Source of the DNA: Chloroflexota bacterium
GTDB taxonomy: Bacteria; Chloroflexota; Anaerolineae; Anaerolineales; Villigracilaceae
DNA: 42,580 nt
Direction: 5' to 3'
Assembly: GCA_024434165.1 (NCBI GenBank)
Contig: QMIW01000041.1
Coordinates: 1 to 42,580, forward strand
This document shows positions 1 through 42,580 of this stretch, one piece after another; the first letter of the stretch is position 1, and the number at the start of each line of letters is the position of its first letter. Both the position numbers and the translations under genes were made by a program. The notes under the pieces are model-generated. The model was given only the letters and a program-made list of their open reading frames with translations. It was not told the DNA's origin and did not search any database.

Positions 1-318
1 TTCCTCGTGCAGGATGCCGCGCCCGCTCGTCATCCATTGAACGTCGCCTTCGCCGATGACGCCCTGGTTGCCGAGACTGTCGCGGTGGCGGACAGTGCCT
101 TCGAGCATGTACGTGACAGTTTCGATGCCGCGATGCGGATGGGTGGGGAAGCCGCGGATGGGTCCTTCGAGCGGGTTGTTGAAGGCAAAGTGGTCGAATA
201 GCAGAAAAGGATCGTAATCGTTGCTTTGGCGCGGGGTGATGGAGCGCCTCAACAAGACGCCTGCGCCTTCGATCACGAGCTGGGGTTCGATCACATGAGA
301 GATGGTTCGGTTTTTCAT
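1..318 (-). CDS. Pirin family protein, C-terminal part beyond window
   Basis: This is the first 106 codons of a pirin-type bicupin; the 3' end lies outside the window. The start ATG is at 318. The N-terminal cupin is well conserved: residues around 57-64 read FPTHPHRGIET, holding the two metal-binding histidines, and the fragment ends in ILHEE, which carries the later His and Glu ligands. Members bind Fe or another metal; some bacterial ones have quercetinase activity and others act as redox-sensing regulators. The substrate cannot be read from the sequence. It runs in the same direction as the membrane protein that starts at 786. Confidence 0.9.
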   Translation of the reverse strand, partial: MKNRTISHVIEPQLVIEGAGVLLRRSITPRQSNDYDPFLLFDHFAFNNPLEGPIRGFPTHPHRGIETVTYMLEGTVRHRDSLGNQGVIGEGDVQWMTSGRGILHEE

Positions 319-348
319 GCAATTTTGATGGCGCGGGCAATAAGGATA

Positions 349-786
349 TTACCTGTCCGAATTCATTCCGACCGGGCTTTGCTTCTCCCGCCTCCTGCGC
401 TGTTCGCTCATGAACGCGGTGAAGAAGGAAAGCGCGGCTCCGGCGATGAGACCTCCGGCAAGAAAGATGGTGTTGAGGAGTGTCATCCTGGCTTTTTCAT
501 CCTCACGCAGAGGTCCCATGAGGGGGACGATGAATACAAACAAAATTCCCTGCAAAAGACCGAGAATTGCGCCTGCCAGAGCGGCTTCAGTCAACCGGCT
601 GGACGACCGTTCACTTTTTGAACGCATTACGGATTGGCTGCCGACGTTCAGGGCAAGCAGCCATGCCAGGGGTGTGACGCAAACAACGCCGGGGTAGCCA
701 GCCAGCGTGACAAGCACAACGGCTCCCAGCCATGGAACAAAATTGCGAAGCGGGATTTCAAAAATCGCGCAGAAATCGAGTTTCAT
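349..786 (-). CDS. Small hydrophobic membrane protein, unknown function
   Basis: A 145-residue protein not assigned to a family. The N-terminal third (about residues 15-48) is a long hydrophobic stretch rich in Leu, Val, Ala and Gly. Two more probable helices follow at about 68-90 and 102-125, and the tail is Arg/Lys-rich (SEQRRRREKQ). The pattern fits a 3-4 helix inner-membrane protein with a cytoplasmic basic tail. The start at 786 is supported by AAGGAGATTTTTTC just upstream, and a plausible sigma70-type promoter lies at 841-869. The neighbouring pirin and cupin genes do not suggest a role. Confidence 0.7.
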   Translation of the reverse strand: MKLDFCAIFEIPLRNFVPWLGAVVLVTLAGYPGVVCVTPLAWLLALNVGSQSVMRSKSERSSSRLTEAALAGAILGLLQGILFVFIVPLMGPLREDEKARMTLLNTIFLAGGLIAGAALSFFTAFMSEQRRRREKQSPVGMNSDR

Positions 787-840
787 GAAAAAATCTCCTT
801 ATTTCTAAAGGTGTTGGCTCCTGTCCGCAAACAGCGGCGT

Positions 841-869
841 ATTCTATCGAAAACGACCTGGCTGCGCAA
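841..869 (-). promoter_or_regulatory. Putative sigma70-type promoter of the 349-786 gene
   Basis: On the minus strand TTGCGC (864-869) and TAGAAT (841-846) are separated by 17 bases. The -10 lies about 55 bases upstream of the ATG at 786. It is predicted from sequence match only. Confidence 0.45.
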
Positions 870-985
870 GAATTCGTCCACCCTACTTTTTGTTCCCCCG
901 TATTTGTGCAAACGGAATTTTTAAAACGGCATATTTGGGGGTGGAAATACTTTCAGCCGAATATGCCGAAAACTTGATGTGCCGG

Positions 986-1315
986 TCAGTCTACGATGAA
1001 AAGCTTGGCTCCGGCTTCGGTGTGGGAGCGGTGCGGTTCGGCGTTATCTGCCACTTGATAACTCATGCCGGGTGTAAGCGTGAATTTGCGCCCATCCTTC
1101 AACTCGGTGTGGAGTTCGCCTTCGAGACAAAACAGAATATGTCCCTTTGTGCACCAGTGATCGGCGAAGTAGCCGGGCGTGTATTCGACCATGCGGACGC
1201 GGATGCCCCCGAAATGACGGGTGCGCCAATACGCCGTCCCGCGTTCTCCCTTGTGTTCGGTGCGCTCGACCTGCGACCAATCCGTCGTACCGAACGGAAT
1301 ATCCAACATTTGCAT
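986..1315 (-). CDS. DHCW-motif cupin-fold protein
   Basis: A single-domain cupin of 109 residues. The central part reads GYFADHWCTKGHILFCLEGE, carrying the Asp-His-Trp-Cys signature of a small cupin family together with the usual cupin glycines. A second conserved His sits near the end (EPHRSHTE). It probably binds a metal ion in a beta barrel; the substrate is unknown. GGAGTTACAA precedes the ATG at 1315; a second in-frame ATG two codons later is the alternative start. It lies 13 bp after the DUF5655 gene on the same strand, so the two are probably co-transcribed. Confidence 0.8.
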   Translation of the reverse strand: MQMLDIPFGTTDWSQVERTEHKGERGTAYWRTRHFGGIRVRMVEYTPGYFADHWCTKGHILFCLEGELHTELKDGRKFTLTPGMSYQVADNAEPHRSHTEAGAKLFIVD

Positions 1316-1328
1316 TTGTAACTCCTTT

Positions 1329-1817
1329 TCAAGGTGTTGAGACTTCGTCGTTATTCCTGTTTTCGCGCTGCGTTATGTGCCTTTGTTCGCCGACCGCATA
1401 GGCTTCGGCGATCCAGCCTGCAAAATCGGAGTCGAGGTCTTCTTCCGATTCCAGGCGGAAGTGGTGCAAGTGATTGCGCGGTGAAAGCGATTCGACCTTG
1501 TAAAACTTCGGGTGGTCATGCCGCCGGTCGAATATAAACCCGCCAAGCAGGTGGGACTTGCGCGGGTACAGGGAGACAAACCGCATGCGGACCTGAAACG
1601 TGACCCGCGTCTTTTGCGGAATGATGGTGACCGGACCGCAGGCGCGAACCATCCTTGCAAACCTGCGGTAGATTTTGAAGACGTGAGGTTCGGAACGCGA
1701 GAAAAGCTCCTTCAGGCTGAATTTTCCGCACGAGTGCCACTGGTTTGCCGTGGTGAACGTTTCGCCGCAAACCGGGCACTGCCATAAAGGTTTGGAGGAG
1801 GCTTTCAGCTTCGACAT
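1329..1817 (-). CDS. DUF5655-type protein with N-terminal zinc-ribbon-like motif
   Basis: A 162-residue protein. Residues 14-31 contain CPVCGETFTTANQWHSCG, a Cys-x2-Cys plus His/Cys pattern that probably binds zinc. The remainder resembles the DUF5655 domain, a small alpha/beta fold found alone or attached to nucleic-acid or restriction-related proteins; the conserved part runs about residues 35-145 (KIYRRFARMVRACGP, then the Arg-rich strand before GGFIFDRR). No catalytic activity is established for the family. Only a weak GGACAGGGA lies before the ATG at 1817. The cupin gene follows after 13 bp. Confidence 0.75.
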   Translation of the reverse strand: MSKLKASSKPLWQCPVCGETFTTANQWHSCGKFSLKELFSRSEPHVFKIYRRFARMVRACGPVTIIPQKTRVTFQVRMRFVSLYPRKSHLLGGFIFDRRHDHPKFYKVESLSPRNHLHHFRLESEEDLDSDFAGWIAEAYAVGEQRHITQRENRNNDEVSTP

Positions 1818-1864
1818 TCCCTGTCCTTCAACTGCAGGGCGGTTTTGGCGCCCTGTTCATAAAT

Positions 1865-2019
1865 AACCCGAGTTGCTGCCTTGGTTTCAAGAGGCTTCCC
1901 TCACCCCAAACAAGGTTATATCTTCTGGGATGACTTCCCCCTCTTCCGATGGGAGAGGGCAGGGTGAGGGCTTTGGGCGGGGAACCTAGAAAATCTATTG
2001 GAAGGTGGCAACTTGAGTT
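1865..2019 (+). repeat. 155-bp dispersed element, copy A (MITE-like)
   Basis: The ends are imperfect inverted repeats: the left end starts AACCCGAGTTGC and the right end read in reverse starts AACTCAAGTTGC. Inside is a second inverted pair, CCCTCACCC (1898-1906) and GGGTGAGGG (1962-1970), so a single strand can fold over most of its length. AAAT lies on both sides as a possible target duplication. Near-identical copies are at 19581-19735 and 33055-33208. It contains no credible gene and fills most of the gap 1818-2080. Confidence 0.85.
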
Positions 2020-2080
2020 AAATATTTGAAACGCGGTGATTTCAGCTGCTGTTCGAAACATGGCGGCGTGATGACGGGAT

Positions 2081-2488
2081 TTATTTCCCGAAAAACTGGA
2101 TCTGGTTGCCTTCAGGATCGCTGACGCCGAAGGTTCTAAAGCCCGCAGCCGCCGGCACGATCGAAAAGGTAATATCCAGCCCGGACTCCTCCGCCTCTTT
2201 GAAGCGCGTGTCAATATCCGGGACGAGAAATCCAATCTTGAATATCCCATGCACTTTGTGACTCTCTACGGTTTCGCCGCTGTTCGAACGCGGTCTGGCG
2301 CCGTGGAATTGCGCGATCTCCAGCAGCAAACCGGGTTTTGAGAGCAGCGCCCCCTTGCGAATGTCATTCTCCGCCTCTGCCTCGATTCGAAAACCCAGAT
2401 GCCTCGTGTACCAGCCGACTGCCGCGTTGTAATCGGCAACGGATAACGCAAAAAATGCGCCGTGATCATCGGGCAAGCGTGTTGTCAT
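2081..2488 (-). CDS. VOC (glyoxalase/bleomycin-resistance) family protein
   Basis: A 135-residue single VOC-fold protein. It shows the two beta-alpha-beta-beta-beta halves: AFFALSVADYNAAVGWYTRHLGF near the N-terminus and the closing DPEGNQIQFFGK at the C-terminus, where a metal-ligand Glu is normally found in the strand before the end. Family members are metal-dependent lyases, dioxygenases or resistance proteins; the substrate is not predictable here. The start at 2488 is preferred over 2539 because CCTGGAGGAACAA sits directly upstream of this ATG. A good sigma70 promoter at 2596-2623 gives a leader of about 100 bases. Confidence 0.85.
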   Translation of the reverse strand: MTTRLPDDHGAFFALSVADYNAAVGWYTRHLGFRIEAEAENDIRKGALLSKPGLLLEIAQFHGARPRSNSGETVESHKVHGIFKIGFLVPDIDTRFKEAEESGLDITFSIVPAAAGFRTFGVSDPEGNQIQFFGK

Positions 2489-2595
2489 TGTTCCTCCAGG
2501 GACACCAGGTGGATGACAGCACAGGGAAGGCAGGGTCAACCGCTCCTGTAAGGGATGCCGGACCGCGCGATGAACCGTGCTGGCGTGATGGATGA

Positions 2596-2623
2596 ATTAT
2601 AGTATCCAATTGGCTCCGGTCAA
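2596..2623 (-). promoter_or_regulatory. Strong sigma70-type promoter for the VOC gene
   Basis: TTGACC (2618-2623) and TATAAT (2596-2601) on the minus strand are separated by 16 bases. The remainder of the gap between the VOC gene and nnr (2489-2719) holds no other clear signal. Confidence 0.65.
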
Positions 2624-2719
2624 TCCGAATTCCAGGATTCGATTCTCGTTGGACTTTGAACACCAGACCCGCCCCCGGCTCCTTTGCAGTAAAATTTCCT
2701 CCGACAGCGGAGAAAACGT

Positions 2720-4270
2720 ATGAAACTCGTAACCGTCACCCAAATGCGCGCGATTGAAAAGGAAGCCGACTCCAAAGGCGTTTCCTACGCTCAGATGATG
2801 GAAAATGCCGGCCGGGGGCTGGCGGAGATCGTCCATGCCATTGGGCAGGAAAACGGCTGGGATGTGATCACCGGCTTGGTGGGTCCGGGCAATAACGGCG
2901 GCGATACGCTCGTCGCGCTCACATGGCTGGCGGGTGCGGGCTGGCGTACTCACGCCTATCTCGTCCATCGCAAAATGGGCGACGACCCGTTGATCTCGCG
3001 CTACCTCGAAGCGGGCGGCGATATTTTCCAGTTTTCCACCGACCCGGATTTTGAGTCATTGGGCGAGGTCTTGAACGAATCAGCCGTCCTGTTGGACGGC
3101 TTGCTTGGCACGGGAATCAAACTTCCGCTTAAGGAAGAGGCGGCGCTTGTCCTTCGCGGAGCGCAAGTCATCCTATCCAAAATGGATGCGCCTCCGTTCA
3201 TCGTTGCCGTGGATTGTCCCTCCGGCGTGGACTGCGATTCGGGTGCGGCGGCGGATGAAACCCTTCCCGCCGATCTCACAATCACGATGGCGGCGGTCAA
3301 GCAGGGATTGTTGAAACTGCCTGCGTTCGAATTTGCCGGCGATTTGGAAGTGGTGGATATCGGCTTGCCGGAGAATTTGGAAGCGTGGTCGGCGCTGAAA
3401 ACCGAAGCGGCGGATTGGGAGATGATCTCTGCGCTGATGCCTGAGCGAACACCCGCTTCGCACAAAGGGACGTTTGGTACAGCCTTCGTGATAGCGGGTT
3501 CGACATCCTATACCGGCGCGGCGCTGCTTGCGGGCAGGTCGGCGTATCGCGGCGGGACGGGGCTGGTGGCGATGGCGGTGCCGGAGCCGCTGCACGCCGC
3601 GCTTGCGGGTCACATCCCTGAAGCGATCTGGGTTCCGCTGCCGCACGAAACTGGATTTATCTCTGAAGCCGCCGCCGAAGTGGTGTTGAAACATCTGGAG
3701 CGCGCCACGGCACTGCTGATCGGTCCCGGCTTGGGGGGGCACCCTTCCACGAAATCGTTCATGGAAAAATTACTGCCATCCCTCAACCTTCCGCTGGTGA
3801 TTGATGCGGATGGTTTGCGTCACCTCGCGCAATTCCCCTCCCTGCTCGGCGGAGGATCGGGAACGAGGGTTTACACTCCGCACCCCGGCGAAATGTCCGC
3901 GTTGACGGGATTATCCCGTGAGGAGATTCAATCCAACCGGGAAGCCGTTGCGGAAAAGTACGCGCGTGAATGGGGGCATGTGGTTGTGTTGAAAGGCGCC
4001 TTCACCGTCGCTGCCGCGCCGGATGGGCGTGTGACGGTCATCCCGGTTGCCACGCCTGCCCTTGCGCGCGCCGGGACAGGGGATGTACTGGCGGGGCTGA
4101 TCGTCGGTCTCCGTGCTCAAGGCTTGGATGCGTTCGACGCCGCGGTTGCGGGGGCGTTCATCCATGCGCAGGCGGGGCTGCTCGCCGCTGACGAACTCGG
4201 CACAACCGCTTCGGTGCTGGCGAGCGACGTGCTGAATGCCATCCCCGATGTCATTGCAGGGTTGGAGTGA
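2720..4270 (+). CDS. nnr: Bifunctional NAD(P)H-hydrate epimerase / ADP-dependent dehydratase
   Basis: Repairs hydrated NADH and NADPH: the N-terminal epimerase interconverts R and S NAD(P)HX, and the C-terminal kinase-fold dehydratase turns the S form back into NAD(P)H using ADP (or ATP). Length is 516 residues, normal for the fused enzyme. The N-terminal YjeF_N domain spans about 1-215 with VGPGNNGGDTLVA. The C-terminal carbohydrate-kinase-like domain spans about 230-516, with GPGLGG, the ADP-binding HPGEM segment and the catalytic AGTGDVLAG motif. CGGAGAAAACGT precedes the ATG. It is one of three plus-strand genes in the window and ends in a terminator shared with the convergent SPFH gene. 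Confidence 0.96.
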   Translation: MKLVTVTQMRAIEKEADSKGVSYAQMMENAGRGLAEIVHAIGQENGWDVITGLVGPGNNGGDTLVALTWLAGAGWRTHAYLVHRKMGDDPLISRYLEAGGDIFQFSTDPDFESLGEVLNESAVLLDGLLGTGIKLPLKEEAALVLRGAQVILSKMDAPPFIVAVDCPSGVDCDSGAAADETLPADLTITMAAVKQGLLKLPAFEFAGDLEVVDIGLPENLEAWSALKTEAADWEMISALMPERTPASHKGTFGTAFVIAGSTSYTGAALLAGRSAYRGGTGLVAMAVPEPLHAALAGHIPEAIWVPLPHETGFISEAAAEVVLKHLERATALLIGPGLGGHPSTKSFMEKLLPSLNLPLVIDADGLRHLAQFPSLLGGGSGTRVYTPHPGEMSALTGLSREEIQSNREAVAEKYAREWGHVVVLKGAFTVAAAPDGRVTVIPVATPALARAGTGDVLAGLIVGLRAQGLDAFDAAVAGAFIHAQAGLLAADELGTTASVLASDVLNAIPDVIAGLE

Positions 4271-4302
4271 ATCCATCCATGTGTGCAAGGTGCGTGAGCA
4301 AA

Positions 4303-4334
4303 TAAAAAGAGGCTTCCTTTCGGAAGACCTCTTT
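4303..4334. terminator. Bidirectional rho-independent terminator
   Basis: A stem pairing AAGAGG-CTTCC with GGAAG-ACCTCTT around a TTTC loop. It has A-rich sequence on the left and CTTT on the right, so it can serve both convergent genes, nnr and the SPFH gene. Confidence 0.75.
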
Positions 4335-4354
4335 CGCAAATCTCCAATTTCCAA

Positions 4355-5392
4355 CTAACTATTCATAAACGCTTCAAGGTTGTCCTTGCTGATGCGGTAC
4401 GCCTTGCCGACCTTCTTCGCCTTCAGGCTTCCGTCCTTGATGGCTTCGAGGATGTCGTCCTCGGTTACCTTCATGAATTGTGCGGCTTCCGCGGGGGTCA
4501 TGATATCCGGCATTTTCGCGCCGCCGCCCGCCCCGGCTCCCGGAGCCTGATAGCCGCCTTGCAGCGCCTGCCCCATGATATTGCCGATGCCCATGCCCGC
4601 ACCGATGCCGGCGGTAAGACCCGCGCCGCCGCCTTCGTTCTGTGCAGCGTCACGCATCGCGTCTGCCGCCTGCAATTGAGTGTAGGTTGCCATATCGAGC
4701 ATGCCCATATCGCGCAGTTCCTGGGCGGATTTTTCGCTCGGCTTGAGGTTGCCGATGTAGAACGTCTTGAGCGTCAGCCCAATCGCCTCGAAGTCCTCCT
4801 TCGACTTTGCGCGCACAGCCGCGCCAATTTCCTCGGTCAGACCGATCATTTCCGGCACCGAATTCTTGGCGGCGGTTTCGCCGAGCACATCCTGAAGTTT
4901 GGAGAGCAGCATCGTTCGCAGGCGTTCTTCGATGTCGCTGGTGCGGTAGGTGTGCTGCACACCCACGATCTGGGTCACGAACTGCTGCGGGTCCTTCACC
5001 TGGAAGGAGTAAGTGCCAAATCCCTGCAGCAGCGCCACGCCCAAACCCATGCCCGGGTTGCGGACGATGATCGGCTGCGGCGTGCCCCATTTTTTGTTCG
5101 CAAATTCCTTTTTGGAAACGAAATACACTTCTGCGGGAAAGGGTGTGCGGTCGTTGAACGCCTTGCCGATGAAATCAATCAACAGCGGGACGTTCGCCGT
5201 GGCGATGGTGTGACGTCCCGGTTTGAACACATCCAGCGCATTGCCGTCGCGGTAGAATACCGCCCACTGGCTCTCGCGCACGATCACCTGCGAGCCGATG
5301 CGGAAATCCCCAATGCCCTCTTCGGGAAAGCGATGAACGATCTCGTCGCTCATTTCGTTTGCATATTCAATGACATCAAAAATCCTGGCCAT
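4355..5392 (-). CDS. SPFH (YdjI-like) protein with C-terminal excisionase-type HTH
   Basis: A 345-residue protein related to the YdjI/virion-core branch of the SPFH (stomatin/prohibitin/flotillin) superfamily, which forms membrane-associated assemblies. The SPFH region covers about residues 20-240, from the early FRIGSQVIVRESQWAVFYRDG to the conserved FYIGNL. A Gly/Ala-rich linker follows (about 260-295). The final 48 residues (MTPAEAAQFMKVTEDDILEA onward, with VGKAYRISKDNLEAFM) match the HTH_17/excisionase fold used for DNA binding. Start 5392 is preferred over 5452 because AGGAGAATAAAC lies before this ATG, and a good promoter sits at 5424-5452. SPFH proteins joined to this HTH are a recognisable bacterial arrangement, but the role is unknown. 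Confidence 0.85.
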   Translation of the reverse strand: MARIFDVIEYANEMSDEIVHRFPEEGIGDFRIGSQVIVRESQWAVFYRDGNALDVFKPGRHTIATANVPLLIDFIGKAFNDRTPFPAEVYFVSKKEFANKKWGTPQPIIVRNPGMGLGVALLQGFGTYSFQVKDPQQFVTQIVGVQHTYRTSDIEERLRTMLLSKLQDVLGETAAKNSVPEMIGLTEEIGAAVRAKSKEDFEAIGLTLKTFYIGNLKPSEKSAQELRDMGMLDMATYTQLQAADAMRDAAQNEGGGAGLTAGIGAGMGIGNIMGQALQGGYQAPGAGAGGGAKMPDIMTPAEAAQFMKVTEDDILEAIKDGSLKAKKVGKAYRISKDNLEAFMNS

Positions 5393-5423
5393 GTTTATTC
5401 TCCTTGTGATGAACAACGATTCG

Positions 5424-5452
5424 ATTATAGTCCAACTAACAGGCAGGGACAA
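5424..5452 (-). promoter_or_regulatory. Sigma70-type promoter of the SPFH gene
   Basis: TTGTCC (5447-5452), a 17-base spacer and TATAAT (5424-5429) on the minus strand, 31 bases upstream of the ATG at 5392. It supports that start over the longer reading frame. Confidence 0.7.
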
Positions 5453-5499
5453 GAACCGTTTCTCCTATTCCATACGCAATTTAACGGGACTCGTTGCGT

Positions 5500-5525
5500 A
5501 AAAAGAGCACAGGGTTACTGTGCTC
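5500..5525 (-). terminator. Rho-independent terminator after the rnk-like gene
   Basis: On the minus strand GAGCACAG pairs with CTGTGCTC around a 5-base loop and is followed by TTTTT. It lies just past the stop codon at 5535. Confidence 0.85.
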
Positions 5526-5534
5526 CTCCGTATG

Positions 5535-5951
5535 CTATAAATCGAAATTACCCGCCGCTTCAGGCTGGAAGCGGATCTTGACAACCTTGATCCTTCTCAA
5601 GCCGTCGGGTACCTGCCACGAAAATATATCGTTTTCGCGATAGCCGAGCATGGCGGTGCCGATAGGCGCGAGGACCGAAATTTTCCCTTCGGCGGGGTTC
5701 GCGTCCTGCGGGAAGACCAGGGCGTATTCCATCTCTTCGTTGGTTTCGACGTCGAGCAGGAGTGCGCGCGAATTCATCGTAATAACGTCCGGCGGTACTT
5801 CGGCGGGAGCGACCACGGTTCCGCGTTTCAATTCTTCATCCAATTGCTTCAAATATGCGCTGTTGCGATATTCCGTGCTCATCGAATCGGCGATCAGTTC
5901 GCGCAGGCGTTTCAAGTCGAATTCAGTGATAAAGATGTTTCTTTTGTTCAT
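5535..5951 (-). CDS. rnk: Rnk/GreA-C-terminal-domain transcription factor
   Basis: A 138-residue protein with the architecture of Rnk, the nucleoside diphosphate kinase regulator: a short N-terminal coiled coil (about 10-45) and a GreA/GreB C-terminal FKBP-like domain (about 52-130). The hallmark is ISVLAPIGTAMLGYRENDIF. Rnk-type proteins bind RNA polymerase near the secondary channel, but their coiled coil is too short for transcript cleavage. Length matches the E. coli protein (about 136). The start at 5951 has AGAAAGGACC upstream, and TGGTACACT about 30 bases further could be an extended -10. It is followed by its own terminator. Confidence 0.85.
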   Translation of the reverse strand: MNKRNIFITEFDLKRLRELIADSMSTEYRNSAYLKQLDEELKRGTVVAPAEVPPDVITMNSRALLLDVETNEEMEYALVFPQDANPAEGKISVLAPIGTAMLGYRENDIFSWQVPDGLRRIKVVKIRFQPEAAGNFDL

Positions 5952-5978
5952 GGTCCTTTCTCTTTCAAAATGTGATGG

Positions 5979-6788
5979 TCAGAGTGTACCAGACTTTTCC
6001 GACTTCATCGGCTTGCCCGATCCTTTATCCCGCACCATCAGCACTTCCGCCATGATGCTCACGGCGATCTCTTCGGGCGTTTCGGCTTGCAGTTCCAGTC
6101 CCATTGGCGAATGGACTTTGGCGATCAATTTATCGTCCACGCCTTTCTTCTTCAACGCCTTGACGGTTGTCGCCCACCTGCGCTTCGAACCGATGACGCC
6201 GATGTACGCCGCATCGGTGTTGAGCAGGTTGGGCAGACCGAGCGCATCCACACTGGACCCGCGGCTGGTGACGACCAAATAGGTTCTTTTTGTGATTTTG
6301 AGTTGTTCCGCCAGTTTCCCCATCTCCACCGGGTAATATTCATCCGCACCAGGTGTGGCTTCGGGGTTGCAGAATTCCGCGCGGTCGTCGCTGACGGCGA
6401 CGCGGAATCCCAGCCACTTTGCCAAATGGACGACGGCTTTGCCGACGTGCCCTGCGCCGATGACGACGAGGGTTGGGGCAGGAAGGATGGGTTCCACGAA
6501 CACCTCCACCTGACCGCCGCACACGCCGGGGTCGCCGCGTGAGGGGTCAGCCATGTTGTAATGTAAAAGCCGCGGCTCTCCGTCGCTGATCGCCATCCAA
6601 GCTTCGTCCAGCACGCGGTGTTCCAAATCCCCGCCGCCGACCGTGCCAATAAATTTGCCGTCCGGGTAGACGAGCATCTTGCTGCCCACGTGCCGCGGCG
6701 TGGAGCCTTCGCTCTTCACCACCGTGCAAAGGGCAGCGGAGCCGTTGTTTTTTTCGATATCAATTAATGCCTGAAAGATGGATTTCAT
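5979..6788 (-). CDS. XdhC/CoxI family molybdenum-enzyme maturation protein
   Basis: A 269-residue XdhC-type protein. In characterised systems XdhC binds molybdenum cofactor, protects it during sulfuration and delivers it to apo xanthine dehydrogenase. The N-terminal XdhC_CoxI domain (about 1-90) shows SEGSTPRHVGSKMLV and TVGGGDLEHRVLDEA. The C-terminal Rossmann domain (about 110-250) starts LVVIGAGHVGKAVVHLAKW. Start 6788 is chosen over 6836 because homology begins at MKSIFQALIDIE. It lies 16 bp after the HEPN gene on the same strand. Its likely client is the fused Mo subunit at 10754-13771, possibly with the FAD subunit at 21070. Confidence 0.92.
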   Translation of the reverse strand: MKSIFQALIDIEKNNGSAALCTVVKSEGSTPRHVGSKMLVYPDGKFIGTVGGGDLEHRVLDEAWMAISDGEPRLLHYNMADPSRGDPGVCGGQVEVFVEPILPAPTLVVIGAGHVGKAVVHLAKWLGFRVAVSDDRAEFCNPEATPGADEYYPVEMGKLAEQLKITKRTYLVVTSRGSSVDALGLPNLLNTDAAYIGVIGSKRRWATTVKALKKKGVDDKLIAKVHSPMGLELQAETPEEIAVSIMAEVLMVRDKGSGKPMKSEKSGTL

Positions 6789-6804
6789 CGCTAATTTTGT
6801 TTTT

Positions 6805-7194
6805 CTATTTCGTAAGTCCCAAATACTTGCGGGCAAATTTTCGAACTGCCTGGGCTGTCGCTATGGCTTCTTTTGCGCCCTCGATGGCAGGCTGATCACC
6901 AGGATAACGCCTGCGAACTGCGTATTCTGTCAAGTCCACCAATTCCTGCACCACGAGTCCGGTCAGGATGCCCGCTTCATTGCGCATCGTATTTAATGTG
7001 GGGAGGTCATGAGTCTTGGGAAAATCGAAATCTTTCAAGATTAACAGCGCCTTGAGATATTTTTCTGCGCTCTGCTGGGCATGAAAACACGCGCCGGTTA
7101 ACAAAGGCTTTTTCAAGCGAAACAACGCTTTGGCGGCTGAGAAATCCTCCTCTGCCTGGGCGATCCAGGATTTAAGTTCTTCGATGCCGGTCAT
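6805..7194 (-). CDS. HEPN domain protein, partner of MNT nucleotidyltransferase
   Basis: A 129-residue all-helical HEPN (PF05168-type) protein, with the typical CFHAQQSAEKYLKALLI helix and the late VRRRYPGD segment. HEPN proteins paired with MNT nucleotidyltransferases are commonly annotated as toxin-antitoxin modules. This one lacks an obvious Arg-x4-6-His ribonuclease motif, so toxin activity is doubtful and a nucleotide-binding or scaffold role is possible. Its start overlaps the end of the MNT gene by 23 bp, which suggests translational coupling; XdhC follows 16 bp later. Confidence 0.85.
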   Translation of the reverse strand: MTGIEELKSWIAQAEEDFSAAKALFRLKKPLLTGACFHAQQSAEKYLKALLILKDFDFPKTHDLPTLNTMRNEAGILTGLVVQELVDLTEYAVRRRYPGDQPAIEGAKEAIATAQAVRKFARKYLGLTK

Positions 7195-7546
7195 AAAGAA
7201 CTTTTCCCTTTTTGATAATTTCGCGTATGAAGAAGCTGTTGTCTTTTCCGCCTTTCATGGCTTCCTCAACCTCTTTTGGGGTTTTGATAATGATGTCCAC
7301 GGGAAATTGACGGGGATACAGCAGCATGGACGCCGCGCGATGCTTTTCCTTGCGCCTGCCGTTTGTTTCCATAATTATCAGCAGGTCCACGTCGCTGTCG
7401 TGTGTGGGGGTTCCATAAGCGTATGAGCCGAACAATATTATTTTTTCCGGCTGAAGTTCTGACACGATGCGTTCCACCGCCTTCGGAAGTGTTTCCGCCA
7501 CAGGCGGGAAGCCGGTTGGGTTCATCCTGGTCGTAAGTTCGAACAC
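7172..7546 (-). CDS. MNT-type minimal nucleotidyltransferase
   Basis: A 124-residue DNA polymerase beta-superfamily nucleotidyltransferase. The catalytic core GSYAYGTPTHDSDVDLLI (about residues 40-57) has the Gly-Ser motif and the Asp-x-Asp pair, and the third carboxylate is in FPVDIIIKT. In the MntA-HepT system the partner AMPylates the HEPN toxin; whether that happens here is unknown. The chosen start is GTG at 7546, preceded by GAAGGAGAAGCGC; an ATG at 7525 is the alternative. It lies 27 bp after the pyrophosphatase gene and overlaps the HEPN gene, so ppaC-MNT-HEPN-xdhC probably form one transcript. Confidence 0.88.
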   Translation of the reverse strand: MFELTTRMNPTGFPPVAETLPKAVERIVSELQPEKIILFGSYAYGTPTHDSDVDLLIIMETNGRRKEKHRAASMLLYPRQFPVDIIIKTPKEVEEAMKGGKDNSFFIREIIKKGKVLYDRHRRT

Positions 7547-7573
7547 GCGCTTCTCCTTCGGAACAATTTTACA

Positions 7574-8917
7574 CTACCTCTCCAGCAGCCCCAGCACCAC
7601 CGGCAGCAGCTGCTTCTTCCGGGAAACCACGCCGGGGGCGTCGCGCGTGCCGTCGCCGAGCGGGGGATAGGGCAGGTCGTTGAGGATGGGCGGATAGTCC
7701 GACGAGACCAGCAGGCGGCTGGAACCGCGCACCACGTCGGTGACGAGCAGCATGGCAAAGTCGAGACCGCGTTTGTCGCGTAATTCGTTCAATGCTTTAG
7801 TGAGCGGCTCAAGATGCTCGGAGAGCTGCATCAGGTCAGTGACTTCGGCTTGGGCGATGGCGAGTTTGAAACCGCCTGCTTCGTAAGGCTTGATGTCCGT
7901 GCTGACCACATCCTCCGGCTTGCGGTTGGAGAGTCCCGCGCCCGCCGAGAGGACGGCTTTTCCAAAGGATTCGACCGTCTCGCCTTTGAGCGGACTCCCG
8001 CCGACGAACGCCCAGCGCGCCAGCCGTTCGGCGGCAGCGCGGTCGCGCGCTGTCGTGGTGGGAGAGGTCAGGATCAGCGTATCAGATAAAAGTCCGGCAA
8101 GAAGCGCGCCTGCAAGCGCCGGCGGGGCGGAGAGTCCAGCCTCCGCAGTCTGCTCCGTCACCAGCGTCGAGGTCGAGCCGACCACATCCACCGTGAAGCG
8201 AATCGGCTGATGCGTGTAGGGATTACCAAGGCGATGATGATCCAAAATCTCCAGCAATTCCGCTTCCTCCAGCGCAGCGATGGACGGGCGCGGCTCGTTG
8301 TGGTCAACCAGGATGATTTTGAGGCGCGGCGGGTTGAGCAGGTTGCGCTGGCGGGCAATGCCGAGGTAGAGGCCGTTTTCGTCCACCACCCAATAGTCGT
8401 CTATTTCGTCGCGCAGGATGCGGTTGAGTGAATCGCGGATGTGCGCATTGGCTTGAAACTTTGGCACGGCGGTGTTCGCCGCATCTTTGCACGGCGCAGA
8501 CATCATCTCGCGCACGGTGGTATCGCCGGGGCGCGGACCGAGCACCTCGGTGAAATAGGTAAAGAGGCTGAAACCGTTGATGATGCCGTATGGCGTGCCG
8601 TCATCGTTGACGATGGGGGCGAGTCCGCCGGTGCGGCTGGCGAGCGTCCATGCCATGCCGAGTTGGGCGTTGGGGGGAAGGCTGTCGAGCCGCTGCATGA
8701 CGGATTCGAAGCGCGGTGAGGCGTCGGTGAGGAGGAACGGCGCTTCCAAACCCAAAGTTTTCAATACCCATGAGGTCTGGGCATTGAGCGCTCCGGCGCG
8801 CGCGGCAACGGTGTTTACTCCGTCCCGTTCGCGCAGCAGCCAGGCGTATCCCATCGCCGAAGCGATGGAGTCGGTATCGGGGTTGATGTGTCCTATGACG
8901 TAGATTTGGTCGGGCAT
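7574..8917 (-). CDS. ppaC: Family II Mn-dependent inorganic pyrophosphatase with inserted regulatory (CBS) region
   Basis: Hydrolyses pyrophosphate to phosphate in the cytoplasm, pulling biosynthesis forward. At 447 residues it is about 140 longer than the plain family II enzyme (about 310). The DHH-phosphoesterase motifs are present: GHINPDTDS (about 9-17), DHNE (about 205), DHH (226-228), and the C-terminal SRKKQ substrate-binding motif (about 433). The extra segment (about 65-190), with repeated LAPIVNDDGTPYGIINGFSL-like and DDYWVVDENGLYLGI stretches, fits a pair of CBS domains, which in relatives make the enzyme adenine-nucleotide regulated. The ATG at 8917 has GGAGACC upstream and a TATAAT-like -10 at 8958-8963. 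Confidence 0.93.
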   Translation of the reverse strand: MPDQIYVIGHINPDTDSIASAMGYAWLLRERDGVNTVAARAGALNAQTSWVLKTLGLEAPFLLTDASPRFESVMQRLDSLPPNAQLGMAWTLASRTGGLAPIVNDDGTPYGIINGFSLFTYFTEVLGPRPGDTTVREMMSAPCKDAANTAVPKFQANAHIRDSLNRILRDEIDDYWVVDENGLYLGIARQRNLLNPPRLKIILVDHNEPRPSIAALEEAELLEILDHHRLGNPYTHQPIRFTVDVVGSTSTLVTEQTAEAGLSAPPALAGALLAGLLSDTLILTSPTTTARDRAAAERLARWAFVGGSPLKGETVESFGKAVLSAGAGLSNRKPEDVVSTDIKPYEAGGFKLAIAQAEVTDLMQLSEHLEPLTKALNELRDKRGLDFAMLLVTDVVRGSSRLLVSSDYPPILNDLPYPPLGDGTRDAPGVVSRKKQLLPVVLGLLER

Positions 8918-8958
8918 TCGTTCATGGTCTCCGGGGTTTCGTGAATACAGCGAGGTGA

Positions 8959-10629
8959 TTATATCTCGCCTTTTTCGACCATGGCTAAAAAGACCCGCAC
9001 GATTCCGGGGTCGAAGTGCCTGCCAGACTGTTCGTTGAAGTACGCGATGATTTGCTCGCGCGACCAGGCTTTATTGTACGGGCGGTCGTGGCTGAGCGCG
9101 TCCCACACATCTGCGACGGCGAAGATGCGCGCTGAGAGCGGAATTTCCCCGCCTTTCAGCCCGCGCGGGTAGCCGGTGCCATCCCATTTTTCGTGATGGC
9201 AGTACGGAATTTCAACCGCCTTGCTCAGGAAAGGAATGCGCGAGAGGAGTTTGTACGCCGTCTCCGGGTGCTGTTGGATAATGGCGCGTTCCTCTGGCGT
9301 GAGCCTGCCCTTTTTGTGAAGAATCTCGTCGGGGATGCTGATCTTGCCGATGTCGTGCAGGATCGAGCCGCTGCGAATGTCTTCGAGCGCCTCGCCGCGG
9401 ATGCCGATCTTCTGCGCGATCTTCAGCGTGTGTTCCGTCACGCGGCGGGAGTGACCTTCGGTTTCCTTGTCGCGCAGTTCGAGCGCGCGCGCGAATCCCT
9501 CCAGCATGGATTCGTAGGCTTCCTCCAGTTCGCGGGTGCGCTCCTGAACGCGGTCTTCGAGCTTCAGGTTCAGTTTTCGCAGTTCACCCTCCAGTTCCTT
9601 AAGGGCGGTGATGTCGTGTGAAATGTAGACGCGCCCGACCATTTCCTTGCTGGAGTTGTAGATGGGCCAGACTGTCAGTTCGTAATAGATCTGTTTCTTG
9701 TTCAGTTCAAAACAGGCTTCGGTGCGGGCGTATGAAACCTGGGTATACATCTTGATCGGAATGGGGAAGTTGTCGAACACCTTTTTTGCGGATTGCCCGA
9801 TAACGTCGTTGGCTTTCCTGTCCAGCAGGGCAAGCATGGCTTGGTTGATATCCACAATGAGATTTTGTTTGTCGAGGATGACCACCGGGTCGGCAAGCGC
9901 CTCGAAGACCTTTTCCCTTCCGATCGGGACCACCTCGAAGATGCGGAAGCGGAACAGCCCCCAGGCAATGATGATGTTTCCCAGCGCCGCCAGGAACGGA
10001 TAGGCATCCCGTTCCGGCGCGATTTTCACGCCGAGCAGCGTAAACACCGTCCCTGCAATGGGGATGGAAAAGCCCAGGAGGATGACCAGCAATTGGGCGC
10101 GGTACAAACCGTGAGGTCGTATGAGGCGGCGGAAGAGGATCGAAAGTCCCCACGCCATGATGGCGTAACTATAGAGGGCATATCCGTACACCGCCAGCGC
10201 CGGATCATAAGCCAGTTCGGCGAAAGGATGCGTGCCCAACAACGTCGAACTGCCGTAAATCCAATGATGGAACCCGTCGGTGATGAGCAGAAGCGTGAAC
10301 ACGGCAGGCGCGAACAGCGAAGCCGCAAACGCCAGCCGCGGGTTGCGAAGGCGGTATTCCGTAAACTGCACGGCAAAGACGGGGAGCGCGATCAGAATCA
10401 GGTTTGCGCTCAACCACTGAAAGCCGTCCCAGAAGATTTTATCCTCCAGGTCCGGGGAAATCAATTCAAGGATGAAGCCTGAAATCCACAGGAATTGCCC
10501 CAATACATACCAGCCAAAGGCGAGCGCCCCCTGTGCGCGGCGTTTCTCCCAAACGTAGTATAGGATTGCAAGGGAAAGCAGAAGCGAGACGAAGTATGGA
10601 ATTAAGTAGGTTGTTTCGACAAGGTTCAT
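8959..10629 (-). CDS. Membrane 7TM-PAS-HD-GYP phosphodiesterase
   Basis: A 556-residue probable cyclic di-GMP phosphodiesterase. Residues 1-230 hold about seven hydrophobic helices of the histidine-kinase-associated 7TM sensor type. A PAS-like domain follows at about 240-345 (ADPVVILDKQNLIVDINQAM), then a short coiled coil (about 345-375), then an HD-GYP domain (about 380-550). The catalytic signature is intact: HSRRVTEH, HDIGK (about 425-429), HHEKWDGTGYPRGLKG with GYP at about 486-488, and FAVADVWDAL. The ligand sensed is unknown. It is the first gene of the minus-strand run leading into ppaC, MNT-HEPN and xdhC, 41 bp before ppaC. A TATAAT -10 lies at 10659-10664. Confidence 0.93.
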   Translation of the reverse strand: MNLVETTYLIPYFVSLLLSLAILYYVWEKRRAQGALAFGWYVLGQFLWISGFILELISPDLEDKIFWDGFQWLSANLILIALPVFAVQFTEYRLRNPRLAFAASLFAPAVFTLLLITDGFHHWIYGSSTLLGTHPFAELAYDPALAVYGYALYSYAIMAWGLSILFRRLIRPHGLYRAQLLVILLGFSIPIAGTVFTLLGVKIAPERDAYPFLAALGNIIIAWGLFRFRIFEVVPIGREKVFEALADPVVILDKQNLIVDINQAMLALLDRKANDVIGQSAKKVFDNFPIPIKMYTQVSYARTEACFELNKKQIYYELTVWPIYNSSKEMVGRVYISHDITALKELEGELRKLNLKLEDRVQERTRELEEAYESMLEGFARALELRDKETEGHSRRVTEHTLKIAQKIGIRGEALEDIRSGSILHDIGKISIPDEILHKKGRLTPEERAIIQQHPETAYKLLSRIPFLSKAVEIPYCHHEKWDGTGYPRGLKGGEIPLSARIFAVADVWDALSHDRPYNKAWSREQIIAYFNEQSGRHFDPGIVRVFLAMVEKGEI

Positions 10630-10658
10630 GTTGCGGGCGTAATGGTTTGGGTGGCGAT

Positions 10659-10664
10659 ATTATA
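10659..10664 (-). promoter_or_regulatory. Putative -10 element of the HD-GYP gene
   Basis: TATAAT on the minus strand, 29 bases upstream of the ATG at 10629. The possible -35, TTCCAA at 10682-10687 with a 17-base spacer, is a poor match. Confidence 0.4.
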
Positions 10665-10694
10665 TCTCTCCGTTTATTGGATTGGAACATCCAC

Positions 10695-10730
10695 GAAAAA
10701 AGACGCGAGCCTTAACCTGCCCGCGTCTTT
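10695..10730 (-). terminator. Rho-independent terminator after the Mo-hydroxylase gene
   Basis: On the minus strand AAAGACGCG pairs with CGCGTCTTT around a 14-base loop and is followed by a run of T. It lies 24 bp past the stop at 10754. Confidence 0.85.
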
Positions 10731-10753
10731 CTGGACCTCGAACCTGATTCGGT

Positions 10754-13700
10754 TTACTGACGGTGGATCGCCCTCCAGACTCTTTCCGGCGTGGTCGGGA
10801 TGTCATCCACGTTGACGCCGAGGGCGTCCAGAATGGCGTTTCCAACCGCAGGCGCGACCCCGTCCATTGGAATCTCGGCGACGGCTTTCACACCAAACGG
10901 ATGGCTCGGCTCGAACGTCTCGACGAAGATGGTTTCGAGTTCGGGCATTTCATCCGCGCGGAAGATGTGATAGCGGTCAAGGTCGCGTTCGTAAGCCGCG
11001 CCTTTTTCGTCGTAGCGCATCTCTTCGCACACGGCGTAGCCGAGCGCCTGCGTCATGCCGCCTTCGATCTGCCCCGAAGCCGTGAGCGGATTGACAATGA
11101 CGCCCGAATCCACCGCCATCACCAATTTATCCACTGTGACTGCGCCCGTTTCCATATCCACGGTCACTTCGGCGAACTGCGCCGCAAACGGCGGAGGCGA
11201 CACGGGCGAGACGTAACTTGCCACGCCCATGATCTGTTCCTGGTTGTTTTTGTGGAGCGTATCGAGCGCAATCTCCGCCAGGGAAATACTGTCTCCGTTT
11301 GGAGCGATTGCCTTGCGGTCAGCCAGTCGAATGTCGCCAGGTTGAAGGTCAATCACCTGACCTGCGGCTTTCGACTTTTGACTTAGTATCGCTGCCGCGC
11401 GGATTTTGATTCGCTCCGCCGCGATCTGCGCCGCTTTGGTTGCCGCCGTTCCAGAAATGTACGTCGTGGAAGAAGCGTACGCGCCTTTATCGAACGGCGT
11501 GAAATCGGTATCCGACGAATAACAGATGATGTCCTCGACGGGAACGCCCAGCACCTCCGCCGCCATTTGCGCGAGGACGGTATCCGACCCTGTTCCCAGG
11601 TCTGTCGCGCCGACCAGCAGGTTGAACGAGCCGTCGTCATTCATCTTGATGGATGCGCCGCCCATGTCGAGGTAGGGGATCGCCGTTCCCTGCATCACCA
11701 TGGCAACGCCAATGCCTTTGCGCTTGTAGCGCAAACCTTTGGTTTGCGCGCGCAAGTCAGAGACTTGCGCTACGCGCCACTCTTCATTCCCGAACTTCTG
11801 ATCCCAGCCAATTGCCGCCTTGCCCTGCGCCACGCATTGCTCCAACCCGACGGTGTGAATGATTTCAGGCCGCGGCTCGCGCCCTTCGTTCCATGCAGTG
11901 GAGAAGGGATGATACTCGCCAGGGCGGATGGCGTTCTTCAAGCGGAACTCGATCGGGTCGAAGCCCATTGCGCGCGCGATTTTTTCCATGTGACGGTCGA
12001 GGGGCCAATATCCCTGCGGCACGCCGTATCCGCGGAACGCGCCAGCGGGGGGCGTGTTGGTGTAAACCACATCTGCATAGAAGCGGATGTTCGGCGCTTT
12101 GCGATACTCGCCGTCGCCGACATACAACGCCATTGCCTTGTGCCCCGTGTTGCCTGTGACGGTCAGCGCGTGGCAGCCGTACGCGCCCGTATCGGAGAGG
12201 GCGTACATCTCGTTCGCGGTGATCGTCCCGTCCCGCTTCACGCCCGTCTTCATCTTGATTCTCATCGGGTGCCTTGACCTTGCGCCGATGAATTCTTCCT
12301 CTCTCGTGTACTCGTAGATGACGGGTCGTTTGGTGGCGATGGTCAGATGCGCGGGCACGTCTTCCATCAGCACTTCCTGCTTGCCGCCGAAGCCGCCGCC
12401 GATGCGCGGTTTGATGACGCGGATGCGCTTCACGGGCAGACCCAGCACAGGCGCAAGCATTCTTCGGACGTGAAACGGAACCTGCGTGGACGTGCGAATC
12501 ACGAGGCGGTCGTCTTCATCCCAATACGTGACCGCCACGTGCGGTTCGATGCTCACTTGCTGCACCTTCGGCACTTCGTACTCGGCTTCGAAGATTTCGT
12601 CCGCTTCGGCGAAGCCTTTGTTCACGTCACCGATGTCAATGCGGATGTGCGCGGCAAGATTTTTATCGGGGTTCGAGTCGGCAAAGTTGACGTATTCAGG
12701 CTCATCGTGGATTTTGACCGCATCGGGTTTCATCGCCTCGCGCGAATCCAAAATGGCGGGCAGGATTTCATATTCCACGTCAATCAACGTCAATGCCTTC
12801 TCTGCGATTTCAGGAGTCTCCGCCGCGACGAATGCCACGCGGTCTCCGACAAAACGAACCTTGTTATCCAGCGAGAACGAATCCAACGGACCAGGGATCG
12901 GGTCCGACTGTCCTGCTGTGGAATAGACCACGCGCGGAATGTCCTGCCAGGTCAGCACGGCGGCGACGCCCTTCAACGCTTTGGCTTTGCGGGTGTCAAT
13001 GCGTTTGATCCGCGCGTGGGCGTGCGGCGAACGCAGGACTTTCGCATACAACATGCCGCGCATGTCCAAATCTGCGGCGAAGGCGGGTTTACCCTGCACC
13101 AGTTTGATGGCGTCCACCTTCTTTTCGGGCTTGCCGACGGTTTGCCACGTCTGCGTTTCGGGCGTGACGACAACTTTGGGTCGAGTTAAAACTGCGGCGG
13201 AGGGAGAGGCGGTTGATTCCCCCGAAGGAGAATCAGGTTGAGGCGCCCCAAAATCCCAATGAACAGAGGTTACATCAATCGGTTCGTCTCCGCGCATGAC
13301 CGCTGCCGCTTTCATCACCGCCTGGACAGGTTTGAGATACCCCGTGCAGCGGCACAACACGCCCGCAATCGCCTCGCGGACTTCCGCTTCGCTGGGGTTC
13401 GGGTTTTTATCCAGCAGGCTTTTGGCGGCGAGGATTTGCGCGGGCGTGCAGTACCCGCACTGGATCGCGCCCGATTCGACAAATGCTTTTTGCAGGGGAT
13501 GAAGACCATCGGTCTTTCTCCAGCCCTGTTCTGGGTGCTCGCCCAGCGCCTCGATCGTGGCGACGGCGTGACCCTCCGCCTGCGCCGCCAGCATCGAACC
13601 TGCGTTGACGGGTTTGCCATCGAGCAGAACCGTATCCGCGCCCGTCAACCCGTGCTCGTCACCGAACTTCACGCCGTGAAAACCCAATCCGCGCAGGGCG

Positions 13701-13771
13701 GCGAGCAGGGTCGTGGACGGGGGAGCGTCTATGGCGTGTTCCATTCCGTTGATTTTAAGGGTGATGTTCAT
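10754..13771 (-). CDS. Fused Fe-S/molybdopterin subunit, xanthine dehydrogenase family
   Basis: A 1,005-residue molybdenum hydroxylase in which the small Fe-S subunit (about 1-160) and large Mo subunit (about 205-1005) are joined by a Ser/Pro-rich linker. Such enzymes hydroxylate purines or other N-heterocycles with water. The Mo half has GGGFGGKQ (about 458-465), AGAFRGYGVPQ (about 577) and a late Glu in VAEIPMDGVAPAVGNAI. The helical-domain [2Fe-2S] ligands are present: Cys105, Cys108, Cys140 and Cys142. The ferredoxin-like cluster's Cys are gone: VKFGDEHGLTGADTVLLDG has Asp38, Thr43 and Asp46 where Cys are expected, and the fourth site is also lost near Gly58. Residues 667-682 are an in-frame REP insertion. 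The FAD subunit is absent here; one is encoded at 21070-21828. Substrate not determinable. Confidence 0.93.
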   Translation of the reverse strand: MNITLKINGMEHAIDAPPSTTLLAALRGLGFHGVKFGDEHGLTGADTVLLDGKPVNAGSMLAAQAEGHAVATIEALGEHPEQGWRKTDGLHPLQKAFVESGAIQCGYCTPAQILAAKSLLDKNPNPSEAEVREAIAGVLCRCTGYLKPVQAVMKAAAVMRGDEPIDVTSVHWDFGAPQPDSPSGESTASPSAAVLTRPKVVVTPETQTWQTVGKPEKKVDAIKLVQGKPAFAADLDMRGMLYAKVLRSPHAHARIKRIDTRKAKALKGVAAVLTWQDIPRVVYSTAGQSDPIPGPLDSFSLDNKVRFVGDRVAFVAAETPEIAEKALTLIDVEYEILPAILDSREAMKPDAVKIHDEPEYVNFADSNPDKNLAAHIRIDIGDVNKGFAEADEIFEAEYEVPKVQQVSIEPHVAVTYWDEDDRLVIRTSTQVPFHVRRMLAPVLGLPVKRIRVIKPRIGGGFGGKQEVLMEDVPAHLTIATKRPVIYEYTREEEFIGARSRHPMRIKMKTGVKRDGTITANEMYALSDTGAYGCHALTVTGNTGHKAMALYVGDGEYRKAPNIRFYADVVYTNTPPAGAFRGYGVPQGYWPLDRHMEKIARAMGFDPIEFRLKNAIRPGEYHPFSTAWNEGREPRPEIIHTVGLEQCVAQGKAAIGWDQKFGNEEWRVAQVSDLRAQTKGLRYKRKGIGVAMVMQGTAIPYLDMGGASIKMNDDGSFNLLVGATDLGTGSDTVLAQMAAEVLGVPVEDIICYSSDTDFTPFDKGAYASSTTYISGTAATKAAQIAAERIKIRAAAILSQKSKAAGQVIDLQPGDIRLADRKAIAPNGDSISLAEIALDTLHKNNQEQIMGVASYVSPVSPPPFAAQFAEVTVDMETGAVTVDKLVMAVDSGVIVNPLTASGQIEGGMTQALGYAVCEEMRYDEKGAAYERDLDRYHIFRADEMPELETIFVETFEPSHPFGVKAVAEIPMDGVAPAVGNAILDALGVNVDDIPTTPERVWRAIHRQ
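11726..11773. repeat. REP-like double hairpin inside the Mo-hydroxylase gene
   Basis: Forty-eight bases beginning GTA and ending TAC. Two hairpins lie side by side: GCGCAAACC/GGTTTGCGC with loop TTT, then GCGCAAGTC/GACTTGCGC with loop AGA. The length is a multiple of three, and it is read in frame as 16 extra residues (667-682, VAQVSDLRAQTKGLRY) between the conserved stretches before and after it. It shares the GTAG-CTAC ends and the CAAGTC/GACTTG core with the palindromes around the transposase at 13816. Confidence 0.8.
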
Positions 13772-13782
13772 TGGGGCTCCTT

Positions 13783-13810
13783 GTAGAACAAGTCTATAGA
13801 CTTGTTCTAC
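13783..13810. repeat. REP palindrome, downstream side of the transposase gene
   Basis: A perfect 28-base palindrome with GTAG at each 5' end and a GACTTG/CAAGTC core. It lies between the transposase stop (13816) and the start of the Mo-hydroxylase (13771), just upstream of that gene's GGAG ribosome-binding site. Confidence 0.85.
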
Positions 13811-13815
13811 TTGTG

Positions 13816-14469
13816 CTACAACAGATTGGGATTGATGTAAGTATACGCCCAGTCTTGCCAGTTCTCAACCAATCCCGCCTTGACGGGGTTGTTAGCGATA
13901 TACTCCAAAATTCGCGTAAACTCTTTATCATTCCGCACCACATGATCGTAACTTTCGTGCTGCCAGAATGCACCTTTACGCCCAAGTAATTTTGCGCAGG
14001 CATACCCTGTTCGCCCTTTGAGTAAACGCATGGTATGACTCACGGCGGTGTAGTGTTTTCCATCGCTTAATGGCGGCGGTTCAGGGATGTCCTGTTGATC
14101 TATCAACAGATGACAATGATTACTCATCACGCAATAGGCGTGTAAACGATAGTTGTCGGGATGCAGCGCACGGAGTTCGCGGGTGACAATTTCCGCAAAT
14201 CGTGGTTCTGCCAGCCAGCGCGGACCATCCTTGGGATGATCAAGCAATGCGTCGAATCGAGCGAAGTGACGTTTTTGCGCTTTATAGCGTTCCTCACGCA
14301 GTTCGTTCCCTTTGAATTTTCCAGATAGCGAGCGTTTTTTGTTCTCGTATTCCTCCTTTAGTTTTTTCCAAACCTCGACAGGCAGGCTTCCTGCCAGCCG
14401 AAAGGTGATGAAGTAGGTGGCGTTGGGAAGATGGTAGTGGGGGAGGTTACGCTGGAAGAATTCGCTCAT
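13816..14469 (-). CDS. REP-associated tyrosine transposase (RAYT, Y1/HUH family)
   Basis: A 217-residue single-strand DNA transposase-like protein of the IS200/IS605-related RAYT group, which is thought to mobilise or maintain REP palindromes. The HUH motif is in MSNHCHLLI. The catalytic Tyr is probably in GAFWQHESYDHVVRND, followed by the family's ILEYIANNPVKAGLV. The N-terminus PHYHLPNATYFITFRL is also typical. Start 14469 (MSEFFQR) is preferred over 14490, because the longer frame would begin inside the upstream palindrome. Palindromes lie directly on both sides (13783-13810 and 14482-14509), so gene and REPs form a REPtron-like unit. It appears intact. Confidence 0.92.
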   Translation of the reverse strand: MSEFFQRNLPHYHLPNATYFITFRLAGSLPVEVWKKLKEEYENKKRSLSGKFKGNELREERYKAQKRHFARFDALLDHPKDGPRWLAEPRFAEIVTRELRALHPDNYRLHAYCVMSNHCHLLIDQQDIPEPPPLSDGKHYTAVSHTMRLLKGRTGYACAKLLGRKGAFWQHESYDHVVRNDKEFTRILEYIANNPVKAGLVENWQDWAYTYINPNLL

Positions 14470-14481
14470 AAGTTCGATTGC

Positions 14482-14509
14482 GCAGAGCAAGTCTATAGAC
14501 TTGCTCTAC
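14482..14509. repeat. REP palindrome, upstream side of the transposase gene
   Basis: A 28-base palindrome with one mismatch in its outer arms. The 24-base core (14484-14507) is perfect and shares the CAAGTCTATAGACTTG centre with the 13783 copy. It begins directly at the stop codon of the M16 peptidase (14510) and ends 12 bp before the transposase start. Confidence 0.85.
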
Positions 14510-17419
14510 TTACACCACCTTCGTCACCTTCAGCCCCACCCTCGACCCCTCCAGCGCAGACTGTGGACCCAGCACCACCACCGCGTCCGACTTCGCCACC
14601 TTTTCCAATACTTCGCCGAAAGCGATGAAATCTTCGCCGTTGGTGGAGAGAACTTCGTCGCGGTATTTCTGGCGGAAGGCGTCGTCGCGCCCTGTGATGT
14701 AGCGCATCATCGAAGTGTAGCCCTTCGCGTCGGGCAGTTGGTAGGCATCCAGGTCGCCGATGGCGGCGATGACGGCTTTCTTCAGTTCGTTTTCGTTCAG
14801 ACGCGCAGAATCGAGCGATTTCAAGAACTCGGCGGCTTTGTCGTAATTTGCGAGCGTGTTATCCAGATTCGGGTCGCGGTAGGAGAGGAAACTGAACACG
14901 CCCGTCGCGTCGTCGAATTGGGCGAACGCGCCGTATGCGCCGCCCTGCACGCGGATTTTTTCCCACAGGTGAGTCATGCCCAAATATCCGACCACCACCA
15001 TTGAAGAGCCATCCAATTCGTAGCCGTGATCGTACAGGTTTGCGCCCTTCGCCACGTAATTGACCTGCGCAGGAATCGCCAAGCCTTCTTTTTGGGTCGA
15101 AGGTCGAAAGTCGAAGGTCGAGAGTTGCGCATCTTTTACTGGCATGGCGAAGATGAAATTTTCCAAATGCGGCTGGAGGGTCTTCCAATTTGCAGCGTCG
15201 AGCGTCACGTTGCACAGCAGGGTCTTGCTGTTGATCAACGTCTCGCGCATGGTTTCCAGTTTCTTCAACACGCTCGCCCACTTTTTATCAATTTCAGCCG
15301 CCAGTTCGCGCAGCGCAAACAGATAACTGATTCCATGCGTCTGTTCGTTGACCCAGCCCGTGCCGCCAAACTGCGCGCGCAGGCGCATGTTCGCAAAGCG
15401 GTGTCCTGCAGGCGCCAGCCCAGACTCGAGTCCCGCTTTTTCCTCCAGCACGATTTGCTTGAACCGTTCCCTGTCGTCGAATTTTGCGGTGAGAAGGACA
15501 TCGCGCAGGATGCCCAGCATCTCGTTGGCTTGACTCATCGTGGACTTGCCGCGAATCATCAGGTATGCGCGGCTCTCTCTTGACTTGTGGGTGGTCGCCG
15601 CGACCGCCGAGCCGTAGATTCCGCCCGTGCTTTTTCCGATCCGCTGCGAGAGTTTGACGTAGTCTTCGGCTTCGGTGCCCATCTCGAGCAGGGCGCGCGC
15701 GAAGATCTCCGTCAGCGGAATCAGTTCCTGCGGCATGGCGCGTAAATCGAAGGCAAGGTCGAGATAGACAATGCCGTTGGTGAAGAGGTCGTGATACAGG
15801 ACCTTTGAATCCTGTACCTGGATTTCTTCGATGGGAATCGTCTTCACCTGCTTGTCGAGATCGTCCAAATCGAGGACGGGCAGTTTTGCCAACGCTTCGG
15901 GCGAGTCGGGGGTCTCCTGGCGCAGCCTGAGTTTTTCCGTGTTTTCGACATGCCTGCGGATGTCGTCGTCGCTCATGGTCTTTCTGGCAGAATCCAGCCT
16001 GGACTTTTCCTCCGTTTCGAGGCGTTGAGCCAGCTCCGAGTCAGGTTTGAAGCGGATGGTCGTCCTGTGATTGTTCTCCAGCAGGTAGGTCTGAATCATC
16101 TTTTCAAAATAGCGCGGGTCGTCTGCAAGCCGCTTCTTGACTTCGTTGAGCGGCGCTTCGAAGGCGAGCAGTTTGAAGGCGTCGTCATCGTGCAGCCAGG
16201 TGGTGAGCGCGCGGAGCATGATGGCAATGCCGCGCGGGAAGGCGCCTGTGTTGTTTTCGCGCAGGGCGAACTCGATGGTGTTGACGGATGCGGCAACGGT
16301 GTCGGGGTCTATGCCTTCGTTGACGAGTTTTTGCAATGTGTCGAAGATGAGCGTTTCGATTTTCCTGGCGTGGCGGGCGCGCGTGCCTTTGAGTCCCGTC
16401 GAGAAGATCATCTCGCGCAGTTCGGTTTCGAGACCGATGCCCGCAAGGTCTTCACCGAGACCCGAATCGGTGAGCGCTTTTTTGAGCGGCGAGGCGGGCG
16501 TGCCGATGAGCGCGTGCGCGAGGATTTGGAAACTCAAATTTAGCGCGGGGTCGGAGGTGTCGGGTAGTTTCCAGTTGACGGTGAGATAATGCTTTTTATC
16601 GAGGTCTTCGCCTTCGCTGGCGATGTAGGCGGTTTCGATTTTCTTCGGCTTCTTGAACGGCTTGGCAGGCGGCACCGCCGATTTGACTTTCTTCTTTTTG
16701 AACGGCTTGAGGTAGCCTTCCATCAGTTTGAGGCGTTTGTCGGCTTGGTCGTTGCCGTAGAAAAAGATGAACGCGTTGGAAGGGTGGTAGTAGGTCTCCC
16801 AAAAGGCGCGGAAGTTTTCGTAGGTCAGGTTCGTGATTTCGGCAGGGTCGCCGCCCGAATCCACACCGTAGATGTGTTTGGGGAAGAGCGACTGTTGAAT
16901 GGTGCGCGCGAGCAGGTTTTCGGGCGAGGAATATGCGCCTTTCATTTCGTTGAAGACCACGCCCTTGTATGCCAGCGGCGCGGCGGGATCGTTGATCTCG
17001 TAATGCCAGCCTTCCTGCATGAGCGTCTGCTCGCTGATGAGCGGATGAAAGACCGCGTCAATATAGACGTCAATCAGGTTGTAGAAATCCTTTTCGTTCT
17101 GGCTCGCCACAGGGTAGCAGGTTTTGTCGGGATAGGTAAAGGCGTTGACAAACGTCGCCAGCGAGCCTTTGAGCAATTCCACGAACGGTTCCTTGACGGG
17201 GTATTTCTCCGAGCCGTTCAGCACGGAATGTTCGAGGATGTGCGCGACGCCCGTCGAGTCTTTGGGCGTGGTGCGGAAGGTGATGCTGAATACCTTGTTC
17301 TCGTCGTCGTTGATGACGGAGAGCAGGCGCGCGCCCGTGCGTTTGTGTTCGTACAACCGCACAAGGGAGTTGATTTCGGGAATTTGTTGTTCTTTGATAA
17401 GGGTGAAGGATTTGGACAT
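14510..17419 (-). CDS. M16C family zinc metallopeptidase (PreP/insulinase-like)
   Basis: A 969-residue peptidase, the usual length for the M16C/presequence-protease group, whose two halves close around peptide substrates. The inverted zinc motif HILEH (His60, Glu63, His64) is intact and the downstream VVFNEMKGAYSSPENL region is conserved. The second half (about 530-969) is the non-catalytic partner domain. No signal peptide is seen, so it is probably cytoplasmic and degrades short peptides. A short-period DNA repeat at 15094-15127 adds a segment rich in Phe, Arg, Pro, Ser and Thr (STFDFRPST). The stop codon abuts a REP palindrome. Spacing to the upstream methyltransferase is 22 bp. Confidence 0.93.
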   Translation of the reverse strand: MSKSFTLIKEQQIPEINSLVRLYEHKRTGARLLSVINDDENKVFSITFRTTPKDSTGVAHILEHSVLNGSEKYPVKEPFVELLKGSLATFVNAFTYPDKTCYPVASQNEKDFYNLIDVYIDAVFHPLISEQTLMQEGWHYEINDPAAPLAYKGVVFNEMKGAYSSPENLLARTIQQSLFPKHIYGVDSGGDPAEITNLTYENFRAFWETYYHPSNAFIFFYGNDQADKRLKLMEGYLKPFKKKKVKSAVPPAKPFKKPKKIETAYIASEGEDLDKKHYLTVNWKLPDTSDPALNLSFQILAHALIGTPASPLKKALTDSGLGEDLAGIGLETELREMIFSTGLKGTRARHARKIETLIFDTLQKLVNEGIDPDTVAASVNTIEFALRENNTGAFPRGIAIMLRALTTWLHDDDAFKLLAFEAPLNEVKKRLADDPRYFEKMIQTYLLENNHRTTIRFKPDSELAQRLETEEKSRLDSARKTMSDDDIRRHVENTEKLRLRQETPDSPEALAKLPVLDLDDLDKQVKTIPIEEIQVQDSKVLYHDLFTNGIVYLDLAFDLRAMPQELIPLTEIFARALLEMGTEAEDYVKLSQRIGKSTGGIYGSAVAATTHKSRESRAYLMIRGKSTMSQANEMLGILRDVLLTAKFDDRERFKQIVLEEKAGLESGLAPAGHRFANMRLRAQFGGTGWVNEQTHGISYLFALRELAAEIDKKWASVLKKLETMRETLINSKTLLCNVTLDAANWKTLQPHLENFIFAMPVKDAQLSTFDFRPSTQKEGLAIPAQVNYVAKGANLYDHGYELDGSSMVVVGYLGMTHLWEKIRVQGGAYGAFAQFDDATGVFSFLSYRDPNLDNTLANYDKAAEFLKSLDSARLNENELKKAVIAAIGDLDAYQLPDAKGYTSMMRYITGRDDAFRQKYRDEVLSTNGEDFIAFGEVLEKVAKSDAVVVLGPQSALEGSRVGLKVTKVV
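15094..15127. repeat. Degenerate GGTCGAA short-period repeat inside M16 gene
   Basis: Four imperfect units of the form GGTCGAA/AGTCGAA in a row. They are translated in the peptidase as an STFDFRPST-like segment, which looks like an insertion in an interdomain loop. Confidence 0.65.
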
Positions 17420-17431
17420 GGTTCTCCTGCG

Positions 17432-18524
<1,093 letters not shown>

Positions 18525-18718
18525 TTATCTCAAAAAATGTGCGATGAGATTGTGGAAGTTTGGGAAAAAGGGGAAAGGGAGGGGAATGATGTCCACAACA
18601 GAAATTATACCCTCCTCGGACTCGCTTAACATCCCCCGTTATCTAACAGGAATTCACCTTCAAATATAGGCGGCGCCCGCCCTGCCTGCGTCGCTTGCAG
18701 CCAGCGTAATATCCAACT

Positions 18719-18961
18719 TCACCCGCGCATGAGACTCAGGTAGACGGTGTTGCTGCGGCTGCTGTACCCTGCGCGGATCAACTTCGCGTTGACAAGGTAT
18801 TCATCCAGCATGATGGTCCGCCCGTCGTCCCCGATCTTCTCGATGGCGCTGGTCTTTCCGTTGGGGATGCAGATCACCGTCACTTGATCGTCGGCGGTGA
18901 TTCCATTTCGGGCAAAGTTTTCGACGATGCGCTGGAGGATGGCTTTTTCTTCAGATTGCAT
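18719..18961 (-). CDS. Small protein of unknown function downstream of carD
   Basis: An 80-residue, soluble, mixed-charge protein not assigned to a family. The start at 18961 (MQSEEKAIL) has AGGAAATCACC upstream and lies 10 bp after the carD stop, so it is probably co-transcribed; a longer frame from 18982 would overlap carD. The N-terminal half looks helical (EEKAILQRIVENFARN), and the C-terminal half is strand-like with a basic RAGYSSRSN segment. The gap from 18522 to 18718 shows no clear gene or terminator. Confidence 0.65.
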   Translation of the reverse strand: MQSEEKAILQRIVENFARNGITADDQVTVICIPNGKTSAIEKIGDDGRTIMLDEYLVNAKLIRAGYSSRSNTVYLSLMRG

Positions 18962-18971
18962 GGTGATTTCC

Positions 18972-19457
18972 TTAATCGGCATGTTTGGATAACAATTTTT
19001 GGAGTTCGATCTCCGCGTCCTGCGGGGTGATCGAAAAGATAAAACTCCATTCCCCGATCAGCGTTTTTTGAACGCGCCGCATGAGGTCGCGGTCGTATTC
19101 GCTCCAGGTACGGTGTTTGCGAAGAGCCGAAAGATCGCGGATCACCCTGCAAAGCGTCTCGGCTTTACCGTCTTTGAGAAGTTCCAGCAAATGTTGGTTG
19201 CGTTGACGGCGGTCGGTGGGCAGGGTTTCTGGCGGACTCGCGAGCGTATCCAGCAATGTGCGAAATTCCGATCGGCTTGTCGGGCTGCGCAGCCGTTTTC
19301 CCAGGTTTTCATCGGCAGGCACCCAGATGGTCAGGTCGGAGATTTGCACCATGTAATAAGGAATATTCTGCTCCCCAAATGAGCGGTCTTCGATGCTTTT
19401 TACCTGCCCCACCCCATGCGTGCAATGGACAACCCAGTCGCCTGGTTGAAAATCCAT
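18972..19457 (-). CDS. carD: CarD-family transcription regulator
   Basis: A 161-residue CarD/CdnL-type protein. The N-terminal RNA-polymerase-interacting domain (about 1-60) begins FQPGDWVVHCTHGVGQVKSI and includes IWVPADENLGKRLR. The C-terminal helical part (about 70-161) holds RRQRNQHLLELLKDG and WSEYDRDLMRRVQKTLIGEW. Such proteins bind the beta subunit and stabilise open complexes at many promoters. The start at 19457 has CAGGGAGATTTTC upstream; a frame extending to 19625 would translate through a terminator hairpin and a repeat. A promoter at about 19549 and a terminator at 19481-19519 lie in the leader, suggesting attenuation. Confidence 0.9.
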   Translation of the reverse strand: MDFQPGDWVVHCTHGVGQVKSIEDRSFGEQNIPYYMVQISDLTIWVPADENLGKRLRSPTSRSEFRTLLDTLASPPETLPTDRRQRNQHLLELLKDGKAETLCRVIRDLSALRKHRTWSEYDRDLMRRVQKTLIGEWSFIFSITPQDAEIELQKLLSKHAD

Positions 19458-19480
19458 GAAAATCTCCCTGGCGCATTGCC

Positions 19481-19519
19481 AAAAAAGAAAAACGCCAGCC
19501 TGACAAAAGGACTGGCGCT
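19481..19519 (-). terminator. Terminator hairpin in the carD leader
   Basis: On the minus strand AGCGCCAG pairs with CTGGCGTT around a loop that includes CCTTTTGTCAGG, and is followed by TTTTTCTTTTTT. It sits between the putative carD promoter and the carD start, 24 bp from the ATG. It could be an attenuator or a leftover terminator of the dehydrogenase gene. Confidence 0.75.
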
Positions 19520-19548
19520 TGGACACGGTCAATCTGTTATGCAAAATC

Positions 19549-19557
19549 ATTATATCA
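19549..19557 (-). promoter_or_regulatory. Extended -10 promoter for carD
   Basis: TGATATAAT on the minus strand, an extended -10, predicting a start near 19541 and a leader of about 85 bases. No good -35 is visible; repeat copy B begins at 19581, close to where it would be. Confidence 0.5.
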
Positions 19558-19580
19558 CCAAAGGCGTTGATACTTTGTTT

Positions 19581-19735
19581 AACCCGCGTTGCTGCCTTGG
19601 TTTCAAGAGGCTTCCCTCGCCCCAAACAAGGTTATATATTCTGGGATGACTTCCCCCTCTCCAGATGGGAGAGGGCAGGGTGAGGGCTTTGGGCGGGGAA
19701 CCTAGAAAATCTATTGGAAGGTGGCAACTTGAGTT
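19581..19735 (+). repeat. 155-bp dispersed element, copy B (MITE-like)
   Basis: The same length as copy A, with about five differences by eye. TTGTTT lies directly outside both ends, a possible target duplication. It sits between the zinc-binding dehydrogenase stop (19773) and the carD promoter, so the gap 19458-19772 consists of carD leader, promoter and this element. Confidence 0.85.
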
Positions 19736-19772
19736 TTGTTTAAATTTGCGTGGCTGCGCGCGATGCGATACC

Positions 19773-20804
19773 TTACTTTATCTTCAGCACGATCTTCCCA
19801 AACTGCCTGCCGCGTTCGTAATGCTCGTACGCCTCGCGCGCCTGCTCCAGCGGATAGACCGAATCCACAATCGGCGTCAGTTTGCCGCTGAAGACCTGTT
19901 CCATCATCTCGCGGAAATCGTGCAGGCTGCCCATGGTCGAGCCGATGTGCGTTTGTTCGTTCCAAAACAGCAGGGAGAGATTGGTGACGGCTTCGCGTCC
20001 CGTTGTGCGCCCGTAGGTGACGATGCGCCCGCCTTTGCGCAGGATTTTCTGGCTGTCGAGCCACGTCAGCGCGCCGACGTTCTCCACCACCACATCCACG
20101 CCGCGCCCGTCGGTGAGGCGGCGCACTTCTTCAAACGGATTGCCTTCGCTGCGGTTGACGGCGAAATCCGCGCCCGCCTGACGCGCCCGCTCCATTTTTT
20201 CCGCGGAACTGGTGACGGCATAGACTCGCGCCCCCAGCATGTGACAGATTTGAAGCGCCGCCGCTGCCACGCCGCCGCTTGCTCCCAATACCAGAACCTT
20301 TTCTCCCTTTTGAATTTTCGCGCGCGTGACGACGGCTCTCCACGCGGTTTGATACGCCAGCGGAGCCGCCGCCGCAGTGACAAAGTCGAAGCCTGCGGGC
20401 ATGCGCATGAGTTTATCGGCGTTGACGGCAATATATTCCGCATTGCCGCCGTATCCGTTCGAGCCGAGGATGTCGTAGTCGTCGCACAAGGTCACTTCGC
20501 CGCGCAGGCAATGCTCGCACTTCTCGCAGGATAGCGACGGGTTGACCGCGACCGCATCGCCCACCGACCAGCCTTTCACATCGGGCGCGAGTTCGGCGAT
20601 GACGCCCGAAATGTCCGAGCCTGTCCACATGGGGAAGCGATAACTTTCGTCGGCGGGACCGTGCAGCGCCCACAACTCCAGGTGGTTGAACGCGCTGGCG
20701 TGAACTTGAATCAACGCCTGCCCAGGTCCGATTTTTGGATCGGGCACATCGGCGATTTGGATTTTGGAGGAATCTCCACATTCGTAAAAGACGGCGGCTT
20801 TCAT
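19773..20804 (-). CDS. Zinc-binding medium-chain alcohol dehydrogenase/reductase
   Basis: A 343-residue MDR-superfamily NAD(P)-dependent oxidoreductase. The GroES-like domain (about 1-130) includes the structural-zinc cluster CEKCEHC-x6-C and the GSDISGVI segment; the Rossmann domain (about 140-290) has VLVLGASGGVAAAALQIC. The Cys normally found near residue 40 as a catalytic zinc ligand is replaced in HASAFNHLEL, so it is nearer the quinone-oxidoreductase-like branch than classic alcohol dehydrogenase. It overlaps the stop of the 90-residue gene by four bases (ATGA) and is the last gene of the FAD-subunit operon. Substrate unknown. Confidence 0.88.
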   Translation of the reverse strand: MKAAVFYECGDSSKIQIADVPDPKIGPGQALIQVHASAFNHLELWALHGPADESYRFPMWTGSDISGVIAELAPDVKGWSVGDAVAVNPSLSCEKCEHCLRGEVTLCDDYDILGSNGYGGNAEYIAVNADKLMRMPAGFDFVTAAAAPLAYQTAWRAVVTRAKIQKGEKVLVLGASGGVAAAALQICHMLGARVYAVTSSAEKMERARQAGADFAVNRSEGNPFEEVRRLTDGRGVDVVVENVGALTWLDSQKILRKGGRIVTYGRTTGREAVTNLSLLFWNEQTHIGSTMGSLHDFREMMEQVFSGKLTPIVDSVYPLEQAREAYEHYERGRQFGKIVLKIK

Positions 20805-21073
20805 CGGTAAATATCCTCTTCATCCTCCACCGCAGGCGGCGGAGAGGCGAGGTCGTAATTCCATACGCCGCTCTCTTTCATCGCCAAGGCGACGTCATAC
20901 GGTGTGGGTTGGAATTGGTAATTCTGTTTCTCCAGAAATTCGAGGATCAGTTTATGCGGCGGTCTTTCGACCTTGAAACTTTTCTGGACGCGGTTGAGAA
21001 AGTATTTGGCGCTTTCGTTCGAGATTTGAAATATCCGCGCGATCTCTTCGAAGGGCTTGATTTTGTCCTTCAT
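20801..21073 (-). CDS. 90-residue protein of unknown function in Mo-hydroxylase FAD operon
   Basis: Not recognised as a known family. The start at 21073 forms an ATGA overlap with the FAD-subunit stop and the end forms another with the dehydrogenase, so three genes are tightly coupled. The N-terminal two thirds look helical, with FEEIARIFQISNESAKYFL, which could be a helix-turn-helix (inference only). The C-terminus (SPPPAVEDEEDIYR) is acidic and Pro-rich. The tight packing argues that the gene is real and works with its neighbours. The longer frame to 21271 antisense-shadows the FAD gene. Confidence 0.7.
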   Translation of the reverse strand: MKDKIKPFEEIARIFQISNESAKYFLNRVQKSFKVERPPHKLILEFLEKQNYQFQPTPYDVALAMKESGVWNYDLASPPPAVEDEEDIYR

Positions 21074-21828
21074 TTCAAGGCTTCCAGCGCGCGCCTCGCC
21101 AGCACGGACGCCATTTCCATGCGGTATTCGGCGGAGGTCCACTCGTCGCCGGCTTCGTGACAGGCGTTGCGGGCGGCTTCCTGAATCCCTTCGGCTTCGG
21201 TGCCATCCATGGCGAGCGCGGGCGATTTGCCAAAACCTCCGAGCGCCAACCGCGTGCGGCCCGAGTTCCATTGCGCCAGCGCCGCGCAGACGATGGGTTT
21301 ATCTGACGGCGTGCGGGAGACGTATTCAAAAGCAAATTTCACATGGAGCGGAATGGTGATTTGCGTAATCAATCCCTTTGGTCGAGTGAGCAAATACTCT
21401 CCCGCACCGATCACCGACGACTGATTACTGACCCCTGATGACTGATTGCTGATCACTGTGATCTTCGCGTCCAATGCCAGCAGTGCCGTTGTAAAAGTCG
21501 AGCGTCCGTCACATGCCGCAATCGTGCCTGCAACTGTCGCCACATTGCGGAGATTCAACGGCGCTTCGAGTTTGAGCGCGGTTTTCAGCGCAGCGGGGCA
21601 ATGCTCGGAATCAAGCAGCGCCTGCAGGGTGCAGGTCGCGCCGATTTGCAAATCATTGCCGCTGACGCTGAGCGAATCCAGCCCAAGGGCTTGTAAATCC
21701 ACAACGGCGACAGGATCAGCCGCCGCCTTGGAAAGAAACGTCCCGCCTCCGAGGGGGACGGTATTCGGTTGAGTCAGAAGCGAGAGGGCTTCGTCCAATG
21801 TTCGGGGTCGGTGATAGGTTGAAATCAT
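21070..21828 (-). CDS. FAD-binding subunit of a molybdenum hydroxylase (CoxM/XdhB type)
   Basis: A 252-residue FAD subunit of the xanthine dehydrogenase/CO dehydrogenase family. It begins MISTYHRPRTLDEALSLL. The FAD pyrophosphate-binding loop resembles PLGGGTFLSKAAADP and the second FAD motif is NLRNVATVAGTIAACDGRS. It is a little shorter than the usual 280-300 residues. It could pass electrons from the fused Mo subunit at 10754-13771, though that gene is about 7 kb away. A 53-base ATCAGTAATCAGT-type repeat inserts a Ser/Asn/Gln-rich segment at about residues 125-140. CGGAGGCACTGC precedes the ATG and a TATAAT lies at 21851-21856. Confidence 0.9.
   Translation of the reverse strand: MISTYHRPRTLDEALSLLTQPNTVPLGGGTFLSKAAADPVAVVDLQALGLDSLSVSGNDLQIGATCTLQALLDSEHCPAALKTALKLEAPLNLRNVATVAGTIAACDGRSTFTTALLALDAKITVISNQSSGVSNQSSVIGAGEYLLTRPKGLITQITIPLHVKFAFEYVSRTPSDKPIVCAALAQWNSGRTRLALGGFGKSPALAMDGTEAEGIQEAARNACHEAGDEWTSAEYRMEMASVLARRALEALK
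21409..21461. repeat. Degenerate TGATTACTGA short-period repeat inside FAD-subunit gene
   Basis: Imperfect units such as CTGATTACTGA, CTGATGACTGA and TTGCTGATCACTG. They are translated in frame as VISNQSSGVSNQSSVIG, between the conserved strand KIT and the following GAGEYLL. Confidence 0.7.
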
Positions 21829-21849
21829 GCAGTGCCTCCGTGATGCGTT

Positions 21850-21864
21850 GATTATACCCAGCGC
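21850..21864 (-). promoter_or_regulatory. Promoter -10 region of the FAD-subunit operon
   Basis: GCGCTGGGTATAATC on the minus strand with TATAAT at 21851-21856, about 22 bases before the ATG. The identical 15 bases stand upstream of menG/ubiE at 28480-28494. Confidence 0.55.
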
Positions 21865-21900
21865 AGCCGCGATGGAGGGAAATTCGATTTGTATTGGGTC

Positions 21901-22503
21901 TCAGGGAGACGGCAGGGTCATTTTGAAGCGGAGCGCCAGGAGGCGCATTGCGAAGATGGTGACCGTGCCGATGAAGGAGGCAAGCAGGGTGTTGACATGG
22001 AAGGCGGTCAGCAGGATGAATAAGGAAGTCCCTGCAAGGGAGCAGGTGGCGTAGAGTTCGCTGCTCTGCCCAAAAACATTGGGGATGCGGACGCAAAGCA
22101 GGTCGCGCAGTACGCCGCCGAAGATGCCGGTGACCACGCCCATGAGGATTGCCACAATGGGGGAGAGCTGCAATTGCAGGGTGTATGTGGCGCCGAGTAT
22201 GCTGAAGATGCCCAGCCCAATGGCATCTGCGGTCGTGAGCAATGAATTCGGGATTCGGTTCAGGCGGTAGAAGGAAATGACCGCCACGATGAAGGCGGCA
22301 ACGGTCAACCCCGGGTCGTTGACCCAGAAAACGGGCGTGCGTCCCAGCAGCAGGTCGCGCACCGTGCCGCCGCCAAAAGCGGTGACATAGGCGATGGTGG
22401 TCGCGCCGACGATGTCCATTTGGTATTTGCGCGCTTCGAGCGCGCCGGAAACCGCCGAAGCAATGACTGCGACGTAGGTCAGGATCAAAAGAAGGTTATC
22501 CAT
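21901..22503 (-). CDS. TRIC-type trimeric cation channel family protein (YicG-like)
   Basis: A 200-residue membrane protein with about seven hydrophobic helices. It carries the duplicated glycine-rich motif of bacterial TRIC/UPF0126 proteins: AFGGGTVRDLLLGRTPVFWV in the first half and IFGGVLRDLLCVRIPNVF in the second. Relatives form trimeric K+-permeable channels; some are linked to other solutes. The start at 22503 (MDNLLLIL) matches the family's N-terminus, and the longer frame runs back through the preceding gene's end. Its start lies at the tail of a terminator hairpin (22504-22540), so the only ribosome-binding candidate, GAGG, is inside the stem. Confidence 0.9.
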   Translation of the reverse strand: MDNLLLILTYVAVIASAVSGALEARKYQMDIVGATTIAYVTAFGGGTVRDLLLGRTPVFWVNDPGLTVAAFIVAVISFYRLNRIPNSLLTTADAIGLGIFSILGATYTLQLQLSPIVAILMGVVTGIFGGVLRDLLCVRIPNVFGQSSELYATCSLAGTSLFILLTAFHVNTLLASFIGTVTIFAMRLLALRFKMTLPSP

Positions 22504-22540
22504 AAAAATAACACCGTCCTCACAAGAGGGCGGTGTTATT
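22504..22540 (-). terminator. Terminator directly abutting the TRIC gene start
   Basis: On the minus strand AATAACACCGCCCTC pairs with GAGGACGGTGTTATT around a 4-base loop. It is followed by TTTTT and then immediately by the ATG of the TRIC-like gene. It probably ends the sigma/anti-sigma transcript. Confidence 0.8.
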
Positions 22541-22558
22541 GTACTAAGATTTTCAATG

Positions 22559-25396
22559 CTATCCCGGCGGGCTCGTTTCCTGTATTTCCGGCAGGAGAAA
22601 GTCCTGCGTGAGCGCCTGGACGAGGATTTCGAATTCCTCGCCGCCGCTGTACCGACCGGTGAATCGCCACACCGGTTGGATGTAAAGCGGCTCGGGATTC
22701 TGACCGGGTACGGTATAACGCGGGTTGGGGACGTAATACACGAGTTCAACTTTATCTATCGTGGCAGTAATGGTGGTGTTGGGCGCATAGGGCTGGTCGG
22801 GAATGACCATCGGCTCGGCGGCGTGTGAGACGTACTCCATTTCCAGCCCGGAGATCGGGTCAATGACCATGCCTGTGCCGTACATTCGCAGAACGGGATA
22901 GCCGCCGTAGGTCTCTTCCGGGATTGCCAGCCCTTCGATGAACAACAGTTCGCCTTCCGGCATGCCAATGTCATCGGTGACCGAACCGCCGGGATACACA
23001 AGCGCATAGGATTTTTCATCTTCCGTGATGAAGATGAGGAATCGCTCTCCATTAACCGTCACAGGCTGCGTTCTGCCTTTCAACACCTGGAACGTGAGAC
23101 CCGGGAACGGAACCTCAAAACGTTCGACTTTCGCCACAGGCACCCCGTTTTCGTTGAGGCGCTCCACGACCCCCCAGATTTCGATGGGCAGGTTGTTGTA
23201 ATCCTTCAGTTCCTCCAGCCCCGCGCCTTCCAGTTCCAGGTACGGAAACTCGGTGAAGGCTTTGTCGGGGATGAATGTGTATTCCGAGCGGCTGCTCCCG
23301 TCGCTTTGGGTGTAGATGGTCACACTGACGATGCCGCGCAGCGCCTCGAACGGCTGCGGCGAGAACTCCGCTTCAGGCGTGACCGGGTCGGGGGTCGGCG
23401 GGAAGGGAACCGGTACGCCGCTGACGTTGATCTTATAAAAACCGCCGCCGCCCCCGCCGCCACCGCCTCCGCCGCCCTGGGTGCGTGTGTCAATGGATTG
23501 CCATTCGAAAGTCTCGCCGCGCGTCACGCCGACAAGGTACAAGTTCTCGGCGGGCAATGGAATATCGGCGGGGAAATCCGGCAGGAGCAGCCTGGGTCCT
23601 TCGGTTACTGTGATGAAGACCTGATCGCCCTCCCGCTCGACCCTGCCTTGAATGCCTTCCTGAAAGCCGTCATAGGCTTTCCACGATTCCAGGACGAACG
23701 TTTTTATCCCGTTCTCTTCGCGGAATGAACCGGTCGCTTCCACGAACGTTTTTTCGATCCCAGGCGGAACGTCCGCTGTGTTGCCTGTGACCGTGAAACC
23801 GTCCAGGGTGACGAGCGGCGCGCCGCCGTCAACGGATCTTCCGGTGGAAGCCAGCCAGCCGAAGACAGTGATGCTTCGATCCAGCGGGCGCGGGCGCGGC
23901 CAGAACTGCACCTGAGTCGAACTGCCTGCATTCATGCTTTCCACGATTCCGTAAAACGTATCGTCGGCAAGCAATCGTTGGAATGCTTCTTCCGCGCTGA
24001 TGATGGATGCCGCCGCCGCTTCGTCGTAGCCGAGCAGACCGGCGTCCACCGCGAGCAGACCGTTCTCGTTGAAGAGGAACAGGAGCCCGCTGGCGTTGAA
24101 ATATCCAACCCGCAGGGGCAAACCATCGGGGGTGAGCGGCACAGCAAAATACCCGTTGTAAAGTTCGGAGAATTCCACCGTATAGTCGAAATCGAACCCG
24201 TAGGTCTGCATGAACTCGCGGATGACCGCTTCGGCATTTTCATTTCGGACAAAGAACGGGTTGTTGTTCCAGGCGGTGCGGTCCAGGACGTAATGGAAAT
24301 ACCTGTCCGAGCGGATGCGCAATTGCCGGTTGCCGTCTGTTGCGAGAAACTCCGTGGCGCCGGGCAGTTCGCCGGAGACCTCGTAAATCTCTCCGTTCAT
24401 GTCGAAGCGTTCTGCGAGCGTGCGCGCATCCTCCACTGTGGCGGGGATTTCCGCCCGTGTCTGGTAGATCTTCACCTCCGGCGGCGTTTCCGGCATGGGC
24501 GCTTCGAGGTAAAGGGTTGTGCCGCGCCAGTCGTATCCGCCTTCCTGTGGAATGGGCGTCGCAACTTCCGTCACGGGGAGTTTCAGCGTCATTCCCGCGA
24601 AGAGCGTGCATTCCTGCAAGCCGTTCAACGCCATGAGTTCCGTAACGGTGATGTGATGGCGGTCTGCCAGCATGGCGCAGGTATCGCCCGCCTGCACTTC
24701 ATACTCGAAGGTTTCTTCAGTGGTGATGGATTGGGTCGGCTCGAGCACGGGCGCCTCTTCGCCAAAAACCACCTCGGTCACAAATGTAAGGGACGACTCG
24801 CCGATGCGCGCGGTCACTTCCCAACAGCCGGTGGTGGGGAAGATGAGCGCGATGATCTGAAGTCCGCTGTCGCCGTAGCCGTCGCTCAGGAATGAGCGCA
24901 AAGGCTCGGCGTCGGCATCGAGGCGGCGGCCTTCGATGCTCAAAGCGCCCTCCACGCCGCGGTAAATGAGCCACTTCATCGCATACGACCCATCCGGTTC
25001 GATATTGTCATCCTGCATTACCACTTTGCCATCGGGCCAGAGTGTTGTCCATATCTCGCCGTTGCCGTAGGAATATGGGTCTTCTTCCATTCCCGGTGGA
25101 ATGCTTCCATTCGGCAGTGTGACCGGGCAGGAAAATTCCCCGCCTGTGGCTGTTCCATTTTGCATCTCGACCGATTGGAAGATCCACAGCATGAAAACGA
25201 CCAACGCACCAAAGACACCCAAACTGGAAAGCGCAGGCAGCAAGCCCTTGAAATTCCACATAAAGCCGGCGCGCGGTTTATGCGCCTTGCGGAGCTTTTC
25301 CTCCAACTCCGCTTTGAACATCAGGTTGGGTTGTACCTGTTCGGCGGTTTCTTCCAGTAAAGTTTCGATCTTTTTGTTTTTCTCAAATTCGTTCAT
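22559..25396 (-). CDS. Single-pass membrane protein with LysM domain, probable anti-sigma partner
   Basis: A 945-residue protein whose ATGA start overlaps the ECF sigma gene. The N-terminal cytoplasmic segment (1-50, with NLMFKAELEEKLRKAH) is followed by one transmembrane helix (about 51-74), placing the large C-terminal part outside. A LysM domain lies at about 231-274 (YEVQAGDTCAMLADRHHITV), so it may bind peptidoglycan. The rest (about 290-945) is mostly beta-rich and unrecognised, with a run of 11 or more glycines near DNA 23440-23480. The layout matches anti-sigma/regulatory partners of ECF factors, but no zinc-binding anti-sigma motif is present. The role as anti-sigma is inferred from position. 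Confidence 0.75.
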   Translation of the reverse strand: MNEFEKNKKIETLLEETAEQVQPNLMFKAELEEKLRKAHKPRAGFMWNFKGLLPALSSLGVFGALVVFMLWIFQSVEMQNGTATGGEFSCPVTLPNGSIPPGMEEDPYSYGNGEIWTTLWPDGKVVMQDDNIEPDGSYAMKWLIYRGVEGALSIEGRRLDADAEPLRSFLSDGYGDSGLQIIALIFPTTGCWEVTARIGESSLTFVTEVVFGEEAPVLEPTQSITTEETFEYEVQAGDTCAMLADRHHITVTELMALNGLQECTLFAGMTLKLPVTEVATPIPQEGGYDWRGTTLYLEAPMPETPPEVKIYQTRAEIPATVEDARTLAERFDMNGEIYEVSGELPGATEFLATDGNRQLRIRSDRYFHYVLDRTAWNNNPFFVRNENAEAVIREFMQTYGFDFDYTVEFSELYNGYFAVPLTPDGLPLRVGYFNASGLLFLFNENGLLAVDAGLLGYDEAAAASIISAEEAFQRLLADDTFYGIVESMNAGSSTQVQFWPRPRPLDRSITVFGWLASTGRSVDGGAPLVTLDGFTVTGNTADVPPGIEKTFVEATGSFREENGIKTFVLESWKAYDGFQEGIQGRVEREGDQVFITVTEGPRLLLPDFPADIPLPAENLYLVGVTRGETFEWQSIDTRTQGGGGGGGGGGGGFYKINVSGVPVPFPPTPDPVTPEAEFSPQPFEALRGIVSVTIYTQSDGSSRSEYTFIPDKAFTEFPYLELEGAGLEELKDYNNLPIEIWGVVERLNENGVPVAKVERFEVPFPGLTFQVLKGRTQPVTVNGERFLIFITEDEKSYALVYPGGSVTDDIGMPEGELLFIEGLAIPEETYGGYPVLRMYGTGMVIDPISGLEMEYVSHAAEPMVIPDQPYAPNTTITATIDKVELVYYVPNPRYTVPGQNPEPLYIQPVWRFTGRYSGGEEFEILVQALTQDFLLPEIQETSPPG

Positions 25397-25965
25397 TCTT
25401 CCACCTCCATTCTCAGGGAGGTTCGCTCACGCAAATCCTGCAATCCGCGTGAGACGAGCATTTTCACCGAAGCCTCGCTTCTCTTCATCACGCTTGCGGC
25501 TTCGCCGTTGGACAGCCCGCCGAAGTAAATCAAAATGATCGCCTCGGCGCGTTCGGGAGTAATCTGCCTGAGCGCAAGGGAAATGGACTCGAGCCGGAGG
25601 CGCTGCATTGCCGCCTTGTCGGTGGGCAGGACTGGGTTGGGATAATGAAGCGCATCTTCCAGCGGGACCTCGCGTCTTTTCCCGCGCAGGTGCATGAGTT
25701 TCTTTCTGGAGGCGATTCCCATCAGCCATGCCGCAAAGGAACCGCTCCCGCGGTACGAACGGATGCCCTCCAGCGCCGCCATGAACGTTTGCGATGTGAG
25801 GTCTTCGGCGTCTTTCACGTTGCCGGTATGCGCCATGTGATAGCGATAGACGCGGGTCACGTTCTGGCGGTAGAGCTCTGCGAACGCATCGGCATCCGCC
25901 GCCGCCCGCTGCGCCAGGTCTGTCTCATCCATTTCTTTGATTTCCATCTTCATAAGGGTGGTCAT
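25393..25965 (-). CDS. ECF-type sigma-70 factor
   Basis: A 190-residue extracytoplasmic-function sigma factor. Region 2 is at about 20-85 (DAFAELYRQNVTRVYRYHMA, then DAEDLTSQTFMAALEGI) and region 4 at about 130-185 (LRQITPERAEAIILIYFGGL, then the HTH NGEAASVMKRSEASVKMLVSRG). The region-1.1 and region-3 domains of primary sigmas are absent. Start 25965 has AGGAGG close by (spacing is short, so an ATG 12 bases later is possible). Its stop codon overlaps the next start by ATGA. A TGCAAC hexamer at 25998-26003 upstream could be a -35 for autoregulation (weak evidence). Confidence 0.92.
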   Translation of the reverse strand: MTTLMKMEIKEMDETDLAQRAAADADAFAELYRQNVTRVYRYHMAHTGNVKDAEDLTSQTFMAALEGIRSYRGSGSFAAWLMGIASRKKLMHLRGKRREVPLEDALHYPNPVLPTDKAAMQRLRLESISLALRQITPERAEAIILIYFGGLSNGEAASVMKRSEASVKMLVSRGLQDLRERTSLRMEVEE

Positions 25966-26025
25966 AAACCTCCTGCGTGATGTGCGCGCGTATATAAGTT
26001 GCAGGAGGGGCAAAATCGTAACAGG

Positions 26026-26063
26026 CAAAAAAAGACCATGAGCCACATAAAACGTGGATGGTC
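26026..26063 (-). terminator. Rho-independent terminator after the thioesterase gene
   Basis: On the minus strand AGACCATCCACG pairs imperfectly with TGTGG-CTCATGGTCT and is followed by TTTTTTT. It lies between the thioesterase stop (26088) and the ECF sigma gene. Confidence 0.8.
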
Positions 26064-26087
26064 TGCGGGTTCAGGGTCTGGCGCGGC

Positions 26088-26564
26088 TCAATCCGGGTAA
26101 ACCTTCCAGCCCAGTTCGTCCAGCCGCGATGTATCGAATTGTTCCTTCGGTACGTCAATGTGCATGCCCGTGCCTTCCGCGAGCAGTTCGTCCGTCTCGG
26201 CATCGTAAATGCCCGCCCATGCCTCGGCGATTTTGCCTTTGGTCCTGCCTGCCCTGCCGACGATCCTCAACATCCTCCCGATGGGCACGTTCCTGCGGTA
26301 TTTCACTTCCAGTTTCCCCGTGAACATGAAGCGCGGATTTTGCGGGTCGCTGCCCATGTGCGCGCGTCCTGAAATCTCATCAATGATCGCCGCGACGATT
26401 CCCCCGTGCAGCACGCCGGGGTAGCCTTGAAAATGCTCCGGCGCAATGTACTGCGATTCGACCACGCCCGGCTCCGTTTCATAAATATGCAAATGCAGAC
26501 CGATGGGATTTTCCAATCCACAAATAAAGCAGTGACGCGAATTGGGTTGTTTGATTTTGGACAT
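26088..26564 (-). CDS. Hotdog-fold thioesterase (PaaI family)
   Basis: A 158-residue hotdog-fold protein. The N-terminal HCFICGLENPIGLHL and the central GVLHGGIVAAIIDEISGRAH are typical of PaaI-like acyl-CoA thioesterases, in which the HGG loop and following acidic residue form the active site. The acyl substrate is not predictable. The start at 26564 has no Shine-Dalgarno sequence; a TATAAT (26571-26576) lies only six bases upstream, so the mRNA is probably leaderless. It diverges from the dehydrogenase gene at 26585 with a 20-bp gap. Confidence 0.88.
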   Translation of the reverse strand: MSKIKQPNSRHCFICGLENPIGLHLHIYETEPGVVESQYIAPEHFQGYPGVLHGGIVAAIIDEISGRAHMGSDPQNPRFMFTGKLEVKYRRNVPIGRMLRIVGRAGRTKGKIAEAWAGIYDAETDELLAEGTGMHIDVPKEQFDTSRLDELGWKVYPD

Positions 26565-26578
26565 GCGCGGATTATACT
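26551..26578. promoter_or_regulatory. Shared two-way -10 element between divergent genes
   Basis: GATTATACT gives TATACT on plus (26573-26578) and TATAAT on minus (26571-26576). Each lies six bases before its gene's ATG. On the plus strand TTGATT (26551-26556) with a 16-base spacer is a fair -35. Both transcripts would start at or next to the start codon. Confidence 0.55.
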
Positions 26579-26584
26579 CTGGAC

Positions 26585-27556
26585 ATGACTCCCCAAAAAA
26601 TTTTCATCACCCGCCTCATCCCGGACGCCGGGCTGGACCTCGTCAAAAAACATTTCCCTGCGCTGGAAGTCTGGACTCACGACCTCCCGCCGCCGCGCGA
26701 ACAACTGCTCGAAAAAGTGCGCGGCGTGGACGGCTTGCTCTGCCTGCTGACCGAACGCATTGACGCCGAACTGATGGATGCCATCGGTCCACAGGTGAAG
26801 GTCATCAGCAGCATGTCCGTCGGTGTGGATCACGTTGACCTTGCCGAAGCCACCCGGCGCAGAATTCCCATCGGCAACACGCCCGGCGTGCTGACCGATG
26901 CCACCGCCGACCAAACCTTTGCGCTCCTGCTTGCCGCCGCGCGCCGCCTGGTGGAAGGCGTGGACTACATCCGCGCAGGCAAATGGGTGACATGGCACCC
27001 ATCTCTTTTGCTCGGCGCAGACCTGACCGGTTCCACGCTGGGGATCATCGGCTTTGGGCGGATCGGACAGGCGGCTGCCAAACGCGCACAGGGATTCGAC
27101 ATGCGCGTCATCTATTACGACCCCGCCGCCCAGCCCGCCTATGGCGCGCAGCCCGTTGACCTGGATACGCTCCTGCGCGATTCGGACTTTGTCTCCATCC
27201 ACGTGCCGCTCACGAACGAGACGCGCCATCTGGTCAATGCAGGTTTTCTCTCGAAGATGAAACCGAACGCTGTCCTGGTCAACACCGCGCGCGGCGGCGT
27301 GCTGGATCAATCCGCGCTGTACGATGCCTTGAAAGCGAAGCGAATCTTCGCCGCCGCGCTGGACGTGACCGACCCCGAACCGCTGCCGATGGATTCCCCG
27401 CTGCTCGAGCTGGAGAACTGCGTTATCGTTCCCCACCTTGGCTCTGCCAGCAGGCGCACACGCAGTCAAATGTCCCTGCTTGCGGCGCAGAATTTAATCG
27501 CAGGTTTGAAGGGCGAACGCCTGCTCCACTGTGCCAACCCGGAAGTGTACGGTTGA
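26585..27556 (+). CDS. D-2-hydroxyacid dehydrogenase (glyoxylate/hydroxypyruvate reductase-like)
   Basis: A 323-residue NAD(P)-dependent D-isomer dehydrogenase, probably reducing glyoxylate or hydroxypyruvate to glycolate or D-glycerate. The nucleotide-binding motif is GIIGFGRIGQAAAKRAQGF (about 156-174). The catalytic Arg is in NTARGGVLDQ, the Glu in DVTDPEPLP and the His in VPHLGSAS. SMSVGVDHVDLAEATRRRIP matches the substrate-domain signature of GRHPR-type enzymes. Substrate preference among glyoxylate, hydroxypyruvate and 2-ketogluconate cannot be fixed. The ATG has no ribosome-binding site and lies just after a -10, so translation is probably leaderless. Confidence 0.92.
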   Translation: MTPQKIFITRLIPDAGLDLVKKHFPALEVWTHDLPPPREQLLEKVRGVDGLLCLLTERIDAELMDAIGPQVKVISSMSVGVDHVDLAEATRRRIPIGNTPGVLTDATADQTFALLLAAARRLVEGVDYIRAGKWVTWHPSLLLGADLTGSTLGIIGFGRIGQAAAKRAQGFDMRVIYYDPAAQPAYGAQPVDLDTLLRDSDFVSIHVPLTNETRHLVNAGFLSKMKPNAVLVNTARGGVLDQSALYDALKAKRIFAAALDVTDPEPLPMDSPLLELENCVIVPHLGSASRRTRSQMSLLAAQNLIAGLKGERLLHCANPEVYG

Positions 27557-27621
27557 TGTCATTACGGGAAGCGGCGCTCTGCGCCGCGACGAAGCAATCT
27601 GGAAATAAATGACTCATGATA

Positions 27622-27723
27622 CTCAGTTTACTCGTACCGCAGCAGCTTGTCCCCGTAGGGGATTCATCTTGCTCTGCAAAGGCGAGATGAATCTCGCGGT
27701 ACCGCATAAGGTGAGTAAATGAG
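27622..27723. repeat. Long imperfect inverted repeat (about 100 bp)
   Basis: Nested arms pair CTCAGTTTACTCG with GTGAGTAAATGAG, CGTACCGC with GCGGTACC, and GATTCATCTTGC with GCGAGATGAATC. It fills most of the 27557-27766 gap between the convergent dehydrogenase and menG genes, contains no gene, and may be a mobile-element relic that also works as a terminator. Confidence 0.7.
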
Positions 27724-27766
27724 ATTTCTTTGAACGAAAAAAACACCGTACTCGCAAGGACATCGC

Positions 27767-28459
27767 TTACTTCTCCCCCCAGTGAATTGCGATTGTCCCA
27801 AACATCAATCGTTTGAAGTTCACCCGCCGAAACCCCACCGCCACCATGCGCACGGATAGTTCCTCGGCGGTCAGGAAATTCTCGGTGGTATCGGGCAGGT
27901 ATTTGTAGGCGTCGCGCACGCCGGAGAGCAGTCCGCCGAGCGCGGGAATCACAACGTGCATGTGGAATTTGATGAACGGCGAGAGAAGATTTTTCTTCGG
28001 GCGCGTGGTATCGAGGATGACGATCCGCCCGCCGGGTTTGAGCGCGCGGTGCTGTTCCTTCAAGGCTTGTTGAACGTCGGTGACGTTGCGCATCAGGAAA
28101 CCGGAGACCACCGCGTCGAAGGTCTTTTCTTTGAACGGCAGGTTGAGCGCATCGGCGGAGGAAAAATTCAGGCTGCCGTTCTTTTTGCCGGCGCGCATCA
28201 TTTCCAGCGTAAAGTCGGCTGCGGTCACGCGGGCTTGCGGGAACTGCGTCAGTGCCTCGCGGGCTAAATCGCCGGTGCCCGTTCCGAGGTCCAATAAGGA
28301 AGCGTGCGGGCGCAAACGCGCCAGGTGAATGACCTCCTTCCTCCAGCGGATGTCCTGCCCGCCGGTCATGAGTCGGTTCATCAGATCGTAGCGGTGCGCG
28401 ATTCTTGCGAACATGGATTGGACATATTGGGCGCGTTCCCGCCCGGTCAATTGTGTCAT
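27767..28459 (-). CDS. ubiE: Demethylmenaquinone methyltransferase (MenG/UbiE)
   Basis: Transfers a methyl group from S-adenosylmethionine to demethylmenaquinone, the last step of menaquinone synthesis. At 230 residues it is a normal class I methyltransferase: SAM motif I is LLDLGTGTGDLA (about 55-66), with AADFTLEMM after it. The UbiE/MenG signature segments FARIAHRYDLMNRLMTGGQD and RPGG-like LKPGGRIVILDTTRP, plus YKYLPDTTENF, are all present. It diverges from menA, which supplies its substrate. AGGAGACCCTC precedes the ATG and a TATAAT lies at 28481-28486. Confidence 0.94.
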   Translation of the reverse strand: MTQLTGRERAQYVQSMFARIAHRYDLMNRLMTGGQDIRWRKEVIHLARLRPHASLLDLGTGTGDLAREALTQFPQARVTAADFTLEMMRAGKKNGSLNFSSADALNLPFKEKTFDAVVSGFLMRNVTDVQQALKEQHRALKPGGRIVILDTTRPKKNLLSPFIKFHMHVVIPALGGLLSGVRDAYKYLPDTTENFLTAEELSVRMVAVGFRRVNFKRLMFGTIAIHWGEK

Positions 28460-28479
28460 GAGGGTCTCCTGAATTTCTC

Positions 28480-28520
28480 GATTATACCCAGCGCGGGCAG
28501 GCAGAAACGCATGTTATACT
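28480..28520. promoter_or_regulatory. Divergent promoter region of ubiE and menA
   Basis: TATAAT on minus (28481-28486, within GCGCTGGGTATAATC) faces ubiE. TGTTATACT on plus (-10 at 28515-28520, an extended -10) faces menA 10 bases before its ATG. -35 boxes are weak for both. Confidence 0.5.
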
Positions 28521-28529
28521 GCGGGCTTC

Positions 28530-29417
28530 ATGAACGATAGACCGACTTTCCTTCAAGCGTGGTGGCTGGCAATTCGTCCGCGCACCCTGCCTGCCGCGGC
28601 TTCGGGTGTGACGATGGGCAGCGCGCTCGCATGGCAGGATGGTTCGTTTCAACCCCTGCCCGCGCTGGCTTGTTTATTGATCGCATTGCTCTTGCAGATC
28701 GGAAGCAATGTTGCCAACGATGTCTTTGACTTCGAACGCGGTGCGGATACCGCCGAACGGCTGGGACCCGTGCGCGTGACTCAGGCGGGATTTTTGACCC
28801 CGGCACAGGTCAAGCGCGGACTGTTCGTGATCTTTGGGCTGGCGGCGCTGCTTGGCTTGTATCTTGCCGCGCTTCGCGGCTGGACCGTGATTCTGATCGG
28901 CGTTGCGGCGATTCTCTCCGCCATCGCCTATACCGGCGGTCCGTTCCCGCTGGGGTATCACGGCTTGGGGGATGTGTTCGTCTTTATTTTCTTCGGTCTT
29001 GCCGCAGCCGCCGGGACGTATTTCGTGCAGGTCGGTTCGGTCAGCGCGGCGGCGTGGTGGATGTCCGTTCCCGTCGGTTTGATCGTGACGGCGATTTTGG
29101 TGGTCAATAATTTGCGCGACCTCGAAAACGACCGCAAAGCGGGGAAACACACACTGGCGGTTTTGCTCGGCGCGCGCGGCTCGAAAGTGGAATACACCCT
29201 TTTGATGGGCGCCGCGTATTTGCTCGTGCCGGTTTTCATTCTGGCGAAAATCATCCCGGCGGGCGGGATGCTGACGTGGCTTTCCCTGCCGTTCGCGTTT
29301 CGCGCCCTGCACGCCGTCCTCACCCAAACCGGACGCCCCCTCAACGCCGCCCTGGCAGGGACGGGGCAGACGGCTTTGTTGTTCAGCGTATTTTTCTGGG
29401 TTGGGTTACTGTTTTGA
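28530..29417 (+). CDS. menA: 1,4-dihydroxy-2-naphthoate polyprenyltransferase
   Basis: Attaches the polyprenyl tail to dihydroxynaphthoate in the membrane, forming demethylmenaquinone. It is 295 residues with about eight or nine hydrophobic helices. The two Asp-rich prenyltransferase motifs are NVANDVFDFERGADT (about 64-78) and NNLRDLENDRKAGKHTL (about 190-206). The start MNDRPTFLQAWWLAIRPRTL is typical for MenA. The next gene in the pathway, ubiE, is transcribed divergently from the same 70-bp region. The rest of the men or futalosine pathway is outside the window. The 3' end runs into a short-period repeat. Confidence 0.94.
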   Translation: MNDRPTFLQAWWLAIRPRTLPAAASGVTMGSALAWQDGSFQPLPALACLLIALLLQIGSNVANDVFDFERGADTAERLGPVRVTQAGFLTPAQVKRGLFVIFGLAALLGLYLAALRGWTVILIGVAAILSAIAYTGGPFPLGYHGLGDVFVFIFFGLAAAAGTYFVQVGSVSAAAWWMSVPVGLIVTAILVVNNLRDLENDRKAGKHTLAVLLGARGSKVEYTLLMGAAYLLVPVFILAKIIPAGGMLTWLSLPFAFRALHAVLTQTGRPLNAALAGTGQTALLFSVFFWVGLLF

Positions 29418-29506
29418 CCATAGACCATTGACCGCAGACCGTGAACAAACGACTGGTGTCTGCATTTGCTTTCTCAATCGTCCATCGTCCATCGTCCGTC
29501 GTCTAA
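29415..29506. repeat. Degenerate ACCATAGACC / CGTCCAT short-period repeats
   Basis: Imperfect units such as GACCATAGACC, ATTGACCGCAGACC and the tandem TCGTCCATCGTCCATCGTCC fill the gap between the convergent menA and permease genes. The same word family occurs at 32116-32178, 35951-35978, 36198-36226 and 36804-36866. No terminator stem is evident here. Confidence 0.65.
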
Positions 29507-30243
29507 CCAACAAACTTCCACCTGCACCATTTCCGCTCCAGCCAGTCAACGGTGAAATACATTCCCAGCCCCAGCAAACTCATGGCGATGACACCCGCAT
29601 ACATGGACGGGTAATCCAACAATGTGCTGCCTTTGTAGTAGATGTAATATCCCAGCCCGTATTTTGTCGCCGAAAGTTCTGTAATATACAACACCGCCAC
29701 CGCCGTGCCGATGGATTGTCTCAATGCGGTCAGGATGGCGGGTAAACTGGCAGGCAGATATACAAAACGAAAGAGCGCCCGCCTGCCCGCGCCGAGGCTT
29801 TGCAGGCTTTGAATCAATTGCGGGGCGATGCCGCTTGCCTGGTCGCGGACGAGCACCACGATTTGAAAGAATAAAATCAAAAACATGATGGCGATCTTTG
29901 CCGCATCGCCGATGCCCAGGAACAGGATGACCACCGGCACAAAGACCACCTTGGGAATGGGATACAGCAAATAAATGACGGGGGAGAAAAACCGATTCAA
30001 ACTCCTTGACCCGCCGATGATCAACCCAGCCGGAGCCGCCGCCAGCACCGAGAGCGCCATCCCCGCCGTGACCCGCCACAGACTGACCGCGAAATGAGTC
30101 AGAAGTCCGTCCGGCAATTCCTCGAAGAAAACGATCAGCACGGTCAGCGGCGTGGGCAGGATGGGCATGTTCACGATCATTGCCGCAGCCTGCCAGAGCG
30201 CGGTCAACGCCAGAGCCGCGAGGAGAACATCGCGCTGTTTCAT
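29503..30243 (-). CDS. ABC transporter permease (SsuC/TauC/NrtB type)
   Basis: A 246-residue inner-membrane permease with about six helices of the BPD_transp_1 fold. The EAA loop that docks the ATPase is in LIQSLQSLGAGRRALFRFVYLPASLPAILTALR-like sequence (about residues 155-185). It belongs to the nitrate/sulfonate/taurine/riboflavin-precursor group. Start 30243 gives an ATGA overlap with the ATPase gene, which supports it over 30276. It is the last gene of the minus-strand set TetR, binding protein, ATPase, permease. The imported solute is unknown. Confidence 0.92.
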   Translation of the reverse strand: MKQRDVLLAALALTALWQAAAMIVNMPILPTPLTVLIVFFEELPDGLLTHFAVSLWRVTAGMALSVLAAAPAGLIIGGSRSLNRFFSPVIYLLYPIPKVVFVPVVILFLGIGDAAKIAIMFLILFFQIVVLVRDQASGIAPQLIQSLQSLGAGRRALFRFVYLPASLPAILTALRQSIGTAVAVLYITELSATKYGLGYYIYYKGSTLLDYPSMYAGVIAMSLLGLGMYFTVDWLERKWCRWKFVG

Positions 30244-31016
30244 GCGGAAACGTTCCTTCCCTGCATTTCGACCCACAACCGTTCGCGCATCGCGTGAAAT
30301 TCGGCGCTGTTGCGGTATCCGTGCGTGCCTGCGTTTGGATTTTCGAAAACCTGCGCAGTACGGTTGGGCGGCGCGTCGAGCAGGAGAATCTTTTTCCCAA
30401 GCATGGCGGCTTCTTCAATGGCATGTGTGACGATGATCAGGGTGATATTTTGCTCCATGCAAAGCGCGAGCGTCAGGGTTTGCAGGTCTTCGCGGGTGAC
30501 GGCGTCGAGCGAGGAGAACGGCTCGTCCATCAAAAGCAGATCCGGTTCGAGGACAAGGGTGCGGGCGATGGCAGTGCGCTGGCGCTGCCCGCCGGAGAGT
30601 TGAGCGGGAAATTTATCCGCCGCTTCGTCCAACCCCAGGCGCCGAATCCAAACGCCGGCGTTGTTGTCTTTGGCGGTGAAGTTCGCCGGCGAGTGTTTGC
30701 CGTCTGGTCCGTAAAAGCCGCGGACCTTCACGCCCAGCGCGACGTTATCCCGAACCGTCGCCCAGGGGAGCAAGCCGTAATCCTGAAGAATCAGACCGCT
30801 GCGCGGACGCGGACGGACGATGCGTTCACCGTCTATTCGCACTTCGCCTGCGGCGGGCTGCCTCAAACCAGCCAGCAGGTAAAGCAGGGTGGTCTTGCCG
30901 CAGCCCGATGGACCGAGAATCGCCCACGTCTCGCCGCGTGAAATATTCCAGTTGAAACCCTGGAAGAGCGGCGGGTGATTGGGGTATTCGAAAGTGAGCG
31001 ATTGGATGTTTATCAT
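30240..31016 (-). CDS. ABC transporter ATP-binding protein (SsuB/TauB type)
   Basis: A 258-residue ATPase that powers the adjacent permease. Walker A is GPSGCGKTT (about 34-42), the Q-loop LILQDYGLLPW, the signature LSGGQRQRTAIART, Walker B LLLMDEPFSSLDA and the H-loop IIVTHAIEEA. QDYGLLPW and the C-terminal RERLW are typical of the nitrate/sulfonate/taurine importer group. Start 31016 (MINIQSLTF) fits the family; longer frames would run through the hairpin at 31023-31056. Confidence 0.94.
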   Translation of the reverse strand: MINIQSLTFEYPNHPPLFQGFNWNISRGETWAILGPSGCGKTTLLYLLAGLRQPAAGEVRIDGERIVRPRPRSGLILQDYGLLPWATVRDNVALGVKVRGFYGPDGKHSPANFTAKDNNAGVWIRRLGLDEAADKFPAQLSGGQRQRTAIARTLVLEPDLLLMDEPFSSLDAVTREDLQTLTLALCMEQNITLIIVTHAIEEAAMLGKKILLLDAPPNRTAQVFENPNAGTHGYRNSAEFHAMRERLWVEMQGRNVSA

Positions 31017-31022
31017 GATAAG

Positions 31023-31056
31023 AGACCTGACGGGTTTCCAAAAACCCGTCAGGTCT
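31023..31056. repeat. REP-like hairpin between binding-protein and ATPase genes
   Basis: AGACCTGACGGGTTT pairs perfectly with its complement (15-bp stem) around a CCAA loop. No T run follows on the minus strand, so it is more likely an mRNA-stabilising or REP-type hairpin than a full terminator, which would favour binding-protein expression over ATPase and permease. Confidence 0.75.
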
Positions 31057-31066
31057 GGAAGGCTGA

Positions 31067-32095
31067 TTACGGCAGAAGCGACCCATTGACCGAGTCGGCG
31101 TAACTCACATCCAGGGTCAAAATTCCCTTTTCCTTGAGCCATGCGAGTCCGTCGTTCCATTCTTCTTCGGTGGGCACAGCGCCGGCGGGGAAGGGCGGCA
31201 CCTTAAAGGTTTCCAGCAATGGCGGGGGCACAAGTCCCTTGTCGCTCAACAATGTGGTGTACCGGGTCGGATCAGCGTTGATGAGCGCGGCTGCTTCTTC
31301 GATTGCGGCAAGGAAGGCGCTCACCGCGGCAGGGTTTGCATCCACAACCTCCTTGCGGAAGGAATAGATGCTGAACCCATATTCCGGGTGCTGCGAGTCA
31401 TCGAGCACCTTCACAGCGCCCTGGCTCACCGCCAGCGAAGCGAGCGGGTCGGGCAGCACCCCGGCGGCGAGTTCACCGGAGCCAAGCAGCGCCATGCGGT
31501 CGGGAATCTTTGGCACAGCGACGGTCTTGATTTCATCGGCGGTCAACCCCTCGGCTTGCAGCAGGCGTTCGGTCACATATTCGATCACGGTTCCCTGCGA
31601 AACGCCGATCTCCACGCCCTTCAAGCCCTGCGCGCCGGTGATGCCGCTCTGCGCAGAAGCGAGGATGAAAAAATGCCCGAAGCCTTCCGCCGGGCGCAGG
31701 GCATAACGCACGGCTTGCATCTGCACGGCGTCTTTGTTGAAAAGCATCACCGAAAGCGTTTCGTTGATGGTGCCGTCTGCCTGGCTTGCCGCGAGCAGTT
31801 GGTCGCGCTCCGGCGCAGATGCAACGGGCACGAGTTCGACCGTCACGCCGTGCCTGGCAAACAGCCCTTCAGCCTCGGCAACATACATCGGCAGCGTGTC
31901 AATGATGGGCAGGACGGCGATTCTTAACGTACCGACATTTTCAACCGCCGCTTCTGTGGCGGCGGGCGCTTCGGTCTGGACCTCGGAGACTGCTTCGGTT
32001 TCAGCAGCCTCCGCCGCCGGGACGGCGGGCTGGCAAGCCGCGAGCGCAAGGCTCAAGGCAGCGACAAGAAAGAACAGGGGACGTGCTATTCGCAT
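31067..32095 (-). CDS. ABC transporter substrate-binding lipoprotein (NMT1/SsuA-like)
   Basis: A 342-residue extracellular lipoprotein. The signal peptide ends in the lipobox LAAC (Cys21). An Ala/Glu/Thr-rich spacer (about 22-54) links it to a type II periplasmic-binding fold that begins GTLRIAVLPIIDTLPMYVAE, as in NMT1/THI5, SsuA and TauA proteins. The ligand is not predictable; aliphatic sulfonates, pyrimidine precursors and nitrate-like anions are all bound by relatives. Two regulatory hints flank it: the TetR gene upstream and the stem-loop at 31023 downstream. A short-period repeat occupies the 82-bp gap to tetR. Confidence 0.92.
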   Translation of the reverse strand: MRIARPLFFLVAALSLALAACQPAVPAAEAAETEAVSEVQTEAPAATEAAVENVGTLRIAVLPIIDTLPMYVAEAEGLFARHGVTVELVPVASAPERDQLLAASQADGTINETLSVMLFNKDAVQMQAVRYALRPAEGFGHFFILASAQSGITGAQGLKGVEIGVSQGTVIEYVTERLLQAEGLTADEIKTVAVPKIPDRMALLGSGELAAGVLPDPLASLAVSQGAVKVLDDSQHPEYGFSIYSFRKEVVDANPAAVSAFLAAIEEAAALINADPTRYTTLLSDKGLVPPPLLETFKVPPFPAGAVPTEEEWNDGLAWLKEKGILTLDVSYADSVNGSLLP

Positions 32096-32115
32096 GAATT
32101 TTTCTCCTTTTTTTG

Positions 32116-32178
32116 AGGATAGACGACTGATCGTTGACCATGGATTTCATCGTCCATCGTCTGCGGTCTATCGCCCGT
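32116..32178. repeat. Degenerate short-period repeat between tetR and binding-protein genes
   Basis: Contains TAGACGACTGATCGTTGACC, ATCGTCCATCGTC and GCGGTCTATCG units related to those at 29415 and 36804. It covers most of the intergenic gap. Confidence 0.6.
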
Positions 32179-32783
32179 TAGATTTTTTCTTCGGGTACCC
32201 CAATCGAACGCGCCAAAAATTTTCTCAACTCCGGCAGTGTCTCCTCGAGCGGGGGCGAGCCGGCGTAGATCCAGTGAGTGACGATCTCATTCAGCGCGCC
32301 GACCCAGGCGCGGGCGGCGAGGTCCGCTTTCAGCGGGGGAATGCTTCCTTCCGCGGCAGCGGCTTCCAGTCTGGTTTGAACGAGGCGCGTCAGGCGGTCA
32401 TTGATGGCGCGGCGGCGATCCTCGAAGACGGCTCCCAGTCCAACTGCTTGTACGAGCGCGATCTTTGCCAATCCGCGATACTGGCTGAACAAACCAAGAC
32501 TTGCGCGCAGGGCAGCATCCATTTGTTGAAGCCCGTGCGCTTCGCTTTGCATGGCTTCGGTCAATTTGCTTTCGAGCAGGTCTGCAAAGGTGTCGCTCAA
32601 GGCGATGAAAATATCCTGCTTGCTGGGGAAGTAAAAATAGAACGCGCCCTTGGAGGTTTGCGCTTCGCCGACGATGTCATCCACCTTGGCGTCGTGATAG
32701 CCCTTGGTGGCAAATACCTTCACCGCCGCTTCAAGGATGCGGATGCGGGTCTCTTGCGTGGATTCCGGGTCGTTTTTGCTCAT
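32178..32783 (-). CDS. TetR family transcriptional regulator
   Basis: A 201-residue regulator. The N-terminal HTH (about 12-58) reads RIRILEAAVKVFATKGYHDA and TSKGAFYFYFPSKQDIF, standard for TetR; the C-terminal ligand-binding half is divergent. Start 32783 (MSKNDPE) matches the normal N-terminus and leaves the palindrome ACTGACCAGTCAGT at 32826-32839 in the promoter region, a good candidate operator for autoregulation. The ABC importer directly downstream is the likely regulated target; the effector is unknown. Confidence 0.92.
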   Translation of the reverse strand: MSKNDPESTQETRIRILEAAVKVFATKGYHDAKVDDIVGEAQTSKGAFYFYFPSKQDIFIALSDTFADLLESKLTEAMQSEAHGLQQMDAALRASLGLFSQYRGLAKIALVQAVGLGAVFEDRRRAINDRLTRLVQTRLEAAAAEGSIPPLKADLAARAWVGALNEIVTHWIYAGSPPLEETLPELRKFLARSIGVPEEKI

Positions 32784-32825
32784 AATATTGCGCGTAGTGA
32801 CGAAATAAGCCGTCATTGCCAGTAG

Positions 32826-32839
32826 ACTGACCAGTCAGT
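32826..32839. promoter_or_regulatory. TetR-type operator palindrome
   Basis: ACTGAC-CA-GTCAGT lies 43 bp upstream of the tetR start. The arms and spacing are typical of TetR-family operators. A TATTCT about 20 bases further upstream on the minus strand may be the -10. Confidence 0.65.
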
Positions 32840-32932
32840 TTGTGTGGGCGAAGAATAGCACGGGCAAAAATCATGGGCAAGGTGACGAATCTCACCATTG
32901 CAGATGTGAATCCTCCTTTTTAATTTGGGCAG

Positions 32933-33041
32933 ATGTGAACCCGCCCTGCTTGCTCTCGGCGGCGTCCCCGCCGCCGAGGACGGCAACTGAAGCGTTATGG
33001 CTATCTTTGGAATGATGGAAGCGGCGGGTTGCAAACCCGCC
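32933..33041. repeat. Hairpin-rich stretch in the large gene-free region
   Basis: The gap 32784-33336 is the longest without a gene. This part holds a perfect 10-bp stem CTCGGCGGCG/CGCCGCCGAG (32955-32978) and an 8-bp stem GGCGGGTT/AACCCGCC (33023-33041). The word AACCCGCCCTGC occurs twice, at about 32938 and 33034. This resembles a REP/BIME-type cluster. No reading frame here is credible. Confidence 0.6.
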
Positions 33042-33054
33042 CTGCAACGTATAT

Positions 33055-33208
33055 AACTCAAGTTGCCACCTTCCAATAGATTTTCTAGGTTCCCCGCCCA
33101 AAGCCCTCACCCTGCCCTCTCCCATCGGGAGGGGGGAAGTCATCCCAGAATATATGACCTTGTTTGGGGTGAGGGAAGCCTCTTGAAACCAAGGCAGCAA
33201 CTCGGGTT
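33055..33208 (-). repeat. 155-bp dispersed element, copy C (inverted orientation, 154 bp)
   Basis: The same element as at 1865 and 19581 but reversed, with a few substitutions and one base fewer in its central C-rich run. ATAT flanks both ends as a possible target duplication. It lies between the hairpin cluster and the terminators of the luciferase-fold gene. Confidence 0.85.
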
Positions 33209-33215
33209 ATATATT

Positions 33216-33246
33216 AAAAATCCCCGCCAAAATGACGGGGATTTGG
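33216..33246 (-). terminator. Rho-independent terminator, second after the luciferase-fold gene
   Basis: AAATCCCCG pairs with CGGGGATTT around a 9-base loop. On the minus strand it is followed by TTTAATATAT. Confidence 0.75.
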
Positions 33247-33262
33247 TAGTGGGTTTGCGTAA

Positions 33263-33293
33263 ATGCAGCGCGAGATACTATCTCGCGCTGCAT
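33263..33293 (-). terminator. Strong hairpin downstream of the luciferase-fold gene
   Basis: ATGCAGCGCGAGA pairs with TCTCGCGCTGCAT around a 5-base loop, 44 bp past the stop at 33337. It probably acts with the next hairpin to end the F420 gene run. Confidence 0.7.
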
Positions 33294-33336
33294 CATTTAT
33301 TTTGATCCATCACCGGGGAGTTTACTCTGGGTTTGG

Positions 33337-34338
33337 TCAGGCTTGGGCGAAGGTGTCAATCAGCAGTTTGAAATTGCCGCCTACGGGGTAGAGAATGGGG
33401 CAGGTGCAGCCGCGCTTCTTGTACTCTTCCACTTTGGCTTTCGCTTCGGCGGGCGTGCCGGAGGCGGTGATCTTGTGAACGAGATCATCGGGCACGAGGT
33501 TCTTTGCCTTCATCACCTGTTCCTTTGTGGCGGGCCACCCCAAAATGGATTGAATCTCCTGCACCACTTCGGTGGAGACGTTCGACGCTTTGGCGATGTG
33601 CGGTTGTTGGGCAATGTACTGGCAGAGGAGCATCTTGGTGTAGTCAATGGCTTTGTCGTGGTCTTCATCCACCGAGCAGACGATCAACTGCGGGCGGTCG
33701 AAGTCCTCCATTTTGCGCCCCGATTTCTTCAAGCCCTTCTCCAGCAGTTCCATCGCGCGGTCGTTGTATTCCGGGGCGACGCAGTAATTGAGCACCGCGC
33801 CGTCTGCCACCTCGCCGGTCAGTTCCATCATCTGGTCGCCGGTTGCGCCAATCATAATGGGCACGTTGCGCGGCTCGCGCCGACCATAGACCACGTCCAA
33901 TTCGATGCCGTTGACGTGGATGAACTCGCCTTCGAATGTGACGCGCTCCATGTTGAGCAGTTTCTTCATCACCAGGACCGTTTCCTTCATGGCGGTCAGC
34001 GGCTTCTTGCGGTCAATGCCCACGTTCTTCGCCAGCGGGTCCCACCATGCGCCAAGCCCGCAAATGATGCGGTTCGGGGCGAGGTCGTCGAGGGTGAGGA
34101 ACGTAGCGGCGAGCAGGCCGATATTGCGAGTCCAGTTGTTGATCACGCCGGAACCGACCTTGATGTGGTTGGTCACGGCGGCATAGGCAGCCATTGGCAC
34201 AATTGCGTCGCGTACCAAACGGCTCTCCGCCTGCCACACGGCTTCGAAACCTTTTTCCTCCGCGTATTTTGCATAGTCCAGTCCGTCGCGCAGGTCGTGC
34301 GAGTCTTGCAGGTACAGGGCAACACGCTCTTTGGTCAT
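33337..34338 (-). CDS. Luciferase-fold (LLM) oxidoreductase, probably F420-dependent
   Basis: A 333-residue TIM-barrel protein of the bacterial luciferase-like family, similar in layout to F420-dependent methylenetetrahydromethanopterin reductase and glucose-6-phosphate dehydrogenase types. Recognisable parts are [20 protein letters not shown], the [12 protein letters not shown] strand-loop and the glycine-rich [16 protein letters not shown]-dependent relatives exist, but position directly downstream of cofC-cofD favours F420. The start at 34338 has AAGGAGAATGTC upstream, which supports it over 34386. Substrate unknown. Two terminators follow. Confidence 0.88.
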
Positions 34339-34424
34339 GACATTCTCCTTCGGTGGAATAAAAAAATTTTGCCACAGGTTCTGCAAACTTCATAGGGGTT
34401 TGCCTGCCTGTGGCAATGGAATGT

Positions 34425-35033
34425 CTATACTTTTGATGCTTCCACTTTGCGTATCAACTCCAGGTCTTCGGGGTCGTCCAGGTCGAGTCCGAGCGATGGC
34501 AGTTCGACCACTTCCAGCCTTGCGCCCGATTGGATCGCCCGTTCGCAATGCCGGTGGAACGATCCTTCGCCGAACTCATACTCGATCTGCCCGGCGGGCA
34601 CCATCAGCAGGGCATTGGTCCCTTTGTGGTGTCTATCCGGCGCGATTACGACAACCGGCGGTTTCGCGGCGCGGTCAATCAGCGCAAGCACATCGTCGGC
34701 GGTAAGCAGCGGCAGATCCACCGGCAGGACCAGCACTCCCTGCGTGGCGTGGACCTGCGCCACCACCGAAGCCCGCGCAAGCGCGGTATTCAGGTGCGGC
34801 TGCCCGTCTTCCTGAACCGTTTTCGCGCCGTGGTTGCGCGCAATCGTCAGCGCGTGTGAGTCGCGGCTGACCACCAATATTTTATCCAACTCTTTCAAGC
34901 CGGAGAGTGTCCGAAGCGTTCGTTCCAACAACTCTTCATTCAACGCCGCCCGCTCTTCTTCCGTCAGCGCCCCCGCCAGACGAGACTTCCCGCGCCGCAG
35001 GGGTTTTACAGGGACAATCGCCCAAAGTGACAT
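34425..35033 (-). CDS. cofC: 2-phospho-L-lactate (or PEP) guanylyltransferase CofC/FbiD
   Basis: Activates 2-phospholactate or phosphoenolpyruvate with GTP, giving the GDP-linked donor used by CofD in F420 synthesis. It is 202 residues, typical for CofC. The nucleotide-binding start MSLWAIVPVKPLRRGKSRLA and the metal-binding VLVLPVDLPLL are present, followed by VVIAPDRHHKGTNALLM. It begins two bases after the cofD stop (GGGAGTTTATAA also provides its ribosome-binding site), so the two are co-translated. Whether it uses phospholactate, phosphoenolpyruvate or phosphoglycerate cannot be told from sequence alone. Confidence 0.94.
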   Translation of the reverse strand: MSLWAIVPVKPLRRGKSRLAGALTEEERAALNEELLERTLRTLSGLKELDKILVVSRDSHALTIARNHGAKTVQEDGQPHLNTALARASVVAQVHATQGVLVLPVDLPLLTADDVLALIDRAAKPPVVVIAPDRHHKGTNALLMVPAGQIEYEFGEGSFHRHCERAIQSGARLEVVELPSLGLDLDDPEDLELIRKVEASKV

Positions 35034-35035
35034 GG

Positions 35036-36019
35036 TTATAAACTCCCAATAAGGCGTAATACTTCATTCGCGAGTTGCACACGATCCTGTTCACGGTTCA
35101 TAAGTGTATCAGTAACAAGCGTCCTTATGCCCAAATTTTTAATTTCACTTTCGATAGCCGAATCCGCATTGTCTAACACGAAACCCGTCAGGACGGTGTG
35201 GTAATGCCTTGCCACTGCCAGCGCCGATGGCTCGATTCCCAATTCGGCGTACATCTTTGCGGCAGGACCTTTCACCGTCTGACCGGCGATGATGGGGGAG
35301 ACCGCCACAACGGGCTTGTCTATGGTTTTGACGACTTTGAGGATGGGGTCAATGCTCACCCAGGGATTCGACGGGCAAATGACCACCGCCTCCGCAGACT
35401 CAAGCGCCTCGCGCACGCCGGGGGCTGGTTCTGCGGCTTCGACTCCGTCGAACCGAAAGCCTTTGACCTTCGGCTCGCAGCGCCTGTGGACAAAATACTC
35501 CTGGAACGCCAATTCACCCTCGTCTGTATCCACCATCGTCCGCACCGGAGAATCGGACATGGGCAGCACTTTCTGCGAAATGCCCCACGCCTTGCAAAAA
35601 TCGCCTGTAATTTGTGAGAGCGTTTGCCCTTCCTTCAACCTTCTTGTCCGTTCGAGGTGGGTGGCAAGGTCCTGATCGCCGAGACGGAACCACGCCGGTC
35701 CGCCGAGTCTCTCGATATTGGCAATGGCGTTCCAGGTCTCGCCCGCCCGCCCCCAGCCGGTTTCGGGGTTTGCCAGACCTGCAAGCGTGTAACAAACCGT
35801 ATCGAGGTCGGGACAGATGTACAAGCCGAGATGCTCGAAATCGTCGCCCGTGTTGACGATGACGGTCAAATCTTCCGGCGGCAGGACTTGGGCGAGCCCG
35901 TGCGCCAGTTTTGCGCCGCCGACACCGCCTGCCAGAGCGACAAGGCGGCGGTGGATGATGGACGGTGGACGGTTTGGGTTGTCAGAAAATTTCGCTGCCA
36001 TATTCTGCCGGTTCTTCAC
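35036..36019 (-). CDS. cofD: 2-phospho-L-lactate transferase CofD/FbiA
   Basis: Transfers the phospholactyl (or phosphoenolpyruvyl) group to the deazaflavin Fo. It is up to 327 residues. The core starts [20 protein letters not shown] (about residue 26), with [20 protein letters not shown] and [12 protein letters not shown] following as in the CofD family. A GTG start at 36019 overlaps the stop of the truncated upstream frame (GTGA). An ATG at 36001 is the alternative. The 20 or so residues before the core, including [13 protein letters not shown], come from a short-period repeat and look dispensable. Together with cofE and cofC it forms the second half of the F420 pathway; the Fo synthase genes are outside the window. 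Confidence 0.95.
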
Positions 36020-36174
36020 CGATGGATTTTCGGTTTGGGTGCTGCCGCCCGGATAATCTGGGACGCTAAATTGAATCTTTCATGTTCTGGAAGTTGTTCT
36101 GCAATTTCATAGATTAGATTCGAATATTCCAAAGAAATTTGCCAAACATCCAATTTTTCAAATTTAAACGCCAT
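36016..36174 (-). pseudogene. Truncated four-helix-bundle (23S rRNA IVP-like) gene fragment
   Basis: Only 52 residues remain of a family that is normally about 115-125. FKFEKLDVWQISLEYSNLIY and [16 protein letters not shown] match the first two helices; the conserved continuation after SQIIRAA is missing and replaced by PKPKIHR and a stop. It retains a good CTGGAGGAATT before ATG 36174. Its stop overlaps the cofD GTG, so the remnant may now serve as a translated leader for cofD. Confidence 0.75.
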
Positions 36175-36216
36175 AATTCCTCCAGTTTGCCCGCCATACC
36201 GTCTACCGGTCATGGT

Positions 36217-36742
36217 CTACGGTCGAATTAACTTCACCACTTCCTCGAGCGGCTTCCTCTCCCGCAGCGAGGGAGTCTCATCGGGATAGCCCAATAAGAA
36301 TATTGCCTGCGGCTCCCAGGATTCGGGAATACCCAATGTTTTCTGCACGGTCTCCTGCGCGAACATGGGACTGCACACCCAGACCCCGCCCAGCCCTTCG
36401 GCATGGGCGGCGAGCAGTAACTGCATCCCTGCATTCGCCGCGGACTGGGTGGCGATGATGTATTCGGCTTTCCTGCGGCGCATATCGGGGTAGGCGTCCA
36501 TTTCGGTCATGTCCACGCAGAGGAGGATGACAACCGGTGCGCCGGTAAGCCGTTCGCGGGAGCGGTTGACAAGTTTGACGATTTTCTCAGGGGGGAGATC
36601 AGGGCTGACGGTTATGGGCGGAGGGGGCAAAGGTGGCGGTGTGAAGAAGTTCTCTTATGACGGAATCAGGCACCGGGTCCGGTTTGAAGCGGCGGATCGA
36701 GCGGCGTGTGCGGAGAAAGTCGAGCAGGTTCGTATTCGTCAA
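36217..36742 (-). pseudogene. Nitroreductase broken by deletion/frameshift (FbiB C-terminal-like)
   Basis: The N-terminal part (LLDFLRTRRSIRRFKPDPVP then TFAPSAHNRQP) stops at 36599. The remainder, in another frame, resumes as PPEKIVKLVNRSRERLTGAP and continues to NAGMQLLLAAHAEGLGGVWV and LLGYPDE. The Trp-Arg-Phe strand and about 25-30 residues that normally follow SAHNRQP are missing, and the frame changes at the same place, so a deletion is the simplest cause. A TTG at 36742 is a possible start. FMN nitroreductases like this are the second domain of FbiB, fused to CofE in mycobacteria; here it follows cofE as a separate, apparently dead gene. Sequencing error is not excluded. Confidence 0.75.
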
Positions 36743-36803
36743 AGGATATATTCTCGCCAATCCGTTTATATCAAACCTGCATAAGATTCCCGTTAGCGTT
36801 CTT

Positions 36804-36866
36804 ATGGATGGTGGACGATGGACCATAGACCGTTCTTTGTCATCGTCCACTGTCCATTGTCTTTTA
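36804..36866. repeat. Degenerate short-period repeats around the F420 genes
   Basis: ATGGATGGTGGACGATGGACC, written as shorter units, and ATCGTCCACTGTCCATTGTC flank each other just after the cofE stop. Smaller relatives are at 36198-36226 (before the nitroreductase end) and 35951-35978 (inside the 5' end of cofD). Confidence 0.6.
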
Positions 36867-37631
36867 TCGGAACATATCCATATCTTTGGGGCGGATGAGT
36901 TCCGCGAGCGAGCCTTCGCCAAGCGGATAGGGAAACCCGCGCACGTGGACGATGGGCGTGCCTTCGGCGGCTTGACCCATCACCAGCGAGGCGGCGGCGG
37001 CGAGTTCATCCGCCGCGGCGACGATGGTGGCTTTGAGGGTGTAGCCGAACAGGTCGCGCCAGCCGCGTTCATCCACGAGGGCGGGAATGCCGCTCAAGCC
37101 GATGCAGATGCCGACCGTGCCGTTGCGCCAGGCGCGCCCGTGTGAATCGATCACCATCACGCCGACGGTTCTGCCTGCCCGCCGTTTGATTTGTTCGCGC
37201 AGTTCCTTTGCGGATTTATCGGGGTTTTCCGGCAGAAGCAAAACATACTCTTCGTTTGAGCTGCCTTCGCCCATTACGTTGGAATGGTCAATGCCTGCAT
37301 TGGCGCAGACAAAGCCGAGTTTGTGCTCTACCACGATCACCCCTTTGCGCGAGCGGAGCACTTCGCTGCTTTCGCGCAGCATCAATTCGACGAGGCGCGG
37401 GTCTTTTTCGGTCTGTTCGCCGAGCTCGATGGCGCGCTGCGAGGGCTGGATGCCCGCCAGGTTGACCATGCGCCCCTCCGCCTTGCTGACGATCTTCTGC
37501 GCGAGGACGAGGATGTCGCCATCCTGCAAATCCAGGCTCGTTTCGCGCAATGATTTAAGAAGAATATCCGCCAGGTCGTCACCGTGGCGGATGAGGGGAA
37601 TCCTTTGGAGCGGGGTGAGTACAAGGGACAA
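36864..37631 (-). CDS. cofE: Coenzyme F420-0:L-glutamate ligase CofE
   Basis: Adds the gamma-linked glutamate residues of F420 using GTP. It is 255 residues, the normal single-domain length. Family motifs are DGDILVLAQKIVSKAEGRMV (about 37-56), VIVVEHKLGFVCANAGIDHSN and DSHGRAWRNGTVGICIGLSG, which includes the metal- and GTP-binding loop. Unlike mycobacterial FbiB it has no fused nitroreductase; a broken nitroreductase gene follows. The order cofE, (nitroreductase), cofD, cofC, LLM oxidoreductase on one strand suggests a single transcription unit interrupted by decay and repeats. Confidence 0.95.
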   Translation of the reverse strand: MSLVLTPLQRIPLIRHGDDLADILLKSLRETSLDLQDGDILVLAQKIVSKAEGRMVNLAGIQPSQRAIELGEQTEKDPRLVELMLRESSEVLRSRKGVIVVEHKLGFVCANAGIDHSNVMGEGSSNEEYVLLLPENPDKSAKELREQIKRRAGRTVGVMVIDSHGRAWRNGTVGICIGLSGIPALVDERGWRDLFGYTLKATIVAAADELAAAASLVMGQAAEGTPIVHVRGFPYPLGEGSLAELIRPKDMDMFR

Positions 37632-37782
37632 GGTTAATCAGTCTCAATATTTGATATTGGAGGATCCAGCAAGTCAATCAATTCACGCACACTGGCGGCG
37701 GCGATCAACCAAATACGGTTAATTCATGGAGAAAAATCACGGTCGTTCGGCGGCATAAATTACCTTCATGTTGTTCAGAATA

Positions 37783-37805
37783 TTCCGCTTGCGGAACGTT
37801 TTTTA
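37783..37805 (+). terminator. Terminator-like hairpin in the npdG-cofE gap
   Basis: TTCCGC-TT-GCGGAA followed by CGTTTTTT on the plus strand. No plus-strand gene lies upstream, so its function is unclear. The remaining gap (37632-37879) contains only a 17-codon frame on minus (37822-37875) and no other clear element. Confidence 0.4.
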
Positions 37806-37879
37806 ATCCTTCGCGCTCGACCTAATCCGCCTCGCGTCCGAACAATTTGGGAATTTTTACCTTGACCTTGCTCATGTCG

Positions 37880-38557
37880 TTACGCTTTCTTTACTCCTGT
37901 GATCTTTATCCCTGCAAAGGTGGAGCCGTATTTTTTGTTGATGCCGATCAACACGCTGGTGAGTCCCTCGACCACCACCGAATTCTCGATCGGTCCGGCG
38001 TCCCAGCCGGTTAACCCGGCGGCTTCGACGAGTTTGACGACCTCGGTGCGGGCATTCTTGCTTGTGCCGGTCACCAGCACATCGCATTCCAGCTCGGAGT
38101 TTTCCAGCAGGTGTTCGTGCGAGATGTTCTGGAAGGCGGTGCACACCTCCACGCCTTCGCCGAGGATTTGCTTCGCCTCCTGCGCGGCGGACCCGGCGGC
38201 GGGCATTTGCACCGTGGAGATCTTCGGCGGGACGAGCGGCACGGTCACATCCACGAGGATTTTGCCCTTCAATTCGTCCCGGACCGATTCAAGCGTATCA
38301 CGATGCGCGGAATACGGCACGGTCAACACGGCGATATTCGCCTCCTTCGCCGCCTGCTGGTTGCTCATTCCAGCGACGGTGGTTCCATCCCGGAGCATTT
38401 CCTGAATTTCCTTTGCCGCCGCGGCGGCTTTTTCTTCCGAACGCGAACCGATGATGACGTGATACCCCGCGCGCGCCCAGCGATAGGCAAGTCCTTTCCC
38501 CTCCCTTCCGGTCCCGCCCAGCACCGCGATGGTTAACATAAGCTGTTCGTCTTTCAT
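37880..38557 (-). CDS. npdG: F420H2:NADP+ oxidoreductase NpdG
   Basis: Moves hydride between F420H2 and NADP+, linking the F420 pool to NADPH. It is 225 residues, a normal length. The N-terminal Rossmann motif is LTIAVLGGTGREGKGLAYRW, followed by IIGSRSEEKA (the NADP-selecting Ser-Arg). The C-terminal domain has GPIENSVVVEGLTSVLIGIN. CGGAGACTTC precedes the ATG at 38557. It follows the SsnA-like gene by 37 bp on the same strand and precedes cofE by 248 bp. Confidence 0.94.
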   Translation of the reverse strand: MKDEQLMLTIAVLGGTGREGKGLAYRWARAGYHVIIGSRSEEKAAAAAKEIQEMLRDGTTVAGMSNQQAAKEANIAVLTVPYSAHRDTLESVRDELKGKILVDVTVPLVPPKISTVQMPAAGSAAQEAKQILGEGVEVCTAFQNISHEHLLENSELECDVLVTGTSKNARTEVVKLVEAAGLTGWDAGPIENSVVVEGLTSVLIGINKKYGSTFAGIKITGVKKA

Positions 38558-38594
38558 GAAGTCTCCGTTGTTGAAATGAAATTTTGGGTCTGGG

Positions 38595-39947
38595 CTACAG
38601 GACCTTCGCCGCTTCCTCTTCGTACTTCTTCCAGACGCGCGGAGCGATTTCCCTGGCGCGCGCGGCGATCTCCGCTTCGTCGAGCGTGAGCAGTTCGCGG
38701 TTTTTCATCAGGAACTTCCCGGCGACCATCGTGCTGGCAACCATGCTCTGCTGGAAGCCGAAGAGGATGTGCCAGGGCAGGTTGCCTTCGGTGAGCGGCG
38801 TGTGCGGGTGATAGTCCACGAAGATCAAATCCGCCGCTGCGCCGGGGACGATCTGCCCGATGGGTGCAGCGGGGAAGAACATGCCCGCGAGCGCGGCGTT
38901 GTTGTAAATTGCCATTTGTTGAACGTCATAACCGCCCATGCGGCGCGGGTCGCGGTGTTCGACTTTGTGGAGGAGGTAGGCGGTCTTCCACTCGTCCCAC
39001 ATGGAGTTGGTAAAGCCGTCGTTGCCCAGACAGACCTTGATTCCCATGCGCATCATGGATTCGATCTGCGCCGCGCCCACACCGTTGTTCATGTTCGAGC
39101 GCGGCTGGTGCGAAAGCCATGTGCCGGTCTCCTTGAGAATTTCCATCTCACGCGCGTCGAAATGGACGCCGTGCGCGGCGATGGTGTTGGGTCCGAGGAT
39201 GTTGTGCTTTTGCAGGCGGTCAATCACGCGCATGCCGCTTTTTTGCAGGCTGTCGTATTCGTCCGCTTCGTGCTCCGCCGTGTGGATGTGGAAGCCCGTC
39301 CCTGCGGGGGCGGCGGCGCGGCAGGCTTGCAGGGTGGCGCCTGAAAGCGTCAGGCTGGCGTGCAGCCCAAAGGTCCCGGCAAGACGCGGATGCGGGTCTG
39401 CGGCGAGGCGTTTGAGGAAGCGCACGTTCTCGCTGATTCCCGCGCTGGCTTTGTCAATTCCATCGCGGTCGGTCACTTCGTAGCAAAGCACGCCGCGCAG
39501 ACCGCTTTTATCCACGGCGTCGGCGATGATGTCGAGCGAGCCGTCAATGTAATTGGGGGAGGCGTGGTGGTCAATGAGCGTGGTCGTGCCGTGTTTGATC
39601 GCGTCCACAAGGCAGACGAGCGCAGAGTAACGAATTGCCTCCGCATCCAGCGAACGGTCAAGGGGCCACCACAACTTCTGCAGAATCTCCGGGAAGTCCT
39701 TCGGCGCGGGTCCGGGAATCGCCATGCCGCGCGCGAACGCGCCGTAGAAATGTGTGTGCGCGCAGATTCCGCCGGGCATCACGTACTGACCATTCGCGTC
39801 CACCGGCTTGGTTTTGGGATGTTTCGCTGTGAGCGACCTGGTTGTGCCGATTTCCTGGATGTGCCCGTCCTCGATGTAGATGGCGTGATTGGCAAGCACC
39901 CGGTTTGGGGTTTCCCAAGTGATGACGTTTGCGTTTGTAATTAACAT
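38595..39947 (-). CDS. ssnA: SsnA-like aminohydrolase (amidohydrolase superfamily)
   Basis: A 450-residue metal-dependent amidohydrolase resembling E. coli SsnA (about 442). The metal-binding HTHF follows MPGGICA. Later features are KLWWPLDRSLD, IDHHASPNYIDGSLD, HIHTAEHE, SNMNNGVG and LGNDG, with the last Asp completing the active site. SNMNN and the LWW-LDR and DHHASP motifs are close to SsnA and its relatives, which are often encoded beside molybdenum hydroxylases. That fits the Mo, FAD and XdhC genes elsewhere in the window. Deamination of guanine or a related heterocycle is possible but not shown. It starts one base after the NACHT stop (TAGC ATG), so translation is probably coupled. Confidence 0.88.
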   Translation of the reverse strand: MLITNANVITWETPNRVLANHAIYIEDGHIQEIGTTRSLTAKHPKTKPVDANGQYVMPGGICAHTHFYGAFARGMAIPGPAPKDFPEILQKLWWPLDRSLDAEAIRYSALVCLVDAIKHGTTTLIDHHASPNYIDGSLDIIADAVDKSGLRGVLCYEVTDRDGIDKASAGISENVRFLKRLAADPHPRLAGTFGLHASLTLSGATLQACRAAAPAGTGFHIHTAEHEADEYDSLQKSGMRVIDRLQKHNILGPNTIAAHGVHFDAREMEILKETGTWLSHQPRSNMNNGVGAAQIESMMRMGIKVCLGNDGFTNSMWDEWKTAYLLHKVEHRDPRRMGGYDVQQMAIYNNAALAGMFFPAAPIGQIVPGAAADLIFVDYHPHTPLTEGNLPWHILFGFQQSMVASTMVAGKFLMKNRELLTLDEAEIAARAREIAPRVWKKYEEEAAKVL

Positions 39948-39948
39948 G

Positions 39949-42474
39949 CTAACTCAATCCATACTGGCTGGGATGTGGAAGTTTGACGCCGGACATGCCG
40001 ATTTCCCAAAGGGTGTTGAACGCGGCTTCGCGCAGTTCGGGCTCATCCATGTACATCGCTTCATAGATTCGCGAGATCACGCCTTCGTTCGGGGTGAATT
40101 TCAGGTAGGGCAGGGCGGCAAGACGGTTGTCTGGGTCTTCGCCTTTGAGGGCAAGCAGGAGGATGTCGGTTGCCGGGACGCCGGGGGATACGCCCATGCC
40201 TTGTTTTGCAGCAAACTCGACCAGCCAGGGCGATTCATGCGGCGCTTTGAGTTTGCCGGGCGCAAGCAGTTCCATGTGCGCCTTTGCGTCCAGCACTTCG
40301 GCGGCGGCGTTGCGGACGATCCACTGGTCGTCTTCGATCTGAGCCTTCTTAAGCAATTCCACCGCCCACGGTTCGCGGATTCGCCCGAGCCCATACACGA
40401 CCGCGCGTCGCAGGAGGATGTCGTTCAGCGTAATGCCGTCCTTCAGCATGGCATGACCCTCCACCGGGTCGTTTGCCAGCGCTTCCCCGGCGGCGCGGCG
40501 GATTTCTTCATCTCCGCTGAGCAGGGTATGAGCGACGATTTCGAGCGCTTCGGTCGTGCCAATGGCAACCAGCGCCATGCAGGCGGCGCGGCGCACGCCC
40601 AGGCTTGGGGCGTTCAACGCTCCTTTCAAGGTATTTATCGCTTTCGTGTCGCGGATTGCGCCTGAGCCGAGAACGGATAGCTGCACCAGTTCAAATGACA
40701 TGGTGGCGGCAAACTGGCGGAACAAGGTTGCGGCAGCCGGGTCGTTGCTGTAAACAAACGCCGCCATGGCTTGTCCGCGCAGGCTGAGGGGGATGCCTTC
40801 CATTTGCAGAATGCCAGCCAGCGCGCTGAAGATTTTTCCGCGCCAGGGGGCGTTTTTGGGAGCGTCTCTCAGCCAGCGCGCGGCGGTAAACAGCGGACGC
40901 TGCATGGGCAGGCGCGAATATTCCAAAAGGGATTGCACCAATTTGCTGGCATCGCCATGCACGGAGAAATACCGCATGGCAAGATGTTTTCCCAGCCAGT
41001 CGTGCTGTTCGAGGAGGGTTTCTTCGGCGTTGTAGTTTGTCAGCGCCTGACCGGCAAGATAACCGGCAAAAACGGGATGCAGGAAACGCATCCGGTTGTT
41101 CGGGTGGGAAACGAGCAAGCCGCTGGATGCCATTTTTCCCAGCAAGCCGCTCGAGGGCGTGGAAACCTTTTCGACCTTTTTCTTCCCTTTTTTGGGCTTG
41201 GTCTCCTCTTTTGTTTCTTCTTCGACGCCTTCGCCTTCGGCTGCGTCTTCTGCGATCTCGAACGATTTGACCCAGGCGCGCGCCTTGCGAGGATCGAACA
41301 CGGGCTGGGCGCTGACGATCACCTGCATGGCAAGCGTTTCGAGCGCGGCGACCGGCGTGTTGACGGGCGCGACCCGCCGGATGTGCGTGGCGATTGCCTC
41401 CAACACGTGCGGACCGAGACTGTCGCCCGCGTACGCGCCCCAGACCTTCAGGGTCAACTCAAGGGGAGATAAATTCACATTGTCGGCGCTCAGCCATGTG
41501 TTAAGCAGAAGCGGGTCCACCTGTTCAGGACCGGTCTGCGCCCAGGCTTCCATCGCAACGGTCTGCGACCACAACTGTCCCCACTTTTCGATGAACGCCA
41601 GGTTCTCACGCGCCGTCCAGGCGCACAAGGCGAGCGGCGCAAAACCAAGCGGAATCAATCCATCCAGATATTCGGGCGTGCCCGTTGTGACGATGCGTGT
41701 TTTTGGGTGGGTTTGCAGGAGCAATTTAAAGTATTCGGTAACGACCTGCTGTTCGTCGGGGGTGATTTCGTCGTAGCCATCCACCAGCAGGAGGGCGTTT
41801 TCGTTTTTGAAGGTGTTTTGGATGAAACTCGTTAATCGTCCGTAATCGAACGCGCCCACATGCTCGGCGGCGGATTCGATCAACGGGTTGAGTAGATTCT
41901 TGACATCCTTGACCGGGAGGTTCAAATCGGCGACATGGACGAGAAACGGGACCGCCTCCTTCATTGCCCCCAGACTCTCGCTTCGATTCGACGCCAGGCT
42001 TGCGAGGTGAGCCAGAGCCACCGTCTTCCCGACGCCGGGTTGACCGATAATGACGATGTTGGCATTGCCGGAGATTGCCTGCGGCAGGGTGAGCGTCTGC
42101 GGTTTGTAGATGGCGGCGATTTCGGGCCAGGCAGGCAGATAGGGCAGGGTTTGTGTGATGGTGTCTTCGAATTTGGGCGGTGTGCCGGGTTCGACCCTGG
42201 GCGGCGGCGCAAGGAGCAGCGGCTCGAGGATGATTTCATCCAGCGCGAAAAGCGGCGCGGCGAGATGCATGCCTTGCGCGCGGCGGAGCGTGGCGCGGCG
42301 ATGATTCTCCTCCACGGTGTTGGTTTTGCGGCTTTGGGCGGCTTCACGCTGTTCGCGCCAGCTTTCGCGCAGTTCGTTCCACAGCGGGCGGGCGCGCGTG
42401 ATGATGACCCAAATGATGATCCCGGCGGCGAAACCGACGAAGAAGGAGAACGGGTCAATGGCGAAGGAAAACAT
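39949..42474 (-). CDS. Membrane-anchored NACHT NTPase with HEAT-like repeats
   Basis: An 841-residue STAND-type protein. One transmembrane helix lies at about 8-26, followed by a basic segment, then a NACHT domain: Walker A GQPGVGKT (144-151), Walker B LLLVDGYDEI (228-237). A Lys/Glu-rich linker (about 430-455, EETKEETKPKKGKKKVEK) and a long helical-repeat region (about 565-841) follow, with HEAT/PBS-lyase-like units such as SLGVRRAACMALVAIGTTEA and DEEIRRAAGEALANDPVEGH. NACHT proteins act as switches, some in anti-phage defence, but no effector domain is seen. It overlaps nothing, lies 7 bp after the zinc-ribbon gene, and is coupled to ssnA. Function unknown. Confidence 0.85.
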   Translation of the reverse strand: MFSFAIDPFSFFVGFAAGIIIWVIITRARPLWNELRESWREQREAAQSRKTNTVEENHRRATLRRAQGMHLAAPLFALDEIILEPLLLAPPPRVEPGTPPKFEDTITQTLPYLPAWPEIAAIYKPQTLTLPQAISGNANIVIIGQPGVGKTVALAHLASLASNRSESLGAMKEAVPFLVHVADLNLPVKDVKNLLNPLIESAAEHVGAFDYGRLTSFIQNTFKNENALLLVDGYDEITPDEQQVVTEYFKLLLQTHPKTRIVTTGTPEYLDGLIPLGFAPLALCAWTARENLAFIEKWGQLWSQTVAMEAWAQTGPEQVDPLLLNTWLSADNVNLSPLELTLKVWGAYAGDSLGPHVLEAIATHIRRVAPVNTPVAALETLAMQVIVSAQPVFDPRKARAWVKSFEIAEDAAEGEGVEEETKEETKPKKGKKKVEKVSTPSSGLLGKMASSGLLVSHPNNRMRFLHPVFAGYLAGQALTNYNAEETLLEQHDWLGKHLAMRYFSVHGDASKLVQSLLEYSRLPMQRPLFTAARWLRDAPKNAPWRGKIFSALAGILQMEGIPLSLRGQAMAAFVYSNDPAAATLFRQFAATMSFELVQLSVLGSGAIRDTKAINTLKGALNAPSLGVRRAACMALVAIGTTEALEIVAHTLLSGDEEIRRAAGEALANDPVEGHAMLKDGITLNDILLRRAVVYGLGRIREPWAVELLKKAQIEDDQWIVRNAAAEVLDAKAHMELLAPGKLKAPHESPWLVEFAAKQGMGVSPGVPATDILLLALKGEDPDNRLAALPYLKFTPNEGVISRIYEAMYMDEPELREAAFNTLWEIGMSGVKLPHPSQYGLS

Positions 42475-42481
42475 GATGAAT

Positions 42482-42580
42482 TCAGTTGGCGAAAAGAATA
42501 CGCCCGCAGGACGGGCAGTGAATCAGCGTTTTTTGCGAGCGGGCGTTCTGTTGAACTGCGGCGTTGATGGTCGTGCCGCA
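42482..42580 (-). CDS. C4-type zinc-ribbon protein, C-terminus only
   Basis: The last 32 codons of a gene that starts beyond the window edge. The end reads CGTTINAAVQQNARSQKTLI then HCPSCGRILFAN, matching the C-terminal zinc-ribbon (CxxC-type pairs) of PF02591-like proteins, whose N-terminal half is usually a long coiled coil. The first Cys pair of the ribbon lies outside the window. It runs into the NACHT gene with an 7-bp gap. Confidence 0.75.
   Translation of the reverse strand, partial: CGTTINAAVQQNARSQKTLIHCPSCGRILFAN

Follow-up and report, generated by a model that had tools for sequence, protein, structure and literature searches.

An XdhD-type molybdenum hydroxylase of Chloroflexota belongs to a conserved subclass without the FAD-side [2Fe-2S] ligands and is most likely a urate dehydroxylase

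The window, the whole 42,580-nucleotide stretch of Chloroflexota DNA analysed here, encodes an XdhD-type molybdenum hydroxylase that retains four of the eight Cys ligands of the family's two [2Fe-2S] clusters, as read from alignments. Both clusters are regarded as standard equipment of molybdenum hydroxylases, yet a whole clade is without one of them and other lineages are without both. The window enzyme is most likely a urate dehydroxylase, because it lies in a reductive uric acid gene set and shares Glu606 of Escherichia coli XdhD.

A conserved subclass with four of eight ligands

The alignments agreed with the initial annotation, which had proposed that the four Cys of the FAD-facing cluster are replaced (by Asp38, Thr43, Asp46 and Gly58) and that the second cluster (Cys105, Cys108, Cys140 and Cys142) and the Mo site are intact (Table 1). 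Pfam searches at E ≤ 0.001 matched Fer2_2, Ald_Xan_dh_C and MoCoBD_1/2 in the protein, and Fer2 was not found at this threshold. The Mo-site motifs GGGFG and RGYG and the catalytic Glu were all present, and none of them varied across the 97 sequences of the same kind.

Table 1. Positions of the window enzyme, its ligand sites and its neighbouring genes
Feature	Position	Strand	Basis
XdhD-type Mo hydroxylase, fused FeS and Mo domains, 1005 aa	10754..13771	-	ORF, Pfam
Asp38, FAD-side cluster Cys 1 site	13658..13660	-	Alignment; Asp in 97/97 sequences lacking FAD-side ligands only
Thr43, FAD-side cluster Cys 2 site	13643..13645	-	Ser/Thr in 96/97, Ala in one
Asp46, FAD-side cluster Cys 3 site	13634..13636	-	Asp in 97/97 sequences lacking FAD-side ligands only
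Gly58, FAD-side cluster Cys 4 site	13598..13600	-	G/A/S/V/N among the 97
Cys105 and Cys108, ligands of kept Mo-side cluster	13448..13459	-	Alignments, Fer2_2
Cys140 and Cys142, ligands of kept Mo-side cluster	13346..13354	-	Alignments
Glu629, aligned with E. coli XdhD Glu606	11885..11887	-	Alignment
XdhC/YqeB-type Mo cofactor maturation protein	5979..6836	-	37% to E. coli YqeB; XdhC models below cut-off
FAD subunit, YgfM-like	21070..21828	-	FAD_binding_5; 30% to E. coli YgfM
Luciferase-like (LLM) F420-dependent oxidoreductase, candidate yanthine reductase	33337..34386	-	Bac_luciferase
CofC, F420 synthesis	34425..35033	-	TIGR03552 over cut-off
CofD, F420 synthesis	35036..36019	-	TIGR01819 over cut-off
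CofE, F420 synthesis	36864..37631	-	TIGR01916 over cut-off
NpdG, NADPH-dependent F420 reductase	37880..38557	-	TIGR01915 over cut-off
SsnA, ring-opening aminohydrolase, reductive uric acid pathway	38595..39947	-	TIGR03314 and NF005540 over cut-off; 37% to E. coli SsnA

Among the best 80 loci, 78 were readable at the first three ligand positions, and 76 of these had the pattern D-[ST]-D-x while two (L080 and L082) had C-C-C-C. Relatives sampled from Chloroflexota, E. coli and a small number of plasmids gave 153 distinct rows with lengths of 900 residues or more, after the earlier removal of exact duplicates and of 22 rows that were shorter or repeated. With two out-of-frame rows and one row with an unreadable N-terminus excluded, 150 rows were classified: 97 lacked the FAD-side ligands only, 10 lacked the ligands of both clusters, one lacked the Mo-side ligands only and 42 had all eight Cys. 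Within the window clade, defined by Asp at position 38 with E. coli excluded, 97 of 101 sequences retained the Mo-side cluster. L009/L089 was unreadable across about the first 48 residues. A change from Cys to Asp takes two base changes in the genetic code, and the ligand replacement is far beyond chance. Median dN/dS was 0.075 in the Mo-side cluster domain, 0.174 in the emptied FAD-side domain and 0.51 in the linker, with the three domain medians spanning 0.075 to 0.174. Because their values are far under that of the linker, both the emptied domain and the Mo-side domain still matter.

The initial annotation had read the regular substitution as a real subclass, to be abandoned if homologues all had Cys and this copy showed other inactivating changes. 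Homologue alignment revealed that the replacement is conserved; since Asp38 and Asp46 are common to all 97 sequences lacking the FAD-side ligands only and purifying selection still acts on the emptied domain, that refuting case does not hold for the window gene, and the window type is a conserved subclass. A decaying or misread gene is scarcely credible here and, for the clade taken together, has been refuted. It would fit an in-frame stop, one each in at least three near full-length orthologues among the matches listed (G102, G096 and G005), and an emptied domain with a dN/dS roughly double the value of the kept domain. Against it stand the two shared Asp, the invariance of the key Mo-site residues, the range of the domain medians and a homologue in 150 of 152 family genomes (E ≤ 1e-60, paralogues included). 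Decay was therefore rejected on the grounds that the replacement is shared across the clade and dN/dS is low. A second molybdenum hydroxylase of the window genome with readable ligands (C63, locus L001) had all eight Cys.

Gene set and proposed substrate

The genes of the window probably represent the version of the reductive uric acid set that occurs in Chloroflexota. The best NCBIfam model for the FAD subunit was TIGR03312, and the best for the luciferase-like protein were F420-dependent LLM models, in both cases under the cut-off. The LLM gene was linked to xdh in relatives too: L172 and L169 have the compact order ssnA-npdG-cofE-cofD-cofC-LLM-fad-xdh-ppase-xdhC, and L062 shares the genes from ssnA through xdh. 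The FAD gene was found in 48 of 80 loci, on the same strand as xdh and upstream of it in all 48, and xdhC was present in 41 of the 48 loci whose downstream sequence reached 9 kb or more. The window genome also encodes YgeY over the cut-off, with YgeW-like and YqeA-like neighbours. A selenium-dependent Mo hydroxylase would have labile Se at Mo, SelD in its genome and YqeB/YqeC partners. The window encodes the XdhC/YqeB-like protein, and SelD was over the cut-off in 28 of 31 genomes, the window genome included; as each of these genes has one in-frame TGA, SelD may serve selenocysteine.

The window enzyme and E. coli XdhD (YgfN) are 35% identical end to end over 1036 columns, are of similar length and both have fused FeS and Mo domains. 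They also share the active-site Glu, a FAD subunit of the YgfM kind and SsnA in the gene set. In contrast, E. coli XdhD lacks the ligands of both clusters whereas the window enzyme lacks those of the FAD side only. The equivalent of Glu629 was Glu in 97 of 97 sequences lacking FAD-side ligands only, in 10 of 10 lacking both sets, in the single Mo-side-lost sequence and in 30 of 42 with eight Cys. Two XdhD-like models linked to selenium metabolism, TIGR03313 and TIGR03311, were the second- and sixth-best NCBIfam matches of the window enzyme, far below their cut-offs (680 bits against 1102 and 443 against 830, respectively). NF043082 (oxidative XdhA) scored at the level of TIGR03313 and was also under its cut-off.

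In the portion available of Li et al. 2025 (PMC12507026), XdhD-YgfM of E. coli turns urate into yanthine with NADH, the role of E606 is a prediction, and Chloroflexota ssnA clusters carry a luciferase-family F420-dependent gene, as the window does. Urate activity is described there for E. coli XdhD and for no Chloroflexota XdhD. That portion, like the rest of the literature examined, did not mention missing cluster ligands. It states that Chloroflexota lack YgfK and UacX; contrary to the former, YgfK was over the cut-off in four Chloroflexota genomes, and, with regard to the latter, DHO_dh-like proteins were encoded beside or near xdh in three loci.

The enzyme would use Mo to remove oxygen from C6 of uric acid, and this formation of yanthine (2,8-dioxopurine) would be the reaction that begins the reductive, oxygen-free breakdown. 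Yanthine would next be reduced by the F420-dependent luciferase-like protein, a role held in E. coli by the partner reductase YgfK, which is not an F420 enzyme, and SsnA would open the ring. In support, YgfK lies between cofC and fad at the locus itself in G037 and G038, the slot taken by LLM in L172, L169 and L062. Several observations count against this proposal. Both XdhD-like model cut-offs are missed, with the oxidative XdhA model level with TIGR03313, YgeX (the terminal enzyme) had no match in the window genome at E ≤ 1e-20, and in 10 of the 50 loci whose upstream sequence reached 9 kb or more, no FAD gene turned up in that sequence.

Electron route to the Mo site

The initial annotation had taken the lost cluster to imply another electron exit. 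This is only one option: the window enzyme is probably reductive, and the question therefore becomes how electrons enter. In the preferred reading, which we consider fairly probable, the window enzyme is the Chloroflexota counterpart of XdhD and converts urate to yanthine with electrons that make a long jump from FAD to the Mo-side cluster. The YgfM-like FAD subunit would most likely be reduced through hydride transfer, with NAD(P)H or F420H2 as donor, and a direct jump to the kept cluster would bring the electrons to Mo(VI). In this clade the FAD-facing cluster was lost, and the ferredoxin-like domain would stay as a structural part with Asp fixed at the Cys 1 and Cys 3 sites. We infer the substrate, the direction, the donor and the long jump alike.

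A conserved partner in place of the FAD subunit, raised in the initial annotation, was not found, and this candidate was rejected for the window clade: where 9 kb or more of upstream sequence was at hand, the YgfM-like FAD gene was found upstream of xdh in 40 of 50 loci. A separate FeS subunit supplying the lost cluster was likewise rejected, as the window genome has no surplus Fer2_2 gene. Its three Fer2_2, three FAD and three Mo matches all fall on the same three contigs; on C148 the pairing of FeS with Mo is only presumed, because about 6 kb separate the two genes.

Using the whole chain, Foldseek returned Desulfovibrio aldehyde oxidoreductase (1sij, 1dgj) as the best fold match, which confirmed the fold only. 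This protein has fused FeS and Mo domains like the window enzyme but, unlike it, has all eight Cys (by alignment) and an aldehyde substrate. In the parts available of the published descriptions it has no FAD domain (PMC3958847), and the D. gigas enzyme works without one (PMC2997495, PMC3958847). This, together with the Mo-side cluster kept in nearly all of the window clade, would suit the exit envisaged in the initial annotation, an ordinary oxidising hydroxylase whose electrons leave the kept cluster for an external carrier and bypass FAD. We consider this improbable, given that the D. gigas enzyme holds all eight Cys, that the FAD subunit is kept in the window clade and that the locus is part of the reductive set.

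Loss of ligands was not confined to the FAD side. The FAD-side loss is derived, given that none of the eight Cys is missing in relatives with 74% identity to the window enzyme, and in the window clade it was probably a single event. A separate loss in L081 is not needed, since a tree uniting all 29 Asp-type rows, which include L081 and four both-lost rows, was slightly better (p-AU 0.588). The ligands of both clusters were gone in three separate groups, namely two Chloroflexota groups and E. coli XdhD, and L174, a single sequence, showed loss in the opposite order, with the FAD-side cluster kept and the Mo-side cluster lost. The second both-lost lineage has S-T-A-D at the FAD-side ligand positions. 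E. coli XdhD has D-A-D-S and S-N-S-D at the ligand sites and no Cys in its first 165 residues; its loss looks independent. When plasmids were searched for relatives of XdhD, one close relative from a species other than E. coli was found, in Cetobacterium, and its ligands are intact. The motif GTG, E966 and E629 were retained in 10 of 10 both-lost sequences. The Mo-side losses, which the initial annotation did not include, are the more surprising part.

That the FeS wire between FAD and Mo is dispensable across the XdhD group is a reading to which we give an even chance. On this reading, FAD-side ligands disappeared on three or more occasions and Mo-side ligands on several, whereas the Mo site, and in most cases the FAD subunit too, persisted. 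If true, urate dehydroxylation would run by a route outside the textbook Mo-FeS-FeS-FAD chain, in E. coli as well. The long jump proposed for the window enzyme fails for E. coli XdhD and the other both-lost lineages, so a single group-wide mechanism would need to differ from it. Either the published NADH route does not require the known relays, or the enzyme receives its electrons by some other means. Because E. coli XdhD is reported to be active despite the absence of all eight ligands, the electron crossing is directly testable, and the staged series of close relatives with eight, four, one or zero ligand Cys makes the question testable too. The question bears on a gut enzyme that is of medical interest for the removal of uric acid.

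We also weighed whether the Mo centre may be reduced at its own site, with no internal wire. Either one purine would be hydroxylated while urate is dehydroxylated (transhydroxylation), or a small hydride donor, NADH or F420H2, would enter the substrate funnel; the clusters would therefore be free to be lost. To our knowledge, such chemistry has no example in the Mo hydroxylase family, and the literature examined on transhydroxylation and on lost cluster ligands held nothing on point. The losses of both ligand sets in three groups, the retained Mo-site residues and the opposite order of loss in L174 are consistent with it, as is the reported activity of XdhD, for which the available portion of PMC12507026 describes no control lacking NADH. 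According to the same portion, however, a band taken as YgfM co-purifies with XdhD and the assay supplied NADH. With the FAD subunit retained and conserved and the Mo-side cluster kept in most of the window clade, we consider reduction at the Mo site itself unlikely.

Asp38, Ser/Thr43 and Asp46 might instead serve as ligands for a different metal or an atypical cluster, in which case the relay would be rebuilt rather than lost. The invariance of both Asp, the Asp at both equivalent sites of E. coli XdhD and the Asp ligand at the third position of E. coli SdhB point this way. Position 43 can be Ala, as in L130, though, position 58 varies among five residues, the second both-lost lineage bears its S-T-A-D pattern and the predicted structure has low confidence in the loop that holds the replaced ligands, and a rebuilt relay appears very unlikely.

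Candidate causes of the loss

A gained Trp/Tyr hopping chain was rejected, as the only aromatic column diagnostic of the window type within residues 1-169 is F36. The F420 genes and the LLM gene were rejected because they are present beside eight-Cys relatives too and so do not explain the loss. YgfK was set aside as a cause. None was over the cut-off in the window genome or 30 relatives, and true YgfK was found in six of 29 genomes, four over the cut-off and fragments in G039 and G036. By type, it was found in five of eight both-lost, one of 10 counted window-type, none of 10 eight-Cys and none of one Mo-side-lost genomes; in this tally the ligands of G033 were unread, and for G008 and G014 the ligands of L059 and L058, matched by coordinate, were used. 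Because the positives are two groups of related genomes, the association is kept as a lead only.

Conserved loss of the FAD-side cluster ligands

The XdhD-type Mo hydroxylase of the window carries D38, T43, D46 and G58 at the N-terminal cluster ligand positions when aligned to its relatives, and C105, C108, C140 and C142 are all present. Pfam searches (E <= 0.001) matched Fer2_2, a helical [2Fe-2S] domain, as well as the Mo domains; the ferredoxin-like Fer2 domain was not found in the protein at this threshold. Following the usual naming, we take the missing cluster to be Fe/S II, adjacent to FAD, and the retained one to be Fe/S I, adjacent to Mo. An AlphaFold model (pLDDT 79.8, ~67 across residues 31-40; pTM 0.83) retained the family fold and matched Desulfovibrio aldehyde oxidoreductase along the whole chain. 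The initial annotation had proposed that the N-terminal Cys are replaced and the second cluster is intact; the alignments agree on both points, and the observation is stronger than claimed.

A scan of genome contigs yielded at least 80 loci, 78 of them readable at the ligand positions. Among the matches listed, 76/78 had D-[ST]-D-x at the four FAD-side positions and two (L080, L082), each 74% identical to the window protein, had four Cys. Wider sampling of the phylum, in which 101/400 genomes matched at E <= 1e-120, gave 153 distinct sequences 900 residues or longer once 22 rows that were shorter or repeated and 36 exact duplicates had been removed; excluding two out-of-frame rows and one unreadable N-terminus left 150. 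These comprised 97 sequences lacking the FAD-side ligands only (window type), 42 with all eight Cys, 10 with both ligand sets lost and one with the Mo-side set lost only. D38 and D46 are fixed in 97/97 window-type sequences, bearing out the regular substitution noted initially; position 43 is Ser/Thr in 96 and Ala in one, and position 58 varies among G, A, S, V and N. The clade defined by Asp38 (E. coli excluded) has 101 members, 97 with all four Mo-side Cys.

GGGFG (458-462), GTG (726-728), E966 and E629 are unchanged in 97/97 window-type, 10/10 both-lost and 1/1 Mo-side-lost sequences, consistent with the earlier view of an intact Mo site; RGYG is altered in one both-lost row (Q replaces R). 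The eight-Cys group (n=42) has GTG in 25, E966 in 36 and E629 in 30 and is partly distant; some rows may be misaligned or of other function.

Selection was compared over 217 non-independent pairs with Mo-domain dS < 1.2, from 78 sequences, among them two with eight Cys (L080, L082) and one both-lost (L077). Median dN/dS was 0.174 for residues 1-75, the emptied domain (210 pairs), 0.075 for residues 80-160, the retained-cluster domain (196 pairs) and 0.099 for the Mo domain (217 pairs), compared with 0.51 across the linker, residues 165-205 (115 pairs). The emptied domain is under constraint, somewhat weaker than in the retained-cluster domain. At L009/L089 (G102), xdh residues 1-48 are out of frame or interrupted, with 94% identity elsewhere, which may reflect sequencing error or recent decay.

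Relation to urate dehydroxylases and gene context

E. coli XdhD is 35% identical to the window protein over its full length, and we know of no characterised protein closer to it. In the available text of Li et al. 2025 (PMC12507026), XdhD was purified together with a band interpreted as YgfM, the preparation converted urate to yanthine with NADH, no yanthine was detected in a strain without xdhD, and Glu606 was proposed as a specificity residue. E629 is its alignment counterpart. The data show the ligand pattern, how far it is conserved and its gene context; we infer the electron route, and also that the window protein, which has lost the FAD-side cluster, most likely dehydroxylates urate in reductive uric acid breakdown. 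It scored well below the curated cut-offs of TIGR03313 and TIGR03311 and YgeX had no match in its genome (E <= 1e-20), so that its place in precisely the E. coli pathway is likely rather than demonstrated. At that threshold YgeX matched in only 2/18 genomes, with none over cut-off; the window's own genome has YgeY beside YgeW-like and YqeA-like genes.

SsnA, NpdG, CofE, CofD and CofC of the window exceed curated cut-offs, and the best NCBIfam model for its FAD subunit is YgfM, with a score below cut-off. Two shorter-spaced relatives (L172, L169) have the order ssnA-npdG-cofE-cofD-cofC-LLM-fad-xdh-ppase-xdhC, where LLM is a luciferase-like F420-type protein; in the window these genes follow the same order, all on one strand, but are spread across ~34 kb and interspersed with others. 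The available text of PMC12507026 describes Chloroflexota as without YgfK and UacX and with a luciferase-family, putatively F420-dependent gene, a pattern that the window gene set fits. YgfK over cut-off in 4/29 Chloroflexota genomes represents exceptions to this reported absence. In genomes G037 and G038, the position between cofC and fad that LLM takes in L172 and L169 is occupied by YgfK (44% identical to E. coli over >1000 residues), and LLM was not found within the stretches examined around xdh; this exchange supports LLM as a candidate yanthine reductase.

Coordinates of features in the window and in related loci
Feature	Source	Position	Strand	Remark
XdhD-type Mo hydroxylase (xdh)	window	10754-13771	-	1005 residues
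F420-type LLM protein	window	33337-34386
Presumed REP-associated transposase	window	13816-14490	-	directly upstream of xdh
Presumed HEPN/nucleotidyltransferase pair	window	6805-7546	-	two small genes
NACHT + HEAT-repeat protein	window	39949-42474	-	841 residues
SelD	G000:C50	39449-40378		window's own genome
Dihydroorotate-dehydrogenase-like	L180	10442-11509	-	adjoins xdh
Dihydroorotate-dehydrogenase-like	L181	5617-6738	+	adjoins xdh
Dihydroorotate-dehydrogenase-like	L173	5629-6642	+	~1.8 kb upstream of xdh
xdh, Mo-side-lost	L174	8011-10941	-
FAD subunit gene	L130	5304-6014

The dihydroorotate-dehydrogenase-like proteins, encoded near both-lost xdh genes (L180, L181) or one with intact clusters (L173), are perhaps UacX-like yanthine reductases; no FAD gene was recognised adjoining xdh in these loci. 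In L182 and L184, both-lost xdh is followed by YqeB-like and YqeC-like genes, accessory markers for selenium-dependent Mo hydroxylases in the available text of PMC2276186. SelD exceeds its cut-off in the window's genome and in 27 relatives and carries a single in-frame TGA in each of them, so SelD itself probably contains selenocysteine. The presumed HEPN/nucleotidyltransferase pair (toxin-antitoxin type) is flanked by xdhC and the conserved phosphatase gene, and the NACHT protein is of a kind occurring among defence NTPases.

Repeated cluster loss

A quick tree of 75 rows was built from the Mo domain alone (N-terminal part excluded), with E. coli XdhA as outgroup, D-[ST]-D-G rows reduced to 15 and eight-Cys rows thinned at 90%. 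The fewest changes were four for the FAD-side and five for the Mo-side cluster. Constraining all 29 Asp-type rows together was slightly better (p-AU 0.588), so a single loss suffices for the window clade. Three FAD-side losses then remain, one each in the window clade, in the S-T-A-D lineage (L180-L184) and in E. coli XdhD. A small branch of the window clade (G036-G039, one genus, and L077) additionally lost the Mo-side ligands, with S-C-D-E in L077 and L133 and G-Y-S-A in L126 and L129; L128 (G038), sister of L133, retains them. A single sequence, L174, shows the mirror-image loss (FAD-side C-C-C-C, Mo-side S-D-S-E). E. coli XdhD has D-A-D-S and S-N-S-D, respectively, and zero Cys in residues 1-165; a Cetobacterium protein, its closest relative in the sample, carries the full set of eight ligands. 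Placement of XdhD and its neighbours is unsure because of a long-branch warning from the tree tool. At least 80% of xdhD is present in 5130/5426 E. coli genomes, every match at >= 95% identity, a count of gene presence by match rather than a per-genome ligand reading; xdhD is not peculiar to K-12. Together, these results suggest that the window protein is most likely one station in repeated cluster loss within its enzyme group.

The available text of open-licence literature on XdhD, YgfM, yanthine and lost ligands (PMC12507026, PMC2997495, PMC7191737, PMC3958847, PMC2276186, PMC12990295) held no statement that XdhD or its relatives lack Fe-S ligands. PMC7191737, in the part available, terms XdhD an oxidase without FAD-binding domain, and its RefSeq product name is 'Mo/Fe-S-binding subunit'.

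FAD subunit and electron route

The initial annotation had suggested checking for a conserved partner in place of the FAD subunit; the FAD subunit itself is retained, its gene being found in 40 of the 50 loci (among them eight-Cys L080) whose upstream sequence spans 9 kb or more. Over all loci its gene was found in 48/80, upstream and on the same strand in all 48 and <=250 bp away in seven. As a rough estimate from the cofactor spacing of bovine xanthine oxidase and the usual tunnelling rule, an FAD-to-Fe/S I jump of ~18-22 angstrom could proceed at ~1-100 per second, sufficient for a slow enzyme, and FAD-to-Mo transfer without any cluster would be far too slow. In the window enzyme, electrons may thus jump directly from FAD to the retained Fe/S I. 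Such a long jump could explain the window enzyme, and it fails for E. coli XdhD and other both-lost lineages since the clusterless transfer is too slow. These would use either direct reduction at Mo, transhydroxylation or a differently built complex. Published modelling gives XdhD-YgfM a classical arrangement (PMC12507026, available text). For the clostridial counterpart, the available part of Percudani's commentary (PMC12990295) lists the electron donor as unknown.

Gly28-Gly29 of the FAD subunit is invariant in 30 aligned members, with L130 outside the alignment. The L130 gene has no GGG motif and adjoins a window-type xdh (D-A-D-G). At the paralogous xdh loci L117 and L118 the FAD subunit has lost its GGGT motif, and the L117 Mo protein, with all eight Cys beside an eroded FAD subunit, shows erosion of the opposite kind.
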